64,000 nucleotides of DNA from Spirochaetales bacterium (GTDB lineage: Bacteria > Spirochaetota > Spirochaetia > SZUA-6 > JAFGRV01). Shown piece after piece: positions 1 to 64,000 of the stretch. The notes under the pieces are model-generated. The model did not search any database, was not told where the DNA came from, and was given only the letters and a program-made list of their open reading frames with translations. A program made the translations under genes and the position numbers. Positions within the stretch are counted from its first letter, which is position 1, and every line of letters starts with the position of its first letter. The stretch covers positions 1 to 64,000 of the forward strand of contig JAFGHO010000105.1 in assembly GCA_016930085.1 (NCBI GenBank), written 5' to 3'.

Positions 1-83
1 AATCTTAATTACCCTTTTTTAAAAAAAGTGGGGAATCTTGTTTACCCTGATCGGGTAAAAAATGGGGAATTGAGTTTACCCTG
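1..83. repeat. Tandem 33-34 bp repeats, possible mobile-element end
   Basis: Two near-identical 21-base units (29-49 and 63-83), each starting TGGGGAAT and ending TTTACCCTG, lie 34 bases apart. A third partial copy sits at 1-15. An ACCCTGATCGGGT inverted repeat (44-56) overlaps the second unit. Multiple short direct repeats at an edge are typical of the termini of some insertion sequences (IS21 family, for example) and also of operator arrays. The gene immediately downstream has no proper 5' end, which favours a mobile-element edge. No transposase is visible because the window begins here. Confidence 0.4.
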
Positions 84-202
84 GACAGTCTATAAAATGG
101 ATAATAAAAGTATATGGATTTATTTTCTGAATTGAATCCAGCCACGCATGTTATGATTCGCCGCAGGAATTCAATGACGATCTCATCGACCAGCGGAACG
201 CG

Positions 203-955
203 GTGCGCGCGTGGTATTCACCGTCGAATCCGTACTGGTCCATCGATGAGGACGGAAACGGAAGTCAGGATAATGTTAATCCGCACCCTGAATGGGGTTT
301 CGGCGGGAGCGCCGAATGGAATTCGACACTCGCTCCGGACGGTGTGTGGGGAATGGAAGAGGATAACGGCGGCGTCTGTTACCGGTTCGGTATACCGCTC
401 GAAGACGACGGCGGACATTATGATCCTCTCGCGATAACGGCGGGCGGCGGAACGGTATTTCATCCGTATACGCCGAATTTCACCTCAAAGAAAGTCAATG
501 AAGTGCCGAACGGCTACAAGGCGATACATACAAGCTATTCTTCCGGGATCGATTGCGTCACCATTATACAGAGGTCGGCCGGTTATACCGGGAACCGTTA
601 TGACGAAATAACCGATCTCGCGGAAGACAGGCAGGAATGGGGAGAAGCATGGGCTTCGCTCGAGCATGTCGACAGTGTCGAAGCGGCCTGCTGGCCGATT
701 CCCGTTGACGGTTCGCTTCTCGTGCCGGGAGATATTCTTGTGATTCACGGGGAATCCTATGGAGTACCGTGGGGTCATTGCGGGATTGTTCAGAGGATAA
801 TATATGGAGATGATCGGAGTGTGGATAGAAGTCAGGTGCGTATTCTCGATTCATCCGGAATGGTTATGAGAGTAAGACTTGATTTACGCTGGAGTAGCAT
901 GCTGTCTATGGGTGGTGTTACAGTATGGTCGATTGGACGGCTGCAACAACAATAA
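203..955 (+). CDS. NlpC/P60-like cysteine peptidase fragment, 5' end missing
   Basis: The product resembles cell-wall amidases/endopeptidases of the NlpC/P60 or CHAP type. A candidate nucleophile cysteine sits in SGIDCVTIIQR, followed by a GDILVIHGE strand and a histidine in WGHCGIVQR, the usual Cys...GD...His order. The frame is open from 131, just after an in-frame TGA (128-130), and coding-like sequence (DSRRNFNDDLIDQRNAV) precedes the only plausible start, a GTG at 203 with no ribosome-binding site. No ATG is available. The gene therefore looks 5'-truncated, probably by the event that placed the repeats at 1-83. The N-terminal 100 residues are Trp/Gly/Asp-rich and not recognised. The catalytic core seems intact, so this may be a remnant or a domain whose upstream part was lost. 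Family assignment is tentative. Confidence 0.5.
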   Translation: MRAWYSPSNPYWSIDEDGNGSQDNVNPHPEWGFGGSAEWNSTLAPDGVWGMEEDNGGVCYRFGIPLEDDGGHYDPLAITAGGGTVFHPYTPNFTSKKVNEVPNGYKAIHTSYSSGIDCVTIIQRSAGYTGNRYDEITDLAEDRQEWGEAWASLEHVDSVEAACWPIPVDGSLLVPGDILVIHGESYGVPWGHCGIVQRIIYGDDRSVDRSQVRILDSSGMVMRVRLDLRWSSMLSMGGVTVWSIGRLQQQ

Positions 956-988
956 ATAGATATTATTTATATTCAAATTAGGAGTGTA

Positions 989-2011
989 ATGATGCGGAAG
1001 ATAATCTTTATAATATTGATATTATTTCCTTTATATCTTTCAGGTGATTCCATACATGAATACTCACAGTCAAGAATTCTTACATTTGAAATAGGAAAGG
1101 GTGAAGGAAAAATAGGGTTTAATCCGAAACGTGCCCAGTATGGAGTTGCTGGTCCTACTGCGTTCACGATCAGCCCCATGTACAGGTTTTATATATGTGA
1201 TCCTAACAATCGCGTTATAAACATATATGAACAAAATTTTAATTATATAAAGTCAATAAAAGACGTCCAATCCGGTTATGCTTCGGCTGCTTATAAGATA
1301 ATTGTTGGAGAATCTGAAAACGTTTTAGTTCTTTCAGGTACACATAATTTAATTAAATTTGATTCAAATGGTAATCTAATATTCAATATATGGCATGCGA
1401 ATTTACCAGACGAGGTAATTGCAGGTAATTTCTTTATTTTTAACAACACCGTATTATATTATAACAATAATTTTGATCTACTATTCCTCGATAGCCAGGG
1501 CAATACAATGAGCAAGGAAGACACGGATAAGGAAATTACAGCGATGAAAAATGACATTTCAACGGTATCGGGCGGTAATACGCGCGGCGTTACAGTTTCC
1601 CTTATCGATACATTTCTCGATAAAAAAATGATCGGGTTTAAAGACGGGATGCTGCTCACCGCGAGATTCAAACCGCACAGGGAATACTTCGAGACACTCA
1701 AAAAGGAGTTGAATACGAAAAGCACTACGGTCTTCGAGGACGAATTCGACATCACATCGCTCGGAGTAAAGGACAATGATCTTGATTTCATCGGGTTTGA
1801 CGATGACGGAAACAGCTATTGGAACGTGGTTCTGGGCATGAAGCCGGAGGACAGGGCGGTCCTTGTCTGCTCGAAATACGGTGAAGCGCTCGACTGTTTT
1901 TACAACAGGATCAAGTGGAGCAGGATCGCTGTTGCGCCGGACGGTGAGGTCTATTTCCTTTATTACGACGAAAAGGGGACCCATATTTACAAAACGACGC
2001 GGCGGTGGTAA
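989..2011 (+). CDS. Secreted beta-propeller-like protein
   Basis: A 340-residue protein with an N-terminal hydrophobic signal sequence (about residues 4-19, ending LYLSGDS), so probably exported. AGGAG lies 8-12 bases before the start. The body has repeated strand-turn segments such as YICDPNNRVINIYEQN, LIKFDSNGN, DLDFIGFDDDGNSYW and IAVAPDGEVYFLYYD, which resemble NHL/6-bladed propeller repeats. No catalytic motif is visible. Up to about 1560 the coding sequence is strongly AT-rich (AAT, ATA and TTA codons), after which it switches to the GC-richer usage of the rest of the window, suggesting a recombinant gene. It follows the peptidase fragment by 33 bases and could be co-transcribed. Function unknown. 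Confidence 0.7.
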   Translation: MMRKIIFIILILFPLYLSGDSIHEYSQSRILTFEIGKGEGKIGFNPKRAQYGVAGPTAFTISPMYRFYICDPNNRVINIYEQNFNYIKSIKDVQSGYASAAYKIIVGESENVLVLSGTHNLIKFDSNGNLIFNIWHANLPDEVIAGNFFIFNNTVLYYNNNFDLLFLDSQGNTMSKEDTDKEITAMKNDISTVSGGNTRGVTVSLIDTFLDKKMIGFKDGMLLTARFKPHREYFETLKKELNTKSTTVFEDEFDITSLGVKDNDLDFIGFDDDGNSYWNVVLGMKPEDRAVLVCSKYGEALDCFYNRIKWSRIAVAPDGEVYFLYYDEKGTHIYKTTRRW

Positions 2012-2017
2012 TTACAT

Positions 2018-2110
2018 CGGCGTGTTGTTAAATTGATCGGCAATCCGTTAACGGAGGAATCGGAGGCGATGATACCGGTCCTCGAAGCGCGGGGTGTTCA
2101 TGTGTACTGA
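2018..2110 (+). pseudogene. Orphan C-terminal tail of a leucine-rich-repeat protein
   Basis: In the frame closing with TGA at 2108-2110 the translation includes IGNPLTEESEAMIPVLEARG and ends VHVY. Bacterial leucine-rich-repeat proteins frequently end with this kind of segment (NPL..ES...IP.L..RGV.V.Y). There is no start codon and no upstream repeat. The segment begins just after the stop of the propeller-like gene, so an LRR gene was apparently replaced up to its last codons. Confidence 0.55.
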
Positions 2111-2436
2111 ACGGAAGCGCCGTCAGGCTTTTTTTAAACTTTATAAGATTTCTGTATGATTAGCATTAAGAAAATTTCTCACAGAGTCCGCAGAGATCAC
2201 AGAGAAAGAATTTAAATTTTCTTCCTCCGTGTCCTTTGGTGCGCTTTATGAGAGATTCTCTTTTCTCATATAAGTATGCAAAAGGTTTGCCGGGAAACAA
2301 CCTTCTTTGACACGCCTTGTCTCCGGGACGATGACGGATGCCACCGCATGCTATATGATATGGCCATATAATTTGATATAAGGAAAACGCATGTGGTGCT
2401 GGGTATCTGCGGTTCTCTTCCCGCACTCTTTTCCCG

Positions 2437-2460
2437 GATTGTGAACACGTGTTCACAATC
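2437..2460. repeat. Perfect 24-bp palindrome
   Basis: Both strands read GATTGTGAACAC followed by its exact complement GTGTTCACAATC, with no loop. A palindrome of this length without a spacer resembles an operator for a dimeric repressor more than a terminator. No gene starts immediately beside it, so its role is unknown. Confidence 0.6.
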
Positions 2461-2536
2461 TGTAATATTGGGTTCATAGAAGGTTATCACCGTTCCCTTG
2501 CCCGTCATTCTCTTCCCCTGGTCATGTATATAAAAA

Positions 2537-2603
2537 GACACGGATTCACACGGATTAACACTGATGTATATTCAATCCGTGTAAATCAGTGTTAATCCGT
2601 GTC
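2537..2603. repeat. Inverted array of ACACGGATT decamers
   Basis: The left arm (2537-2565) is built from GACACGGATT, CACACGGATT and AACACTGAT. The right arm (2575-2603) has the same 10-base units on the opposite strand, separated by 9 bases. A related but diverged inverted pair occurs at 22823-23033, so this is a dispersed repeat family in this genome. Confidence 0.6.
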
Positions 2604-2811
2604 TGATTACTTCAATAAGGATTATTCCATGATCACTTGCCATCCGTTTGTTTTTACTTTGTTCTCTACAATCTCCTTCAACCACATTCCTTCTCAAACG
2701 TTATTATCCTGCTTCAACATCCGCCAAGCGTCACTTCCACATACAATCATCTGCGTACATCCGCGTAAGCCGGCTTCCCGAAACCCTTCGTGTCAACATA
2801 TATTCACGCCC

Positions 2812-4218
2812 CTAATAGCTGTACTTGAGCTCGATGTAAAACGAATCCTCTTCGTCCAGCATGCCGAAGGTCGTGTACGGGTCGCTGACGATATCGCCGC
2901 CTGCGTCCTTTTTCATGCTGAAAAAGAGGTTCGCCCCCGCGCCGATATCGAAGGCGTCCGCGGCCTTGTAGGTGAAGGACGGCCTGAGCATGAAATCCCC
3001 GTATTTTTCATCCGTCTCCGCTTCCGTGTAATCCTCGGGGAAATTGTATATGCCCGCGAACGTGGTTTCGAGCAGGTCGTTCATGAAATTCTTCCGTACG
3101 ATGAGCATCACCGTCGACATGACGGCCCCCTTCTGGTTTCCCACCAGGTGAGAAAACTGCTCCGAGTATCCTTCAATGTAATACTGATCGCTCTGATTTA
3201 CGGTCAAGACGCCCGCTTTTTTGAAATTCGTCGTGATCTTTTGCGAGAATTGGAGGGTGACGGTGAGGTTGTCGAAGAAGGTGTAGCCTGCGCCGAGGAC
3301 GTACTGGAGATACGGGTTTTTGACAAAGGCATCGTCCCCCGCAAGGTCATCCGTGATAAAAAAAGCGGCTTCACCCCTGAAGTCGATGTCGAGGACGGGC
3401 CACGCGAAGTCGGCCCCGATAATGTGGACCCTGTTGAATGAAAAGTCGAGTGAGGCCGGAAAGCCGAACATGATACCCCCGCCTAAATCCTGCTGCACGA
3501 TATTTACTTTTACATCCGGAAGGTCGTCCCAGGCGTAAAGATAACTCAACGAGAAATCGATGCCGGGAAGCATGAAACCCGCCCTGAAGCCCGCCTCGAA
3601 ACTCGCCAATGCCTCCTCATCGGGATAGCTGAAATTGAACGTGACGGCTGAGAGTTCGGGCGGCAGATAGGATGAGAAATCCGGCATTCCCGGGGGGGTG
3701 AAGAGCGGTATGAAAACGCCCTCGATCATGAGAAAATCCGTGGGATAGAAATCAAGCCGCAGTGCGTTCACGGGAATGGCCGTGTCCTTCATGTCCGTCG
3801 AGGCCATGTTGATGAGTTCGGACAAATCCTTCGGATTGATGTTGTTGGTCGGGTTCAGGCCGTCGGCGGTTCCCCAGGAGACGATCTGGTAGCCCGCCGT
3901 CACGTCGAGGCTGTTCAAATAAAGGGAGAGGTACATCTCCCCCGGCCGTATCGAGAGCTTGTCGGCAAAGGCGCCGGGCCCGGCGAGGTCGTCGATTTCG
4001 AAATAGAGCGCACCATAGAGTTTCGCAATGCCGCTCGAATAGTCGGCGGCGAGTTGCATTTCCGCCGACAGCTTCTTGTAGTCCCAGTCGTCGTTCCATC
4101 CCGAAGGGATCCACACGGAGGATGTGACATATCCCCCGATGGAGGCGTTTTCATCCGAAAACCCCGGAACCGCCGTGACGATCATAAGTGTAAACACTAT
4201 AAGGATATTTTTTTTCAT
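2812..4218 (-). CDS. Outer-membrane beta-barrel protein (DUF1302/porin-like)
   Basis: About 468 residues. The start chosen is the ATG of MKKNILIVFTLMIV, 18 bases inside a possible GTG start, because it follows AAAGGGGAAA and opens directly into a signal peptide (cleavage near VPGFS/DE). The mature chain alternates strand-forming segments rich in Tyr, Phe, Gly and Asp, and ends in a terminal aromatic (ELKYSY), as outer-membrane barrels do. YQIVSWGTADGLNPTNNINP resembles the W.G..DG.NP..NI.P signature seen in DUF1302-like barrels. It is the last gene of a unit with a LolA-like protein and an RND permease, an arrangement expected for an export route that ends in the outer membrane. The substrate is not known. 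Confidence 0.75.
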   Translation of the reverse strand: MKKNILIVFTLMIVTAVPGFSDENASIGGYVTSSVWIPSGWNDDWDYKKLSAEMQLAADYSSGIAKLYGALYFEIDDLAGPGAFADKLSIRPGEMYLSLYLNSLDVTAGYQIVSWGTADGLNPTNNINPKDLSELINMASTDMKDTAIPVNALRLDFYPTDFLMIEGVFIPLFTPPGMPDFSSYLPPELSAVTFNFSYPDEEALASFEAGFRAGFMLPGIDFSLSYLYAWDDLPDVKVNIVQQDLGGGIMFGFPASLDFSFNRVHIIGADFAWPVLDIDFRGEAAFFITDDLAGDDAFVKNPYLQYVLGAGYTFFDNLTVTLQFSQKITTNFKKAGVLTVNQSDQYYIEGYSEQFSHLVGNQKGAVMSTVMLIVRKNFMNDLLETTFAGIYNFPEDYTEAETDEKYGDFMLRPSFTYKAADAFDIGAGANLFFSMKKDAGGDIVSDPYTTFGMLDEEDSFYIELKYSY

Positions 4219-4232
4219 GCCTTTTTCCCCTT

Positions 4233-5093
4233 TCACGCGCCGCGTTTCAGATACTGCTGGGTGAAATAGGAATCGTCGGGATTCGTGTTTATTTCGATAT
4301 GCTTCAATTCCATGATGGTTTTGTGGCTTTTCTTCACGTCTTCCACTTCGATAAGGGTGGGTATCCAGGTATCCGTAAACTCACGAATTTCCTTTATCCG
4401 CAAATTCTTGAAATAATTACCGTTGACGTCGAAAAAGACGGCCTGGAGAGGGGTCATTTTTTCCTTGCTGATCCAGTACACGATTCTGCCGTAGCCCGTG
4501 TCTTCTTTAACGGCATCGTTAGCCGGGACCGCCTCCACCACGTAACACGCTTCGCCGTCGACGGTTTCGTCTTCGAAGCGGTTGTTGGTGTAATCCTCGG
4601 GCGGCCTTTCTTCCATGTCGCTGTATGAAATATCCGAACCCATGAAACTGTCGTTCTTGCCGCTCGATACGATTCTTCTCGTCTTTTTCAGTTCGGGCAG
4701 GTACAGCCACATGTCCGTTTCGCCGTTCTCAGATTCGATCATCAGCAGTCCGGTCCCCTCGACGTCCGCCGGGGAAAGAAAGTGCAGTACCGTTTTGTTC
4801 AGTTTACCGTCTTCCTTCGATTTGATGGCGATCTCTCGTACCCGCCGGCTGCCGTTTTCATTGACGAGCGTCATGGTGATATCAGCGACGATATCGCCTG
4901 CCAGCAGTCTGCTGTTCGCCTCTTCCATGATTTGTTTTGCCTCGAGGCCGTCCGAACCGGTGTAGGGCGTGAGGCGGAACTGCGCCTGCGTCCCGTCCCC
5001 GGAGGCGGCTTCCTGTTCGCCCCCGGCGAACACGCATATCGGTGTCGACAATAAAATCAAAAAAATTACAATCAGTGGAACATGTTTCCGCAT
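4233..5093 (-). CDS. LolA-like outer-membrane lipoprotein-sorting family protein
   Basis: A 286-residue exported protein. The signal peptide (about residues 5-23) ends CVFAGGEQE, a form common in spirochaete exported proteins. The mature part matches the LolA-like family (Pfam 17131 type): ANSRLLAGDIVADITMTL at the start, then WLYLPELKKTRRI, the characteristic GSDISYSDMEER loop, and a late YWISKEKMTPLQAVFF. The fold is a half-barrel that carries a lipid or lipoprotein across the periplasm. Members are usually encoded next to MMPL/RND permeases, as here. The stop overlaps the alternative GTG of the barrel gene, and the permease stop lies 20 bases upstream of its start, so the genes are almost certainly co-transcribed. 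Confidence 0.85.
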   Translation of the reverse strand: MRKHVPLIVIFLILLSTPICVFAGGEQEAASGDGTQAQFRLTPYTGSDGLEAKQIMEEANSRLLAGDIVADITMTLVNENGSRRVREIAIKSKEDGKLNKTVLHFLSPADVEGTGLLMIESENGETDMWLYLPELKKTRRIVSSGKNDSFMGSDISYSDMEERPPEDYTNNRFEDETVDGEACYVVEAVPANDAVKEDTGYGRIVYWISKEKMTPLQAVFFDVNGNYFKNLRIKEIREFTDTWIPTLIEVEDVKKSHKTIMELKHIEINTNPDDSYFTQQYLKRGA

Positions 5094-5113
5094 TGTATAC
5101 CTCCTGAAATAGA

Positions 5114-7453
5114 TTATTCCATGCCGGATAACGCATCCGGCGATTTTTTGTACAGAGACTTCCTGAAAAAGGATCTTTTTTCCACCACCGCCAGGATGGC
5201 CGGTATCAATGTCATCGACCCCATCGATGTGACGAACATGGTCAGGGCGATCATCGCCCCCAGGACACCGATACTCGCCAGACTCGAAAGGACGAGGACC
5301 AGGAATCCGAACCCGACCGAGCAGGCGTTGTAGATGATCGCCTTTCCCGTCGTCGAGTTGGTGTTTTTGATTGCGTCCAAAACAGAGGCGCCATTGTTGC
5401 GTTCCGTTTTGTAGTGGCTTATATAATGGATGGAGTAATCGATGCCGATCCCGATGGCGACGCTCGCGATCAGGACGGTCGCCAGATCGAGCGGTATATC
5501 GAGCAATCCCATTAGCCCGAAGTTCAGGCAGATGGTAATGATAATGGGTATTGTCGAAATGACTCCCAGTATTACCGATCTGAATATGACGGCGGTAATC
5601 AGGAATACCAGAACGAGTGAAATAACGATACTCAGAAGCTGGCTTTGAACGATCAGGTCGCTCAGGACCATTATCGTTGAAATACGCCCGGTGACATTGA
5701 TTTCAAGGCCGTCCCGGTCGAAATTGTCGCGTATATAGGTTCTGATATGTTCTTCGAATTCCTCGAGTTTTTTCAGATTAACGCTTTTTACGAATATCGT
5801 TATGTTGGCCTTGCTGTAATCATAGTTGACGATATTTTCGAGCGTGCTTTCATTGCCGGTCAACGAATAAAGAAGCAGGTACTGTCCGATCAGTTTTTTG
5901 GAATCCGGAATCCTGTAAAATTTTTCATTATCCCCGTTCATCACGCGGTTCATTTCCTTGATCATGCCGGCTATCGATTGTGAACTTCCGACGATATCGA
6001 AACCGTCGACATACTTCTGAAAATCGTCTATTTCCCTGAGGACTTCCGGTTCCTTTATTTTATCCGCTTCATCGCTTTCGATAACGACCTGTAGCGTCAT
6101 CGTACCGGAAAAATATCTGTTGAAGAATTCATTGTCCTGCATGATTTTGGTATTCCTGCCGAACATCTGAACCAAATCGCTCTCCACCCGCAGCTTGAAT
6201 ATGCCTATAATCGATATGATAATGACAAGCAGGGCCGCAAGCAGAACGATCGATTTTCCTCTAAATACGGCATCGCCCAGTCCGGATAATATTCTTTGCA
6301 GAGAGAAGGTTTTTTTGCCGCCGGTTGCGTTGTCCGGGGTCGATAATTTTCCGGGAATCGGGAGGAGATAGAGAAGTGCGGGAATGAAGGTGATGGAAAA
6401 GATGAGGGCGCACACGACCCCCACGGCGGTGAATATTCCGAATCCCCTTATGATCTCGATCCCGGAACTCAAAAACGAAAGAAAACCGGCCACGGTCGTC
6501 AGGCCCGCCATGATCACGGCCAGCCCCGTGTGTTTGATGGTTTCCGTTATCGCCTGTTTTTTGTCTTCCCCTTTTTTTACGTCATGGATAAACCTGTTGA
6601 TGATATGGATGCCGTAGGCGGAACCGATCGCGATGAGAATCGTCGGAACGACCGTCGTCATGATCGACAACGGTATGTTGAGGACCGACATGATCCCGAG
6701 GGTCCATATAACACTTATGACAACGGTAAGAACCGGCAGCAGGACCCCCCTTATGTTCCTGAAACTCAAGAATAAAACCAGGAGGATGACGCAAATGACG
6801 ATCGGGGAAAGAAAGAGAAGGTCCTTTATGATAATGGCTTTGACTTCCGTCAAAGTTGCTGCTTCACCCGCGATTCTGTATTGTTCGCCGTCTTCTTTGT
6901 GCCGGTCGATAATGGACTTGATCCGGCCGAGTATTTTTTCCCTGTTTTCGCCGTCTTCGATCTGAATCAGGATAACGGCGGCTTTTTCGTCTTTTGAAAT
7001 AAAGGTGTCCTTGTAGAGGCGGTTTGTCGTAATCGTTTTTCTGTATTCCTCGATTTCTTCCGCAGTTTCGGGTATTGTTTCGAGGATCGGAAAAACTTCG
7101 ATCCCTTCATCCGTCCCTTCGATAATATCCACATTGGTGGGACCCAAAACCTGCCCGATACCGTCGATGGTTTTGAACTCGTTCGTCAGCGTATCCAGTT
7201 TGCGGATGATTTTGCCGGTAAAAATATTGTCTGACACCAGTCCGATAATGAAGAACTCCTGTTTCGGGAATATCTCGTTGATCCTGTCGAAATATTTCAC
7301 TTCCGGTATGTAGGACGGTATTGCCGCAGTAACATCCGCCTCGACATCCAGATCTTTAATCATGTAGCCCAGGACGGCGGTGATTATTGCAATCACGGCA
7401 ATGATAAGCTGCGGTTTTTTCGTGATGGCCTTTGATAATATATTCATTATCAT
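5114..7453 (-). CDS. RND/MMPL-family membrane exporter
   Basis: A 779-residue polytopic protein with the duplicated layout of the RND superfamily. One TM segment (about 13-31) is followed by a large periplasmic domain, then a five-helix bundle (about 210-370). A second TM (about 400-420), periplasmic domain and five-helix bundle (about 600-760) follow. Conserved pieces are IAIGSAYGIHIINRF in the first half and IGIGIDYSIHYISHY in the second, the TM4 motifs of MMPL/hopanoid-transporter-like proteins. AAGGAG sits 5 bases before ATG 7453. With the LolA-like protein and barrel downstream and a TetR gene upstream it forms a plausible regulated system moving a hydrophobic or lipid-like substrate outward. 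Substrate identity is inference. Confidence 0.88.
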   Translation of the reverse strand: MIMNILSKAITKKPQLIIAVIAIITAVLGYMIKDLDVEADVTAAIPSYIPEVKYFDRINEIFPKQEFFIIGLVSDNIFTGKIIRKLDTLTNEFKTIDGIGQVLGPTNVDIIEGTDEGIEVFPILETIPETAEEIEEYRKTITTNRLYKDTFISKDEKAAVILIQIEDGENREKILGRIKSIIDRHKEDGEQYRIAGEAATLTEVKAIIIKDLLFLSPIVICVILLVLFLSFRNIRGVLLPVLTVVISVIWTLGIMSVLNIPLSIMTTVVPTILIAIGSAYGIHIINRFIHDVKKGEDKKQAITETIKHTGLAVIMAGLTTVAGFLSFLSSGIEIIRGFGIFTAVGVVCALIFSITFIPALLYLLPIPGKLSTPDNATGGKKTFSLQRILSGLGDAVFRGKSIVLLAALLVIIISIIGIFKLRVESDLVQMFGRNTKIMQDNEFFNRYFSGTMTLQVVIESDEADKIKEPEVLREIDDFQKYVDGFDIVGSSQSIAGMIKEMNRVMNGDNEKFYRIPDSKKLIGQYLLLYSLTGNESTLENIVNYDYSKANITIFVKSVNLKKLEEFEEHIRTYIRDNFDRDGLEINVTGRISTIMVLSDLIVQSQLLSIVISLVLVFLITAVIFRSVILGVISTIPIIITICLNFGLMGLLDIPLDLATVLIASVAIGIGIDYSIHYISHYKTERNNGASVLDAIKNTNSTTGKAIIYNACSVGFGFLVLVLSSLASIGVLGAMIALTMFVTSMGSMTLIPAILAVVEKRSFFRKSLYKKSPDALSGME

Positions 7454-7577
7454 ACAATCTCCTTATATCGGGAAACCGGATACGTGTTCGGATTTCATGA
7501 TCATATTCGGGGGATTCGTACCCTCTCCGACCGTCCGACCACTCAGGTGTTTTGGTCGATTTTCACCCAAAAAAACA

Positions 7578-8147
7578 TCATTGCTTTACGATCCCGTAAA
7601 AAAACATATCCAGCATATTGTTCACGTTTTTCTCCAGTTCCTGCTGATCCTCCTCCATGGCCCAGGCGTATTCCAGGCCTTTCAGCGCGATAATGATCGC
7701 GTGCGCCGTCACTTTTATATTCTTTACATTGAAGATCCCACGGTCGACGCCCTCCTTGAGGATGTTCTCGAATGTATCGATCTCTTCCTCCACATACCGG
7801 ATTCGTATCGCTTCGATCAACCCCAGACACTCGAAATAATCGTTTTTCAAAGCCGCATAGAAATTCGATAATTGTGACAGCACCTTTAATCGGGTAAGAA
7901 CATACGCCCGCAGCTTTTCTTTGGGCGATTCCTGGTTCCTTAGCGCCTCATCGACTTTTTTCTTTAAATATTCATATTCCTTTTTTATGACGCCTTTGAA
8001 AATTTCCTCTTTGCTTCCGAAATAATGATAAATCGAACTTTTTCCTTTATGAATGGCATTGGCTATTTCATCGATCGTCGTTTTTCTGAATCCGTATCGG
8101 GAGAATATTTTCCTTGCGGATTCGATTATTTGTTCCTTTATATCCAT
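7578..8147 (-). CDS. TetR-family transcriptional regulator
   Basis: The N-terminal helix-turn-helix (about residues 1-50) reads ARKIFSRYGFRKTTIDEIA, then GKSSIYHYFGSKEEIF, the standard TetR DNA-binding signature. The rest is the helical ligand-binding/dimerisation domain. ATG 8147 is preferred over GTG 8168 because GGAG lies too close to the GTG, but the longer form is possible. It is first in the minus-strand unit, 124 bases before the RND permease, and probably represses this unit and itself, with release by the transported ligand (inference from the family). Confidence 0.88.
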   Translation of the reverse strand: MDIKEQIIESARKIFSRYGFRKTTIDEIANAIHKGKSSIYHYFGSKEEIFKGVIKKEYEYLKKKVDEALRNQESPKEKLRAYVLTRLKVLSQLSNFYAALKNDYFECLGLIEAIRIRYVEEEIDTFENILKEGVDRGIFNVKNIKVTAHAIIIALKGLEYAWAMEEDQQELEKNVNNMLDMFFYGIVKQ

Positions 8148-8207
8148 GTCTTTTCCCACTGTGTTCACTCCGAAAATAGAAAATTCGACCAGATTGTTCT
8201 ATTAGTC

Positions 8208-8220
8208 AATGTAATACATT
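8208..8220. promoter_or_regulatory. Inverted repeat upstream of tetR-type gene
   Basis: AATGTA-A-TACATT is a perfect 6-1-6 inverted repeat about 60 bases upstream of the regulator start. A TTGATA-like -35 lies on the minus strand nearby. It is a candidate autoregulatory operator, but short AT-rich palindromes also occur by chance. Confidence 0.3.
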
Positions 8221-8292
8221 ATGGCGTTATTATCAATACTTTTAAATAAAAACCGTCCGGTATAACGTATTTTACGGGTATTTATTGAAAAG

Positions 8293-8308
8293 ACCGATTG
8301 GAATCGGT
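8293..8308 (-). terminator. Possible intrinsic terminator after the metallo-hydrolase gene
   Basis: On the minus strand ACCGAT pairs with ATCGGT around a four-base loop and is followed by CTTTTC, 16 bases past the stop codon at 8324. The stem is short, so strength is doubtful. Confidence 0.35.
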
Positions 8309-8323
8309 GCCGGTTCAGTTCCC

Positions 8324-10498
8324 TTATTTCTCGAAACGGTAGGCAAGCTTCATGGCCAGTCCGGGATTCCGGCGGATAAAGGTTTCGTAATCCTTTCTTT
8401 TTATCGCATACAGGGAGACCCCGTTTTTATATGAAAAGGTGTAATGAGAGGACGTTTTTTTGTCCGGTTTTGTGATTGCGCCGACGATATCCCCCCGTTT
8501 GAGGACGGCGACCGCGCCACCCCCCCTGCTGACTGAAACCTCGCCTTTTCTGATGATATAGATGTTATCGAAGGGGGTGTTTTCCCGTATCAGGATACCC
8601 GATTTCTCGCAGCGGACAGGATTGAGAACCGACTCGAGCCAGGTCTTCTGGTAGTTCGTAAGCCGCTGGAAGGTGGTGCTGGTCGAAAGAAGATCCCACG
8701 ATTCACGGTCGCGGTTTTTGATCAGGTGTTTCAGTGTTTCCTCGAATTCGGTACCGGAGATAAAACTCAGGAAATGATCCTTTTCGATCGTATAGACCAC
8801 GACATCGGTCTCCGCGATAATGTCCACGGCCCGCGTCTGCTCCGTCAGCAGGGCGACTTCGCCGAAGTATTCATAGATACCGTAAATCTTTTTTGCCCTG
8901 TATCCGTCATAGGCGACGGCGACATTCCCGGATGCGATAATGTAGAATTTGTCCCCCTTTGTCCCTTTTCTGATGATGTATTTTCCCTTTTTGAACTTCT
9001 CCTCTTTCACGAACATGATGAACTCCTGGACTTTATCGAGGGGAAAGGACTGGAAAAAATCGAGATGCCTGAGGATATTGAGTATCTGATAGGTTTTCTC
9101 GAATTTCGGGGTACTGGTATGCATGTGGATCGTATGTTCGATGCCGAATGCGGCAAGCGAAAGGCAAGTTTTTTCCGGGAAATCCTTTTTCGCAATATGA
9201 TAGACGACGGTTTTCTCCTGGATACGGCGTGGAAGCGAGTTCAGGAAAGAGACGGGTGTATGGAGCGGGGGTATCCCGGATTCATGAAAAATATGCTTCG
9301 AATCCCAGGGAAAGTCCTGCAATTCCCGGTATCGGGATTCCGTGATAATCCCTTCATCGATGAGTTTTTTATGTATGGCGGGGTCGTTCTGATGATCGGA
9401 CGAATAGACGAAGCTCTGGCCCTGGAAATTGATGGTGAACCCCATTGCAGGGATGGAATGCAGGGTATAGAACATCCGGAACTCGCCGCCGTGGATAAAT
9501 ACCGGTTCCCCGATATAGACCGGATGGAAGGTAAACAGTTTTTTCAGATATTCCTCCGATTCGTCGGAGAGTGCGGCATATTTTCGGAGAAAACTTTTCA
9601 TGATCGTGGTCGTCGTATAAATCGTTATCCGTCCCTCTTCGAGTATTTTCTGGAATGTTCCCGCGTCGTGGTCCGCGTGGCAGTGGGTGAGGATGATGCC
9701 GTCGATAAGTTTTGGATTGACATTCGAATCCTCGAGCCATTCGGTGGAGTTGACCGGCGGATCGACCATGATCCCGGTGTGATTCAGCCATATGATAAAT
9801 CCAGATGTATTCTCCGTCGGATCGAAACCGTGGCTCGGTCCAAGACAGGTGATGCCGAACAGTGGCGGGGAGTATGGCTCCGGAAGGCGCTGCCCGATAT
9901 TGAACCGTGGCGTGTATTCGAAATTACGCGGAACGAAGGCGATTTTCATTTTCCCGTCATAGACTGCGAAATCATTGTTTTTATCGATTTTAACGGTCAG
10001 ATTGCCGATGGTATGCCTGTTGTCCATGAAATACTCGAGTGAGAGGAGGTCGTTGAACGAAAAGTTCCTGTAATACTCCATCTCCGCCCTCAAATCGGGG
10101 ATGCGTGGTTCCTTTGCGGCGGGATGAAAATCCGGAGAGAGATCGAGATCTTTCGGACCGAATATCGCCTCCTGCAGCACCTTCAACAGCCGTTTCCCCT
10201 GGGACTTCCTGCAGACGATGCGGGTTTTTTTCTTTTTGAGAAAGAAGTTGTAGTAAATTGGGAACTCGAGTTCGGCAAGGCTGATCCCTTTGTCCCAGTT
10301 GAAAAGCGAATACGGCAGCACAAAAATCTGCGGGACGGATTCGGGCAGCGCCATCGTGTCTTTTATTGTTTCAGGCGGTGCGCCGAACTGAATATAGCCG
10401 GCCGGTGAATCGAGGAGGTACCCGCCCCGCGGGAGGGAAGTGACTGTCCCCCTCAATCGCGCGAGTGATTTCATGACGGATTTCTTTGTTTTTTTCAT
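8324..10498 (-). CDS. Metallo-beta-lactamase-fold protein with two cyclic-nucleotide-binding domains
   Basis: A 724-residue cytosolic protein. An N-terminal region of about 200 residues is not recognised. A metallo-hydrolase domain follows (about 210-450) with the metal motif THCHADHDAG near residue 272 and later His ligands in YTLHSIPAMG and YSSDHQND. The first cNMP-binding domain (about 505-610) has a good phosphate-binding cassette, FGEVALLTEQTRAVD. The second (about 625-720) keeps the roll fold (RGEVSVSRGGG, RGDIVGAI) but lacks a clear Arg cassette. The layout suggests a hydrolase switched by cAMP or cGMP. The CHASE2 cyclase at 26999-29113 is an obvious candidate source of the signal. The substrate of the hydrolase is unknown. 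Confidence 0.85.
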   Translation of the reverse strand: MKKTKKSVMKSLARLRGTVTSLPRGGYLLDSPAGYIQFGAPPETIKDTMALPESVPQIFVLPYSLFNWDKGISLAELEFPIYYNFFLKKKKTRIVCRKSQGKRLLKVLQEAIFGPKDLDLSPDFHPAAKEPRIPDLRAEMEYYRNFSFNDLLSLEYFMDNRHTIGNLTVKIDKNNDFAVYDGKMKIAFVPRNFEYTPRFNIGQRLPEPYSPPLFGITCLGPSHGFDPTENTSGFIIWLNHTGIMVDPPVNSTEWLEDSNVNPKLIDGIILTHCHADHDAGTFQKILEEGRITIYTTTTIMKSFLRKYAALSDESEEYLKKLFTFHPVYIGEPVFIHGGEFRMFYTLHSIPAMGFTINFQGQSFVYSSDHQNDPAIHKKLIDEGIITESRYRELQDFPWDSKHIFHESGIPPLHTPVSFLNSLPRRIQEKTVVYHIAKKDFPEKTCLSLAAFGIEHTIHMHTSTPKFEKTYQILNILRHLDFFQSFPLDKVQEFIMFVKEEKFKKGKYIIRKGTKGDKFYIIASGNVAVAYDGYRAKKIYGIYEYFGEVALLTEQTRAVDIIAETDVVVYTIEKDHFLSFISGTEFEETLKHLIKNRDRESWDLLSTSTTFQRLTNYQKTWLESVLNPVRCEKSGILIRENTPFDNIYIIRKGEVSVSRGGGAVAVLKRGDIVGAITKPDKKTSSHYTFSYKNGVSLYAIKRKDYETFIRRNPGLAMKLAYRFEK

Positions 10499-10569
10499 CT
10501 TGCCCTTTTAACGGTGAAAAAGAACTCCATTTCATTCACAGGCAAATACACCGATAGAAAACCCCCCGG

Positions 10570-11166
10570 TCAGGTTAATGTATTCAAGATATCCTGAATG
10601 GACGTGCTGTGGTTTTTACGCCCGATTTCATAAAAATCTCTCCCGAAAATATCATTGACAACGATAACGGGGAAATCGACGATTTTGAGTTTGTGTATCG
10701 CTTCGGCGCCGAGGTCCTCGTACAGCACGATTTCGGATGATTTAATATATTTGCTGAGAAAGGCTGCGACGCCCCCGGTCGCGGCAAAATAGATATTCTT
10801 ATACCGTTTGCAGGCGTCCCGGAACTCATGCGACCGTTCACCTTTTCCGATCATTCCCTTGATGCCGGAATGTTCCATCAATGTGATGGCGTACTTGTCC
10901 ATACGAGCCGCCGTGGTAGGTCCCGCCGAACCGATTATTTTACCGGGCCGTGCGGGGGTGGGTCCGACGTAGAAGATGATCGCACCGTTCAGGTCCAGTT
11001 TTTTCGGGAGGGGCCGTCCGTTATCGATCAGTTCCACCAGCCTTCGGTGGGCTTCATCACGCGCCGTGTACACATACCCATTGAGAAGGATTCTGTCGCC
11101 GGCATGAAGGGTTTCGATGTCATTGTCGGTGAGTGGGGCATAAAGCCGTATCGTCGTCCAGACCAT
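10570..11166 (-). CDS. Class I fumarate hydratase, beta subunit (C-terminal part)
   Basis: 198 residues. The start is ATG 11166, right after the alpha-subunit stop (TAATATG). A longer reading to 11517 would be antisense-like overlap with the alpha gene. Family hallmarks are IIFYVGPTPARPGKIIGSAG followed by PTTAARMD, the region that completes the active site in Fe-S fumarases and tartrate dehydratases, and later GKGERS and VVNDIFGRDF. It acts with the alpha subunit in reversible hydration of fumarate to malate in the TCA or reductive branch. A related substrate such as L-tartrate cannot be excluded from sequence alone. Confidence 0.88.
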   Translation of the reverse strand: MVWTTIRLYAPLTDNDIETLHAGDRILLNGYVYTARDEAHRRLVELIDNGRPLPKKLDLNGAIIFYVGPTPARPGKIIGSAGPTTAARMDKYAITLMEHSGIKGMIGKGERSHEFRDACKRYKNIYFAATGGVAAFLSKYIKSSEIVLYEDLGAEAIHKLKIVDFPVIVVNDIFGRDFYEIGRKNHSTSIQDILNTLT

Positions 11167-11167
11167 A

Positions 11168-12010
11168 TTAAATCGTCGCCTCCTTGTGCCGATGGCTGTG
11201 ACACTCCATATTGACCGCAACCGGAAGCGATGCGATATGACACGGGGATTCGAGAATATGAACGGCGAACGCCGTTGTCTTTCCGCCCATGCCGAGCGGG
11301 CCGATACCCAGCGCATTGATTCCCGAAAGAAGTTCCTTCTCGAGTGTGTCGAGTTTCGGATCGTCGTTCGGCGTCCCGACAGGCCGTAAGAGCGCCTTTT
11401 TTGCCAGGAATGCCGCGTAGTCGAAACTCCCGCCGAGTCCCACGCCGACAATGGTGGGGGGACACGGGTTCGCGCCCCCTTTGTATACCGTCTCGAGGAC
11501 AAATCGCTTGACGCCATTGATGCCGTCCGAGGGATTCAGCATGGCAAGCGCACTCATGTTTTCACATCCGCCGCCCTTCGGGAGGACCGTGATCGATACC
11601 GTGTCGCCGGGGACGATATCGAAATATATGATGGCCGGCGTATTATCCCCGGTGTTTTTCCTGTCGATCGGGCTTTTCACGATCGATTTCCGCAGGTATG
11701 CGGAGGTATAAGCCGAACGAACCCCCTCATTGATCGCCAGCCTGAGATCGCCGCCCGTGAAGAAAACATCCTGACCGATATCCATGAATACCAGGGCGAC
11801 GCCGCAATCCTGGCAAAGGGGAAGTTCCTCCTGATGAGCGATATCGGCGTTCTTGAGAATCTGGCCGAGAATTTCCTTGGCGGTCAAAGACGATTCGGTC
11901 TCCCGTGCCTGTTTCACCGCCTCCAGAACGTCGTTCGGAAGGTCGAAATTCGCGGCAATAAAGAGGTTTTCGATTGTTTGTTTTATATCGTTGACGTCAA
12001 TCTTTCGCAT
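11168..12010 (-). CDS. Class I fumarate hydratase, alpha subunit (Fe-S)
   Basis: 280 residues, the usual size of the separate alpha subunit. Three cysteines fit the [4Fe-4S] ligands: LPLCQDCG (about residue 82), GGGCENMSAL (about 149) and GANPCPPTIVGVG (about 187). It is translationally coupled with the beta subunit: one base separates the TAA and the next ATG. A strong sigma-70-type promoter lies 70 bases upstream. Split-subunit enzymes are typical of anaerobes and archaea, and the cluster makes them oxygen-sensitive, consistent with an anaerobic or microaerophilic host (inference). Confidence 0.92.
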   Translation of the reverse strand: MRKIDVNDIKQTIENLFIAANFDLPNDVLEAVKQARETESSLTAKEILGQILKNADIAHQEELPLCQDCGVALVFMDIGQDVFFTGGDLRLAINEGVRSAYTSAYLRKSIVKSPIDRKNTGDNTPAIIYFDIVPGDTVSITVLPKGGGCENMSALAMLNPSDGINGVKRFVLETVYKGGANPCPPTIVGVGLGGSFDYAAFLAKKALLRPVGTPNDDPKLDTLEKELLSGINALGIGPLGMGGKTTAFAVHILESPCHIASLPVAVNMECHSHRHKEATI

Positions 12011-12079
12011 TGAAAATCTGCTCTTGTATTTCCTTTTCGACCCCGCTTCCGGGTCTTAAGCAGGAAAGTCAGTGCGAAA

Positions 12080-12108
12080 AGGATAAATGAAACGGTCCTT
12101 TTTGTCAA
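12080..12108 (-). promoter_or_regulatory. Sigma-70-type promoter of the fumarase operon
   Basis: On the minus strand a perfect TTGACA (12108-12103) is followed by a 17-base spacer and TATCCT (12085-12080), pointing at the alpha-subunit gene. Confidence 0.7.
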
Positions 12109-12210
12109 GCGAGGTGGAGTGTAAAGTCACGGTAACTTCCGTTTCATTATTTCAGTTTCCGATCACAGGTAATGCATTTTTATAAGGTGTGATGTGTTCG
12201 CGGCAGAATT

Positions 12211-12888
12211 CTATTTTTTTACGATTGCGAGAGCGATTTTATAGGCATTCTCCGCCTGAATGAACTCTTCTTTATCGACATCGGGATTGATGTCGGGGTG
12301 AAGTTTTTTCGCGAGCCGTCTGAAAGCCAGCTTGACCTGGTTCCTGTTCACCCCTTCGGATATATTGAGGATCGTAAACGCCCGTTCCTGTGTCATAATC
12401 TGTTGAACCTGTTTCATCTCGTGTTCCGGATCGAGGCCGAAGTCGAAATCCAGATTTTCATTGAAATATGCTCTGTATAATGCTTCACAATCGATCTGTA
12501 TCGAAAGGAGTTCCGCATAGAGGCTTTTCAGGCTTTCGATGATCCTGTTCGAGTGATCCTTGAGCCAGTCGAGCTTGTTCAGTACATAGCGTATGATACT
12601 TCGCGAGGCGCGTGTGTGTTCGGAGATAATGGAATAGTTCCTGAAAAAATAGTCGACGACAAACGTGACCTTCCTGTTGACACTCTGAGCCTTTATCAAT
12701 TCTTTTATTCTCAAAAAAAAGGTGGCGATTCTGTCACCGAGTTTCTGAATCGTGTCGAGGATATCCCTGAGCACCGGATCGCGGGTGATAATCAGCGCAA
12801 GCTCTATATCCTTGCCCAGGGATTCGAAAAGGCTTGCCATTTCCCCCGTCCGCCGGGCAAGTATTGACTTTTTATTTTCTTCAACCAT
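12211..12888 (-). CDS. J-domain (DnaJ-like) protein with helical N-terminus
   Basis: 225 residues. Residues about 165-225 form a J domain: AFTILNISEGVNRNQVKLAF, then RRLAKKLHPDIN with the HPD tripeptide that stimulates Hsp70 ATPase, and a final helix ENAYKIALAIV. The first 160 residues are predicted all-helical, contain no Gly/Phe region or zinc fingers, and are not recognised. It is therefore a class C J-protein, probably directing a DnaK to a specific client. It stands alone, with 120-150 bases of spacer on each side and no obvious Shine-Dalgarno. Confidence 0.8.
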   Translation of the reverse strand: MVEENKKSILARRTGEMASLFESLGKDIELALIITRDPVLRDILDTIQKLGDRIATFFLRIKELIKAQSVNRKVTFVVDYFFRNYSIISEHTRASRSIIRYVLNKLDWLKDHSNRIIESLKSLYAELLSIQIDCEALYRAYFNENLDFDFGLDPEHEMKQVQQIMTQERAFTILNISEGVNRNQVKLAFRRLAKKLHPDINPDVDKEEFIQAENAYKIALAIVKK

Positions 12889-13012
12889 TTATTTTAAAGT
12901 ATACAACATAATCCGATTGTTGAATAGTGCAAATGGTATGTTTTTGATCTGAGGAATCGTTGTATTTCTATTAAAATAATTTTAATAAGCCGTCAACCTG
13001 TGTCGCGACGTT

Positions 13013-14005
13013 TTATTCGACCTTTGTAATCCTCCCCTCCCGGTCAAACTCGAGTTTTGCCCCGGCCTTGAGTGCTTTTTTCTCTCCCGCTACGATGAGG
13101 GCGGCGTCGCTGCCGAGGTATACGAAATGGGGGGCATCGGTATTGTAATGAAACGAGAGGTATTTTTTAGCCATAACGGGTATCCTCTGTGTTCCCACCC
13201 TGAGTGTGACTGGCTCTGCGATCATGATCATGAAGATATTACCGTCCTCCGTGAAGTTTATCGATGGGACCGACCCCGAAGAAGCGAGGGCCGTCACCTC
13301 ATATTTTCCGATGTTCACTTTTTTGTTTTCTTTCAGGATACCTCCCGATACCTTCCCGTTGATAAACGAAAGCCTCGTGCCTTTCGAAAAGGTATAACGG
13401 GTGTCTTTGATGATGAATGTGTGGTCGCTCTGCAATGTCAGCTGTACTATTTCGCCTTTGAAGTTGAACACGATATCGGGCAGATACTGATTGCCCGCGG
13501 CGGCGGCGTCAATCCGGTAGGAACCGATCGTCAATTCACTGTCGTCGAAAAGATAGCCGCCGTACAGGTAGATGTCGCCGGTATAATTCCTCATGAAAGA
13601 GATCGGTGTTCCGGCTTTTAGCATAACGGCCGATTTTTCCGTATTGACGGTAATGTTGTCCGCGAGGGTCGCCTCGATAATATAGTTGTATTCGGTGTTG
13701 AACCTGACCGCTTCCCCTTCCTTTAAGGGGATAATAATTCCGCCGATATCAACCGAGGTCTCCTCCGCGAGAACTCCTGTTTTCATGGTATCCGAGTATT
13801 TCGATTGCTCGATATCGGCAATCCTGATAATTTTTCCATTGAGAAAAACTTCTTCTCCCCTGTTTTTCTCAATGGGGGTTTCCGCCGCACGTGCCGCATC
13901 GACGCCGGCTTCCGATGACGTACCGCCCGTGCTCGCGCATGAAGAGGCAAAGATTGTCAATAACAGCAGGACGATGATTTCCGGTAAAAGGATTCTTTTT
14001 TTCAT
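13013..14005 (-). CDS. Beta-repeat lipoprotein, unknown function
   Basis: 330 residues. The start at ATG 14005 is supported by GGAGG 7 bases upstream. A longer frame to 14518 overlaps the GH5 gene and is not credible. The signal peptide ends in a lipobox (FASSC, Cys about 23), so the product is a lipoprotein. The mature chain repeats a beta pattern of roughly 70-80 residues with a hydrophobic strand, a short loop and then a G..L.F..NG/EG turn, e.g. FSKGTRLSFINGKV and LKAGAKLEFDREGRI, near the end of each unit. No enzyme motif is visible. It lies 92 bases downstream of the GH5 gene on the same strand and may be co-transcribed. Confidence 0.75.
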   Translation of the reverse strand: MKKRILLPEIIVLLLLTIFASSCASTGGTSSEAGVDAARAAETPIEKNRGEEVFLNGKIIRIADIEQSKYSDTMKTGVLAEETSVDIGGIIIPLKEGEAVRFNTEYNYIIEATLADNITVNTEKSAVMLKAGTPISFMRNYTGDIYLYGGYLFDDSELTIGSYRIDAAAAGNQYLPDIVFNFKGEIVQLTLQSDHTFIIKDTRYTFSKGTRLSFINGKVSGGILKENKKVNIGKYEVTALASSGSVPSINFTEDGNIFMIMIAEPVTLRVGTQRIPVMAKKYLSFHYNTDAPHFVYLGSDAALIVAGEKKALKAGAKLEFDREGRITKVE

Positions 14006-14097
14006 CGCAGGCCTCCGTCTTTTTTGTTTCCTTACCATGCTATTACTATGAACGAAATTCGGAATAATTTCAAACGGAAATACACCCGGGGGTATTG

Positions 14098-15996
14098 TTA
14101 TTTTCCCTTTGTACCGGCGGGAAATACGGTAATTTCGCACACACTCCTCGATGCGGGCGGGCGAACGGCCAGAAGCGACGCCGAAGGATCGAATTCCCAT
14201 GTTCCGCAGGAGAGGGTAACAGTGATTCCGGACGGATAATGGACGGAGGGTATGAATATTTCCGTGGCCCCCCCGCAGGAAGAATCGTGATCGAACGTCA
14301 GTCTGAATCGTCCCGTTTTCCGGTTGAATGACATGGCGAGCGGTCTGCCTGAAATTTTTTTCGCGTACGGCCTCACGAAACCGAAAAGGGCTTTTGCCCC
14401 CGAATCGATGGACGCCGGATCGTCCTGAAGGTCTCTGCTGAATACGGAAAAATCCTCCCCGTTCCACCCGTCGCCGTATACCGCGGTGTTGTCCGCCGAG
14501 TAATTCCAAAGCGTGCAATGCAGAAGATTCTTGTCCATTGCATAAAAATAAAGATCGAACGCCCGCTCATATGCTGAAAAATCCCGGGTACGGTACGCTT
14601 TTTTCTTCTCACCGTCAAAGGGTATTCCGAACTCGCCGATCAATGTGGGAATACGGCCCATCCTGTCAAAGGAGGTTTTCCCCAGCAGACGAAGCTGCCG
14701 CACGACGGCCCGCTTTACCCTTTCCGCGCCGAGAATGACTCTTTCCTTTATCGTATCGACGGTGATGAACGTCCTGAACTTTTTTGACATAATCGTCAAT
14801 GCATCGTACCAGTGGTGCGCGTTCACGACGTTTTTTCCGTCTTTTTCCGACCATGAAAAATAGTCGTTTCCTACCGGTCCCTCGATAAAAAAGAGTGTTT
14901 TCGGTTTTACTGTGGCTATTTCCCGGATAAAACGCCTCAAAAAAGGCTTAAGATAATCTTCGGCAAAGTCAACGCTCCTGTTTTGCCTGAAGGAAAAATA
15001 GAAGGGCTTGAGTAGTTCCGGCTGTTTCGAACGGCGCCCTTTATCCGTCCAGACGCCGTGCCGTTTCCAGATGCATTCGTATCCCTCTTTCCAGAGAGAG
15101 ATACCGTTCGGGTTAATGATCGCCGAGCCGGTTCTGACGGGGAAGATGGTACCGGATGAGTACCGCGGAACCTTTTGCGGATACCCCGAAGCCGCCAGCA
15201 TGGATTGGAAGGGGGTGGGTGTATCCCTTATGCGGAGGGGATTCAGCCCGTGCCGGCCGAGATGGCGGTAACCGATATACCCCGCAAGGGGTTCGTTCAG
15301 GGTATCGTACCCCGTGACATTCGGAAGACGGCAAAGCCGTCCGGCGACCCGTTTGACTGCACCGATGAAGTGGTGCTGCAGGAATTCCTGAACCGGTACC
15401 CCGTCGAGGAGTGTGTGGGGGGCGAAATCGGTCCCGCCGAAAAAAAGGGTGAACATTGTGGCGGCTCCGAGTTTATACCGGTTTGTCGTCCATATCATCG
15501 ACGGGGGCCTGCCGTTATAAAAGGAATGGACGAACGCGGAACCGGTTTCATGGAACTTCAATATATCCATGCCGAGAAGCTCCATCGTCCACGCGGGCGC
15601 CCCGTCGCCCCCCGTCCACCTGCTCCACATGTCATTGTGGGGATCGATAAAGAGATCGATGCCGTACCGCGCCGCCGCTTCGCACACCTGTTCGAGGTAG
15701 TCCAGGTAATCTTCATCGTATACTCCCGGGCCCGCGTGTTCGACGGCCTCCCACGTTATGAGAAAACGGATAAAGGTGAGACCCCACGAGGCAAGCCGCG
15801 AATAATGCTCGTCCGCCTCGTCGAGGGGAAAAGGCCGGCCGATAAAGGAAACCGTTTCGGGGTGGAGGAGTGATTCCTTTTTATGACTGGAACCATCCGG
15901 CCGGGCCGGAATCTTGCTGTTGCCGCCGAGGTTGACGCCGCGCAGAATGAGTGTTCTTCCTTCATCGTCCTTGATCCATATCCCGTCTGTTTTCAA
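14098..15996 (-). CDS. Glycoside hydrolase family 5, EGCase/steryl-glucosidase-like
   Basis: 632 residues, no signal peptide. The catalytic acid/base is in GYDTLNEPL (about residue 235) and the nucleophile in TLIGEFGIPFDG (about 453). The N-terminus ILRGVNLGGNSK and the insert from PHNDMWSRWTGGDGAPAWT on resemble the GH5 subgroup that includes endoglycoceramidases and the fungal glucocerebrosidase/steryl-glucosidase EGH1 (GH5_12), including the long insert that follows. A C-terminal beta domain (about 540-632) follows, also typical. It probably cleaves a glucoside with a lipid aglycone, but that is inference from similarity. The start is TTG 15996, with GGGAG rather far upstream; no ATG precedes the first conserved strand. 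Confidence 0.85.
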   Translation of the reverse strand: MKTDGIWIKDDEGRTLILRGVNLGGNSKIPARPDGSSHKKESLLHPETVSFIGRPFPLDEADEHYSRLASWGLTFIRFLITWEAVEHAGPGVYDEDYLDYLEQVCEAAARYGIDLFIDPHNDMWSRWTGGDGAPAWTMELLGMDILKFHETGSAFVHSFYNGRPPSMIWTTNRYKLGAATMFTLFFGGTDFAPHTLLDGVPVQEFLQHHFIGAVKRVAGRLCRLPNVTGYDTLNEPLAGYIGYRHLGRHGLNPLRIRDTPTPFQSMLAASGYPQKVPRYSSGTIFPVRTGSAIINPNGISLWKEGYECIWKRHGVWTDKGRRSKQPELLKPFYFSFRQNRSVDFAEDYLKPFLRRFIREIATVKPKTLFFIEGPVGNDYFSWSEKDGKNVVNAHHWYDALTIMSKKFRTFITVDTIKERVILGAERVKRAVVRQLRLLGKTSFDRMGRIPTLIGEFGIPFDGEKKKAYRTRDFSAYERAFDLYFYAMDKNLLHCTLWNYSADNTAVYGDGWNGEDFSVFSRDLQDDPASIDSGAKALFGFVRPYAKKISGRPLAMSFNRKTGRFRLTFDHDSSCGGATEIFIPSVHYPSGITVTLSCGTWEFDPSASLLAVRPPASRSVCEITVFPAGTKGK

Positions 15997-16048
15997 CCGG
16001 GTTTATCGTCTCCCTTCGCAACGGCCGCCACCGGATAACGGGACGGCC

Positions 16049-17035
16049 CTATAATATGTTGATCACTTTACAGAGAAAGTATATATAAAACAGAACGAAC
16101 ATCATACCCTCCCACCTGCTGACCTGTTTATCCTGAGTCGTGACGAGGAAGAGAAGCGAGGCGATCACCATCGCGGGGATACCGGTGGTAATGATCGATG
16201 GTGTGACGATGAGTCCTTCCTGAGCCCCGGGCGCGGCGATCGAAACAATACCGGTTATACCGGGCACGGCGAATGAATTGAATATGTTCGAGCCCAGGAT
16301 ATTCCCCACGACCATCTCCGCATTGTTTTTCCCGACCGCGCTGACGGTTACCCCCAATTCCGGTAATGATGTTCCCAAAGCGACGGCACTGACCGCGACG
16401 ATATCGTTTCCGACACCGAAGAAAGAGGCGATATTGACGACCGAATCGACGGTGAGTTTCGCGCCGATAAAGATAATGAAGGCGCTTGCGAGAATGACGA
16501 GAAACGGGCGGATGGAGAAGGGGGGTTTTACCTCTTTTTCTTCCTCCGCCTGCGGTTTGCGGCCGGATTCAATCATATAGAACATGAAGATGAAAAGTCC
16601 GCCTGAAAGAAGCACCGCATCGAAAAAGGAAATGCGCGCGTCCCACATGACAAACGAGACCAGTAACGCCGATCCCACGAACAGGGGGAGATCGACGTTG
16701 ATAAGATCGTATTTGATAACGAGTTTTTTCCCGACGATTGCGCCGATTCCGAGGATCAAAAAGATATTCGCGACATTCGAGCCGATGACGTTTCCCGCCA
16801 CGATTTCCGACGAGCCTTCCAGGACCGCGACCACGGACGATATGAGTTCGGGGAGGGAGGTTCCGATGCCGACGATGACGACACCCACGATAAACTGGGG
16901 AATTCCCGCCATGAGTCCTATTTTTTCGGCTGCACCGGTGAACCGGTCGGAGCCCTTGATGAGGACGAAAAGACTCACCGGAAAGATGACGAACCAGAGA
17001 TGAGGGGGAATTTCCAGACCCATGAGTGTTTCCAT
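16049..17035 (-). CDS. Calcium/sodium antiporter (CaCA family, YrbG-like)
   Basis: 328 residues with about ten TM helices. The two inverted-topology alpha repeats are clear. The first has GIGTSLPELISSVV, then GNVIGSNVANI. The second has ALGTSLPELGVTV, then GNILGSNIFNSF. Their acidic residues bind Ca2+. ATG 17035 has GGAG at a 7-base distance. The gene has its own promoter at 17128-17156. It exports Ca2+ in exchange for Na+ or H+ at the inner membrane. The GH5 gene starts 52 bases downstream on the same strand. Confidence 0.9.
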   Translation of the reverse strand: METLMGLEIPPHLWFVIFPVSLFVLIKGSDRFTGAAEKIGLMAGIPQFIVGVVIVGIGTSLPELISSVVAVLEGSSEIVAGNVIGSNVANIFLILGIGAIVGKKLVIKYDLINVDLPLFVGSALLVSFVMWDARISFFDAVLLSGGLFIFMFYMIESGRKPQAEEEKEVKPPFSIRPFLVILASAFIIFIGAKLTVDSVVNIASFFGVGNDIVAVSAVALGTSLPELGVTVSAVGKNNAEMVVGNILGSNIFNSFAVPGITGIVSIAAPGAQEGLIVTPSIITTGIPAMVIASLLFLVTTQDKQVSRWEGMMFVLFYIYFLCKVINIL

Positions 17036-17127
17036 TTTTTTTCTCCGAAGGCAGTCTCCCGGCACGAATCGGCCTGCATGCGACGGGTAATCCCGACATA
17101 CATCGGGTAATTTCCCGCTTCCTTTAT

Positions 17128-17156
17128 GTTATAATCATATCGTCCCCGCTTGTCCA
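17128..17156 (-). promoter_or_regulatory. Sigma-70-type promoter of the antiporter gene
   Basis: On the minus strand TGGACA (17156-17151), a 17-base spacer and TATAAC (17133-17128) precede the antiporter start by about 95 bases. The stretch from here to 17454 holds no other gene. Confidence 0.55.
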
Positions 17157-17454
17157 GCTTTTTATCCGGAGTCTTTCACGGAGGAAAACGGTCATGCTTT
17201 TATATTAATTATAAAAAGTATAATAATTGCCATCGGAACGATGGATATGGATAATCGTTGTTAACCGGTAAAAGATAAAGAAACGCCGGACATTATATTG
17301 TCGGGTTCTCGTGGTAAATCACGCCGACCCATATAATTCCGTTAACGTTTGCTTATACGTGTTTTTACGCATACGTATAAACAATCGGGCTTCAGGGATA
17401 CGGCCTTTGCAAACACACAGCACAACCCCTGCCATCTCCCATAGATGTTTGCCG

Positions 17455-17598
17455 TCAGCTTACTTCGCAGGAGCCGTCCTTGAGCTGCTGCTGATCCTGA
17501 GTTTGAGTCATTATCCGGTCTTGTGTTTGTGCCGATGTTCCGGCAAAAAGTGATGTAATGGTAAAAAAAACCACCAAAAAAATAAAATACTTTTTCAT
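17455..17598 (-). CDS. 47-residue secreted small protein
   Basis: The reading frame starts at ATG 17598 with a perfect GGAGG 5 bases upstream. Residues 1-23 form a classical signal peptide: Met-Lys-Lys, a hydrophobic core, and A-G-T-S-A before the cleavage site. The mature part is about 24 residues, rich in Gln, Thr and Asp (QTQDRIMTQTQDQQQ), and ends with a lone Cys (GSCEVS). The strong start signals and clean domain order make it a likely real gene. Function unknown. The spacer 17599-17835 up to uvrC holds only an 8-bp CCTGTTTC inverted repeat (17679-17734), possibly regulatory. Confidence 0.65.
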   Translation of the reverse strand: MKKYFIFLVVFFTITSLFAGTSAQTQDRIMTQTQDQQQLKDGSCEVS

Positions 17599-17835
17599 AA
17601 TACCTCCAGCTTTCTTTAAATTTACTTTTTGCCCGGCCTTCTCTATCCTCTACATATAGTATACGCTTGCCTTCCGGCCCTGTTTCAATCGATACCAAAT
17701 TATTAATATGATACGCATGATTAATCGAAACAGGACGGGAATAACTCAAGAATAAGGGGAAACGGCTTGGACGGCCGCTATCATTCCCCTTTTTCATTCC
17801 CTTTTTTTATAGTAAGATAAAGCAGGGACATTTAT

Positions 17836-19644
17836 ATGGATGCGAAAGACACAATCCTTTACCTCAAGCGGAAGATCGATGAAATGCCGGACAAACCGGG
17901 TGTCTATCTCTTCAAAAACCGGAAGAAGATCATCTATGTCGGAAAAGCGCGAAGCCTGAAAAAACGGCTGAAATCGTATTTTTCCGGTGAAAAGGATATC
18001 AAGACACAGATCCTCACGGAACGGGCTTCCGATATCGAGGTGATTATTACCCGGAACGAGTATGAGGCGCTGCTTTTGGAAAACAGTCTCATCAAGCAGT
18101 GGACGCCGCGGTTCAATATAAATCTCAAGGACGGGAAATCGTATCCGGTGATCAGAATTACCGATGAGAGGTTCCCGCGGGTTTTCCGGACGCGCCATAT
18201 TGTTTTCGACGGTTCCCAATATTTCGGTCCCTTTCCCGACACCCGACGGATCGACCTTTATCTCCAGATTATCGAGCGGTATTTCCCTTTAAGAAAATGC
18301 AAGGGAAAGCTGAAAAAACGGAAGCATCCCTGCCTCTACTATCATATCAAGCGCTGTTCGGCGCCATGCTGCGGCAGCATCACGCAGGAGGAGTACAACC
18401 TTACCGTCGACAGGATCAGGAAACTTCTCTCCGGGAAAACGGACGATCTGTTGCATGAACTCAAAAAAAGGATGACTGAGGCTGCCGGGCGGATGGATTA
18501 CGAGCGGGCGGCCGCCTACCGGGACCGGATGCATGCCATAACACACGTGAGGGAAGTGCAGCAGGTCGTCGATCCGCACCACGAAGCCCGCGATTATATC
18601 GGGTATGCAACACATGAAAACCTCTGCACCTTTGTCGTCCTCAAGTACCGGGGCGGGATTCTCTCCGGCAGGGAGGTGTTCCCCGTGGAATTCTATTCGA
18701 CGGAAACGGAGGCCCTCTGTCAATGTATCATCCAGTACTATGACAAAATCCGGACACTGCCATCGGCCGTCTATCTTCCCGCCGGTTCGTCGGACGAGGA
18801 AACCCTTCGTGCCTATTTCTCGGATAGCAAGGGGAACGTCCGCATCAAAATCCCCAGAAAAGGAAAGCATGCCGACGTTATCGCTACGGCGGAGGAGAAT
18901 GCCCGCGAGGAGATAGAGGCGCGGATCAGAAAACTCGATTCCCTGAAAGCCCTTGAAGAACTCGAAAGTGTATTGGGGATCGGGCGGCTTCCCTCGAGAA
19001 TCGAGGGGTTCGATATATCCCACCTGGCGGGTGAATATACGGTCGGGTCGATGGTTTCTTTTTCCGGCGGTCTCGCGGATAAAGCCTCCTACAGGTATTT
19101 CAGGCTCCGTTCGCTCGGGGACGGGAAGATCGACGATTACGAAGCGCTCCGGGAAGTGGTGGCCCGGCGTTATACCCGCGTGGTGAACGAACATCTCACC
19201 CGGCCGGACCTCATCCTCGTCGACGGAGGGAAGGGCCAGCTTTCTTCCGTCTGTAAGATATTGCGCGCGCTCGAACTCGCCGATATTCCCGTCATCGGTC
19301 TTGCCAAAAAGAACGAAGAAATATTCGTGCCGGGAAAGGAGAACCCGATCATTCTCGATCCCGCGTCTCCGGCGCTGAGGTTGCTCGAGGCCGTCAGGGA
19401 CGAAGCGCACCGGTTTGCCGTCGGTCTGAACAGACGGTTGAGGAAAAAATCGGTCTCCCACTCGATACTCGAGAACATCAAGGGAATCGGGCGGAAAAGA
19501 AGCGCGATGCTGCTCCATACATTCGGCTCGATCGGGAAAATGATCGAAGCGGGACCCGGGGAAGTGGCAAAGGCGGCGCGGATACCTGTTCAAAAGGCGG
19601 AAGAAGTGTTGAAACTGCTCGAAAGCGGGCAGGAGGAGACATAG
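17836..19644 (+). CDS. uvrC: Excinuclease ABC subunit C
   Basis: 602 residues, full length for UvrC. The N-terminal GIY-YIG nuclease domain begins GVYLFKNRKKIIYVGKA. The Cys-rich linker (CLYYHIKRCSAPCCG, about residues 170-185) follows, then the UVR motif that binds UvrB (about 205-240). The RNase-H-like C-terminal nuclease has IEGFDISHLAG and ILVDGGKGQL, and two helix-hairpin-helix motifs lie at the end (ENIKGIGRKRSAMLL). It makes the dual incisions in nucleotide excision repair. It has no operon partners here, and kamA follows after 107 bases. Confidence 0.97.
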   Translation: MDAKDTILYLKRKIDEMPDKPGVYLFKNRKKIIYVGKARSLKKRLKSYFSGEKDIKTQILTERASDIEVIITRNEYEALLLENSLIKQWTPRFNINLKDGKSYPVIRITDERFPRVFRTRHIVFDGSQYFGPFPDTRRIDLYLQIIERYFPLRKCKGKLKKRKHPCLYYHIKRCSAPCCGSITQEEYNLTVDRIRKLLSGKTDDLLHELKKRMTEAAGRMDYERAAAYRDRMHAITHVREVQQVVDPHHEARDYIGYATHENLCTFVVLKYRGGILSGREVFPVEFYSTETEALCQCIIQYYDKIRTLPSAVYLPAGSSDEETLRAYFSDSKGNVRIKIPRKGKHADVIATAEENAREEIEARIRKLDSLKALEELESVLGIGRLPSRIEGFDISHLAGEYTVGSMVSFSGGLADKASYRYFRLRSLGDGKIDDYEALREVVARRYTRVVNEHLTRPDLILVDGGKGQLSSVCKILRALELADIPVIGLAKKNEEIFVPGKENPIILDPASPALRLLEAVRDEAHRFAVGLNRRLRKKSVSHSILENIKGIGRKRSAMLLHTFGSIGKMIEAGPGEVAKAARIPVQKAEEVLKLLESGQEET

Positions 19645-19751
19645 CGTGAATTTCCTGAGGGCATTCGCCTTGATGATTTTTTCAAATATGAGTATTATGA
19701 TAATAAATTGAGGTTCAGAAACAACCTGGATCGCGCAGAAAAGGGAGGAAG

Positions 19752-20984
19752 ATGATAATCAGGGACGACCGGCGATCGACCGGAACATCACACATGTATC
19801 GGAAAACGACGATACATGGAAACGGGTCCGAAAAAGAAAGTTTTTCCGTTATCTCGGAAAAGGCCGATTCCTTCCGCAGACGCTTTTTCCCCGGTGTTTC
19901 GCAAAACGACTGGAACGACTGGCGGTGGCAGCTTTTGAACAGAATACGCGACCGTGAAGGTATCGAAGCGGTCGTTACCCTTTCCGAAGGCGAGAAAAAG
20001 GCCCTTGAAGCGGTCGAATCGCAGCTGCCGTTTTCACTGACGCCCTACTTCGCCCACCTCGTCGAGGGAAGCGGCACGGACGATCCCGTCAGACGAACCG
20101 TCATACCAGTGTTAAGCGAGACACGCGTGAGCCCCGGAGAGCGGGACGACCCGCTCGGCGAGGAAAAACACCGGCGGGCTTCCTGCATCGTGCACCGTTA
20201 CCCCGACAGGGTCCTTTTTCTCGTCACCGGTCTTTGCGCGGCCTATTGCAGGTATTGCACGCGAAGCAGGCTCGTCGGCGGCCGTCACGATATTTCATCG
20301 GCAAAGCCGGAATGGGAAAAGGGTATCGATTACATTCGCGGCAACACCGATATCCGTGACGTTCTCGTATCGGGCGGCGACCCCCTCATGCTTTCGGACC
20401 GTAAACTCGAGTGGCTGCTCGAACGGCTGAAAGGAATCCCCCATGTTCAGATCGTCCGCATCGGTACCAGGGTACCGGTCGTTCTGCCCCAGCGGATCAC
20501 GGCCGATCTCGTTGAGATGCTCGGGCGTTACCATCCCCTCTGGATGAGTATCCACGTCACCCACCCGGACGAACTGACCGGCGAGACCGCCTTTGCCTTA
20601 AACCGGCTCGCGGACGCGGGTATACCGATGGGAAGCCAGACCGTGCTGCTTGCGGGGATCAATGATTCGGTCGAATGCATGAAGACGCTGATGCACGGAC
20701 TCCTTACGATGAGGGTGCGGCCGTATTACCTCTACCAGTGCGATCCCATTACCGGTTCCGCCCATTTCAGAACCCCGGTCAAAAAAGGGCTCGAGATCAT
20801 CCGGGGGCTGCAGGGGTTTACCACCGGGTTCGCGGTCCCCACCTACGTCATCGACGCGCCGGGCGGTGGCGGCAAGATCCCCCTTTTCCCGGACCGGATC
20901 GTCGGACGGGACGGAGGCGACCTGCTTGTCTCGAATTACACATCCGAAGTGTTTCGCTACCCCGACCCCGAAGGCGGGGAGTGA
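19752..20984 (+). CDS. kamA: Lysine 2,3-aminomutase family radical SAM enzyme
   Basis: 410 residues. GGGAGGAAG precedes ATG 19752. Residues about 40-60 carry the KamA-type NDWNDWRWQLLNRI. The radical-SAM cluster motif is CAAYCRYCTRS (about 163-170). The PLP-binding lysine is in DAPGGGGKIPLFPD near the end, and QCDPITG keeps the Cys that is a zinc ligand in the clostridial enzyme. The protein stops soon after SEVFRYPDPEGGE, so the C-terminal CxCxxC zinc motif of the clostridial enzyme is absent. It should convert L-lysine to L-beta-lysine, though a related substrate is possible. Its last 28 bases overlap the convergent gene on the other strand. Confidence 0.9.
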   Translation: MIIRDDRRSTGTSHMYRKTTIHGNGSEKESFSVISEKADSFRRRFFPGVSQNDWNDWRWQLLNRIRDREGIEAVVTLSEGEKKALEAVESQLPFSLTPYFAHLVEGSGTDDPVRRTVIPVLSETRVSPGERDDPLGEEKHRRASCIVHRYPDRVLFLVTGLCAAYCRYCTRSRLVGGRHDISSAKPEWEKGIDYIRGNTDIRDVLVSGGDPLMLSDRKLEWLLERLKGIPHVQIVRIGTRVPVVLPQRITADLVEMLGRYHPLWMSIHVTHPDELTGETAFALNRLADAGIPMGSQTVLLAGINDSVECMKTLMHGLLTMRVRPYYLYQCDPITGSAHFRTPVKKGLEIIRGLQGFTTGFAVPTYVIDAPGGGGKIPLFPDRIVGRDGGDLLVSNYTSEVFRYPDPEGGE

Positions 20985-22678
20985 GGTTTTTTGGTCAAAC
21001 CGCCGGTGACGGCGATCACACGTTGTACCGTGATTTCGTCCGGATCGAGGGAGACAGCCTTTTCCAGAAATGTTCGTGCTTCTTTCATCTCGTTTTTTCT
21101 GTAACAGGCTAACGCACACAATGCGGCGGTGATTGCCTTGTTTTTTGTGTTTTCATGATTCCTGAATGATTGTCTGAGGCAGAATAATCCCTCATCGGTA
21201 CGGTCATGCTGCAACAGCGAGAAACCATAGGTTCCTTGTATAGAAGGGTTCCATGGCAGGCGTTCATACGCATAACGCGCATATTCCATTGCATTGCCGC
21301 ATTCGCCGCTTATTAATGAACGGCGCAGTAAAAAATAGGCGAGGTTGTTGAACAGATATACATTATCGAATTCGAACCTGTCGCGCTCATCATTTTGATA
21401 ATTTTCTTTTTCCCGGTGTTCTTTTGTTTTTTCAAGAAGATGTATCGCTTCATTCTCTTTGCCGAGTGAAGCAATGGCATTGGCCTTGACAATGAGAAAA
21501 TGCAAATCGGTATGCACATCATACGGAGCATGATCGCAGAGATCGACAACCTTATTAAATCGCCTCAACCGTAAAGCATATACGCATTCGATATACAACT
21601 TATTTTTCGTGTATTCGACAATATTAACTCCTTTTGTAATATATTCCCATAAAGCCAGGCCGTCTGAACGATAGGACGACAACCCCATTTTTATTTGACG
21701 GGGATACAGGCTGAACAGGAAATTGAGAAAAGAGGATATACATACGACTTCACATAAGGCAATACGTATGCCTATATTTTGAATCGAAAATCCGCATGTA
21801 AATAAAATCACCAACAATACGAATAAATGAAACACGATACCCGCACTCGTTCCCATGATGATGCGAAATCGCAGCTTTCCATCCACGGGGAAGACAGCGG
21901 CGCATAATCCGGCATTCAGGGTTTTTCTGATTGTAATAAACATCCGTTTGTTTATTAATTTTCTCAGTATAAGGGGGCCGGTACCTGTGACGATTTCAAA
22001 TATCCTCCCATGCAACAATGCGTAAACGAGTGCATGGGCGCCTTCGTGTAATACGATCATAAGAATATTGCTTATCAAAATCAGCGTCATGTTTATAATG
22101 ATAATAACGGGTCTGAACGTGATACCGGGTTGGGAAAAAACGAGTGCAAATAAAAATATGAAAAAACATGAAATGATTAAAATGACGTATGCGTGGTGAA
22201 AAAATGAACGGCGTTCGAAACAGCCGGGACATATGCTTGTACATGCAGTGTGGGTAAATTGCGAACCCAGGAGGGATATGCAGCCGCATATATCACATTT
22301 TTCGTAGGTGTATCCCGTTAATGCATGCAATTCTTCCTTAGCCGAATATTTATCGACTCGTTTTTTTGCGTTTTTCATGATGTCCTCGAAAAGGTCGACC
22401 GCTTCCTGCTTCCGGTCCTGCTGCTTCAGGAGTATACCGAGATTGTACATCGCATCGGTGAAATTCTGCTTGCTATCGATTGCCTTACGATAATGGAATT
22501 CGGCACGCCCGGCGTCATTGTTTTCATGATATATGGCGGCCAGGTTATTATGGGCAAAGGGGTTCGTTTCATCCGTTTCGAGAATCGTCTTGTACAGGGT
22601 GAAGGCTTCTTTCTTATTTCCCTTTTTTTCCAGGTGGTATGCTTTTTTGAGTATGTGTAATGTCTTTTTTATGCTCAT
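20957..22678 (-). CDS. TPR / zinc-ribbon / M50-like membrane metalloprotease / TPR fusion
   Basis: 573 residues in four parts. Residues 1-105 are TPR-like (FAHNNLAAIYHENNDAGRAE, then AMYNLGILLKQQ). Residues about 125-155 hold two CxxC pairs (CDICGC and CPGC) like a zinc ribbon. Residues about 165-340 are a multi-spanning domain with HEGAHALVYALLHG near 212, an HExxH site, and SSYRSDGLALWEY near 340, where site-2 proteases have their third ligand in an ..DG motif. Residues about 350-560 are further TPR-like repeats. This would be an intramembrane or membrane-surface protease with protein-binding arms. Activity is inferred, and it could instead be a proteolytically dead scaffold. Its 3' end overlaps the kamA end. 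Confidence 0.7.
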   Translation of the reverse strand: MSIKKTLHILKKAYHLEKKGNKKEAFTLYKTILETDETNPFAHNNLAAIYHENNDAGRAEFHYRKAIDSKQNFTDAMYNLGILLKQQDRKQEAVDLFEDIMKNAKKRVDKYSAKEELHALTGYTYEKCDICGCISLLGSQFTHTACTSICPGCFERRSFFHHAYVILIISCFFIFLFALVFSQPGITFRPVIIIINMTLILISNILMIVLHEGAHALVYALLHGRIFEIVTGTGPLILRKLINKRMFITIRKTLNAGLCAAVFPVDGKLRFRIIMGTSAGIVFHLFVLLVILFTCGFSIQNIGIRIALCEVVCISSFLNFLFSLYPRQIKMGLSSYRSDGLALWEYITKGVNIVEYTKNKLYIECVYALRLRRFNKVVDLCDHAPYDVHTDLHFLIVKANAIASLGKENEAIHLLEKTKEHREKENYQNDERDRFEFDNVYLFNNLAYFLLRRSLISGECGNAMEYARYAYERLPWNPSIQGTYGFSLLQHDRTDEGLFCLRQSFRNHENTKNKAITAALCALACYRKNEMKEARTFLEKAVSLDPDEITVQRVIAVTGGLTKKPHSPPSGSG

Positions 22679-22822
22679 AGCTATCTATAGTCGCAAATTA
22701 TTGCAGGGTCAAGAATTAATATAATTTTTTTACGTAATGTTATCATTTAAATGGTTTGCATATTTTTTTATAATGAAATAAATCAGATTTCAGTGTGCCT
22801 TGATTATTGCCCAATCAATATG

Positions 22823-23033
22823 AACATCGGATTAACCGGATTACGCGGATAATAAGGTATTGGTGAGTTTCCTATATACAAAGTTTTTTATTATAAGGGA
22901 GGAGTACAATTATCTCAAAGAGGTCACAAAAAACACAAAGGAAAACCATTCCTCTGTGTGATAGAAATCTTTTTATATAATCATTCAACTGAAGCCAATT
23001 ATTCAATCCGTGTAATTCGTACAATCCGATGTT
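22823..23033. repeat. Inverted-repeat element with CGGATT arms
   Basis: A 28-base arm at 22823-22850 and its inverted copy at 23006-23033 match at 23 of 28 positions (AACATCGGATT outermost, CGGAT innermost). Between them lies a CAAAGAGGTCACAAAAAACA patch like the CACAGAG patch at 2177-2208. No gene is present in the 22679-23087 spacer. It looks like a decayed copy of the family seen at 2177-2603. Confidence 0.55.
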
Positions 23034-23087
23034 TAATTCCTCTTTTTCTTTCATTTAACCTTCACTTTTTATCACCGCGTCCCCGCT

Positions 23088-24716
23088 TCACGCGGGGGCG
23101 GCATCCGTGTCCGCGGCGCCGGAGACACCGGCCAGGAGGTTGTCGATATTCCTGTTTATTTCGAGATTTTCCTTTTTTATCTCCGTGATGGTTTCCATGA
23201 TGCGGACGGATTTTTCCTTGTAATCCTTGAGGCTCGAAATAATGTCGTACAATTCGGAAAAGTAATCTTTGAGTTCCCCGAATGTCGCCACATAGGTCCG
23301 CGAAATCTCTTCTTCCTTGGCCGCGCTGGCGCTCATGGAATCGTTCATCGCGATCAGGTCGCTGTTTTCTTCGATAAAGGTTCCGCTTTTATTTACCAGA
23401 TTGTCCATGGAGCCGGCGATATCGGAGATGAGGGGGGAGGATTTTTCGATTCCTTCGATAATCCCGTAAAACGATTCGCTCGTGTCCTTGACAAGAGCGA
23501 CGCTTTCCGAAATACGGTCGTTCATTTCCTTTATGAGATCGTGTATCTCCATCGTTCTCGTTCTGGAGCCGTCCGCCAGTTTTCGTATTTCATCCGCGAC
23601 AACGGAAAATCCCTTTCCCGCCTCTCCCGCGTGCGCCGCCTCGATCGAAGCGTTCATCGCGAGAAGGTCCGTCTGTCCCGATATCGTCGAAATGGCCTCG
23701 ATTATTTCTTCCATCCGGCTTTTGTAATTGCCGAGTTCCCCGATGATGTTGACGACTTCGGTGACACTTTCCCTGCCCGAGATCGCTTTCGAGGAAAGAG
23801 CCTGGTTGATGGTGCGTGAGGTTGTGACATGCTGAGAAATATCGTCGAGGGAACCGAGAATTTTTTGCTGTTCCGAGGTATTGGCGGACACGAGGACCTG
23901 CTGTTTACGGATAATCCCGATGATGTTTTCGATTTCGGAAATAAAGACATCCAGATTTTTCTGCGTATCGTTGATTTTATCGGACAGGTAACCCGAGGTT
24001 TTGGAAAGGGTGTCCACCCGTGTGGAGTAATTGCTGAAAATAGCGTCGATTTCCCTGAGTTGGGCCGATATTTTTGTCTGGCTTTCATTGAGCCTTTTTT
24101 TGAAGTGGACGACATCCCCGATGATTTTATTGTTCCTCCCGAGCATCTCCCCCGTTTTCAGATTTTCATTGATTGCATTATCGACAAGTTTATTCTGGGC
24201 ATTTGAAACGATGATGATAAGCGTGCACGCCATAATATAAAAAATAAAAAAGAGGGGGATTCTGGTGATGAGTGATTGCTGTCCGGATTGCAGAATCACG
24301 TATACCGAAGGGCCCAAACATGTTATCGCGCTGATGATGGTGAAATACCTGTTGACTAAAATCCCCGACGGAATAAGCAGGGCGACGGAAAGCCCGTAAA
24401 TCGTAATCAATACCTGGGCTATCTCCGTTACGGGGCTGTAGGCGAGGACAAAGGCAAGCAGTACCTGGAGGGTGAGAAGGAAAATGCCGTTACCGATTCT
24501 TATTCTGTCTTTGATGACAAGAACAAGGCTGAAAATATTGATGAAAAGGGCGGAAACCGTGAGGTATCCGGCCATCATGTTTCCCACAACAAAGAACAGG
24601 ACGAAAATAATGATCACTTCGAATACGGTCACGGCAATAATAAACGCGCGGCTTACGCCTTTATAATATTTGTTGAAATAATCCGGTGTATCGACATGTT
24701 TTTCTTTTGTTTTCAA
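23088..24716 (-). CDS. Methyl-accepting chemotaxis protein with polytopic membrane input domain
   Basis: 542 residues. The first 190 residues contain about six TM helices without a large periplasmic sensor domain. They resemble the membrane region of 7TM-type or light/energy-sensing inputs rather than a classical two-TM receptor. A coiled coil follows, and the highly conserved hairpin tip of MCP signalling domains, [20 protein letters not shown] then DEIRKLAD, lies near residue 355. It should control CheA in the chemotaxis array, sensing something in the membrane or redox state (inference). There is no HAMP domain. Confidence 0.92.
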
Positions 24717-24938
24717 TACGGTACCTCTTTACGGTGGAACGGCAGCATCGTCTTCCGTCTGCGACTTATATATTATATTAATATGCATCCCGATAAAAAT
24801 ATCAAATACTATTTTTCAAATTCTGTTTTCTCATGGGATTGATTGAATTAGCCGGGCAATTTCATATATTTAATGGTAACAACAGATACGTGAAATTTAT
24901 TTCCTGTGAAGTATTCCGTATTTATTAAAGGAGTCGCG

Positions 24939-25545
24939 GTGATTTTCATAACGCTTCCCGTTTTTATTATCCTCGGGATTACGCTTTATATGTCTCTTTT
25001 TTATTTCTGGCTTTACGGCTACAGGAAAAAGATAAAGGTCACGGACGGAATTGGACGGCCGCACGATATTATACAACCACCTGGCAATTCACCGGCGTAT
25101 TCAGGCGGCGTTCATTGAATCGGGACGGCATGTGTTCCCGATCAGCCTGATGATGATCGATATCGACGATTTCAAGGCGATTAATGACTCTTTCGGACAC
25201 CCGGCGGGAGGCAGCGTATTGAAAACCCTTGCTGGAGTTATCAGCGGGTCGGCCGGAAACAACGATTCGGCAGGAAGGTACGGGGGCGACGAGTTTATTC
25301 TCAGTCTCCTTTATTGTGGTAAAAAGGAAGCGATGGTCATTGCCGACAGAATCAGACTGAAGTTTCTATCCGAACGCTTTGCGGATATTACCGCGCTCAA
25401 ACCGACGATCAGCATCGGCGTTGCGATCCAGAACGGGGAAATTCCCGGCCGTAAAGAAATCGATCTGATCCATCTGGTTGACCTGGCGTTGTACGAGGTG
25501 AAAAAAGGCGGAAAAGACTGTATCGTTTTTCATGTTCTTGAATGA
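24939..25545 (+). pseudogene. Membrane-anchored GGDEF diguanylate cyclase, frameshifted
   Basis: AAAGGAG (24927-24933) precedes GTG 24939, which opens a TM anchor (FITLPVFIILGITLYMS) and linker YRKKIKVTDG. Near 25045-25050 the frame is lost. Removing a single G from the GGACGGAATT run would read on as TDELDGRTILYNHLA, where GGDEF domains normally start. The second frame then carries a complete domain to 25545: MMIDIDDFKAINDSFGH (metal and substrate site) and GRYGGDEFILSL (active signature), with no RxxD inhibitory site. A TTG at 25051 could start the domain alone. The cause could be a real mutation, slippage-dependent expression or a sequencing error. The full protein would make c-di-GMP at the inner membrane. 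Confidence 0.75.
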
Positions 25546-25635
25546 TACCATATGATTGTCCGTTCGCGGGCCGCCTTGAAATTTGTATGGTGAACGATTA
25601 CAATAAAGAGAAGATCAACCTGAGGGGAGGAACCA

Positions 25636-26118
25636 ATGAAAAAACTATTGCCATGCATCATGCTTTTGATCGTTTTATCCGGCGTCACGGCCGCAGCCCA
25701 GAGCGGGAAAATGAGCATTATCGTCAAGGAAACCCAGGCCCGGGAAAAACCGTCGTATCTGGGAAAAATTCTTGCCGTACTCACATATGGCGAGATGGTC
25801 GATACCGTTTCACTCGAAAAGGACTGGTACCGGGTGCGGCTTTCAGGCGGAAGGGAGGGCTGGGTTCATTCATCGGCCCTGACCAAAAAAAAGATCGTTC
25901 TCAAGGCCGGAAAGACCGATACGGAAAAATATGCCGATTCGGATGACGTCGTGCTTGCCGGAAAGGGGTTCAACGAACAGGTCGAAAAGCAGTACAGGAA
26001 AGAGAAGGACCTCGATTTTTCAGAAGTCGACAGAATGGAGAAGATCGTGGTCACGCCCGGACAGATGGAGGAGTTCCTCGGCGCCGGCGGACTTGAAGGC
26101 GTGGAAGGGGGTGTATGA
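25636..26118 (+). CDS. Secreted SH3-domain protein
   Basis: 160 residues. GAGGGGAGG precedes the ATG. Residues 1-21 are a signal peptide (VTAAA/QS). Residues about 27-85 form a bacterial SH3 domain: MSIIVKETQAREKPSYLGK, YGEMVDTVSLEKDWYRVRL and GREGWVHSSAL. The C-terminal 70 residues are charged and unrecognised. Such domains bind peptidoglycan or peptide ligands in the periplasm. The stop overlaps the start of the next gene (ATGATG), so it is the first gene of an SH3 / M48 / cyclase operon. Confidence 0.85.
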   Translation: MKKLLPCIMLLIVLSGVTAAAQSGKMSIIVKETQAREKPSYLGKILAVLTYGEMVDTVSLEKDWYRVRLSGGREGWVHSSALTKKKIVLKAGKTDTEKYADSDDVVLAGKGFNEQVEKQYRKEKDLDFSEVDRMEKIVVTPGQMEEFLGAGGLEGVEGGV

Positions 26119-26990
26119 TGAGAGTTGTCCTTGTTATTCTTGCGGTGACTGTCGCGATGACGGCGGGGTCTTGTATTTCGATTGAAGATATCAGCATCAG
26201 CGATATAAAACAGGTCGCCGATACCGCGGGCAAGATACAGAAAAGCATGGAGGATTTCACCCCGGAACAGGAGTATTACATCGGCAGGGCGGTGGGCGCG
26301 ATGGTTCTCGATCAGTACAAGCCGTACCGCAATAAAAAGGCCACCGACTATATCAACCTCCTCGGCCAGACACTCGCCCTTTTTTCCGAAAGGCCAGAGC
26401 TTTTCGGGGGGTATCACTTCCTTATTCTCGATTCGGATGAGATCAACGCTTTTGCAACTCCCAGCGGGCTGGTCTTTGTCACCCGCGGACTGCTTCGCCT
26501 TGCCCGTTCGGAAGACGGGGTAGCCGCGATACTCGCCCACGAGATCGGACATATCGTGAAAAAGCACGGACTCCAGTCGATCAAACAGGCCCGGATAACC
26601 GAGGCCCTGACCAGTGCCGCGATCACCGCGGCGGATACGGCCGGCTATGAGGAGGTCGCGGCATTGACCGAGACCTTTTCCGCCTCGATCGACGATATCG
26701 CGAAGACCCTGATCGTCAATGGCTATTCGCGGGAGTTCGAATTGCAGGCCGATGCGATGGCGGTACAGATACTTGCTGAGGTCGGTTATGATCCCGAAGC
26801 CCTCATCGAACTGCTCGAGGCCCTCGATGCGGGCTATAAACCGGGGGGACTCGATTTTGCCAAGACCCACCCGAACCCCCGAAAGAGGATCGACGGGGTA
26901 AAAAAGGCGATGAAGGATTACCGGCCTGTTTCCCGTGGGGACGCTTCCGGGCGCGAGAAGCGTTTCAGGGCGTTTATTAAAGAGATCTGA
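26115..26990 (+). CDS. M48-family metalloprotease, lipoprotein
   Basis: 291 residues. The signal peptide ends in a lipobox (MTAGSC, Cys about 20), so the enzyme is probably anchored at the periplasmic face. The zinc site is HEIGHIVKKHG (about residues 142-152), with the third ligand in EFELQADAMAV (about 210). NAFATPSGLVFVTRGLL precedes the site as in M48 (BepA/LoiP-like) proteases. It likely degrades or edits misfolded envelope proteins. Translational overlap with the SH3 gene and an 8-base gap to the cyclase gene suggest that the three products work in one envelope-sensing or maintenance pathway. Confidence 0.92.
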   Translation: MMRVVLVILAVTVAMTAGSCISIEDISISDIKQVADTAGKIQKSMEDFTPEQEYYIGRAVGAMVLDQYKPYRNKKATDYINLLGQTLALFSERPELFGGYHFLILDSDEINAFATPSGLVFVTRGLLRLARSEDGVAAILAHEIGHIVKKHGLQSIKQARITEALTSAAITAADTAGYEEVAALTETFSASIDDIAKTLIVNGYSREFELQADAMAVQILAEVGYDPEALIELLEALDAGYKPGGLDFAKTHPNPRKRIDGVKKAMKDYRPVSRGDASGREKRFRAFIKEI

Positions 26991-26998
26991 TCGCTGCC

Positions 26999-29113
26999 AT
27001 GAAGAAAATCATCCTTAAAATAATCCGTGGGGCGTTTATCGGGCTTGCGGGGGGTGGGCTGGCGCTTCTCCTCCTTTATACCGGCATCATATCCGGTTTC
27101 GAAGGGCAGACCTGGGACCTTCGCGCCCGGCTTATGGCTTCTCCCGGGCAGGCCTCGAATGAAATTGCCGTCATTCTCCTCGACCAGAAAAGTCTCGACT
27201 GGGGTGAGAACACATTCAACCTTTCCTGGCCCTGGCCGCGGGAGATCATGGGCGTTATCGTTGATTTTTGCGGACGCGCCGGGGCAAAAGGGCTTGCCTT
27301 CGATGTCATTTATTCGGAGCCGTCGTTTTACGGTCCGGGAGACGATGGGACATTCGGGGACGCCCTTGCCGGTTACGGCAGGGCCGTCGGGGCCGTGGTA
27401 CTGAGTGATGAATCCGGTGACGGGACCTGGCCCGAAGCGTTCGAGGATAAACTCCCCGCAATCGAAGTATCCGGAGGTATTGCCGGCCGGGCTTCTTCCG
27501 GTGTTTCGTTTCCCGTCGATGAACTCGCGCCCGCCTTTGCCGCTTTCGGCAATGTCAGTGAACAGGCCGATCCGGACGGTATTTTCCGGGAGGCGAGGCT
27601 CGTTTCCCTTTTTAACGGCAGGGCCGTGCCCCTTCTTTCCGTGGGGCTTTATCTTCTGGCGTATCCGGGGCTCGAGGCGTCTGTTTCGGAAAAAGGATTT
27701 ACGGTAGGTCCGATTACGTTTCCGCTTAACGCAAAGGGAAACGCGGTGATCCGGTATCGGGGGGCGTCGGGTACCTATCCCACCTATTCCGCGGCCGCGA
27801 TCATCAACAGCGAACTCCGTCTCAATGAAGGGCTTGAACCGGAAGTCAAACCGGAAGAACTCGCGGGCAAATATGTCCTCTTCGGCTATTCGGCGCCCGG
27901 GCTCAAGGATCTGAGGCCCTCGCCGGTCGACGAAAACGCGGCCGGGGTCGAGATCCACGCCGCGGTTTTAGACAATCTTTTGACCGGCTCGTTTATGGTC
28001 GATATGCCGCCGGTTTCAGTCGTCATCGTCTGTCTCCTGCCGGCAATATGTATCGGTATCGCGGCCTCATTGTTTTCAGCCACGCTTCCGACCATTCTCC
28101 TCTTTTTTGCCGCGTTTCTGCTTCCCGTGGGAGGCGGTCTTGCGGGGTATGCCCTGGGCGTGAGGTTCCCCGTTGTCGCGCCCCTTATCGGTTGTGTGGT
28201 GGCCATGGTGAGCGTGAGTGTGTACAATTTTTCCACGGAAGGGAAACAGAGGCGCTTTTTGAAAGGAGCCTTCAAACAGTACCTGAGCCCCGCACTCATC
28301 GAACAGCTGATCGCCAATCCGGACATGCTCAGACTCGGTGGGGAGCGAAAGGAATTGTCCATGTTCTTTTCCGATCTCCAGGGGTTTACCTCGATCTCGG
28401 AAGCTCTTACCCCCGAAGAACTCACGTCGCTTCTCAATGATTACCTTTCGGCCATGACCGACATCATTCTGGAGGAGGGGGGAACGGTCGACAAGTACGA
28501 AGGGGACGCGATCATCGCTTTCTGGAACGCGCCCCTCGACCTCGAAGACCACGCGGTCCACGCGGTGAGTTCGGCGCTCCGGTGCCAGACGAAACTCGCC
28601 GAACTCAGGCCCGGGTTCAGGGAACGGACGGGCAGGGACATGTACATGCGTATCGGTCTGAACACCGCAGCCGTGGTCGTGGGGAACATGGGGTCGCACG
28701 GGCGTTTCGACTATACGATGATGGGCGACGGGGTGAACCTCGCGGCGCGCCTTGAGGGGATAAACAAACAGTTCCATACCTATACAATGATATCGCAGTG
28801 GACAAAGGAAAAGATAGGGGACGCCTTTCCCGTGCGCGAACTCTCACGCGTGGCGGTTGTGGGAAAAAAAGAGGCGGTCACCGTCTACGAACCCATGTAT
28901 CCCGAAGAATTTGAAAGAAAACGGGATCTGATACTGAGTTTTCAGGAAGGACTCGCCCTTTTTTACAAGGGGAAATTTCAGGAGGCGAAGGCCGTCTTCA
29001 CGAGGACCGCGCAGAGCGACCCGGCAGCGGCCGCCTATGCGGAAAAATGCGGCGAGCTTGCCCTGAAGCCCCCATCCTCATGGGAAGGGGTATGGGTGAT
29101 GACCACGAAGTGA
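26999..29113 (+). CDS. CHASE2-domain adenylate/guanylate cyclase
   Basis: 704 residues. An N-terminal TM is followed by an extracytoplasmic CHASE2 domain (about 35-325, with AVILLDQKSLDWGENTFNL, and WPWPREIMGVIVD). Three TM helices follow (about 335-410). The class III cyclase domain (about 445-620) has MFFSDLQGFTSISEAL with the first metal Asp, KYEGDAIIAFWNAP with the second, and MGDGVNLAARLEGIN. The C-terminal 60 residues look like a TPR pair. It makes cAMP (or cGMP) in response to a periplasmic cue. This domain order is common in spirochaetes and cyanobacteria. A possible local receptor is the double cNMP-binding protein at 8324-10498. Confidence 0.93.
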   Translation: MKKIILKIIRGAFIGLAGGGLALLLLYTGIISGFEGQTWDLRARLMASPGQASNEIAVILLDQKSLDWGENTFNLSWPWPREIMGVIVDFCGRAGAKGLAFDVIYSEPSFYGPGDDGTFGDALAGYGRAVGAVVLSDESGDGTWPEAFEDKLPAIEVSGGIAGRASSGVSFPVDELAPAFAAFGNVSEQADPDGIFREARLVSLFNGRAVPLLSVGLYLLAYPGLEASVSEKGFTVGPITFPLNAKGNAVIRYRGASGTYPTYSAAAIINSELRLNEGLEPEVKPEELAGKYVLFGYSAPGLKDLRPSPVDENAAGVEIHAAVLDNLLTGSFMVDMPPVSVVIVCLLPAICIGIAASLFSATLPTILLFFAAFLLPVGGGLAGYALGVRFPVVAPLIGCVVAMVSVSVYNFSTEGKQRRFLKGAFKQYLSPALIEQLIANPDMLRLGGERKELSMFFSDLQGFTSISEALTPEELTSLLNDYLSAMTDIILEEGGTVDKYEGDAIIAFWNAPLDLEDHAVHAVSSALRCQTKLAELRPGFRERTGRDMYMRIGLNTAAVVVGNMGSHGRFDYTMMGDGVNLAARLEGINKQFHTYTMISQWTKEKIGDAFPVRELSRVAVVGKKEAVTVYEPMYPEEFERKRDLILSFQEGLALFYKGKFQEAKAVFTRTAQSDPAAAAYAEKCGELALKPPSSWEGVWVMTTK

Positions 29114-29237
29114 AGCGGATATTGGATTTTCACGCGGTAGTCTCTTGTCCGCGAGGGTGCGTCCTTTGAATCAAAGGTTCGCCGAATCCGGTTCATTGTG
29201 TCAGACAGGATCGGTCTCAATTATTTCATCTTTCGCA

Positions 29238-29266
29238 TTTACAAAAATCGAAATTTATACTACTAT
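29238..29266 (+). promoter_or_regulatory. Sigma-70-type promoter of the exopolysaccharide operon
   Basis: TTTACA (29238-29243), a 17-base spacer and TACTAT (29261-29266) lie 80 bases before the first polysaccharide gene in an AT-rich stretch. No terminator is visible after the cyclase gene upstream. Confidence 0.6.
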
Positions 29267-29345
29267 GGTATACAATATTCCGTGTGTATCCCTTTGTTTA
29301 TTAACAGGATTATCTAAAAATCCGGAAGACCCGTGTTGACCGAAT

Positions 29346-31355
29346 ATGGAAAAACAAGCTGATTCGACATTTTCGATAAGAGATTTCTTCTATTTACTCT
29401 TTTTGTATAAAGGCAGAATATTTTTCTTCTTTTTTGTGACCCTTCTTTCCGTCGTTATCGGGCAATTCATGATTGTCGACAGCTATGAGGCCAAGGCTAA
29501 AATTCTGATCAAAATGGGCCGTGAGACCATTCCCCTTTCTTCACTACCGTCCTCGCAGCAGCAGGTGGTTTCGGCAGCCGGGTTGCGAAAAGAAGATATC
29601 AAGTCGGAGATAGAGATAATACAAAATCAGTTTATAATCGAAAGGGTCGTTTCCAGATTGGGAATAAAAACCCTGTTTCCCGACGACGAAGAACCCGAAT
29701 CGGCTTTCGGCCGTATAAAATACAAAGTGAAATTTTTTCTTACGGATATCATCGACAATGTAAAGCAGGTGTTGTATGAATTGAACCTGAAACAGAAATT
29801 GTCGGATTTTGAAAGCACGGTCATTACCGTGCAGTCCGCTTTGCAGGTGAAACAGGTGGAAAGCACGGATGTCATTGAAATTTCGGTCATGTGGTTCTAT
29901 CCGGAACTGGCAAATAAAATAGTCGATGCCATCATAGACGAATACATGAAACATCACGCAGAGATTCATCAGGTTTCAGGCAGTTACGAATTTTTTCAGG
30001 AACAGGTGGAATTGATCGGCGCACGTCTGGCCAAAAGCGAAGCAAAATTAAATAAATTAAAGACCGAACACAATATCATATCTCTCGATAATCAGATCGA
30101 ATTGCTGCTGCATCAACTCTCGATCCTCAAGGGAGAGTATAAGGAAACTTTGAGCAATATCGCGCAGACTGAAGCTTCCATAGCGGAGTTGAAAAAACAA
30201 ATCGATTCTTTGACGGAGAATATAACGCCGAACATGGAAGAAGTGATGAAAGAAGCGGAAACGCAGCTTTTCGAGCATAATGTCAATATCAAAGCCTTAT
30301 ACAGCAAGAAACGCGAGCAGGAAAAACAAATCGGTAATTATGAACTGGAACTCGAGAAATTGAACTCCCTGCAGCTTACCGTGCATCAACTCGAACGGGA
30401 TATCAAAAATGACGAGGACAATTATAATCTCTATCTTATGAAACTCGAGGAGATGAGGATTACGAGTGAACTGGATAAAGAGCGTATCATCAATGTGAGA
30501 CTCATTTCACCGGCGGTCGCTTCCAATATACCGGCCGGTCCGCGCAAGATGCTGGTGATCGGTCTGGGGCTGGCGATAGCCCTGATTTTTTCTCTTGCAC
30601 TGGTTTTTCTTCTCGATTTTATGGATCATTCGATAAAAAATGCGGATGATATATCCAAATACACCGCGTTACCCGTCCTGGCCACCATCACCGAACAGAA
30701 AAAGGCGTTCAAAAAACGCAATAGAAACAAAATTCGCATCAATGAAATCGGCCGTCTCAAAAACAACCTTTCGGCGTTGATGTCCCGTAAAAAGCATTTT
30801 GCCCTCATGGTCTGCAGTTCCAAACGGTACGAGGGTAACACGTCGATCGCCATTAATCTGGCCAGGGAACTCGCATATACCTTTTCTGATCGTGTGCTGC
30901 TTATCGATGCCAATATGTATAATCCATTATTGCACGACTACTTCAAAACAGAGGCGCCCGTGGGATTGCTGCAGATACTGCAAAAAAAATCGACCATTGC
31001 AGCCGGTATAAAAAGGGCGGAATACCCGAATCTCTATTTTATTTCGAGCGGCAATAATAAAGGCAGGATCATCGAACCGATAAAGGATCTCGCTTTCAAG
31101 AGCCTGCTGTATAAACTAAAGACGACATTTAAATTTATCGTTATTGATGCCCCCCCTGTCAGCCAGTATTCTGATAGTCTTGTCATGGCGCCGTTGGCGG
31201 ACGGGGTTCTTGTCATAACTCGCGCCCATTATACGAAACGCGAGACCCTTCAAAAAACCGAAGAGCAATTAAAGATTGTCAATGCAAATATACTCGGTAT
31301 CGTGCTGAACATGAAAAAACATACTATTCCCAAATTTCTCTACAACATGCTTTAG
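29346..31355 (+). CDS. Wzz/BY-kinase-like polysaccharide chain-length and export protein
   Basis: 669 residues. The Wzz domain has TM1 at about 30-50 (FFVTLLSVVIGQF), a long periplasmic coiled coil (about 200-360) and TM2 at about 395-420 (GLGLAIALIFSLALVFLL). The cytosolic part (about 460-669) is the P-loop ATPase fold of tyrosine autokinases. Walker A is degenerate: SSKRYEGNTSIAINLA has Asn where the lysine is expected. Walker A' is VLLIDANMYNP and Walker B is FIVIDAPPV. There is no C-terminal tyrosine cluster (the protein ends KFLYNML). It probably sets polymer length and contacts Wza rather than acting as a full kinase. It heads the plus-strand operon; wzy follows after 16 bases. Confidence 0.88.
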   Translation: MEKQADSTFSIRDFFYLLFLYKGRIFFFFFVTLLSVVIGQFMIVDSYEAKAKILIKMGRETIPLSSLPSSQQQVVSAAGLRKEDIKSEIEIIQNQFIIERVVSRLGIKTLFPDDEEPESAFGRIKYKVKFFLTDIIDNVKQVLYELNLKQKLSDFESTVITVQSALQVKQVESTDVIEISVMWFYPELANKIVDAIIDEYMKHHAEIHQVSGSYEFFQEQVELIGARLAKSEAKLNKLKTEHNIISLDNQIELLLHQLSILKGEYKETLSNIAQTEASIAELKKQIDSLTENITPNMEEVMKEAETQLFEHNVNIKALYSKKREQEKQIGNYELELEKLNSLQLTVHQLERDIKNDEDNYNLYLMKLEEMRITSELDKERIINVRLISPAVASNIPAGPRKMLVIGLGLAIALIFSLALVFLLDFMDHSIKNADDISKYTALPVLATITEQKKAFKKRNRNKIRINEIGRLKNNLSALMSRKKHFALMVCSSKRYEGNTSIAINLARELAYTFSDRVLLIDANMYNPLLHDYFKTEAPVGLLQILQKKSTIAAGIKRAEYPNLYFISSGNNKGRIIEPIKDLAFKSLLYKLKTTFKFIVIDAPPVSQYSDSLVMAPLADGVLVITRAHYTKRETLQKTEEQLKIVNANILGIVLNMKKHTIPKFLYNML

Positions 31356-31371
31356 ACCGTCCGGATATGCC

Positions 31372-32877
31372 ATGATCGGGAAGAAGAAAATTTTTGGTAA
31401 AATTATTTCCTATCTCCTCATTTTTGTCAGCGGTCTGCTTTTCGGCCAGTTGATTCTCGCGACAAGGGCGTTCACGGAAAAACTGACATTGTTCGGTATT
31501 TCGGTAAATATTGTGTTTATCTTTTTCGGTTTTTTGATTATCGTCCCGTTTTACCGGTATTTGAATATACGCCAGCGGTTGCTTTATGTTTTTATAGCGG
31601 GAATATTTTTCTGGGTGGATAAAAATATGTTTTTTCGCTCTCATCACGCTGGCGGGGCTTTTGGATTGAGTGTCGGCGTTATCGATATTGTGCTGATCGT
31701 TTCCCTTTTTTATCATCTGCTGCATAAAAAAGAGACGGCGACAGAAGAATTTTCGTTTTTCCCGTTCGTCTCAATTCCGTATCTCCTGTTAATCGTCATG
31801 AATTTCCTGACTGTTTTCCTTTCAATCGACCCCCAATTGAGTATGCTGGAAATTATCCGTCTTCTAAAAGGTCTTTTTGTGTTTCTCCTCGTCGCTAATA
31901 TGATACAGGATGTAGAGGACATCAAGAAAATCAGTCTGTTTCTTGTTTTTATGGTGTTCGGTGAAAGTCTGCTTTGCCTGGCGCAATTCTTTATGAAACG
32001 CACCATCGGGCTTAATTTTCTGGGTGAGGAGACGGAATTATATGTGGAAACCCTGACTGAAGGGACGGAAGTAACGAGGATTTCCGGTACATTCGGTAAT
32101 CCCCATTCTCTTGCCGGGGTTTTTGGTTTCATTATCCCTCTTATTGTCTGTCTGGTGTTGTGCAGTAAAAAAGTACAATCAAAGTGGCTTTATATTTTCG
32201 TTCTTTTTACGGGTCTTTCCGCCCTGATCGTCACCTACCTGCGCTCCGTCCTCGTCGCCCTGGGTCTTGTTCTTGTTCTCATTTTCATACTGACGATCAG
32301 GAAAGGGTACTGGGACAGGTCCAACAAGAAATTCTTTATCGTTATACTGATTATGGGAATAGTAACCCTGGTGCCGTTTCTTCCTTCTTTCTTCAAACGT
32401 ATGTTCTATGCCGAGGCCGGTTCCGTCGATGTCCGGCTTGATTTTATCAAGATATCCATGAACATGTTCGAACGGAATCCTTTTTTGGGAGTCGGCATAA
32501 ACACCTATAACGAGTTTTTCACCGCCATGGGAGATCCACTCGCGCTCAATGACAGGATGCCCGGCGGTAACGCGGTCGATCATAATTTCTATATACTCAC
32601 ACTGGCCGAAACCGGCATTGCCGGGCTTCTCGCGCTTATCGTCCTCTGGTTTTCCGTTTTCCGGCTGGCCGTTCCCTGTTTTAAAAGCGACAACACGTGG
32701 TTTAATGTGATCGGTCTTGCACTGATAGGCGGTTATACGAATTTTTTTATGCGCTCTCTTATCAGTTACGAATACAGGCTGGATCAGGTGTTCGTCTTTT
32801 TCTGGTTTATCTCCGGCTTTCTGGCCGGGGTATACCGGCTCGTGAAACGGGGAGTGGACGAGCGTATTCCAATATAA
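31372..32877 (+). CDS. O-antigen polymerase/ligase (Wzy-like)
   Basis: 501 residues with 12 or more TM helices and the Wzy_C core: GNPHSLAGVFGFIIPL near residue 243, RSVLVALGLVLVLIF near 285, then the periplasmic loop FERNPFLGVGINTYNEFF and HNFYILTLAETGIAG (about 405-418). These are usual in O-antigen polymerases and ligases. Within a locus that also has Wzx, Wzz-like and Wza-like genes, polymerase is the likelier role: it joins lipid-linked repeat units in the periplasm. Confidence 0.85.
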   Translation: MIGKKKIFGKIISYLLIFVSGLLFGQLILATRAFTEKLTLFGISVNIVFIFFGFLIIVPFYRYLNIRQRLLYVFIAGIFFWVDKNMFFRSHHAGGAFGLSVGVIDIVLIVSLFYHLLHKKETATEEFSFFPFVSIPYLLLIVMNFLTVFLSIDPQLSMLEIIRLLKGLFVFLLVANMIQDVEDIKKISLFLVFMVFGESLLCLAQFFMKRTIGLNFLGEETELYVETLTEGTEVTRISGTFGNPHSLAGVFGFIIPLIVCLVLCSKKVQSKWLYIFVLFTGLSALIVTYLRSVLVALGLVLVLIFILTIRKGYWDRSNKKFFIVILIMGIVTLVPFLPSFFKRMFYAEAGSVDVRLDFIKISMNMFERNPFLGVGINTYNEFFTAMGDPLALNDRMPGGNAVDHNFYILTLAETGIAGLLALIVLWFSVFRLAVPCFKSDNTWFNVIGLALIGGYTNFFMRSLISYEYRLDQVFVFFWFISGFLAGVYRLVKRGVDERIPI

Positions 32878-32900
32878 TCGCTATAACGGGGATTGCATGT

Positions 32901-34067
32901 ATGGATAAAAGATACAATATCTTGAACATAATCGATAAATCAATGACGGGCGGCGGCCAGCAATGCACCTATATGACGGCCGCATTTCTGGATCGAAAGG
33001 TTTTTCATTCATATGTTGCATGTTCACCCGGCGGCCCGCTTGTCGAACGATGTAAAAGAAAAGGCCTTACCGTCAAGACAATTGTCATGAATAAAAGATT
33101 CAGTCTGCGATCCGTCCTGGTCGTTTATTGTTTCGTGAAGGAAAAGCGTATCGATCTTATCCACGCGCATGGACTCGTTGCCGCAGTTTTTGCCGTTTTT
33201 GCCGCAAAAGCATGCCGGATCCCAATAATTTACAGTCAACACGGATTCCATTATCGAAGTTATAAAGGAAGATTTCTGCAATCGTTGCGTATTATGGCGG
33301 AAAAATGCATAATCCGTTTGATAAATATGGTTATTTGTGATAGTGATGATAATCTGAGAAAAGGAGAGGCGGAAGGATATTTCCCTGCCGGAAAAGGCCG
33401 AAGGGTTTTTCCCCCCATTGAAACGGACAGCTATCATATATCCCCCGATACCTCGCGGAGGATAAAGACCGATCTGGGAATCGCCGGGTGTTCGCCGATT
33501 ATCGGCACGGTCGGGCGGCTCGATGAGGCCAAGGGATTCCCGACCTTGTTGAAAGCCCTCGTCGCCGTCGTCGCGGAATTCGCAGAATTGCGGTTTTTAT
33601 TGATTGGTGAAGGGCCGGAACGCAAGATGATCGAGCGGAAGCGAAAGGCATTGGGCCTTGAATCGCACGTGATCCTGACGGGGTACCAGCCGGACATCAT
33701 GCCGCTTGTCGGATTGTTCGATGTATTCGTTTCTTCGTCGTATTGGGAGGGATTGCCACTCGCCCTTTGCGAAGCGCACATGCTCGGCAAACCCGTCGTG
33801 GCGACCGGTGTCGGGGGCTGCCCGGAGATTGTTGTTCATGAAGAAACGGGCCTCATCGTAGAGCCGGGGAACCCGGATGCCCTCGCAGTGGCCGTTCTCC
33901 GGCTGTTGAGGGACCCGGCGAAGTGTCGGGCGATGGGGCGAAAAGCGAAAGAACATGTTACGGCCAACTTCGGCGTCGAACATGTCATCGGTGAAATCGA
34001 GGGGATATACGGAAATCTGTTGAATCATGAAAGAGATTCGGGGAAGCGGACGGTGAAAAACGGGTGA
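32901..34067 (+). CDS. Glycosyltransferase family 4
   Basis: 388 residues, a GT-B fold. The N-terminal acceptor domain contains GGGQQCTYMTAAFL and LIHAHGLVAAVFAV. The C-terminal donor domain has IIGTVGRLDEAKGFPTLLKA and the E(x7)E motif in WEGLPLALCEAHMLGKPVVA. A retaining sugar transferase acting on the undecaprenyl-linked repeat unit is expected, with donor and linkage unknown. The last codon overlaps the next gene start (GTGA). Confidence 0.9.
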   Translation: MDKRYNILNIIDKSMTGGGQQCTYMTAAFLDRKVFHSYVACSPGGPLVERCKRKGLTVKTIVMNKRFSLRSVLVVYCFVKEKRIDLIHAHGLVAAVFAVFAAKACRIPIIYSQHGFHYRSYKGRFLQSLRIMAEKCIIRLINMVICDSDDNLRKGEAEGYFPAGKGRRVFPPIETDSYHISPDTSRRIKTDLGIAGCSPIIGTVGRLDEAKGFPTLLKALVAVVAEFAELRFLLIGEGPERKMIERKRKALGLESHVILTGYQPDIMPLVGLFDVFVSSSYWEGLPLALCEAHMLGKPVVATGVGGCPEIVVHEETGLIVEPGNPDALAVAVLRLLRDPAKCRAMGRKAKEHVTANFGVEHVIGEIEGIYGNLLNHERDSGKRTVKNG

Positions 34068-34945
34068 ATGTCATGCGATTTATAAAACGAATCTTTCTTC
34101 TGTTGTATTTTTGTACCGGTATGCCGTTTTTCTATTTTATTTTTTTCAGAAGGCGCGGCCGCATTTTGACCTATCACCGGATCAACGACGACTCGAACGA
34201 TTTTCTCAGTATTTCACCGCACGCCTTCGAACGGCACATGGCATACCTGAGTCGCCGGTACACGGTCGTTCCACTCGAACGGATGGCGGCTTCATTGGCG
34301 GACGGCGCCTCACCGGAAACGGATACGGTCGCGATCACTTTCGACGACGGCTACCGGGATAATTACCTCTATGCTTTTCCGGTATTGAGAAAATACGGAT
34401 TTCCCGCCACGATATTCCTCGTGACGTCATTTGTCGGCACATCGCATGTTTTTGAATGGGATCGTCATCAGCGGGCGCAACAGGATAAATATCTCATGGG
34501 CTGGGATGAAGTGGAGGAAATGGCGCGGACCGGAATCAGCTTCGGGGCGCATACGCAAACACATCCCGTCCTGACGGCAATTTCTTTGGAAAAAGCCCGG
34601 GAAGAAATAACGGGTTCCGCTTATGTATTGAAGAAACGGTTGGGCCGTGTCACGGCGTTTGCCTATCCGCGAGGGGAACGGCGGGATGTCAACCATACAC
34701 TGAAACAGATGGTAAGGGAAACGGGCGTTGCCTGTGCGGTCACCACCGTAAGCGGCACCAACACGCGGCATTCGGATATTTTCGGGCTTAAGCGCTGGGC
34801 GGTTGAAAAACCGGACGCTTCCCTTTGGGCTTTCCGGATGCTTATGGCCGGGGGTTCCAGTCTCTTTCATCAATTGACGCGCCATTCGCGGTTCGCACAA
34901 TGGTGGAGGAAAAAAACGAAAAACAAAGGCGGTAAAAGGGTATAG
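34064..34945 (+). CDS. Polysaccharide deacetylase family (NodB/CE4) protein
   Basis: 293 residues. An N-terminal TM (about 8-26) anchors it. The CE4 catalytic motifs are ITFDDGYRDNY (base Asp and first metal Asp, about residues 92-102) and SFGAHTQTHPVLT (the two metal His residues, about 165). AFAYPRGERRDVN is the following conserved motif. It removes N-acetyl groups from a sugar of the polymer or its lipid-linked precursor. The GTG start overlaps the stop of the glycosyltransferase; ATG three codons later is an alternative. Confidence 0.9.
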   Translation: MNVMRFIKRIFLLLYFCTGMPFFYFIFFRRRGRILTYHRINDDSNDFLSISPHAFERHMAYLSRRYTVVPLERMAASLADGASPETDTVAITFDDGYRDNYLYAFPVLRKYGFPATIFLVTSFVGTSHVFEWDRHQRAQQDKYLMGWDEVEEMARTGISFGAHTQTHPVLTAISLEKAREEITGSAYVLKKRLGRVTAFAYPRGERRDVNHTLKQMVRETGVACAVTTVSGTNTRHSDIFGLKRWAVEKPDASLWAFRMLMAGGSSLFHQLTRHSRFAQWWRKKTKNKGGKRV

Positions 34946-34993
34946 TATGATTTATACGATCGATATAGATCGCCGGGAGAGGAAGGGGAGAGG

Positions 34994-36169
34994 ATGAAGA
35001 TAGCGCTTTATTATCCGTGGGTATATTTGACAAGCGGAGCCGAACGGTTAATCCTGGAAATATGCACGAAAAGCAGGTTCACATGGCGTGTCTTTACCAA
35101 TCGATTCGACAAGGAAAATACCTTCCCGGAGTTGAAGAATGTCGATATCGTCGAATTGTCTCCGCGAATCAGCGTCAACCGAACGTTTATCGAAGTCATC
35201 AAGGCGGCGTTTGTCATTCTGAAACAGAAACTCGATGTATCCGGGTATGACGTTCTGGTTGTACTGTGCGAGGGGGTCGGGGACCTGGCCGTTTTCAGAA
35301 ACAGCAGACAACCTGTCATATGTATCTGTCTTACCCCGCTGCGTCCCGTCTACGATATCTACTATAAAAAGCATTTTCTAAAGAACAAAGGGTGGTTCAT
35401 AAAAGCGCAACTCAAGGTGTTCGGTTGTCTTTTCGGCATCGTCGCAAGAAGGGCGTGGAAGCGTTACGCCCGTATTTTCTGTATCAGTGAGGAAGTAAAG
35501 AAGCGGGTTATACGGGGTAATCTGGCCCGTGAAGAAAAACTCGATATTCTCTATCCGGGAATATATTATTCACGGTTTATTCCCACAGATGAATACGACC
35601 GTTATTTTCTCCTGCCCGGCCGTATTATGTGGACCAAGAATATCGAACTCGGTATCGAGGGATTCAAAGTCTTTCTCGATACATACCCTCAGTATTCCGA
35701 TTTCAGGCTGATTATCACGGGGATTGTGGATGAGAAGAGCAAATCATATTTCGAAGAACTGAAGGATCGTTCGGGAGAAGACCGCCGCATCCGCTTTATC
35801 GTTCATCCTTCCGATGAAGAGCTGTTCCGATTGTACCAGAGGTGTTATGCGGTGCTTTTTACGGCGTTCAACGAGGATTGGGGAATCGTCCCCCTCGAAG
35901 GAATGGGCTACGGAAAGCCCGTTATTTCCGTCAACCGGGGAGGTCCCCGGGAAACGGTCGTCGACGGAAAAAACGGGTTATTGTGCGATCCCGATCCGGC
36001 CGCTTTTTCGAACGCCATGTATTCGCTTGCCTCGGATCCGGTAAAAGTGAGGGAAATGGGAAAATTCGGCAGAGAATTTTGTAAAAAATTCGATTGGTGC
36101 TATTTTATCAATGGACTGGATGACTATCTCGAAAAAGCGTTTGGGAGGAAAGGAGAGGAACGTCCGTGA
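34994..36169 (+). CDS. Glycosyltransferase family 4
   Basis: 391 residues. YYPWVYLTSGAERLILEI opens the acceptor domain. The donor domain has LLPGRIMWTKNIELGIEGF and the E(x7)E motif EDWGIVPLEGMGYGKPVIS. A basic amphipathic stretch (KAQLKVFGCLFGIVARR, about 135-155) may bind the membrane, as in WbaZ/mannosyltransferase-type enzymes. The stop overlaps the GTG of the radical-SAM gene. Confidence 0.9.
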   Translation: MKIALYYPWVYLTSGAERLILEICTKSRFTWRVFTNRFDKENTFPELKNVDIVELSPRISVNRTFIEVIKAAFVILKQKLDVSGYDVLVVLCEGVGDLAVFRNSRQPVICICLTPLRPVYDIYYKKHFLKNKGWFIKAQLKVFGCLFGIVARRAWKRYARIFCISEEVKKRVIRGNLAREEKLDILYPGIYYSRFIPTDEYDRYFLLPGRIMWTKNIELGIEGFKVFLDTYPQYSDFRLIITGIVDEKSKSYFEELKDRSGEDRRIRFIVHPSDEELFRLYQRCYAVLFTAFNEDWGIVPLEGMGYGKPVISVNRGGPRETVVDGKNGLLCDPDPAAFSNAMYSLASDPVKVREMGKFGREFCKKFDWCYFINGLDDYLEKAFGRKGEERP

Positions 36170-37551
36170 AATTACTGCTTATTAACGCCGTCTCAAGCCG
36201 GCTTGATATCGAAAACGTGTACCCCCCGCTCGGCCTTGGATACATCGCATCCTACCTTATGCAACAGATGCCCGCGGTCGACATAAAAATAATCGAGGGA
36301 AATTTTGAAAAGGAAATCAGGTCGTATCAACCGGATCTGGTCGGGATATCCTCCGTTTCCCAGAATTACGGCGGCGCCATGCGGCTGGCAGAATTGTGCA
36401 GGGGCCTTGGTTTGCCCGTCGTCATGGGCGGAACACATATCACGACACTCCCTTCCACACTGACGGACGATATGGATGTTGCGGTGATCGGGGAGGGTGA
36501 ACAAACGATGCTCGATCTCTGCCGTGTTTTCGAGAAGGGGGAATTCGAACCGGATCAATTGAAGACAATTCCCGGGCTGGCGTTCAGGGATAAAACCGGC
36601 GGGCTTGTTTTTACCCCGGACAGGGAACCCATATCGCCATTGGATAAACTGCCGTTTCCCGCGAGATCGCTTATGCGGATACCATATCGCGGTCAGCTTT
36701 ATCTTTTTTCTTCGAGGGGATGCCCGTATAAATGTACGTTTTGTCAATCAACGCGGTTTTTTAACACGGTTCGAACCTTGTCGGCCGATTATGTCGTGCG
36801 CGAGTTACTCCATCTCATCGAGACGTACCGGCCCGTGGCCGTTTCTTTTTATGACGATTTGTTTATTTCAAATAAAGCCCGCCTCAGGGAAATTGTCACC
36901 CTGATCGAGCGGCATGGCATAAACAGGGAAACCGAGTTTTTTGTCAATGTCAGGGCCAATCAGGCCGATGAGGAGACGGCGGATTTATTGAAACGCATGA
37001 ATGTTTCCATGGTGAACCTCGGGCTTGAGTCCGGTTCGGATAAAATATTGCATTTTTTGAAGCCGAAAAAGGCGAGTGTTGCAATGAATACAAAAGCGGT
37101 GGCGATATTCAATAAGGCGGGTTTGAAGACGAACGGCAGTTTTATCATCGGAAGTCCGATAGAGACGGAGGAAGATCTGATTGAGTGCTATCGGTATCTG
37201 AAAAACAGCCGTTTGTCTGTTTTTACGACATATGTCCTTGTTCCCCTGCCTAACACGCCCCTCTGGAAATTGGCGGAAGAAAAGAACCTGGTTTCCGACC
37301 GGATGGATTGGAGTACATTGAAGATGGAAGTGGAGCCGTATTTCAGGGACGGGAGAGTGCTTTTGAGTCCCCTGAATCGTCACGAGTTGTATCTGTGGTA
37401 CGTGAAGTTCAGCAGATTGGGAAAAAGAAGGCAATTGAAAACACGGCTAAAACTCGTCTTCAGGCATCCTGAAAAAGTGTTTCCGCTTCTGCTTAAAAAG
37501 TTCAAATTATGGTGGACAAACACACACACACCTATCGGAAACCGGGTATAA
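36166..37551 (+). CDS. B12-binding-domain radical SAM protein
   Basis: 461 residues. The N-terminal third (about 1-130) is a cobalamin-binding-type Rossmann fold: PPLGLGYIASYLMQQ, PVVMGGTHITTLPS and VAVIGEGEQTM. The DxHxxG ligand motif is absent, as in many of these proteins. The radical-SAM core begins SSRGCPYKCTFCQSTRFF (CxxxCxxC). NLGLESGSDKILHFLKP and NGSFIIGSPIETEEDL match the family. Such enzymes methylate unactivated carbons or do other radical chemistry on lipids, sugars or peptides. Position between glycosyltransferases suggests modification of the glycan or its lipid carrier. A paralogue lies at 46936-48318. Confidence 0.88.
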   Translation: MKLLLINAVSSRLDIENVYPPLGLGYIASYLMQQMPAVDIKIIEGNFEKEIRSYQPDLVGISSVSQNYGGAMRLAELCRGLGLPVVMGGTHITTLPSTLTDDMDVAVIGEGEQTMLDLCRVFEKGEFEPDQLKTIPGLAFRDKTGGLVFTPDREPISPLDKLPFPARSLMRIPYRGQLYLFSSRGCPYKCTFCQSTRFFNTVRTLSADYVVRELLHLIETYRPVAVSFYDDLFISNKARLREIVTLIERHGINRETEFFVNVRANQADEETADLLKRMNVSMVNLGLESGSDKILHFLKPKKASVAMNTKAVAIFNKAGLKTNGSFIIGSPIETEEDLIECYRYLKNSRLSVFTTYVLVPLPNTPLWKLAEEKNLVSDRMDWSTLKMEVEPYFRDGRVLLSPLNRHELYLWYVKFSRLGKRRQLKTRLKLVFRHPEKVFPLLLKKFKLWWTNTHTPIGNRV

Positions 37552-37590
37552 TCGTCCTTTCGGGAAATAATCGGAATCAAAGGAGAGAAA

Positions 37591-38814
37591 ATGAACATAT
37601 TGCTGGTTTCTCCGTATTTGCCGGAAGCGGAGTCCATGGGGGGGATGAGGCGTTTTGTGCGTTTTATGCATTACCTCGAGTCCCGACATAATGTTTATAC
37701 CGTGTGCCTGGATAACCGTACACAGACCTTTTCGACGCCGGAACGGATGGATCCGGAACGTGTCTTTGTGGTGAAACGGGATAAAGAAGGGATCATCAAA
37801 AAAATTGTGACACACCTGTTCAGGTTGAAACCTTCATATGTCGTCAAGAACTATACGAAGACAATGGCGAAAGAAATAAAGCGGATCGTTTCAGAATACG
37901 ACATCGATCTGGTCCATATCGAGTTCATCTATATGGGCGATTACGCATGTGCCGTATCGGATGAACGGTGTGTAAAAGTGCTGGTGGATCAGGAACTTAA
38001 TTTTCGACGCATTGAACGTGAACTCAAATATACCGCTTCCCTGCCGAAACGATTGCAGCTTCTCCTCTATCATTTCAAATTCAAGCGATATGAAGTCAAT
38101 ATATGCCGTTATTTCGACAGCATCTATACGACAACCAGGCACGAAAAAGAATTACTCGAGATGCACGCGGGAGTAAAATCGCGCGGTTCGTTCGAGGTGT
38201 ATGCCAACGTCATCGATTCGGCATATTTTCGTCCGGATATATCGATAAAGGAGGAACCCACGGGTTTGATTTTTACCGGCAATTACCGGCACAATCCCAA
38301 CGCAATGGCCGTCGACTGGTTTTACAGGCACGTTTTCCCGATTATTGAGGCTGCGATTAACGGGGTGATATGGTACATTGTCGGTCCCGATCCCGGTAAC
38401 GGGATAAAGTCCTTCGCATCGGACCCCCGGATCATCGTCACCGGTGCCGTCGACGACATACGGCCGTATCTCGCCAGGGCCGCCATTTTCATCAATCCGG
38501 TCGTTTCCGGCGGGGGGATGCGGGGGAAGGTGCTGGAAGCGATGGCGATGCATAAACCGGTCGTATCGACCACCATCGGCATGGAAGGCATCGAGGTCCG
38601 GCCTGATCATGATGCCTTTGTCCGGGATACCCCGGAGGCGTTCGCAGAAGGGGTCGTCACCCTTATGAAATCGGCTTCGTTACGCAAGGAAATCGGCGCA
38701 AACGGAAGGAGACTGGTGGAAGAAAAATATGACGACCGTACGGTGTTTGCCTTTATGGAAAGACGATACAAGGCGCTTGTTGACGTTAAAAGGCGGAAAA
38801 GCCAATTCGAATGA
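37591..38814 (+). CDS. Glycosyltransferase family 4
   Basis: 407 residues with AAAGGAG before the ATG. The donor domain shows IFTGNYRHNPNAMAVDWFY and VSGGGMRGKVLEAMAMHKPV, the latter giving the glutamate-bearing loop of GT4 enzymes. The pattern is close to the PEP-CTERM/XrtA-locus sugar transferases (TIGR03087-like), though no exosortase is visible. The stop overlaps the flippase start (ATGA). Confidence 0.88.
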   Translation: MNILLVSPYLPEAESMGGMRRFVRFMHYLESRHNVYTVCLDNRTQTFSTPERMDPERVFVVKRDKEGIIKKIVTHLFRLKPSYVVKNYTKTMAKEIKRIVSEYDIDLVHIEFIYMGDYACAVSDERCVKVLVDQELNFRRIERELKYTASLPKRLQLLLYHFKFKRYEVNICRYFDSIYTTTRHEKELLEMHAGVKSRGSFEVYANVIDSAYFRPDISIKEEPTGLIFTGNYRHNPNAMAVDWFYRHVFPIIEAAINGVIWYIVGPDPGNGIKSFASDPRIIVTGAVDDIRPYLARAAIFINPVVSGGGMRGKVLEAMAMHKPVVSTTIGMEGIEVRPDHDAFVRDTPEAFAEGVVTLMKSASLRKEIGANGRRLVEEKYDDRTVFAFMERRYKALVDVKRRKSQFE

Positions 38815-40244
38815 ACATACAAAGCCGGTTTTATCGAACACTTAAGAATATCATCATGACACTCATAACACAGGGGACCGCACCCTTTCTTTCATTGATA
38901 CTGATCGTGTTTATCGCCCGTTCTCTGGGTGTCTCCGAATTGGGCAAGTTCACCTTTCTTACGACGCTTTTTACCGTGTTTCAGGTGGTCAGTGCCTTGA
39001 GTTTTAATTTTCTGATTACCCGTGAAATCGCACAATACAAGACGGAGGCAAAAAAACTCTATGCCAGTTTCAGTCTATTGGGATCGTGTATTTCGTTATT
39101 GTTTATCGCAGCCTCGGGTTCTTTTGTAATGGTAATGGGTTATTCTTCCGACATGGTGCTTGCCAACTGGATTATCGCGATCGGCCTGCTTCCTTCATTC
39201 TGGACCGCGATAAATGAAGCCGTGTTCATGGTTTATGAAAGAAACGAACTGATAACGACAATTACGATCATTGAAAATGCCTTCAAGATTGTGTGCGCGG
39301 TGGTCATTGTCATGTCGGGCAGGGGGATTGTCATGATCGCCGTTGTTCTTGCAGCGGGCAGGTTTTTGAATGCCTTCATCGGCATTCTTTTCGTGAATAG
39401 AAAGTTTTTTACCTTTTCATTTTCAATAGACTTCAAGGCGATCGGTCGATTGATAAAGGACGCGCCCGTTTTCAGTTTTATTTATTCGCTTTCGACCCTG
39501 TTCATCTCCATGGATGTACTGATGCTTTCGAAGATAAAGACGGAATATGAAGTCGGGTTGTATACGTCGGCCTATAAAATCGCCGCTATTTTAAAAATAC
39601 TGTCGGACAGTATTGTGATCGTTCTTTTTCCACTTCTCTCGGATGCCTTTAAAAACGATAAAGACCTGTTTAGAAAGATGACGGTAAAAGTCCTCCAATA
39701 CCTTATCCTTGTATTTTTACCGATCAGCCTGATGATGACCTTCTTCGCAAAGGAACTGGTCCTGCTTTTCTTCGGCCATGCGTATGTTTCAAGTACGATG
39801 ACACTGCAATTATTGATCTGGGCCATGTTCGGCAATGTCGGGCATTCTCTGCTGGGTAATTCGCTGATGGCCGGTCATCACCAGAAGGATGTGCTGAAAA
39901 TCATGTTTTTTTCGACCATATTGAACGGTATCCTCAATTATATTTTCATCATGTTGTGGAATTACGACGGGGCCGCATTTGCCACGCTTGTTTCTTCGAA
40001 CATCCTTTTCTTGCTTTGTGTGATCGTCGTCAACAGGAGGTTGTTCGGCATCGATACGATATCATGTCTGGTGAAGCCTTTTGTCTGTATTGTCGTAACC
40101 GGGATACCGGTTTATTTTCTGGTCCGGCATTATTCGGTTTATTATGCTTTTTTGGTACCGCTTCTGTATTTTCCATTGATGTTTTTGATAAAGGGAATAG
40201 GGAAGGAGGATATCAGGTTCATTAAAAGGATCGTCAAATTGTGA
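38811..40244 (+). CDS. Lipid-linked oligosaccharide flippase (Wzx-like)
   Basis: 477 residues with about 14 TM helices of the MOP exporter superfamily. Segments such as LILIVFIARSLGVSELGKF in TM1-2 and NWIIAIGLLPSFWTAINEAV match polysaccharide flippases. It turns the undecaprenyl-pyrophosphate repeat unit to the periplasmic face for the polymerase. It is translationally coupled to the preceding glycosyltransferase. Confidence 0.9.
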   Translation: MNIQSRFYRTLKNIIMTLITQGTAPFLSLILIVFIARSLGVSELGKFTFLTTLFTVFQVVSALSFNFLITREIAQYKTEAKKLYASFSLLGSCISLLFIAASGSFVMVMGYSSDMVLANWIIAIGLLPSFWTAINEAVFMVYERNELITTITIIENAFKIVCAVVIVMSGRGIVMIAVVLAAGRFLNAFIGILFVNRKFFTFSFSIDFKAIGRLIKDAPVFSFIYSLSTLFISMDVLMLSKIKTEYEVGLYTSAYKIAAILKILSDSIVIVLFPLLSDAFKNDKDLFRKMTVKVLQYLILVFLPISLMMTFFAKELVLLFFGHAYVSSTMTLQLLIWAMFGNVGHSLLGNSLMAGHHQKDVLKIMFFSTILNGILNYIFIMLWNYDGAAFATLVSSNILFLLCVIVVNRRLFGIDTISCLVKPFVCIVVTGIPVYFLVRHYSVYYAFLVPLLYFPLMFLIKGIGKEDIRFIKRIVKL

Positions 40245-40399
40245 TTGCCGCAATGATGGCGCCTGTCGGAGAAAGGATTCAATAATAAAATAATGTCACG
40301 AAGCTGGAAATTCCAAAAAAATGGTATATCATTATACAGGATACCGCGTTTGATTATCGTATATTCAAAAAAGAATTAATGGTAAAGGATATTATCGTT

Positions 40400-41488
40400 A
40401 TGAAGACTCGTCTGAAATTCTCTTTCGTCTTTATGGTTTGTTTTGCCGCCGTTGCGTTGTCCGGCTGTTTACTGAACCATATCGAGGAGGAATATATTCA
40501 ATTGGGAATGTCTCCCCACGCATGCGGCGATGAAAGCGTGTGGACGGATACCGATATTGAAGACACCTATATCAAAATGGCCGACGGGGGTGTCGATGTC
40601 GTCATTTACAGGCATCATTGGGCCGATGACGAACCGTCTTTGGGGGAATATGCGTTGACGACGCTTGATTACGAGATCGGCAAGGCACGGCGGCACGGGA
40701 TGAAGTTCGCGTTGATCTACAATATCATCGACAGTTCCTCTTTGGGAGTGTATCCGGACGGTATCGATCCCTCCGGGTCATTCGACAGCGCGGTGTTTTA
40801 CGAAAACTTTCTGCTGCTGGTCAACCAGCTGCTCGTTTTATATCGGGATGATATCGATTATTTTTTTATCGGCAATGAAGTAAATCAATACCTTTTCAAC
40901 AATCGCGGACTGATAAATCCTTTTTTAATGTTTTGCGGAATCGTCAGGGAATACTTTCGGCTGAATGCGCCGGAAATTCCCGTCGGTGTCGTCTGTTCAT
41001 ATCATGAGGCCCGCAGTGACGGAGCACTCTCCATGGTTGCTGATATCGCGGAGTTTTGCGATGTTCTCGGATTCACGGTATACATGCAATATGACAGTTC
41101 CAGGCCCACCCTGGAAAACACTTGTTCATATTTCAAGGAGATGATACAATATTTTGACGGCGTACCGCTTGCCGTTATTGAAACGGCCTGGAGTTCGGCG
41201 GGAGTAGGTGGAAGTATCATGGGGCAGATCGACTACATTTACCGGCTGGAGCTGGTCCTGCGGAGGTACAGGCGATATTTCATGTTCTTTTCATGGTTCA
41301 ATCTTCATGATTTTTCTCCTTCAATGAGTGTCCTGATGGCGATCAAATACGATCATCCCGCTTATAGTGAGGAGGATCGGCGTGAGTTTTATGAGTTTCT
41401 GTCGACACTCGCGCTCATCGATAATGATTGTCATGAAAAACCGGCATGGCTTGCATGGAAGGGTATCATAAGCCCACTCAGTCCGTAA
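40400..41488 (+). CDS. Glycosidase-like lipoprotein (TIM barrel)
   Basis: About 362 residues. ATG 40400 is favoured because it gives a compact signal peptide with lipobox VALSGC (Cys about 23). The mature part has the strand order of clan GH-A glycosidases, with two well-placed glutamates: YFFIGNEVNQYL (acid/base position, about residue 160) and LAVIETAWSS (nucleophile position, about 265). It recalls GH53 or GH39-type enzymes but no family could be fixed. It could trim or degrade the exported polymer at the cell surface. 130 bases of non-coding DNA precede it. Confidence 0.7.
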   Translation: MKTRLKFSFVFMVCFAAVALSGCLLNHIEEEYIQLGMSPHACGDESVWTDTDIEDTYIKMADGGVDVVIYRHHWADDEPSLGEYALTTLDYEIGKARRHGMKFALIYNIIDSSSLGVYPDGIDPSGSFDSAVFYENFLLLVNQLLVLYRDDIDYFFIGNEVNQYLFNNRGLINPFLMFCGIVREYFRLNAPEIPVGVVCSYHEARSDGALSMVADIAEFCDVLGFTVYMQYDSSRPTLENTCSYFKEMIQYFDGVPLAVIETAWSSAGVGGSIMGQIDYIYRLELVLRRYRRYFMFFSWFNLHDFSPSMSVLMAIKYDHPAYSEEDRREFYEFLSTLALIDNDCHEKPAWLAWKGIISPLSP

Positions 41489-41563
41489 GCGGAATCGGTT
41501 TTAATTATTGATGCGGCCGATAATTGTGCAATAACGAAAATATATGACGTGTGAAGGAGATAT

Positions 41564-42661
41564 ATGAGAATCAAATCCCTTGTTCAAGCCGGTTTTAACG
41601 CCTTTCACTATGTACGCCAATACGCTTCCATGAAAACGGGTCTCAATATAGGCAAACCGACAAATATTTATATCGCCATCACCCATCATTGTAATTTCAG
41701 GTGCAGGATGTGCCATGACTGGATGATAAAGACGCCGGAATTGTCGCACGGGCAATGGCTGAGCGCTTTGAAAAAACTTTTTGCCTGGCTGCCGCGCGGG
41801 ACAAAAATCAATTTCAGCGGCGGAGAACCGCTGGTATTGCGGTTTTTTCCCGACTTGTTGAAGGAATTGCATTCGGAAAAACATAACTGGTCTCGTCATT
41901 TGATCGGCATAACCTCAAATGGATTTTTCCTGGATGAGTCTGTGGCGGCGGCAATGATGAAACTCGATCTCTTTAATATCAATGTGTCCCTGGATTCCCT
42001 CGACGGCCGCAAGCATGACGAGTTGCGGGGAAAGAAAGGGGCTTTTGAGCGGTTGCTGAACGCGATAGATTCTCTCACACGGCAGAAAAAGCGATACAAC
42101 GCGCATACCACGCTTATTTTAAAGACGGTTATCTCGGGCGCGAATCTCCACGAACTGGCGGATATTATACGGTTTGCGCGTGACAAACACATATCCGGCG
42201 TTTATTTTCAGCCGATCGAACAGACGTTCGGCGACAAACCGGATAAAAACTGGTACAAAAAAAGTGAACTGTGGCCTGATAATATGTCCGATGTCAAAAC
42301 CGTCCTGAAAGAGGTGGGCCGGCTCAAGGATGAAGGTTATCCTGTCCTGAATTCCGGAATCCACCTGAACTCGATGATCGATTATTTCCATAATCCCCTG
42401 CGGAAAAATAGCCGTATGTGCCCCCTGGGTTATTCGACAATGTTTATTTATCCCGACGGCACGATGTTCCTTTGTCCTGCCTTCGGCGGTATCGGCAATC
42501 TTTCAAGCGGAAACATAGAGGAAATATGGAAAAGCAAAAAAGCCGATAAAAAGAGGGCTTCAATGAAAAAATGCAGCAAACAATGCCTGCTTACCTGTCT
42601 TTATCAAAGCGGCCTTCATGAAAAGGCAAGGGCATTTCTGGGGCTGATGAAAAATGCGTGA
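41564..42661 (+). CDS. Radical SAM protein with SPASM domain
   Basis: 365 residues, GAAGGAG before the ATG. The radical-SAM cluster is HHCNFRCRMCHDW (CxxxCxxC, about residue 46-53), followed by INFSGGEPLVL. The C-terminal SPASM region carries further cysteines for auxiliary clusters: CPLGYSTMFIYPDG, FLCPAFGGIGNLSSGN and KKCSKQCLLTC. SPASM proteins usually modify peptides, but members in glycan loci also act on sugars (for example alcohol dehydrogenation, as in BtrN-type chemistry). The role here is unknown. Confidence 0.87.
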   Translation: MRIKSLVQAGFNAFHYVRQYASMKTGLNIGKPTNIYIAITHHCNFRCRMCHDWMIKTPELSHGQWLSALKKLFAWLPRGTKINFSGGEPLVLRFFPDLLKELHSEKHNWSRHLIGITSNGFFLDESVAAAMMKLDLFNINVSLDSLDGRKHDELRGKKGAFERLLNAIDSLTRQKKRYNAHTTLILKTVISGANLHELADIIRFARDKHISGVYFQPIEQTFGDKPDKNWYKKSELWPDNMSDVKTVLKEVGRLKDEGYPVLNSGIHLNSMIDYFHNPLRKNSRMCPLGYSTMFIYPDGTMFLCPAFGGIGNLSSGNIEEIWKSKKADKKRASMKKCSKQCLLTCLYQSGLHEKARAFLGLMKNA

Positions 42662-42784
42662 GTCCGGCCGGAAACGGAAAGCCGCGCCGGATGGTTTACG
42701 GTTCGATATAATTAAAGGCGGTTCTTTTGTAAAAAGGACAGCACGCATCTCCTTGATGAACATGAATAGAGAGAGGGTATTCGC

Positions 42785-43828
42785 ATGACGGGGAAAAAAG
42801 GTATGGTTTCCGTTGTCCTTTTGAACTGGAACGGAAAGCGATTTATTACGGATTGTCTCAGGACGCTTTTCGAACAGGATTACCGGCCGCTCGAATTAAT
42901 AATCATCGATAATGCTTCAACAGACGCCTCTCCCGGGGATATATCGGTGTTTCTGGAAAATACGCCCAAACCTGACGGCGATTTCAGGGTCGTGTATAAG
43001 GAAAATAAAGCAAATCTGGGTTTTTCGAAAGCCATGAATCAAGGGATTTCAATGGCGCACGGCGAGTATATCCTCCTCTGTAATTTTGATATCCGTCTGA
43101 ACACCGATTTCATCACCGAAGCGGTGAACGCCGTCAATGAGGCGCCGGATGTCGGGGGGGTATCGGGAAAGCTCTTGGTCTGGCATGATGGCGGAGACAG
43201 CAACCGGCTTATTGATTCAACCGGCATGTTTCTGGATTATTTTAGAACCCCCATCGACAGGGGGCAGGGTGAAGCCGATAACGGGCAATACGATACATGC
43301 CGGGATATTCTTTGTCCGTGTGGGGCGCTCCCGCTTTACAGAAGGACAATGCTCGAAGATATAAAGATCGACAAAGGGTTTTTTGACAATACCTTTTTCG
43401 CGTATTATGAAGATATGGATTTGGGATTGAGGGCGCGGTTGAGGGGATGGCGGTTCCTTTTCTGTGCGTATGCGGTGGCATATCACTACCGGGGAGGAGC
43501 GAGCAAGCTGTTCGGACGGGCGGACAGAAAAAAGGTGATGTTGGCGCAGATGGAGGCGATAAAGAACCGTTACCTGATGATGGTAAAGAACGAACGGTTT
43601 ACGACAATTGTCGTTCATTTACCGTACCTCGTTCCGTATGAAATCATCCGTTTTTTTTATCTATTGCTGCGGTTCCCCAAATGTATGAAAAGCTATTTCC
43701 GGTTTATTATGACGCTGCCGACGGCGTTAAAATATAGAAGAATAATCCAGGCTTCCCGTACCGTGTCAAACTCATATATGAGAAAATATATTTTATCCCG
43801 TAACAGGGCGTTGACCTCAGGCGTGTGA
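42785..43828 (+). CDS. Glycosyltransferase family 2
   Basis: 347 residues with the GT-A fold: VSVVLLNWNGKRFITDCL at the start, LIIIDNASTDASP, and the metal-binding region YILLCNFDIRLNTDFI. The acceptor segment CGALPLYRRTML and YYEDMDLGLRARLRGWRF match rhamnosyltransferase-like GT2 enzymes. It ends with a probable membrane-associated helix. The start follows a purine-rich AGAGAGAGGG. It is last in the plus-strand run before the convergent initiating transferase. Confidence 0.9.
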   Translation: MTGKKGMVSVVLLNWNGKRFITDCLRTLFEQDYRPLELIIIDNASTDASPGDISVFLENTPKPDGDFRVVYKENKANLGFSKAMNQGISMAHGEYILLCNFDIRLNTDFITEAVNAVNEAPDVGGVSGKLLVWHDGGDSNRLIDSTGMFLDYFRTPIDRGQGEADNGQYDTCRDILCPCGALPLYRRTMLEDIKIDKGFFDNTFFAYYEDMDLGLRARLRGWRFLFCAYAVAYHYRGGASKLFGRADRKKVMLAQMEAIKNRYLMMVKNERFTTIVVHLPYLVPYEIIRFFYLLLRFPKCMKSYFRFIMTLPTALKYRRIIQASRTVSNSYMRKYILSRNRALTSGV

Positions 43829-43948
43829 CCGGTATTCCGGTTATGTAATTCGTCTTGCACCAAAACCATGCCGAAATATCCGGGGTTTCCCGTCACGAAT
43901 ATTTGACGCCGTTGCGCGTACAGGTTTATCGATAGCGGGAAGTACGAG

Positions 43949-45376
43949 TCAGGAGGCGCCCTTCCGGCTGAAAACCGCCGGTATGGTTTTTAATAAAATG
44001 AAAATATCTTCTTTAAGCGACCAGTTGTCGATATAATCCATATCGAGCCGCATCCATTCGTCGAATGATATATTATTACGGCCCGATATTTGCCATTTGC
44101 ACGTGATACCGGGAAGAACACTGAATCGTCGCTTTTGCCAGTCCTCGTTGAATCCGTTATAATCCCTGATGGGCAGGGGGCGCGGTCCGACCAGACTCAT
44201 GTCACCTCTGATCACATTTATCAGTTGGGGCAGTTCGTCGATGCTTGTTGCTCTGAGGATTTTCCCTATTTTGGTGATCCGCGGATCGTTCTTGATCTTG
44301 AACACAGGCCCATCCATTTCGTTTTTATTTTCAAGCGAATGAATCTGCTTCTCGGCATCACGGACCATGGTGCGAAATTTGTATAATTTGAAAACCCGCT
44401 TATTATACCCCACACGGTCCTGTACGAATAAAACGGGACCGGGTGACGTCAGGAAAATTAGAAACCCGGCTAAAATAAGAAGTGGTGAAAAAACCAGAAG
44501 TGCCATGCCGCCGACTATGACATCGAGTATTCTTTTTACAAGATATTTCTTTTCCCCATAATGGGTTGGAGAAATAGTCGTGACGGTAAAATTTTCAAGG
44601 TGTTCCGTTCTTACGCGTCCAAGACATGTTTCAAAAGCCTGAGAAATGAAACGAATTAGAATGCCCTGTTCTTCGGCTTTCATTATGATCTGCCTGATGG
44701 CGTCATAATATGACTTGATTGTAATACCTATAAATATCTCATCGACGACATTATTGGCGACGATTCCGGGGAAATCGTCCAGTGAACCCAACAGGTTTAT
44801 ATCGGCATCGGGGACATGTTTTTCGTTATCAAGAAACCCCAGGACGCGGTATCCCAGCGATTTTTTTTCTTCAATTGTCCTGCTGAAATCGATTGTTTTT
44901 TGATTGGATCCGATGATGAGGGCGAACCGCAGATTCCTGCCCCGTATACGAAGATTTTTTATAAATATCCGTATGAGTGTTCTTGCAACAATCGAGAACG
45001 CCAGACCGCATATCCAGAAAATGACCATAAAAGCCGGCGACAAGAACGGTAAACGCAATATATGCGCACTAAAGAAAAACAACGCGCAGAAAATACCGAC
45101 AGCTAAGAAGATATCTTTCCATTCGTTTATTAATGTTCCCATTCGCCGCGAGCCGTAAAGGTTGAAGACCTTGAAAAGGACATACCAGGTTATCGTCATT
45201 ATATAAATGTACACCAATGATATTATGCTTATTTGTATGGAAAAAACCGCCTGAAAAAAATCCGCATCGTCAAATCGATTGGCCAGATGAAACGCCATTA
45301 AAAATGCTGAAACAAGCATTAAAAGATCGGAGGCTTTTAATAATTTCATACTCAGATTTCTTTTAAAACTGAACAA
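43949..45376 (-). CDS. Initiating sugar-phosphate transferase (WbaP/WcaJ-type)
   Basis: 475 residues. Four N-terminal TM helices (about 10-115) lead to a Rossmann-like domain (FALIIGSNQKTIDFSRTI) and one further TM. The bacterial sugar transferase domain (about 280-475) has KRILDVIVGGMALLVFSPL, FVQDRVGYNKRVFKLYKF with FRTMVRDAE, and ATSIDELPQL with MSLVGPRPLP. It transfers a hexose-1-phosphate to undecaprenyl phosphate, the first step of repeat-unit assembly. The start is TTG 45376 after AAAGGAAA; ATG 45349 is an alternative. It is transcribed against the main operon. Confidence 0.93.
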   Translation of the reverse strand: MFSFKRNLSMKLLKASDLLMLVSAFLMAFHLANRFDDADFFQAVFSIQISIISLVYIYIMTITWYVLFKVFNLYGSRRMGTLINEWKDIFLAVGIFCALFFFSAHILRLPFLSPAFMVIFWICGLAFSIVARTLIRIFIKNLRIRGRNLRFALIIGSNQKTIDFSRTIEEKKSLGYRVLGFLDNEKHVPDADINLLGSLDDFPGIVANNVVDEIFIGITIKSYYDAIRQIIMKAEEQGILIRFISQAFETCLGRVRTEHLENFTVTTISPTHYGEKKYLVKRILDVIVGGMALLVFSPLLILAGFLIFLTSPGPVLFVQDRVGYNKRVFKLYKFRTMVRDAEKQIHSLENKNEMDGPVFKIKNDPRITKIGKILRATSIDELPQLINVIRGDMSLVGPRPLPIRDYNGFNEDWQKRRFSVLPGITCKWQISGRNNISFDEWMRLDMDYIDNWSLKEDIFILLKTIPAVFSRKGAS

Positions 45377-45938
45377 CCGCTTTCCTTTCTCTCTTTCAAT
45401 GACTAATGTAGCGCTTTTTTTTCAAAAAAACATTAATACTGATTATTTTTGTTTAGAATAAACAGATAAAAGTTAATCATATTTATTGTATAATATGCAT
45501 ACCGCACGGTCATCGATGCTGTTGGTTGGTTTCCTGCATCTTTCCTTGTCAACTTGATAAGGTAAAAACGGGATAACAACGTGCTATGATACCATTTTTT
45601 GTATGGTATCCTATCACATATCGCCTGATTTGTCAATATTGATGTCTGTTTGGGAGTAATCACCTTATAGTTGTCGCGTGGAGAGGGGTGATGAAAAAAA
45701 ATATGAAATAACAGAGATTGAAAATCGGGATTGTATGGCTAATGGTTTTTTCTTCGACAGACCGTTGTATGGCGACGGGTATTTCGATGATGCCGATAGG
45801 TGTGTGATCAAACAGACACCGATATTGGGTTTGCAACAAGCGTATAAATATGATATAACGATGTGATGCATCATAAAGCAGAAAACGTGTGAACAGGGGA
45901 CACCCTCTTTTTTCTATGATACAATATGGAGATGAACA
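45377..45938. other. Divergent regulatory spacer
   Basis: 560 bases without a credible gene between the initiating transferase and a methyltransferase, which point away from each other. The region is AT-rich. It contains the GATACCAT/ATGGTATC inverted repeat at 45588-45610. A 62-codon open frame at 45678-45866 has no proper start signal and is not supported. Confidence 0.5.
45588..45610. promoter_or_regulatory. Inverted repeat in divergent promoter region
   Basis: GATACCAT (45588-45595) and ATGGTATC (45603-45610) are perfectly complementary around a seven-base TTTTTGT spacer. The position between divergent genes suits a shared operator, though it could also form a hairpin. Confidence 0.4.
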
Positions 45939-46889
45939 ATGACAAGCCAGCAATGCCCGATTTGCGATGAGAAAATGAAGAATACCGGATTATGCGGAAA
46001 TACATGGAAGATTGTTCAATGTCGGACCTGTTCTCTCGCCAAAACGATTGTTCCGGAAGCCGGCCGTCATGATGATTATTATGAAAAGGATTATTTTTCA
46101 GGCGTAAGCGGGAAAGACTTTTTTTCCGATTTCATGCAGGATAATGATAAGAAGCGTTTTTACAACATTTTGCAGAAATTGGATTTTTATAAAAAAGATA
46201 ATGCACGCCTTCTGGATATCGGCTGTGCGATGGGTGATTTCTTGGTACTCGCACGGGAAAAGGGGTGGCGGGTCCATGGGATTGAAAAATCTTCCTATGC
46301 CGCGCAACAGGCAAGAAGCAGATTGAATGCCGATGTTCATTGCGGAGACCTTTCAGAAGATTTTTTCCCATCGGATTATTTTGATGTTGTTACCCTTCAT
46401 CACACGCTTGAACATATTGAAGATCCGGTGAGAGATTTATCCGTTATATATAATTGGCTTAATAAAGAAGGTGTTATATTTGTTGAAGTCCCCAATTTCG
46501 GTTCGCTGGAATCCAGAATCTACCGTGATCAATGGGAAGACCTTCGCCCCGAACAGCATGTGAGCCACTTTTCTCCCCGTTCGCTGAAAAAGCTGCTTGA
46601 AAAAACCGGCTTTCATGTTCTTCGCGTGGAAACGCGTATCATCCATCCATGGCATTCGCACTGCGTTATCGATTATCTTCACATGTTCACGCACTTATTT
46701 ATGAATCACCATAAAGCGAGTGCGGAAAGCGGTAAAAAAAAGACTATTGCGGGTAATCACAAGAATCATAGAAGCAATCTATCCGGAATAGTGAACTCAC
46801 TGAGTTGGCTGCTTTTCCGGCCATGGACCTTGATCGAAGAGAAACTGACGCTGGCCAAGCGATTAATTGCGTTTGCCCGTAAATTGTAA
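45939..46889 (+). CDS. SAM-dependent methyltransferase with N-terminal zinc ribbon
   Basis: 316 residues. CPICDEKM and QCRTCSLAK form a CxxC...CxxC zinc ribbon at the N-terminus. The class I methyltransferase core has LLDIGCAMGDFLVLAREKG (SAM loop, about residue 92) and VVTLHHTLEHIEDPVRDL, typical of the Methyltransf_23/11 group found in glycan and secondary-metabolite clusters. A C-terminal hydrophobic segment resembles the membrane-associating end of related enzymes. It probably methylates a sugar hydroxyl or phosphate of the polymer. Confidence 0.88.
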   Translation: MTSQQCPICDEKMKNTGLCGNTWKIVQCRTCSLAKTIVPEAGRHDDYYEKDYFSGVSGKDFFSDFMQDNDKKRFYNILQKLDFYKKDNARLLDIGCAMGDFLVLAREKGWRVHGIEKSSYAAQQARSRLNADVHCGDLSEDFFPSDYFDVVTLHHTLEHIEDPVRDLSVIYNWLNKEGVIFVEVPNFGSLESRIYRDQWEDLRPEQHVSHFSPRSLKKLLEKTGFHVLRVETRIIHPWHSHCVIDYLHMFTHLFMNHHKASAESGKKKTIAGNHKNHRSNLSGIVNSLSWLLFRPWTLIEEKLTLAKRLIAFARKL

Positions 46890-46935
46890 TAAATATCCTC
46901 ACATGTATCGATAACCGGATTGGAAAGGAAATAAA

Positions 46936-48318
46936 GTGCGGGTCCTGTTTAATGTATCCTCGATAAAAGCGCAAGAATTACTGCCTTATCAGGAATATCC
47001 GTTCGGGCTACTCTCTCTGGTAAGTTACCTGAACGCCCGTCTGTCTGAACTCACTTCGAAAATCATTGTGGGAGAACTCGAAGACAGCGATATCAATGAT
47101 TTTGCCCCCGATGTGATCGGTCTGTCAGCCACTTCGGTGATATTTTCGGCAACGGTAGCCACTGTCGAGCGAATCAGAAAACTGGATTCGCATATCCCTA
47201 TCGTCATCGGCGGCGCGCATATATCGTTCCTGCCGCACAATTTACCTTTGAAAGCCGATGTCGCTGTTTTGGGAGAAGGTGAAATTACCTTTTATGAATT
47301 GTGTCGATTGTTTATGAGAAAAAAAGGCCTGCCGTCGGAAGAACTGAGGCATATTAAAGGTATCGCTTTCCGGGAAAACGGGGAATTAATCCGTACGGAC
47401 AAAAATCCGCTTCTCGATATAAAGGATGTACCTGTCATTGAATGTCATGACATCTGTGAGTTCAAAGAGAAAAAAGAGCTGCACTTTCATGTCATGACTT
47501 CCCGCGGCTGTCCGTATAAATGCCGTTTCTGTGCTTCGTCCTGGTTCTGGGGTAAAATTCGTCAGCAGACGCCGGAGGCAACCGTGAACCAGATTCAATA
47601 TATTGTCGAAAAGTATTCGCCCGAGTTTATGCACATTTTTGACGATTTGTTCACGTTTAACAAATCGAGACTGAAGGAGATTCAGCGGCTGATCGTCGAA
47701 AGAAAATTGCATAAAAAAACCGCGTTTGAGTGCTGGGTGTCGGGAAATACCTTTGATGAGGAAGTCGCCCGGTTGCTGAAGGAGATGAATGTTGTCTTTG
47801 TCAGTTTCGGCCTGGAAAGCGGCTCTCCTAAAATATACAAATACCTGAAGGGAAGCTGGAATTCGCCGGAAAAAAATAAAAAAGCGGTAGAACTGGCGCA
47901 CCGGTACGGATTTATCATCAATACATCAATGATCATAGGAATACCGGGAGAGACGATCGAGGATATGAAGATGACATATGATTACATCAAATCCCTGCCC
48001 ATCGATGACGGGGATTTGCACCTTCTAACCCCGTATCCGGGAACAGAGGTGTGGCGTTATGCCAGGGAAAGGAATCTTGTTACCGAAACAATGGATGACT
48101 GGCATGTGTTGGAATATAGGAATTTGACGGATCCCAGAACGATCTATCTGGGTGATACCGTATCAAGGGCCGATACGCTCGCTTTTTTTAATAAGATATC
48201 CGGGCTGCTGGCAAGAAAAAGATTACGAAGCAAGCTGGTGAGAAGAATCGGTATCATCCTGCATCCCCGGCGTTTACTGCGAAGATTAGGGATAAAGACT
48301 ATGGCCTCAAGAATATAA
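46936..48318 (+). CDS. B12-binding-domain radical SAM protein (second copy)
   Basis: 460 residues, starting at GTG 46936 after GGAAAGGAA. The architecture is the same as the protein at 36166-37551. The N-terminal domain has YPFGLLSLVSYLNAR, IVIGGAHISFLPHNL and VAVLGEGEITF. The radical-SAM motif is TSRGCPYKCRFCASSWFW, followed by VSFGLESGSPKIYKYLK and NTSMIIGIPGETIEDM. The two copies share order and motif spacing but differ widely in sequence, so they probably act on different substrates. It follows the methyltransferase gene by 46 bases and is likely co-transcribed. Confidence 0.87.
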   Translation: MRVLFNVSSIKAQELLPYQEYPFGLLSLVSYLNARLSELTSKIIVGELEDSDINDFAPDVIGLSATSVIFSATVATVERIRKLDSHIPIVIGGAHISFLPHNLPLKADVAVLGEGEITFYELCRLFMRKKGLPSEELRHIKGIAFRENGELIRTDKNPLLDIKDVPVIECHDICEFKEKKELHFHVMTSRGCPYKCRFCASSWFWGKIRQQTPEATVNQIQYIVEKYSPEFMHIFDDLFTFNKSRLKEIQRLIVERKLHKKTAFECWVSGNTFDEEVARLLKEMNVVFVSFGLESGSPKIYKYLKGSWNSPEKNKKAVELAHRYGFIINTSMIIGIPGETIEDMKMTYDYIKSLPIDDGDLHLLTPYPGTEVWRYARERNLVTETMDDWHVLEYRNLTDPRTIYLGDTVSRADTLAFFNKISGLLARKRLRSKLVRRIGIILHPRRLLRRLGIKTMASRI

Positions 48319-48451
48319 TCGTCAAAAAACCCGAATAGGTGAGCGGAAAGCGTTCGAAGAATTTTCACGCAAAAAATCCGGTGTTGAAATAACGCATTTA
48401 TGTCAGGAGAACGAACGTAATAATATACGGTACCGCGCGCGAGTCTTCGGG

Positions 48452-49918
48452 TTAATCCACCGGTTTGGGTTTTCCCCACGAACCGTCTTTTTTCTTTTCC
48501 GCATACATAATGGTAATCGTTTCATCCACGGGTGAAACACTGGCAAAATAGAGTGTATTTCCGTCTGCGGTAAAAGATGCTTCACCGACAAGAGGCAGTC
48601 CCACATCCAGATGTTGTACGGGCATCCATCTGTTTTTCGCATCTTTACGTGAAAAGTAAATCTGGGTATCCCCTTTTTTTGAATTCGTTCGATTAAAATA
48701 ACATTCGGTACCCTTGTCGTTCATCCATATCTGGGATTCATCTTCGGAAGTATTGATGACGGGTCCCATATTCACCGGAGAAGACCATTTTCCGGATGCT
48801 TCGAGTTCACAGGAATAAATGTCGAACCCTCCACGCCCTCCCGGTCTGTTTGATTCGAAATAGAGTGTCTTCTCGTCATATGATATATGGGGATTGTCCT
48901 CGACATGTCTTGTGTTGATGGGACTGCCGAGGTTTTTCGCTTTTCCCCAAATACCGTCCTTGTTTTTATAGACGACATATATATCATCATCAAGATGTTC
49001 GGGGGTTTCACCACGCGCAAAGTAAAAGACGGTGTTCGTCTTGTTCGGCATCCCCGAGTGATCCGCATACATTGTATTAAAAGGCAGGTTGGTGATATTA
49101 CCCCAATGTCCGTCGGGTTGTTTGTAAGCGACATAGAGGTCGGAATCGTCCTTACCCGGATTAAAATGATGCCCCGCCCTCGGAGGGCCTTTGATATTCA
49201 AATTTCCTTTTACCATGTCTATGCAGTTCAGCTGTGTGTACATGAAATAGAGTCTGTTTCCGTCGCGGGAGATATACGGAGAGTCCTGCCATCCCAATGT
49301 GTTGATTTTATCCGTAACAATTCCGCTATTACCGTTTTCACTGCTTCCCGAGGCCGGCTGTTGTAACGGTTCGATGGCAATGTCGTCGAGCCAAAGTTTT
49401 CCGTTCGGTTTTGAAAAGGTCATCAGAACCATATACAACTCGTAGGTATTAAGCGGTATCGCTTCCGAATAGGAGAATTCCGTAAAGTCATCCGATACGC
49501 CGGCTTTGACCAGATGTTCCGCTTCCACGCCGGTACCCGCAATAAATACTCCCAACTCCGCCCCTTCCGCTTTCAGTTTTCCGCTGATATTGATTTCTTT
49601 CCCTCTGAAATCGGAAACCGATATCTTTTGTTTTAATGTCAGCGCCCCGGTTCCTTCCGAGGATTGGCTGCCTATTGTAATCAGCAGGCTCTGGTTTCCA
49701 TCCGCTTTATTCTGTCTGTCGAAAAAAAACGTTCCTTTATCGGCATTTTCAATGATCCAGCCCGCAGGCCGCGAAAAGCTTTCCTTCTCAAAACTTCCGT
49801 TTTTCAGGATTGACGCCTCATCCGACGATTCATCCGTAACACCGATCATCGTGACGATCAATATGAGAAGTATAACGCTGATGCCGATAACGAAAGCCGC
49901 TTTTTTCATTTTTGCCAT
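48452..49918 (-). CDS. Membrane-anchored protein with carbohydrate-binding-like and PD40 propeller domains
   Basis: 488 residues. The N-terminus is one hydrophobic segment (about 8-27), either an uncleaved anchor or a signal. Residues about 38-185 resemble a CBM4/9-type jelly roll (NGSFEKESFSRPAGW, a KLWLDDIAIEP strand near the end). Residues about 205-488 hold PD40/WD40-like propeller repeats with the recurring DxYxxxKxxDGxWGxxxNLG element and ISYDEKTLYFESNRPGGRGG. It may bind polysaccharide at the periplasmic or outer face. The GGAG signal fits the start. Whether it belongs to polymer assembly or surface retention is unknown. Confidence 0.75.
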   Translation of the reverse strand: MAKMKKAAFVIGISVILLILIVTMIGVTDESSDEASILKNGSFEKESFSRPAGWIIENADKGTFFFDRQNKADGNQSLLITIGSQSSEGTGALTLKQKISVSDFRGKEINISGKLKAEGAELGVFIAGTGVEAEHLVKAGVSDDFTEFSYSEAIPLNTYELYMVLMTFSKPNGKLWLDDIAIEPLQQPASGSSENGNSGIVTDKINTLGWQDSPYISRDGNRLYFMYTQLNCIDMVKGNLNIKGPPRAGHHFNPGKDDSDLYVAYKQPDGHWGNITNLPFNTMYADHSGMPNKTNTVFYFARGETPEHLDDDIYVVYKNKDGIWGKAKNLGSPINTRHVEDNPHISYDEKTLYFESNRPGGRGGFDIYSCELEASGKWSSPVNMGPVINTSEDESQIWMNDKGTECYFNRTNSKKGDTQIYFSRKDAKNRWMPVQHLDVGLPLVGEASFTADGNTLYFASVSPVDETITIMYAEKKKDGSWGKPKPVD

Positions 49919-49985
49919 ATCTTTCTCCTTGTATAATTATCTCGCTATGAAATTCTTTGTTTACATTTGAGTATCCATAGACAGA

Positions 49986-50729
49986 TCAGATTTTCCTTAA
50001 AATTAAATAATAGCCGGAATATTTATTATAAAATGTCGTTAGTGCTTTATCCAGTTTATCAAAGATTGCATTACCCTGTAAAGTGTGCATCGTGTTCAAA
50101 ATAATCGTAAGCGGGCCGTCAATGTAGAGTGAAAACAAAGGGAATAATTCCAGTAATTTGCAGAACGATTTGTTTTTTTCCAGACACCGGGCGATCTGGG
50201 CTTTACTTAAAAATGTGAATTTCGAAGGTAACAGGGATTTTATGATTCTTTTAAAGATTGTATCTGTTTCATCGAGTCGCGGTACCACGGAAAACAGATA
50301 CACCAGATAGGCAATACTGAAGCGGTCTGATAACTCCCAGAAAATCAATCCGCCCGGCTTAACGAGACGAATATATTGAGGCAGTATCCGCCACCACCTG
50401 GGGACAAGAAAGGTTGCCCCGTATTCATGCAGGACGTCAAAATAATTGTCCGGCAATTCATGTATTTTATCCATATTCTGGATATCGCCATGGATGAGAC
50501 GCGCGTCGGGAACGCGTTTTCCGGCTATTTTTAGGTTTTCGCTTACATAGTCTATTCCCCAGAGTTCACCATCGGTCACATGGCGGGATGCCAATGCCAG
50601 TTCATTACCGTGCCCGCATCCTATATCGATAAAGCGCTGTCCGGGCTTCAGGTATTTCTGAAAGAGTGTGTTTATTTTTCTTTGTTTTGTTTCAAGGTGC
50701 CATGCTAAAAAGGGATTCTTTTTTTTCAT
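49986..50729 (-). CDS. SAM-dependent methyltransferase
   Basis: 247 residues. The SAM loop is FIDIGCGHGNELAL (about residue 36-48), followed by LWGIDYVSENLKIA and ARLIHGDIQNMDKI, then LVKPGGLIFWELSDRF. This is a class I methyltransferase of the Methyltransf_25/31 type. It lies between the PD40 gene and the Wza-like gene on the minus strand; a likely terminator separates it from the latter. Confidence 0.82.
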   Translation of the reverse strand: MKKKNPFLAWHLETKQRKINTLFQKYLKPGQRFIDIGCGHGNELALASRHVTDGELWGIDYVSENLKIAGKRVPDARLIHGDIQNMDKIHELPDNYFDVLHEYGATFLVPRWWRILPQYIRLVKPGGLIFWELSDRFSIAYLVYLFSVVPRLDETDTIFKRIIKSLLPSKFTFLSKAQIARCLEKNKSFCKLLELFPLFSLYIDGPLTIILNTMHTLQGNAIFDKLDKALTTFYNKYSGYYLILRKI

Positions 50730-50776
50730 CCGGCCATATTATAAACTATACGCCGTTTTGGCAACGGTGCATGTGA

Positions 50777-50802
50777 AAACCACCCTCACGGAACGGTGGT
50801 TT
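50777..50802 (-). terminator. Intrinsic terminator of the UXS/Wza-like unit
   Basis: On the minus strand AAACCACC and GGTGGTTT pair around a 10-base loop and run into TTTTC, 12 bases past the Wza-like stop codon. Confidence 0.6.
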
Positions 50803-50813
50803 CCGGTAATTTT

Positions 50814-51515
50814 CTATTCGAAGGTGACCTTTCTGGGTATAAAGATTATATCTTTTGGTTCAAGAATGATATCGTTGTTGACGCCGCCTTCTTTAAACTC
50901 CGCGGTCAAATCGAGAATAATTATTTCCGGTCTGGCAGTACCCTTGTTTCTGAGTACGACGACTTCCTTTTTAAAAGCCCAATCGGTAAACCCGCCCGCC
51001 TTGATAATTGCCTGAAGGCAGGTAAGGCCGCCCCGGAGGGAAATCGCTCCGGGCTGTAGTACTTCTCCTCCCACATAAATGAAAAAAGCGGCGAATTCCT
51101 GAACAATGACGGAAATATCCGGGTTTTTAATTTTTTGTGAATAAACCGAGGTAAGGTACTCATCCAGTTCTTCCGGCTGTAAGCCGGCTGCCCGCACATC
51201 ATCGATCAATTGCAATGTGATTTTTCCGTCCGGCCGGATGGTTACTTTTTTATTTAAGGAAGGGTGATAATAAAATTGAATTTCGATTGTATCTCCCGCT
51301 TGCAGCACATACGGTTTCGGTTCCGCGGGAGGAACCACATACCCTGTCCCGCTTGTTGTTTTGACGGACGGATTAACTATAGGAATATCCTGACAGCCAG
51401 TGCCGGTGAGTGCAATGAAAAGTATACATAAAAAAAAGAGTATTCCATTAATCAATTTTTTTCCCTGATTTCCAGGGATTCGTTTGCCTAATATGCTTCG
51501 ATATCGACTAATCAT
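50814..51515 (-). CDS. Polysaccharide export lipoprotein (Wza-like)
   Basis: 233 residues. ATG 51515 is chosen because it gives a lipoprotein signal peptide with lipobox TGTGC (Cys about 41). The longer frame to 51779 would place the signal inside the protein. The mature part has the Poly_export domain (YVLQAGDTIEIQFYYHPSL) and one SLBB domain (FIYVGGEVLQPGAISLRGG, then CLQAIIKAGGFTDWA). It should form the outer-membrane export channel opposite the Wzz-like protein, although it is shorter than E. coli Wza and has one SLBB domain. The 250 bases to the UXS gene hold no separate gene. Confidence 0.9.
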   Translation of the reverse strand: MISRYRSILGKRIPGNQGKKLINGILFFLCILFIALTGTGCQDIPIVNPSVKTTSGTGYVVPPAEPKPYVLQAGDTIEIQFYYHPSLNKKVTIRPDGKITLQLIDDVRAAGLQPEELDEYLTSVYSQKIKNPDISVIVQEFAAFFIYVGGEVLQPGAISLRGGLTCLQAIIKAGGFTDWAFKKEVVVLRNKGTARPEIIILDLTAEFKEGGVNNDIILEPKDIIFIPRKVTFE

Positions 51516-51771
51516 GATCGTATCATCCCATCCCTTTATGTTGATATATATGCAGGCGGGTATACCGCTTTCCCCTGCAATTACCATTATGCCTATCAAA
51601 ACTTGTTGGGTTAATGGCAATGCCTTGTAATTTTTATGCTTACGTTGATACTCGATTCTACCCTGAAACCGGTTGTTTTTCAAGACGTTCGCCACCGTTA
51701 TTTTGCGTTTGATCTTGACGGTAGATAACCGGACGTCATCGATACCTGTGAACATTGGGGAAAGCCCGGTC

Positions 51772-52728
51772 TTATTCACTTTTCAGTAATCTTTCGAAGT
51801 ACTCGATTGTTTTCAATAATCCTTGTTCGATCTGTATTTCCGGTTCCCAGTTCAATTCTTTTTTTGCAAGGCTGATATCGGGCTGTCTTTGCTTTGGATC
51901 GTCTTTTGGCAACGGCATATAAACGATGCTGCTTTTTGAGTTTGTAAGTTTTTTAATCATTTCAGCCAACTCGATGATTGTAAACTCGGCGGGATTGCCG
52001 AGATTAACCGGTCCCGGAAACTCGTCTCGACTATTCATCATCATGATCATGCCGTTCACCAGGTCGTCGACGTAACAGAAGCTTCTTGTCTGCTCGCCGG
52101 TCCCATAAACGGTAATATCTTTTCCAAGTAATGCCTGGCTGATGAAATTCGAAATTACCCGGCCGTCGTGGGGGTGCATATTCGGTCCATAGGTATTGAA
52201 AATCCTGATAACCTTTATTTTCAGCTTATGCTGTCTGTAATAATCAAAAAACAACGTTTCGGCACATCTTTTCCCCTCGTCGTAGCACGCACGGGGCCCA
52301 ATCGGATTGACATTGCCCAGATATGATTCCGGTTGCGGATGGATCCTTGGATCGCCGTATATCTCGGATGTCGATGCCTGTAGTATTTTTATTTTCAGTC
52401 TTTTTGCCAATCCCAGCATATTTATCGCACCGACGACACTCGCTTTCGTTGTCTGTACGGGATCGAATTGATAATGAATCGGGCTCGCGGGACAGGCCAG
52501 GTTGTATACCTCGTCGACTTCGATATATAAAGGCCATGTGATATCATGGCGTATCAACTCAAAAGAATCGTAGTCCATCAGGCCTCTTATATTCCGTTTG
52601 GTACCGGTAAAAAAATTATCGATACATAGTACCTCGCATCCTTTTTGCAGCAGGTTTTTACATAAATGAGAACCGATAAAACCGGCGCCGCCTGTAATTA
52701 AAATCCGATTATTACGATATCGTTTCAT
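51772..52728 (-). CDS. UDP-glucuronate decarboxylase (UDP-xylose synthase)-like SDR
   Basis: 318 residues of the extended SDR family. The NAD-binding loop is [15 protein letters not shown]. The substrate loop [19 protein letters not shown] and the active-site region [17 protein letters not shown] (YxxxK, and the RxCYDEGKR signature of UXS enzymes) identify it. It converts UDP-glucuronate to UDP-xylose, a likely donor for the polymer. AAGGA lies upstream of the ATG. It is first in the minus-strand unit that ends with the Wza-like gene. Confidence 0.9.
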
Positions 52729-53029
52729 GATGTTTCCTTATTATATATGGTATTCAATGCATCTATAAGTTATAGTGTACAATAATAGCACAAATCATCG
52801 GGACTGAATATAAAAAAAAAATTTTTACGGGAATTGAACGTAATAGCTTCGAAAAATATTTTTCTGACATGCGACACTCGATTGCCTGTTTTTCTAAAAT
52901 GAAAAACATGGCTTTCGGCGAGGTTTTCTCACAGGCAGCCGGCGGTTAAAGCATTGTGTTATTATAGTGGTATATTCATTCCGTTATTATTTTCATGTAT
53001 GGGTATAACGGGTGTCATTTCGCTTTTTC
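52729..53029. other. AT-rich spacer without genes
   Basis: 300 bases between the UDP-xylose synthase and the flagellin-like gene. Only AT-rich, promoter-like tracts are seen; no open frame or clear hairpin. Confidence 0.5.
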
Positions 53030-53761
53030 TCAGAGGAGAAGAAGATTGACCAGAAAGAGGAGGTGGTTTCGCACATATCTTCCTGTTTCCAGCTCGATAT
53101 CGATATCCCAGATAGTTCCCTGAAAGCCCTCCTGTTCCACGGTATGCAATGAAAGTTCTTTTGTCTGATCTTCCAGCTTTTTTGTCAGCGTACCGTAGAA
53201 GGACCGCTGGTTCGTGAAAAAACTCATTAGCCGGTCTATGTTCGATATTGTGTAAAATGCTTCATCGGATAATCGGTTTTTGAGTGTCTCATCATCGAGC
53301 AGCGTTTTAAAAATACTTTTTTTATTGAATGTCGCTCGATTGAGTGTCGAAAGAATCTCGTCGTAGTATAGATCGACCTCGGTTTTTATAATATCTCCGT
53401 CCTGGTCCGAAAAAAGGAATCCGCTTCGCCGAAGAAGGAGTTCGCGTATATGCAGAAGCAATTCGGTGATATGTGCGAGATAGCCGTCAGCTGTGCGATA
53501 AAAGGAGATCATATCGGTCTGGTTGGTAATGAGCGTTTCAAACTCCCGAATATGAGTTTCCAGTTTTGTGTAGATGGCGTAGTTCGCGGGATTATCGGGA
53601 AGAAGGTGTGTCCCGCCCGCAAGGCGTTGCGAGCTTTTTTGGGTATTTTCACCGGCGTTCTCAAGGATACGATTGAGATAAATGAGAGATGATTCCGCAC
53701 GAAGAGTGGAAACAAGCATAACGGAAAATAAAATATACCATACATATCTATGCGGATGCAT
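53030..53761 (-). CDS. Flagellin-fold protein with a Sec signal peptide
   Basis: 243 residues. Residues 1-22 form a signal peptide (hydrophobic YILFSVMLVSTL, cleavage after LRA). The rest follows flagellin domain order. In the N-terminal D0/D1 part, TQKSSQRLAGGTHLLPDNPA lines up with the ..Q.S..RLSSG..IN.A.DDA block. FYRTADGYLAHITELLLHIR then ELLLRR lines up with the Q.AEG.L.E....L.R.REL block, and EILSTLNRATFNKKSIF with the EID.IA..T.FNG..L block. At the C-terminal end, NQRSFYGTLTKKLEDQ and GTIWDIDIELETGRYVRNHLL match the QR..LGA..NRLE and I.D.D.A.E......NQIL blocks. The variable D2/D3 region is missing. Flagellins are normally exported by the flagellar type III apparatus without a signal peptide, so Sec export is unusual. 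AAAGG precedes ATG 53761. Confidence 0.65.
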   Translation of the reverse strand: MHPHRYVWYILFSVMLVSTLRAESSLIYLNRILENAGENTQKSSQRLAGGTHLLPDNPANYAIYTKLETHIREFETLITNQTDMISFYRTADGYLAHITELLLHIRELLLRRSGFLFSDQDGDIIKTEVDLYYDEILSTLNRATFNKKSIFKTLLDDETLKNRLSDEAFYTISNIDRLMSFFTNQRSFYGTLTKKLEDQTKELSLHTVEQEGFQGTIWDIDIELETGRYVRNHLLFLVNLLLL

Positions 53762-53837
53762 TAATGTCGCCTTTGCTATAAAGGTACTCCGGCGGTATGG
53801 TCTGCGTCAATAGAGAGTACAAATGTGATACTGAATT

Positions 53838-53884
53838 ATTGGCGCTTCTGAAAACCTGCTTTACGGATTTTCAGAAGCGCCAAT
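53838..53884. repeat. 17-bp perfect inverted repeat in a divergent promoter region
   Basis: ATTGGCGCTTCTGAAAA (53838-53854) and TTTTCAGAAGCGCCAAT (53868-53884) are exact complements around 13 bases. It lies between two divergent genes, so a terminator role is unlikely. It could be an operator, a small transposon relic or a structured leader. Confidence 0.6.
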
Positions 53885-53888
53885 TTAT

Positions 53889-53918
53889 TTGAATAATAAG
53901 ATGTTTTTCATATATACT
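53889..53918 (+). promoter_or_regulatory. Promoter candidate for the C39-like peptidase gene
   Basis: TTGAAT (53889-53894), an 18-base spacer and TATACT (53913-53918), directly downstream of the 17-bp inverted repeat. Confidence 0.45.
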
Positions 53919-53960
53919 TCGTAAACGGCAACATCATTTCTGTTAACAAGGAGGATAAAA

Positions 53961-54569
53961 ATGATAAAAGGAGCAAGACGCTGGAATGACCGGTATGAAA
54001 CCTTTTATACCCAGACAAACAATCCGACTGAAGGGCTTTTAAAAAAACTTGTCAAAAAACTGACCGCCGGCTGGCTTGAAACATGCGGCCCCACCGCTGC
54101 ATGTTCATGTCTTGCCGCGGTCGGTTATGGCCTTTCGATTACAACACCCGGAGGATACAGTCCTCAGCATGAAGAAATACTTTCCGATTTTTTGAATGAT
54201 CCGCGCAATTACGCAAAGCTGGAAGAAATCCGAAAAGGGGTTGAACATATTCCCGGAAACAGGATTCCCCAATTTTATCCCTTTGCCGTAAAGGAAGTAT
54301 ACGGGGCAAAAGGGAAGTTTATGTGGCTCAAAGGGCTTGAGGAGATTGCGCGCATCCTGCAATCAGGAAAGGCGATACAGTTGTGTCTGAAAAAGCCGGG
54401 ACATTATATTGCCGCGGTTGCCTATGACGATGAAACGAATGAGATCATATTCAATGATCCGTGGCCCCAACGGAGTGGTTTGAAAAAAGGCGGTTTTAAC
54501 GAACGGATGGACCGGCGGGAATATGAAACGAACGTACATTCGTTCATTGTCGTCTACGAAGGGGTATGA
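53961..54569 (+). CDS. C39-like cysteine peptidase-fold protein
   Basis: 202 residues, AAGGAGG before the ATG. The catalytic pattern of C39-like (papain-type) peptidases is visible: ETCGPTAACSCLAAVGYG with the nucleophile Cys (about residue 42), GHYIAAVAYDDE with His (about 149), and IIFNDPWPQ with the Asp (about 163). No signal peptide or TM segment, so it appears cytosolic, unlike bacteriocin C39 peptidases, which are fused to ABC transporters. The middle segment is lysine-rich and unrecognised. It could hydrolyse a peptide or amide of unknown identity. Confidence 0.65.
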   Translation: MIKGARRWNDRYETFYTQTNNPTEGLLKKLVKKLTAGWLETCGPTAACSCLAAVGYGLSITTPGGYSPQHEEILSDFLNDPRNYAKLEEIRKGVEHIPGNRIPQFYPFAVKEVYGAKGKFMWLKGLEEIARILQSGKAIQLCLKKPGHYIAAVAYDDETNEIIFNDPWPQRSGLKKGGFNERMDRREYETNVHSFIVVYEGV

Positions 54570-54701
54570 TTTTTTCGTCAATCTCCAATAACGCGTGAGG
54601 TAATGGAATCAGTAACGGAAAACAATTACGGGGACGAAATCAAAGGCGGCGGAACATTCGCCGTACTTGGAGAGGGAAAGAAATATTGATGCCGATAGAA
54701 T

Positions 54702-54733
54702 GGGGCCGTCACGGAAGGCGTCCGGACGGCCCC
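54702..54733 (-). terminator. Hairpin after glnK
   Basis: GGGGCCGTC (54702-54710) pairs with GACGGCCCC (54725-54733) 10 bases beyond the glnK stop. It lacks a strong T-run on the minus strand, so termination may be weak or serve mainly for transcript stability. Confidence 0.5.
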
Positions 54734-54742
54734 GCCAACCGG

Positions 54743-55084
54743 CTAACCGATTGCATCCGAACCGGTTTCCCCGCTTCGAATGCGTATGCATTCCCCGAGA
54801 TCGACGATGAAAATCTTGCCGTCGCCGATTTCACCGGTTCTGGCGCCGGAGGTGATCGCGTCAATGGTCGGTTTGACGAAATCCTCGTTCACCGCGATTT
54901 CCAGTCGAACCTTTTTCAACAGATTGACCTCGATATCGACGCCGCGGTAACGTTCGGTATATCCCATCTGCTGCCCGCACCCGACCGCATTGGTCACCGA
55001 CATTTTATATATTTTCGCCTTGTAAAGTTCCTGTTTAACATCGGACAGTCTGTGCGGCTGTATATAGGCGATAATCAGTTTCAT
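54743..55084 (-). CDS. glnK: PII nitrogen regulatory protein
   Basis: 113 residues. ATG 55084 has AAAGGAG 6 bases upstream; the longer reading is not needed. The family core is present: [20 protein letters not shown], the T-loop [12 protein letters not shown] with the modifiable Tyr position, KVRLEIAV, and the C-terminal [14 protein letters not shown]. It senses 2-oxoglutarate and ATP/ADP and plugs the ammonium channel. It sits 101 bases downstream of amt on the same strand, which favours GlnK over GlnB. Confidence 0.93.
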
Positions 55085-55185
55085 GGCATACTCCTTTCTT
55101 ATCATACGGGAATGTCCGGTTCAACCCGCCGCATCACGCTTTTTTCCGGGTTGTCCGGATAAAAGTTCCCTCACGACAGTAACTG

Positions 55186-56526
55186 TTACTGTGTGATAAA
55201 AATCTGGAAACCGCTATAGGATTCCATACCGTGTTCCTCGATATCGAGGCCTTTGAGTTCTTCTTCCGGAGTGACCCGGAGGCCGATGGTTTTTTTGATC
55301 GCGAAAAAGAGGGCAAGCGAAGTAATCGCGACCCAGCACCCGACGCTTACGACACCTATGGTCTGCGTACCGAGAAGCCCGAACCCGCCCCCGAAAAACA
55401 GACCGTCGACACCGCCGTATGCCGATTCCGCGAACAGACCGACGGCGAGTGTGCCGAAAGCACCGCACACACCGTGTACGGATACCGCACCCACGGGGTC
55501 GTCGATGTGAAGCACCTTATCGATAAACTCGACGGACGCAACGACGATGATACCAGCCAGAAGACCGATGACGATCGAACTACCGGGTGAAACGGAGGAG
55601 CAGCCCGCGGTAATCGCGACCAGGCCGGCGAGTGCGCCGTTCAGCGACATGCTCGGATCCGGTTTTCCGAAACGCAGCCATGAAAAAATCATTGCGGAAA
55701 TAGCCCCGGCCGCGGCGGCAATGCTTGTGTTTACCGCGATAAAGGCGATCGAGAGGTTCGTTCCCGCGGTTGTGCTGCCGGGATTGAACCCGAACCAGCC
55801 GAACCAGAGAATGAACACCCCCAGTGCGGCGAGCGGTATGTTGTGACCCGGAATTGCTTTTGTTTTCGTTTTACCGTTGATCTTGATGTACTTGCCTGTC
55901 CTTGGCCCGAGAACAATTGCCCCGGTCAAAGCGGCCCAGCCGCCGACAGAATGGACTACCGTGGAGCCGGCAAAGTCGACAAATCCGAGACCCGAAAGCC
56001 AGCCGCCGCCCCAGATCCAGTGGCCGACAATGGGGTAAATGAGGGCTGATATGACGGCGCTGTAGATCAGGTAGGAAATGAACTTTGTCCGTTCCGCCAT
56101 TGCCCCGGAGACGATAGTCGCCGCCGTTGCGGCGAACACGCACTGGAAGATCCAGAATGCGAAGGTCCAGAGTCCGTCGGTCGTTGAGGGATCACCCCCT
56201 GAAAGCATGAATCCGCTTGTTCCAATCAGTCCCGCCGCGGAGACGCCGAACATGAGCGCAAAGCCGACAAGCCAGTACGCGATTGAACCGACGGAAAAAT
56301 CCATGAGGTTTTTCATGATTATATTTCCCGCATTCTTAGCCCTGGTAAATCCGGTCTCTACCATCGCGAATCCCGCCTGCATAAAAAAAACCAGAAACGC
56401 CGCGATGAGTGTCCAGACAACGTCGATTGCGGTTTTATTCTGCATAGCCTGTATTTCTTCTTCCGCAAAAACTGAAAAAACCACAATAAAAAGAAGCAGA
56501 ATAACGATGATTGTTCGCTTACCCAT
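55186..56526 (-). CDS. amt: Ammonium transporter
   Basis: 446 residues. An N-terminal signal-like helix (MGKRTIIVILLLFIVVFSVF) precedes 11 TM helices. Family segments include FFMQAGFAMVETGFTRAKNA, DFAGSTVVHSVGGWAALTGA and LGVFILWFGWFGFNPGST, and the twin-histidine pore residues fall in the usual places (VVHSVGG and VHGVCGAFG). AAGGAGG precedes the ATG. A sigma-54-type promoter lies upstream. It imports ammonium under nitrogen limitation, gated by GlnK encoded next. Confidence 0.95.
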   Translation of the reverse strand: MGKRTIIVILLLFIVVFSVFAEEEIQAMQNKTAIDVVWTLIAAFLVFFMQAGFAMVETGFTRAKNAGNIIMKNLMDFSVGSIAYWLVGFALMFGVSAAGLIGTSGFMLSGGDPSTTDGLWTFAFWIFQCVFAATAATIVSGAMAERTKFISYLIYSAVISALIYPIVGHWIWGGGWLSGLGFVDFAGSTVVHSVGGWAALTGAIVLGPRTGKYIKINGKTKTKAIPGHNIPLAALGVFILWFGWFGFNPGSTTAGTNLSIAFIAVNTSIAAAAGAISAMIFSWLRFGKPDPSMSLNGALAGLVAITAGCSSVSPGSSIVIGLLAGIIVVASVEFIDKVLHIDDPVGAVSVHGVCGAFGTLAVGLFAESAYGGVDGLFFGGGFGLLGTQTIGVVSVGCWVAITSLALFFAIKKTIGLRVTPEEELKGLDIEEHGMESYSGFQIFITQ

Positions 56527-56560
56527 AGAAACCTCCTTGATACGATGATATATATTTTAA

Positions 56561-56575
56561 GCAACAACTGTGCCA
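56561..56575 (-). promoter_or_regulatory. Sigma-54 promoter of amt-glnK
   Basis: On the minus strand TGGCAC-AGTTG-TTGC is an exact match to the conserved -24/-12 core (TGGCAC, five bases, TTGC). It is 35 bases from the amt ATG, giving a plausible start near 56549. Nitrogen control through RpoN and NtrC-type activators is the family norm; activator sites were not identified. Confidence 0.75.
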
Positions 56576-56814
56576 TCGGCCGGTTAATTCTGTAACTTAT
56601 GGAATTATAGGAAATAAACTGTTGTCAATGATAAAAGAGAGAATGTGAATGAAATAAAAGTATACATTATAGAAGTATAAAAAGCTATAAGATACAAAAA
56701 TGTAGTAAAATAAAACAGAAACGTCATTAATTCGGGAAAAAAGTAATAAAAACCTCATGATGTCATACACATATCTGTTGCAATATTTTGCGTATTATGT
56801 ACACTGATTGCAGG

Positions 56815-58869
56815 ATGCATTATCTGGATCTTCTGAATGAAAAACAGCGTGAAGCGGTTCTCCACCTGGGTTCACCCCTTCTCATCCTTGCCGGTGCCGG
56901 GTCGGGAAAGACCCGTGTTATTACGACAAAAATCGCGTGGCTGCTTGATGAAAAAGGCTATGATCCCCTGTCGATCCTGGCCGTCACCTTTACCAACAAG
57001 GCCGCCGATGAAATGAAAAACAGGGTGCTTGATCTGACCCCCCGCGCCGGGAACGTCATGATCCGTACCTTTCACTCATTCGGCGCGTGGCTGTGCCGCC
57101 GTCATGCGCATCTTATCGGACTTCCCCCGAATTTCACTATCTATGATCCCGACGATATGATCGCCCTCATCAAATCGATAACGGAAAAAAAGACACCGCT
57201 TTCCGAAATAAAACAATATGCGAATCTCATCAGTCGCGCGAAAGATATGTGTCTTTCGCCGGAAGACGATCTCTCGCCTTTTTCATGGGCATCGGGATTC
57301 GACGACATCTATCTGCGGTACCAAAAGCGACTGGAAGAAATAGGAAATCTCGATTTCGGGGACCTTATCATGAAACCGGTACGGCTTCTCCGTGATTTTC
57401 CCCGGGTTAAAGAGAGAATCCGGCAGCGTTTCGGGGTTATCCTTGTCGACGAGTTTCAGGACTCGAACGGGGCCCAGTTCGAACTGCTTTCCGAACTTTA
57501 CGGCGGGAAAACCTACCTCTGTGTCGTCGGGGACGAAGACCAGTCGATATATTCCTTCAGGGGGGCGGAAGTGAAAAATATCGTCGGTTTTGCCGATGCC
57601 TTTCCGGGAACGACAGTCATCATGCTCGAACAGAATTACCGGTCGACCGCCACGATTCTGGAACTTGCCACCAGGGTGGTCGAGCACAATTCGTTCCGGA
57701 TAGGCAAGAACCTCTGGACGGATAACGATGAAGGGGAACGGGCGGTTTATACCCGGCTCGCCAATCAGGAGGAAGAGGCCCTTTTCTGTGCGCACCTTGT
57801 GGAAGACGGAAACTTCGACAATACCGCGATTCTGTACCGGAACAATTACCAGTCGAGGGCGTTCGAATCACTTTTCCTCAACCTTAATATTCCGTATAAA
57901 ATTGTCGGGACACTCAGGTTTTACGAGCGGGAGGAAGTGAAAGATGTCCTTGCCTATCTCAATTTTTGTGCCAATCCCAGGGACGAGGTGTCCTTCCGTC
58001 GCATAGTGAACAAACCTGCGAGGGGAATCGGTCCCAGGAGTGTGGAAACGGTTATCGGCTGTCACGCGGCGGATCTCCTCGCTTCCGCTGCCGGGGCGAT
58101 CCCCCGGCTTTCTTCCAAAGCACGTGAAGCGCTTTCTTTTTTTATCGGTATCGTGGAAGAATCGATCTCGATGCTCGAATCGCATACGCTTTCCGAGGTG
58201 GTTCATCATCTTATCATCCGCTCCGGTCTTTACGACCATTACCATGAAAAGGACAAGATGAGTCACACATCAAAGGTCAGGAACCTCGAAGAGATCGTGA
58301 ATGCCACAAGCAATTATCCGGGAGGGAAAGAAGGCCTTTCGGCCTTTCTGGAAACAACGTTACTCGGAAGCAATGACGAAGATCCTTTTTTACATGAGGG
58401 GAAGGTCACCCTGATCACGGTTCACAATACAAAGGGGCTCGAGTTTGACCGTGTCATCATCACGGGCCTCGAGGAAGGTCTTTTCCCGCACTGGAGGGAA
58501 GGAGATGATGAAGAAGAAGAGCTTGAGGAAGAACGGCGGCTTTTCTATGTCGGTGTGACGAGGGCGCGCAAATCCCTGTATCTGACGAGTTGTGCCAGAC
58601 GGCTGGTTTTCGGTCATTACGACGACCGTTTCCCCTCCCGTTTTTTGTCCGAGATACCGAAGAAATGTCTTGCGGCCTCAGGTGATACGGGAGGGGGAGC
58701 GTATCGGGTGGGGAATCATGTGATGCACCCCGAATATGGTACTGGCATAATCGTCGGAAAATGGTATAATGACGAGGAAGAGATGGTACAGGTGAGGTTT
58801 TCGACCGGCAGGGAGGCCCGCTTCATCGCCTCCTATTCGAAACTGGAAAGGATATGTCCCGATGATTGA
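56815..58869 (+). CDS. pcrA: UvrD/PcrA-type DNA helicase
   Basis: About 684 residues. The start is uncertain; ATG 56815 begins the conserved HYLDLLNEKQREAV, and ATG 56797 or TTG 56788 are possible. Superfamily 1A motifs in order: Walker A LAGAGSGKTRVI, TFTNKAADEM (Ia), VDEFQDSN (II), VGDEDQSIYSFRGA (III), LEQNYRST (IV), TVHNTKGLEFDRVI (V) and EERRLFYVGVTRA (VI). The C-terminal Tudor-like end reads HVMHPEYGTGIIVGKW. It unwinds 3'-5' in excision repair and fork restart. The stop overlaps the gatC start. Confidence 0.95.
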   Translation: MHYLDLLNEKQREAVLHLGSPLLILAGAGSGKTRVITTKIAWLLDEKGYDPLSILAVTFTNKAADEMKNRVLDLTPRAGNVMIRTFHSFGAWLCRRHAHLIGLPPNFTIYDPDDMIALIKSITEKKTPLSEIKQYANLISRAKDMCLSPEDDLSPFSWASGFDDIYLRYQKRLEEIGNLDFGDLIMKPVRLLRDFPRVKERIRQRFGVILVDEFQDSNGAQFELLSELYGGKTYLCVVGDEDQSIYSFRGAEVKNIVGFADAFPGTTVIMLEQNYRSTATILELATRVVEHNSFRIGKNLWTDNDEGERAVYTRLANQEEEALFCAHLVEDGNFDNTAILYRNNYQSRAFESLFLNLNIPYKIVGTLRFYEREEVKDVLAYLNFCANPRDEVSFRRIVNKPARGIGPRSVETVIGCHAADLLASAAGAIPRLSSKAREALSFFIGIVEESISMLESHTLSEVVHHLIIRSGLYDHYHEKDKMSHTSKVRNLEEIVNATSNYPGGKEGLSAFLETTLLGSNDEDPFLHEGKVTLITVHNTKGLEFDRVIITGLEEGLFPHWREGDDEEEELEEERRLFYVGVTRARKSLYLTSCARRLVFGHYDDRFPSRFLSEIPKKCLAASGDTGGGAYRVGNHVMHPEYGTGIIVGKWYNDEEEMVQVRFSTGREARFIASYSKLERICPDD

Positions 58870-59173
58870 CGACAAAACACTTCAGTCGATTCTCTTTTTA
58901 AGCAGACTCGATGTCAGCGACGAGGAGAAGGAACATTTCAGAAAACAGGTGGGGGATATTCTCGATTACGTCGCCCAGCTTCAGGATTACGAGACGGAAG
59001 GGATCGATCCCGATCTCGGGAAAGCCGTCACCGTCGACCGGCTACGGGCAGACAAAGCAAGGCCGGGATTCACGCACGACGATGTCGCCCGCTTCGGAGC
59101 CCATTTTTCGGACGGATTCTTTGTCGTACCCCGGATCATCGAAGATTTCCTCGAAAACAGGGATGAGGAGTAG
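58862..59173 (+). CDS. gatC: Asp-tRNA(Asn)/Glu-tRNA(Gln) amidotransferase subunit C
   Basis: 103 residues, the usual size. ILFLSRLDVSDEEKEHFRKQ then VGDILDYVAQL is the conserved helical start; the chain wraps GatA and GatB in the complex. It is translationally coupled to the helicase upstream and separated from gatA by 3 bases. Confidence 0.93.
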   Translation: MIDDKTLQSILFLSRLDVSDEEKEHFRKQVGDILDYVAQLQDYETEGIDPDLGKAVTVDRLRADKARPGFTHDDVARFGAHFSDGFFVVPRIIEDFLENRDEE

Positions 59174-59176
59174 CGT

Positions 59177-60622
59177 GTGGCGTCGATTGTCTGTATGACC
59201 CTCACGGAATTAAAGGCGGCCATGGAACGTGGTGATCTTTCGGCAAAGGATGCAGTCGCCGCCTTCAGGGACGAATATCTTGAGGATTGCAAGCACCCGC
59301 AGCCCCTCAACTGCTATATCGAGTTTTTCGACGACGCCCTCGCGAAGGCCGAAAAAGCCGATGCGGCGCGGGCGAAAGGGGAGGGGGGTGGATTGTGCGG
59401 GCTTCCCCTTGCCGTCAAGGATAACATCCTCGTCGAAGGGAAACCCCTTACCTGTGCTTCGGGGGTGCTTAAAGGATTTACCGCGCCGTATTCGGCGACG
59501 GTTGTCGACAGACTGGTTTCGGACGGTATGATTGTCACGGGAAGGACGAATATGGATGAGTTCGGTATGGGATCGTCCTGCGAATATTCGATATACGGCC
59601 CAACACGGAATCCCGTCGACAGGGAACTGACCCCGGGCGGAAGTTCGGGCGGGTCCGCGGCGGCCGTTGCCTCGCGTATGGCCCCCGCCGCACTGGGAAC
59701 GGAAACCGGCGGTTCCGTCAGGCTGCCCGCCGCATTTTGCGGCGTATACGGGCTGAAGCCATCGTACGGCACCCTGTCGCGTTACGGGGTTGTCGCCTTC
59801 GGATCGTCGCTCGATCAGATCGGTATGCTTGCGCGTTCGCCTGATGATATCGCCCTGCTGCTCGCCTCGTGCAGCGGCGCGGACCGTCATGACGCGACAT
59901 CGGAGGAAAGCGGTCTGGAAGAAATTCTCCCCTTGCGGCCGAAGGAGATCGGGGGGGTGCGGGCCGCCCTTCCCGAGGAGTTTTTCGGTGAGGGGATCGA
60001 CCCTGAAATCAAGGAGAAGGTGAAAGCCTTCGCCTCATACCTCGAACGGAACGGCGCGGTCGTGGAGCCGCTTTCTCTCCCCATTCTGAAAAGCGCCGTC
60101 GCAATGTACTACATTATCGCACCCGCAGAGGCGTCTTCGAACCTGGCACGCTATGACGGCATCCGTTACGGATTCAGATCCGATGATGCCGTTACCCTCG
60201 AAGATCTCTACACATCTTCACGGAGTAAGGGTTTTGGAAAGGAAGTGAAGCGGAGAATCTTTCTGGGGAATTATGTGCTTTCTTCCGGATATTACGATGC
60301 CTACTATAAAAAGGCGCAGCAGGTACGGACGATTCTCTGTTCCGGACTCGCCGGTGTCTTCGATACATACGATATCATCGTCTCACCCACATCTCCCTGT
60401 ACTCCGTTCAGAATCGGGGAAAAGGTCGACGATCCCCTGTCCATGTACCTCACCGATATCTGCACGACCTTCGTCAACCTCGCGCTTCTTCCCTCTCTCT
60501 CGGTTCCATGCGGGAAAACCCGTGCGGGGCTTCCGGTGGGCGTTCAGATCGTCGGGAAACGGTTTTCGGAAGCGCTTCTCCTTGGTATTGCCAAAACCTA
60601 TCATGAATCGGGAGGGACCTGA
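59177..60622 (+). CDS. gatA: Asp-tRNA(Asn)/Glu-tRNA(Gln) amidotransferase subunit A
   Basis: 481 residues, GTG start. The amidase catalytic triad Lys-cisSer-Ser is present: LPLAVKDNILVEG (Lys near 80), PGGSSGGSAAAVASRM (Ser near 156) and ETGGSVRLPAAFCG (nucleophile Ser near 180). It releases ammonia from glutamine for the tRNA-dependent amidation of Glu-tRNA(Gln) and/or Asp-tRNA(Asn). The stop overlaps the gatB start (TGATG). Confidence 0.96.
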   Translation: MASIVCMTLTELKAAMERGDLSAKDAVAAFRDEYLEDCKHPQPLNCYIEFFDDALAKAEKADAARAKGEGGGLCGLPLAVKDNILVEGKPLTCASGVLKGFTAPYSATVVDRLVSDGMIVTGRTNMDEFGMGSSCEYSIYGPTRNPVDRELTPGGSSGGSAAAVASRMAPAALGTETGGSVRLPAAFCGVYGLKPSYGTLSRYGVVAFGSSLDQIGMLARSPDDIALLLASCSGADRHDATSEESGLEEILPLRPKEIGGVRAALPEEFFGEGIDPEIKEKVKAFASYLERNGAVVEPLSLPILKSAVAMYYIIAPAEASSNLARYDGIRYGFRSDDAVTLEDLYTSSRSKGFGKEVKRRIFLGNYVLSSGYYDAYYKKAQQVRTILCSGLAGVFDTYDIIVSPTSPCTPFRIGEKVDDPLSMYLTDICTTFVNLALLPSLSVPCGKTRAGLPVGVQIVGKRFSEALLLGIAKTYHESGGT

Positions 60623-62076
60623 TGACCTTTGACGTGGTAATCGGGTGTGAAGTCCATGTTCAGCTTTTCACCGAAACAAAAGCCTTTTGCGGCTGCGGGA
60701 ACACCTTCGGGGGCGTCCCGAACTCACGGGTCTGCCCGGTGTGTGCCGGTCTTCCCGGCGCGCTTCCGAGCCCGAACGCCAGGATGATCGAATATGCCGT
60801 ACGCGCGGGCCTCGTCCTTAATTGTTCGATCGCCGGACTGACGAAATTCGACCGGAAGAATTACATGTATCCCGATCTTCCGAAGGGATACCAGATTTCT
60901 CAATTCGATATGCCGATCTGCTTCGACGGATTCCTCGATATTGAAGGAGAATGGGGAAGCAGGAAAATAGGGATCATTCGCGCACACCTCGAAGAGGATG
61001 CCGGGAAAAATCTACATTCTGAAGACGGTGCCGGCCTCAGTTACGTGGACCTTAACAGGTGCGGGACGCCCCTTCTCGAGATCGTTTCCGAACCGGATAT
61101 GCGCAGTCCCGAAGAGGCGGTGGCCTATGTGCAGGAGATAAGGGAACTCATGGAATGGATCGGTGTGTCCGACTGTAATATGGAAGAAGGATCCCTCCGG
61201 TGCGACGCAAATATCAATCTCTGGATATACGAAGGAGAGAAGAAATACGCCACACCGATTACCGAGGTAAAAAACGTAAACTCCTTCCGGGCACTAAGGG
61301 CGGCCCTGCACTTTGAGGTCAAGCGCCAGCGCGCGGAATGGGAGGAAAAGCGGCTTACCCTTGAGGAGGTCGGAAAGGTAACGAGGGGATGGCATGAAGC
61401 CTCGGGGACCACGATTCTTCAACGGCACAAGGAAGAAGCATCCGAATACCGCTATTTCCCGGAACCGGATCTCAAACCGATTCTCGTTTCAAAAGCCCTG
61501 GTCGAGGAATTGAAAGCCGGTCTGCCCGAACTTCCCGCACGAACGAGAAACAGGTTCGTCACCGACTACGGCATTACAATGGAAGATGCCGTGCAATTGA
61601 CCTCGAGCAGGGCCATGTCCTGTTATTTCGAAGATGCCTGCCGTGAATATGACGGTGAACCAAAGAAAATAGCCAATTGGATTTTGACCGAGGTCAACGG
61701 TATCTGTAATCAGAAAAATATCGGTATTGCGGAATTCCCCGTTCCGCCTTCCGGGATTCGTGAGCTTCTGGCAATGACCGATTCGGGCAGGATAAGCGGC
61801 AGGATCGCCAAATCGGTATTCGCTGAAATGGCTGAAACGGGAGCGGCGGCGGTGGAAATCGTGGAAAAAAATGGGCTTGCCCAGATTTCGGACAGGTCGA
61901 CGCTCGAAGGGATCGTCCGTGAGGTAATTGCCGGGCACCCGAAGTCGGTCGAGGATTACAGAAACGGAAAATCGAATACCATCCGTTTTCTTGTCGGCCA
62001 GGTAATGAAGAAAACGGGGGGAAAAGCCAATCCCGGCATGGTCAATGAAATCCTCGAGGAAAAACTAAAACCATAA
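60622..62076 (+). CDS. gatB: Asp-tRNA(Asn)/Glu-tRNA(Gln) amidotransferase subunit B
   Basis: 484 residues. The kinase-like cradle domain starts VVIGCEVHVQLFTETKAFCG, with zinc cysteines C.CG and VCPVCAGLPG. DRKNYMYPDLPKGYQISQ is the GatB signature, and the C-terminal helical and YqeY tail ends the protein (GKANPGMVNEILEEKL). It binds and transamidates the misacylated tRNA. The stop base is shared with the next start (TAATGG). Confidence 0.96.
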   Translation: MTFDVVIGCEVHVQLFTETKAFCGCGNTFGGVPNSRVCPVCAGLPGALPSPNARMIEYAVRAGLVLNCSIAGLTKFDRKNYMYPDLPKGYQISQFDMPICFDGFLDIEGEWGSRKIGIIRAHLEEDAGKNLHSEDGAGLSYVDLNRCGTPLLEIVSEPDMRSPEEAVAYVQEIRELMEWIGVSDCNMEEGSLRCDANINLWIYEGEKKYATPITEVKNVNSFRALRAALHFEVKRQRAEWEEKRLTLEEVGKVTRGWHEASGTTILQRHKEEASEYRYFPEPDLKPILVSKALVEELKAGLPELPARTRNRFVTDYGITMEDAVQLTSSRAMSCYFEDACREYDGEPKKIANWILTEVNGICNQKNIGIAEFPVPPSGIRELLAMTDSGRISGRIAKSVFAEMAETGAAAVEIVEKNGLAQISDRSTLEGIVREVIAGHPKSVEDYRNGKSNTIRFLVGQVMKKTGGKANPGMVNEILEEKLKP

Positions 62077-62927
62077 TGGGCGTATCAGTGAACAATCAGG
62101 ACCGGTCATCGGAAAACCTGTTTCAGGCCCTTCCCCTTGTTAAGAGGGCCAGAGCTTACAGACTCTACGATACAAAGGGGAACCGCTATCTCGATTTTTA
62201 TCAGAACGGGGGGTACGCGCTTTTGGGGCACAGGGCATACAGGCTCGTGCCGGTCATGAAGAACGTGATGTCGAGGGGACTCGTTTTCGATATGAAATCG
62301 GTTTATAAAAACAGGCTGATACGGGCACTCCGTACGCTGGTTCCCGGCTACCATTGTGCCGGGATTGCCCCGTCGCAGGATGCGGCATGCCTCATCATTT
62401 CCCGTCTCATGAACCGGGTTATCAAGCCCGCCGATATCGTCGATCCCCTGCTTTCCGGGAGGAACGGCAGGATTTCCTATTGGCGGCCGTTCTGTGATCT
62501 TCATGACAGAACACCGGATGTTTTTATCCCCGTTCTTCCCTTTTCGATCGCGGGGGCTCCCGTGGTTATTTTATGGAAGGGGAAAGGGAAGACTTTTTTC
62601 CCCGATGAAACGCCGATTTCGCCCATGATTCTTGCCGGGATGCTGCGCGCCTATTACGATTTGAAAAAATACAAAATACCGGGGTGGTTGAAAGAAGATC
62701 TGTTCCCGGCTTCCGTTTCCTGGAAACAAAAAGGGATATATATTGTCGCCGGATTCAAACGGGAAACATACACATGGGTTTTTAATCGTTTTCTGGATGA
62801 GGGGATTTTACTCAATCCGGTATTCCCCGGCCCTAATATTTTCCCGGCCGAATTAACCCCCGGGGAATTGAAAAAAGCGATAAAGCTCTTTATAACGATA
62901 CCAGGAGATAAAAAAGATGACATATGA
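62076..62927 (+). CDS. Degenerate class III aminotransferase-fold protein
   Basis: 283 residues. Residues about 25-90 resemble the N-terminal part of class III PLP aminotransferases such as glutamate-1-semialdehyde aminomutase: ARAYRLYDTKGNRYLDFYQN then GGYALLGHR. The end (about 240-275) resembles their C-terminal domain: FNRFLDEGILLNPVFPG. The middle is far shorter than in active enzymes, and no Lys in a PLP-binding context or Asp cofactor motif is seen. It is probably not an aminotransferase. Direct coupling to gatB suggests a shared transcript, but not a shared function. Confidence 0.6.
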   Translation: MGVSVNNQDRSSENLFQALPLVKRARAYRLYDTKGNRYLDFYQNGGYALLGHRAYRLVPVMKNVMSRGLVFDMKSVYKNRLIRALRTLVPGYHCAGIAPSQDAACLIISRLMNRVIKPADIVDPLLSGRNGRISYWRPFCDLHDRTPDVFIPVLPFSIAGAPVVILWKGKGKTFFPDETPISPMILAGMLRAYYDLKKYKIPGWLKEDLFPASVSWKQKGIYIVAGFKRETYTWVFNRFLDEGILLNPVFPGPNIFPAELTPGELKKAIKLFITIPGDKKDDI

Positions 62928-63210
62928 TAATATCCTGATTCTCACCAGGGTGATAACCGGAGCGGCACTCACCTTTATTGCGATTTTACTCTGGTCAAAA
63001 ACAAGGGATCCTGCATGGCTTTGCATTATTATCGGGACTCTTTTTCTCTATGCGGAGATTGTCTATACGACAATGGAGACCTTCGGTATTATCGGTTCGG
63101 GATTCGCTTCCGTATATGGATTTCCGGTTTTTAAAATGTTTCTTGTCAATCTTCCCATGATTTGTTATGCAATCGGATTTATCCTGGCCATTGTCAATAA
63201 ACAGCTTTAA
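62917..63210 (+). CDS. Small membrane protein, three TM segments
   Basis: 97 residues overlapping the previous gene by 11 bases. TM segments at about 7-26, 31-50 and 70-92. No motif recognised. It ends the gat-coupled run. Confidence 0.65.
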   Translation: MTYDNILILTRVITGAALTFIAILLWSKTRDPAWLCIIIGTLFLYAEIVYTTMETFGIIGSGFASVYGFPVFKMFLVNLPMICYAIGFILAIVNKQL

Positions 63211-63215
63211 AATCG

Positions 63216-63232
63216 AAAAACCCGGGTTTTTT
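63216..63232 (+). terminator. Possible terminator after the gat operon
   Basis: AAAAAC-CCGG-GTTTTT gives a six-base stem with a tetraloop and runs into T-rich sequence 6 bases after the small membrane-protein stop. The stem is AT-rich and may be weak. Confidence 0.4.
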
Positions 63233-63327
63233 GCCCAAAAAATCGAATTAATATATGAATTGATATTGACATATCTCTGAAAATATATAACTTTCTCATA
63301 TAATTACATATATTTTTGGAGGAATAA

Positions 63328-63561
63328 ATGATAGCGTTATTAATAGGATTGATTTTGGTACTTTTTTTCGTCTGGTCAATACTTCCATTTGATTTACCGA
63401 TGGGACTTAATTGGGGCAAATACATTGTCGAATTTCTCCAGGGTGGAGGACCTATCCTCGCTCTTCTGATCGGTATTATTGCCTTTTTTATCGGTGTTGC
63501 GGATATAAAGGACAAAATGGAGGAAAAGAAGGAACTGAAAGAAGAAAAGAAAAGCGAATAA
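63328..63561 (+). CDS. Small membrane protein with charged tail
   Basis: 77 residues with GGAGG 6 bases before the ATG. Two TM segments (about 3-20 and 40-60) and a strongly charged C-terminus (KMEEKKELKEEKKSE). No family recognised. The good start signals support a real gene. Confidence 0.65.
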   Translation: MIALLIGLILVLFFVWSILPFDLPMGLNWGKYIVEFLQGGGPILALLIGIIAFFIGVADIKDKMEEKKELKEEKKSE

Positions 63562-63578
63562 GTAACGGTTCCGACCCC

Positions 63579-63607
63579 TTGACATTACATTGACTTTCTG
63601 ATAAAAA
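63579..63607 (+). promoter_or_regulatory. Promoter of rplM
   Basis: TTGACA (63579-63584), a 17-base spacer and TAAAAA (63602-63607), 44 bases before the rplM ATG. GATAGT-TAC-ACTATC (63609-63623), a perfect hairpin, lies in the would-be leader. Confidence 0.5.
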
Positions 63608-63650
63608 TGATAGTTACACTATCTTAATAATATCACGGACATGAGAGGAA

Positions 63651-64000
63651 ATGAAAACTATATTTGTTAAACCTAAGGATATTACTCACAAATGGTATCT
63701 TATTGATGCGGCGGGAAAGAGACTGGGCAGAGTGGCGGTAATGGCGGCATCGATTGTGCGGGGTAAACATAAAGCCATTTTTTCACCGCACATGGATACA
63801 GGGGATTTTGTCATTATTATCAATGCCGATAAAGTCGATGTTTCGGGACGCAAGAGAACGGACAAGATGTATCACAGGCATTCGGGGTATCCCGGCGGCC
63901 TCAAGACCGAGTCCTTTACTAAAGTAATCGGTCGTAAGCCGACGTTTCCGCTTGAGCATGCGGTAAAAGGGATGCTTCCCAAAGGGAGTCTTGGGAGAAA
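63651..64000 (+). CDS. rplM: 50S ribosomal protein L13 (5' part, runs off the window)
   Basis: 116 codons are present of about 142-145. [20 protein letters not shown] opens the protein; [30 protein letters not shown] and [14 protein letters not shown] are diagnostic of L13. It is a primary 23S rRNA-binding protein. rpsI (S9) usually follows but is outside the window. AGAGGA lies only a few bases before the ATG. Confidence 0.97.

Follow-up and report, generated by a model that had tools for sequence, protein, structure and literature searches.

What does an enzyme that resembles fungal steryl-glucosidases do in a spirochaete, and did its gene come from a fungus? The gene lies in a window of 64,000 nucleotides, the whole stretch analyzed here, from a draft genome of a Spirochaetales bacterium (contig JAFGHO010000105.1). 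We favor, with a probability of about 75%, the reading that its product is a retaining beta-glucosidase of the cytosol that belongs to the bacterial branch of GH5_12 and would cleave monoglucosides with a bulky hydrophobic aglycone, encoded by a stand-alone gene that is not of recent fungal origin.

The open reading frame (ORF) at positions 14098 to 15996 of the minus strand is intact in the ORF list and encodes a predicted GH5 (GH5_12-like) beta-glucosidase of 632 amino acids, starting with TTG. Inspection by eye shows the bases AAGGGAG ending 13 bases ahead of the TTG, and the third codon before it is an in-frame TAA. This stop rules out a longer N terminus, and the ORF is therefore without a signal peptide, as the first-pass annotation had stated; inspection of the first 25 residues found no long hydrophobic stretch. 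Pfam recognizes Cellulase (PF00150) at residues 61 to 127 (E = 6.1e-12) and Glyco_hydro_5_C (PF18564) at residues 542 to 624 (E = 6.8e-20). The latter corresponds to a C-terminal beta-sandwich domain (positions 14125 to 14373, minus strand), whose strands are present in the predicted model. At 95.95% completeness, the 5.36-Mb genome (135 contigs) contains a single match to the protein at E ≤ 0.001.

We then compared the protein with known structures. Aspergillus SglA was the best PDB sequence match by phmmer (E = 4e-108 over residues 2 to 525), a resemblance far beyond chance, and Cryptococcus Sgl1 was the second (2e-94), followed by bacterial endoglycoceramidases (1e-19). A 19-row family profile returned SglA at 4e-169 and Sgl1 at 3e-159, and then dropped to 4e-32. 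The structure prediction is of high confidence (pLDDT 90.6, pTM 0.92), and its fold agrees along almost the entire chain with those of SglA from Aspergillus fumigatus (8exd; VIA Z 51.3, 602 of 632 residues, 2.0 Å) and Sgl1/EGCrP2 from Cryptococcus neoformans (7lpo; VIA Z 44.7, 619 aligned residues, 2.1 Å), although the window protein, at 632 residues, is shorter than the 779- and 797-residue chains of those structures. Endoglycoceramidase II aligned over 424 residues (VIA Z 34.5). Foldseek TM-scores, normalized to query length, were 0.87 to 0.92 for Sgl1 and SglA versus 0.54 to 0.57 for Rhodococcus endoglycoceramidases. An identity as an ordinary GH5 cellulase, the placement that the first-pass annotation had named as the one that would overturn its reading, was rejected. 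Cellulases are not the best match; they are distant, appearing in the profile search at E = 7e-9 and weaker, behind the endoglycoceramidases, and among the structural matches listed the other GH5 enzymes, cellulases included, reach Z ≤ 25.8, with the cellulases aligning over about 300 residues.

The likeness to fungal glucocerebrosidase and steryl-glucosidase that had first drawn attention to this gene is thus borne out by sequence, profile, and predicted-fold matches, and the long insert and C-terminal beta domain noted at the same time reappear in the PF18564 match, in the model, and in its superposition on SglA. GH5_12 membership is well supported, the closest enzymes of solved structure by sequence and predicted fold being the fungal Sgl1 and SglA, which we take to be members of GH5_12. 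Cryptococcus EGCrP1 has been placed in this subfamily (PMC3526467), and Sgl1 has been called a homologue of EGCrP1 within GH5 (PMC9698648). Judging from the model, the long insert most likely corresponds to the Sgl1 cap, which seals the pocket there; endoglycoceramidase II is described as having no such cap (PMC8497620).

For Sgl1, the residues that bind glucose and carry out catalysis have been named, together with W584, which excludes a second sugar (PMC8497620). In our alignment, Sgl1 K47, H142, D144, N269, and E270 correspond to K28, H120, D122, N234, and E235 of the window protein, and Y453, E520, W570, W584, and E587 to Y397, E455, W497, W511, and E514; all 10 of these sugar-contacting, catalytic, and wall residues are identical. 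The glucose-contact residues H120 and D122 lie in the motif PHNDMWSRWTGGDGAPAWT (residues 119 to 137; positions 15586 to 15642, minus strand). With roles carried over from Sgl1 (PMC8497620), E235 (15292 to 15294, minus strand) is the predicted catalytic acid/base, E455 (14632 to 14634, minus strand) is the predicted nucleophile, and W511 (14464 to 14466, minus strand) would be the wall that leaves space for one sugar. Eight of the ten residues, including E235 and E455 as the glutamate pair typical of clan GH-A, are conserved in 100 of 100 other bacterial and archaeal rows; the counts for W511 and E514 are 99 and 98, respectively. The window protein therefore shares with SglA and Sgl1 the two catalytic glutamates, every mapped glucose contact, and the single-sugar tryptophan wall, and has in common with them the cap elements, the C-terminal beta-sandwich, and the lack of a signal peptide.

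On the aglycone side, two of the four sterol-facing positions of Sgl1 keep an aliphatic residue (L290 is L254 and L458 is I402 in the window protein) and two clearly differ (L431 is G376 and A470 is T415). Since the L431Q and A470Q substitutions are reported to leave Sgl1 activity unaffected (PMC8497620), these differences are weak evidence either way. Fungal EGCrP1 uses glucosylceramide with a modeled site very similar to that of Sgl1, which acts on steryl glucosides (PMC9698648). Because the two sites are alike and the substrates differ, an identical active site does not fix the aglycone. As aligned, the sugar side of the pocket is predicted to hold one beta-glucose, and the aglycone side is ambiguous.

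The likely lack of a signal peptide extends to most of the relatives compared. In 88 of 100 relatives, at most 45 residues precede the equivalent of K28, and none of these 88 has a hydrophobic N-terminal segment, which we defined, with a threshold of our own, as a 14-residue mean hydropathy over 1.7. The other 12 have longer possible N termini. Three of these 12 (L013, L032, and L101) exceed the hydropathy mark when read from a start codon farther upstream, which is possibly not the real one. By eye, the N terminus of a Chloroflexota member (L082) is lipoprotein-like and those of two Bacteroidota members (L111 and L138) are membrane-anchor-like; from their sequences, these few seem to have left the cytosol. 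The fungal enzyme Sgl1 is reportedly vacuolar, according to the title of a 2025 paper. It has been described elsewhere as cytosolic (PMC9698648).

The mechanism class, a retaining beta-glucosidase, is well supported. The enzyme is predicted to take off one beta-linked glucose, with an aglycone that would be bulky and hydrophobic. For the natural substrate, we infer a target that is most likely a monoglucosyl lipid of the membrane, of the glucosyl-diacylglycerol or glucosylceramide type, or else an imported lipid or a plant or fungal glucoside. The enzyme would then act in turnover or salvage, on the cytosolic side of the membrane. A soluble glucoside of the aryl or terpenyl type would be an equally good fit. 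We looked in the genome for enzymes that could make a glucolipid. The MGDG synthase domain PF06925 and the EryCIII-like glycosyltransferase PF06722 had no match in this draft (3 and 8 of 14 controls, respectively, had matches). PF13506 gave four hits, but this family is unspecific, matching in 11 of the 14 controls. Since these searches were negative or uninformative, it is solely the resemblance of the pocket that points to a lipid.

Could the protein be a true sterylglucosidase, recycling sterol glucosides from eukaryotic material or from a host? Its closest characterized relatives are sterylglucosidases, the fold match covers nearly the whole chain, and the sugar site is identical. Fungal enzymes recycle the sterol glucosides of their own cells, and Borrelia, also a spirochaete, is reported to import cholesterol and glycosylate it (PMC8168883, PMC3542181). 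The sterol/hopanoid cyclase domain PF13243, however, had no match in the window genome (2 of 14 controls had matches). In a draft that is about 96% complete, the absence of a match is not proof, but it makes a home-made steryl glucoside unlikely as the substrate. The best 80 of 403 relatives are, moreover, mostly labeled as Chloroflexota, a phylum that is not known to use sterols. The sterol-facing residues are only partly kept, and the example of EGCrP1, which cuts glucosylceramide with an Sgl1-like modeled site (PMC9698648), leaves the site silent on the aglycone. We therefore regard a sterylglucosidase as unlikely, at perhaps one chance in five.

An endoglycoceramidase of the GH5_27/28/29 type, which would release oligosaccharides from glycosphingolipids, is far less probable still. 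Endoglycoceramidases are the second-best match in both sequence and fold, with the same two-domain plan; the bacterial enzymes of GH5_28/29 (2osx and 5ccu) have a GH5 barrel, a C-terminal beta domain, and a related glucose site, as the window protein does. The endoglycoceramidase I model was also the only NCBIfam match among the matches listed, but it scored 80.5 bits against a cut-off of 700, and 2osx and 5ccu align with our model over only 408 to 424 residues, a match much weaker than that to Sgl1 and SglA. The window protein keeps the cap elements and the single-sugar tryptophan; endoglycoceramidase II, unlike Sgl1, is described as having an exposed site and no closed cavity (PMC8497620). 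Finally, the window protein is not secreted, whereas GH5_27/28/29 enzymes are described as exclusively extracellular (PMC3526467). The monoglucosidase with a bulky hydrophobic aglycone remains the reading we prefer.

The family is not restricted to one bacterium. At E of 1e-3 or better, 52 of 392 sampled Spirochaetota genomes matched the window protein, and 40 of 392, the genome of the window included, matched at E ≤ 1e-40. Among the closer relatives, 12 of 61 genomes matched at 1e-3, again counting the genome of the window. With the A1 profile at 1e-40, and counting the genome on which each sample was centered, we found matches in 6 of 251 genomes of the Levilinea phylum (Chloroflexota), 2 of 395 of the Flavobacteriaceae-centered phylum (Bacteroidota), and 4 of 282 of the phylum centered on a Myxococcales bin, where one match is short and partial. 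A scan of species genomes gave 403 related stretches. The best 80 of these, as labeled, come mostly from Chloroflexota and also carry the labels Spirochaetota, Bacillota, Bacteroidota, Myxococcota, Coprothermobacterota, a Proteobacteria bin, and a Theionarchaea bin. Many of the matches are metagenome bins, so odd single phylum labels may reflect mis-binning. A spirochaete protein (L017) and one from an Anaerolineales bin (L114) form a close pair (support 100, quick tree), which points to cross-phylum transfer or to mis-binning. One spirochaete genome (G015) has three family copies (L005, L013, and L016), 42 to 48% identical to the window protein.

A GH5_12 clade "dominated by bacterial enzymes" has been on record since 2012 (PMC3526467), and our homologues, spread over several phyla, agree with its description, the comparison being one of descriptions only. 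The window protein is one more member of this known bacterial branch. The first-pass annotation had called such enzymes best known from fungi; this is right only for characterized members, since bacterial GH5_12 enzymes were already reported in 2012 (PMC3526467). A search of the literature by title, in which subscription journals were mostly uncovered, found no characterized bacterial GH5_12 or sterylglucosidase homologue among the matches listed.

To place the gene we built trees. From 141 loci, 11 were skipped: L001 (the window itself), the glycosyltransferase hits L124 to L127, L010 and L014 (cut at a contig start), L015 (second hit on the L011 contig), L141 (a partial match), and L005 and L040 (by choice). 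Removing rows more than 72% identical reduced 133 rows to 105, and 62 of the 105 were hand-picked for spread. Two fungal sequences were used, both as fragments. The intended outgroup rows, L011 and L012, which we assumed to be endoglycoceramidase-like, were unsuitable for rooting, since they failed to pair and sat on terminal branches of 8.16 and 10; the 62-row tree was built without them. Both trees are without a usable root, and the bootstrap of the 62-row tree had not settled.

The 62-row IQ-TREE joins the window protein to three spirochaete proteins of its own family (support 100/85), within a set of 15 spirochaete rows that is less firm (83/95). The fungal pair makes up a clade of its own elsewhere (100/100), and the window protein does not fall inside it. 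A quick tree of 105 rows also joins the four family rows (98), but apart from 16 other spirochaetes and on the Chloroflexota side (89 for an 85-row set). The two trees disagree about the neighbors of the four-row group, and its wider placement is therefore unsure, but in both trees the four rows stand together and away from the fungal pair. Fungi and Bacteroidota grouped weakly in the quick tree (82) and did not group in the 62-row tree. A tree constrained to unite the window protein with the fungi is worse by 55.5 log-likelihood units, with a marginal AU p of 0.0449. The rejection is stronger when the 24 spirochaete rows are all made a single clade (p = 0.00135), which indicates movement of the gene between bacterial phyla. 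The exchange was apparently chiefly with Chloroflexota. The two G015 copies placed in this tree are not sisters; L016 pairs with L107 (100/99).

These trees also bear on the interdomain transfer that the first-pass annotation had raised as possible. In its favor, the characterized relatives are fungal, at 34 to 35% identity; same-family bacteria, however, are 56% identical to the window protein and Anaerolineae up to 54%. The window protein sits with its own family in a wide bacterial radiation, apart from the fungal clade, and the joint clade is disfavored. On tree, identity, and distribution, we reject transfer from a fungus into this bacterium, to which we give hardly any probability. The gene would instead have been inherited and exchanged among bacteria. 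The aligned sequences speak against a fungal source for the window gene, and the unrooted trees do not fix the direction between bacteria and fungi. The opposite direction is a tentative possibility, less likely than not: the fungal sterylglucosidase may be a late offshoot of an old, diverse family of bacterial lipid beta-glucosidases, fungi having gained the gene from bacteria, with the bacterial enzymes serving an undescribed route of membrane glucolipid turnover. If this were true, bacteria would keep the ancestral activity and present many targets for inhibitors designed against the fungal enzyme.

Sgl1 has been called a fungal-specific drug target (PMC8497620). The presence of the ten-residue sugar site in several bacterial phyla, and of a window member with the predicted overall fold of Sgl1, matters for the selectivity of such inhibitors. 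Knowing what these enzymes naturally cut could also uncover a bacterial salvage step for beta-glucolipids. For the window gene itself, the result is ordinary: a further bacterial member of GH5_12.

We examined the gene neighborhoods of 80 loci and the window (745 ORFs, targets included). Besides the enzyme itself, no neighbor family occurred in more than 6 of the 81 loci. In six of the 81, our simple gene caller made no target call in the enzyme cluster, and these were left out; in three of them (L065, L089, and L091) a longer antisense ORF had displaced the target. Of 67 operon-like neighbors, 13 were dropped as short, at contig edges, or presumed close duplicates, and 54 were run against Pfam. 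The commonest families, DAO and HI0933-like, reached only 5 of 54, which amounts to no neighborhood signal. In the window, the co-directional upstream neighbor (positions 16049 to 17065, minus strand) belongs to the Na/Ca exchanger family (PF01699). An exchanger also lies near the homologue in the same-family locus L044 (JAFGQK010000001.1), with a PKD-domain ORF in between; we attach no function to this neighbor. The downstream ORF (13013 to 14080, minus strand), which had no Pfam match at E ≤ 0.001, has a likely start (MKKRILLPEIIVLLLLTIFASSC...) that resembles a lipoprotein signal. In a spirochaete bin (L054, positions 3910 to 5964), a WD40-repeat protein of 684 amino acids with 11 Pfam stretches lies directly upstream of a family member.

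Follow-up and report, generated by a model that had tools for sequence, protein, structure and literature searches.

The window analysed here is a stretch of 64,000 nucleotides (positions 1 to 64,000 of contig JAFGHO010000105.1) from a Spirochaetales bacterium. The gene under study stands alone in it, between a polysaccharide locus and a divergent gene for a C39-like peptidase, and its reading frame opens with an ATG preceded by the motif AAAGG (Table 1). The polysaccharide locus is a large exopolysaccharide/O-antigen-like cluster, in which two B12-binding radical SAM-like proteins were named by eye, while the divergent neighbor encodes a Peptidase_C39_2-like protein of 202 amino acids without an obvious signal peptide. 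No flagellar genes lie nearby, and the original prediction that the gene adjoins a polysaccharide locus rather than a flagellar operon was correct for the window. An inverted repeat with 15-base arms lies between the divergent genes; a search of the whole genome found the arm sequence only at this hairpin, which rules out a dispersed repeat upstream of the gene. A sigma-28-like promoter candidate (11/12) was also rejected, as neither the orthologues (best score, 10) nor the FlaB genes (best score, 10) stood convincingly above background. Considering these weak scores elsewhere and the overlap with the hairpin, the site was set aside as evidence.

Table 1. Coordinates of the gene, of the parts of its product, and of neighboring features in the window
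Feature	Coordinates	Strand	Remarks
Whole gene, predicted Sec-signal flagellin-like protein (clade A)	53030..53761	-	243 aa + stop
AAAGG, ribosome-binding-site-like	53770..53774	-	8 bases before ATG; from sequence
Predicted Sec signal peptide, residues 1-22	53696..53761	-	Likely cut LRA|ES; hydropathy and conservation in 13 clade A proteins
N-terminal D0 helix, residues 24-48	53618..53692	-	Alignment and model
ND1a long helix, residues 58-113	53423..53590	-	Model pLDDT 88-98 over most of it; 31% identity to FlaBs
ND1b helix and FN motif, residues 119-146	53324..53407	-	Alignment, model, and identity
Short linker, residues 147-171	53249..53323	-	Replaces a ~68-residue D1 segment of FlaB
CD1 helix, residues 172-218	53108..53248	-	phmmer match and model
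C-terminal D0 helix, residues 222-243	53033..53098	-	15 residues shorter than in FlaB; alignment
Exopolysaccharide/O-antigen-like cluster	29346..52728
B12-binding radical SAM-like proteins	36166..37551, 46936..48318
Peptidase_C39_2-like protein	53961..54569		Divergent neighbor
Inverted repeat	53836..53882		Arms 53840-53854 and 53868-53882
Sigma-28-like promoter candidate	53836..53863	-	Rejected

The sole Pfam family detected on the window protein was Flagellin_N (E value 4.6e-11; 43.4 bits against a cut-off of 26.6), with no match to the FlaA family (PF04620), and 12 of the 13 proteins of its group, here termed clade A, matched Flagellin_N at E <= 0.001. Flagellin_C was matched by 3/13 clade A members and not by the window protein, which showed only a weak pairwise C-terminal match to Leptospira flagellin. 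The latter ranked first in a phmmer search against PDB chains (4e-13), the weak second stretch pairing residues 156-236 with its C-terminal D1/D0 region. NCBIfam models for flagellins and FlgL were matched as well, all far under the family cut-offs, so that the window protein is a relative rather than a member of any named flagellin. Judged by its sequence, it is a bona fide flagellin homologue. An AlphaFold2 model, for which the input alignment held 57 sequences from clade A, a second group (clade B), and FlaB, reached a mean pLDDT of 84.7 (mostly >90 in the D1 helices and ~63-76 in D0) and placed the helices in the order found in flagellin. The top Foldseek match of the model was Leptospira FlaB1 (6pwb; E value 3.7e-7, TM 0.63), and the best three in the PDB (6pwb, 9lrz, and 9ls0) were all Leptospira periplasmic flagellin structures, so that the predicted match to flagellin D0/D1 was borne out by the model. 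The global rmsd was large, about 9-12 Å, probably because the long bundles bend and the angle between D0 and D1 is uncertain. Taken together, the E value, topology, and sequence indicate that the modelled fold is that of flagellin. The original prediction of a complete flagellin fold therefore held for homology and fold (Pfam, phmmer, and Foldseek) and failed for completeness, since part of D1 and the D0 tail are absent.

Clade A comprised 13 proteins across several spirochaete families. In the window's order, a member was detected in 7 of 26 genomes (E < 1e-45), with FlaBs distinctly apart at ~1e-13. Profile searches of 393 spirochaete genomes revealed further carriers (G050, G088, G296, G346, and G099), with a clear gap between clade A (at least 226 bits) and everything else (at most 122 bits). 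Across 84,980 species genomes, a pattern-based scan detected clade A only in Spirochaetales MAGs and added ZodW_Metabat.41. Scanning species genomes with an alignment as the query yielded eight loci, one of them an ordinary FlaB (L080), and with the single window protein as the query no match was obtained. Clade B was present in 14 of the 393 spirochaete genomes. Homologues with the same signal, which the original prediction had proposed to seek among spirochaetes, thus exist as 13 clade A and 14 clade B proteins. In a maximum-likelihood tree from which the signal region was omitted, clade A, clade B, and FlaB formed three groups (support values of 100/100, 100/96, and 98/86, respectively). 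The window protein fell outside the FlaB clade and apart from FlgL, a separate copy of which is encoded in its own genome. Grouping of A with B received support of 50/18, and grouping of B with FlaB was equally good; Sec routing of flagellin in spirochaetes would have arisen once or twice.

The bodies of clade A and clade B proteins consist of D0/D1 only, and clade B proteins carry ~40 additional residues ahead of D0. The stretch between ND1b and CD1 measured 23-24 residues in all clade A members and 26 in all clade B members, compared with ~68 in FlaB; in the window protein, 24 residues separate F151 from D176. Compared with FlaB, clade A retained a mean identity of ~33-34% in ND1a and ND1b, falling to 27% in CD1 and to 22% in CD0; the baseline obtained by shuffling was 6.9%. 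The C terminus of the window protein is level with residue 275 of the 290 in FlaB, and 10 of the 12 clade A members whose C-terminal ends are intact stop between FlaB positions 265 and 283, the other two (L040 and L044) extending further with unrelated tails. Clade A does not conserve the AMLAQAN..LL tail of FlaB, and most members lack it. One very divergent member of 219 amino acids (L052; G099:C674:6775-7434) has lost much of the D0/spoke region and kept its signal peptide. In known complexes, it is the 40 C-terminal residues of flagellin that FliS binds (PMC7248283). According to the alignment, this FliS-binding region is both shortened and altered in the window protein, as would be expected if the type III route had been given up and the region were free to change.

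Flagellins are the textbook cargo of flagellar type III export, and the claim that they, FlaB included, leave without a signal peptide is consistent with our data: all 46 FlaBs that were read out had a flagellin-like start, which the search for starts itself required, together with the usual tail, and none had a signal peptide. The window protein begins with an n-region (MHPHR) followed by a hydrophobic core from residue 10 and a candidate cleavage site after residue 22. Its best 11-residue Kyte-Doolittle window within the first 45 residues reached 2.43, compared with at most 1.23 in 30 FlaBs, and the same measure ranged from 2.43 to 3.62 in the 13 clade A proteins and from 2.16 to 3.36 in the 14 clade B proteins. 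A signal-like N terminus was accordingly seen in 13/13 clade A proteins, 14/14 clade B proteins, and no FlaB; 26 of the 27 A and B proteins have their own start, and the remaining one (L116) runs off its contig on the 5' side. Within clade A, identity in the signal region was only 19%, and the hydrophobic character was retained, a pattern suggestive of a selected signal peptide rather than of a hydrophobic start inherited by chance. This conservation across the clade is a stronger argument for a putative signal than the hydropathy of any single protein, and both support the assignment of residues 1-22 as a signal peptide. After the predicted cut, the mature chain would start about level with FlaB residue 6.

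The window's genome contains five Flagellin_N loci, namely, three FlaBs, FlgL, and the gene described here, and also encodes FliD and FlaA. FliD was found in 39 and FlaA in 40 of 45 genomes, those without a match being three genomes without flagellins and a few others. Among the carriers of clade A or B, only G005 and G019 gave no FliD match and only G005 and G250 no FlaA match, and all of these are 69-78% complete. Carriers thus possess normal filament genes, indicating that the protein coexists with a full filament gene set as an addition and not as a replacement. Replacement of the FliD cap or of the FlaA sheath is unlikely and was rejected, as nearly all carriers have both. The link between these clades and flagella is consistent but statistically weak, considering that flagellin-type genes occur in 352 of the 393 spirochaete genomes anyway. 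As a separate observation, three genomes from family f2 of the same order (G001, G002, and G004; 93-97% complete) had no match for any of the flagellin query, FliD, and FlaA, whereas their relative G003 has all three; flagella have apparently been lost in G001, G002, and G004.

Most clade A and B genes sit among unrelated genes without flagellar neighbors, and among the orthologues examined there was no conserved neighbor and none adjoined polysaccharide export genes. There are a few exceptions. A clade A gene in G016 lies ~5 kb from an FlgL-FlgK pair (FlgK identified by Pfam). The clade B gene of G226 (L128:6774-7598; G226:C94) precedes a Pfam-confirmed flgB-flgC-fliE-fliF-fliG run by 82 bp, all in the same orientation, and that of G218 lies ~1 kb from fliG. 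Flagellar linkage in 2 of the 14 clade B genes is suggestive.

The reading we favor, at slightly better than an even chance, is a flagellar role with Sec routing, in which the window protein acts as a periplasmic flagellin paralogue docking on FlaB filaments. A flagellin paralogue would have exchanged flagellar type III export for Sec; the preprotein would cross the inner membrane through Sec and lose ~22 residues, so that its N terminus would fall short of that of FlaB by only ~5 residues. In the periplasm, where the FlaB filaments lie, the mature chain of 221 residues would then fold into a helical D0/D1 bundle, and its retained D1 surface would most likely dock on these filaments or their ends, outside the export queue. 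Flagellin termini are critical for polymerization (PMC8306008), which, with D0 truncated, argues against a filament of its own, so that the shortened D0 may prevent the protein from building one. In this way, the growth, length, or stability of the filament might be modulated by an accessory beside FliD, FlaA, and the three FlaBs. Actual export and cleavage by Sec, residence in the periplasm, binding to FlaB, and an effect on growth or length are what we infer from these features. Counting against this reading are the lack of flagellar neighbors around the window gene and most of its relatives and the patchy distribution of the family. The original suggestion of a periplasmic-flagellum adaptor, cap, or inhibitor agrees with the distribution and with the clade B gene heading a flagellar run. 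A replacement cap or sheath is unlikely, given that FliD and FlaA are present in nearly all these genomes. A more specific and rather doubtful proposal is that spirochaetes once or twice made a flagellin into a Sec-exported periplasmic regulator, for example, one capping or limiting the free filament end. If so, the export channel would not be alone in setting filament length, which would also be controlled from the periplasm.

A periplasmic or surface protein unrelated to motility, in which a flagellin D0/D1 bundle would have been recruited for an envelope or matrix function and perhaps be tied to the polysaccharide locus, is an unlikely alternative. The polysaccharide export and biosynthesis genes beside the window gene, the unrelated surroundings of most relatives, and a D1 identity to FlaB of only about a third would all suit it, but the polysaccharide neighborhood is not conserved in the orthologues examined, a clade B gene in one genome stands at the head of a flagellar run, and no anchor or outer-membrane signal was seen. 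Somewhat less probable still is an uncleaved signal anchor, by which the bundle would stay tethered to the inner membrane on its periplasmic side and might, for example, guide the filament that runs along this membrane. Most members have good cleavage sites (AGA, ALA, AVA, and GLA) and short, signal-peptide-like cores, which speaks against tethering; it would be possible in L038 and L039, which have no clean -3/-1 site, and the site of the window protein has an arginine at -2.

The location of the spirochaete filament tip in the periplasm and the nearly flagellin-like mature N terminus would also be compatible with a minor filament subunit that, once exported by Sec, joins the FlaB filament from the periplasm. 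We regard this as improbable, since the last 15 D0 residues, among the termini on which polymerization depends, and the D1 segment are absent. The gene is short, unlinked, and in a draft genome, as might be expected of a flagellin pseudogene in decay whose hydrophobic start arose by chance. Such an artefact is refuted by conservation and has a negligible probability, because 12 orthologues, at 24-50% identity to the window protein, keep the linker, the signal, and an open frame.

Docking of a Sec-routed flagellin paralogue on FlaB filaments thus remains our preferred reading, and the open-access literature searched yielded no account of spirochaete flagellins that carry a Sec signal or signal peptide. 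The novelty lies in a putative new export route and compartment logic for a known flagellin fold. Two conserved D0/D1 flagellin lineages with predicted Sec signals imply a filament-like protein that approaches the periplasmic flagellum from the opposite side. Spirochaetes confine their filaments to the periplasm, and such a protein is a concrete candidate for the means by which filament length or stability is controlled there. They also call for caution, as Flagellin_N matches in spirochaete genomes are not all filament subunits.

Among known systems, FlaB shares with the window protein the D0/D1 fold and Flagellin_N and provides its nearest solved structures, but FlaB starts with MIINHN without a signal peptide, has the long ND1b-CD1 segment and the conserved tail, and forms a separate clade. 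The window protein also matched PDB 3k8v, a flagellin homologue, in a sequence search; we take this entry to be the Sphingomonas sp. A1 homologue with a surface role, which differs in being exported to the surface without a Sec signal. FlaA is exported via Sec, and the window protein resembles FlaA and the Fcp-type proteins in its predicted Sec signal, as judged by hydropathy and conservation, whereas it differs from FlaA, FcpA, and FcpB in matching no Pfam family but Flagellin_N. FlaA itself is unrelated to FlaB (PMC7065911). Campylobacter jejuni FlaC is likewise a flagellin of D0-D1 only that has a nonstructural role and is not an ordinary filament subunit (PMC5466977), but FlaC leaves the cell by flagellar type III secretion with FliS, in contrast to the Sec-type signal of the window protein. 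A precedent is FcpB, which has a putative Sec signal, is proposed to be exported by Sec, and has a gene unlinked to other flagellar genes, and which coats the periplasmic filament of Leptospira (PMC5953323), illustrating that a filament partner may have a Sec signal and a gene separate from the flagellar ones.
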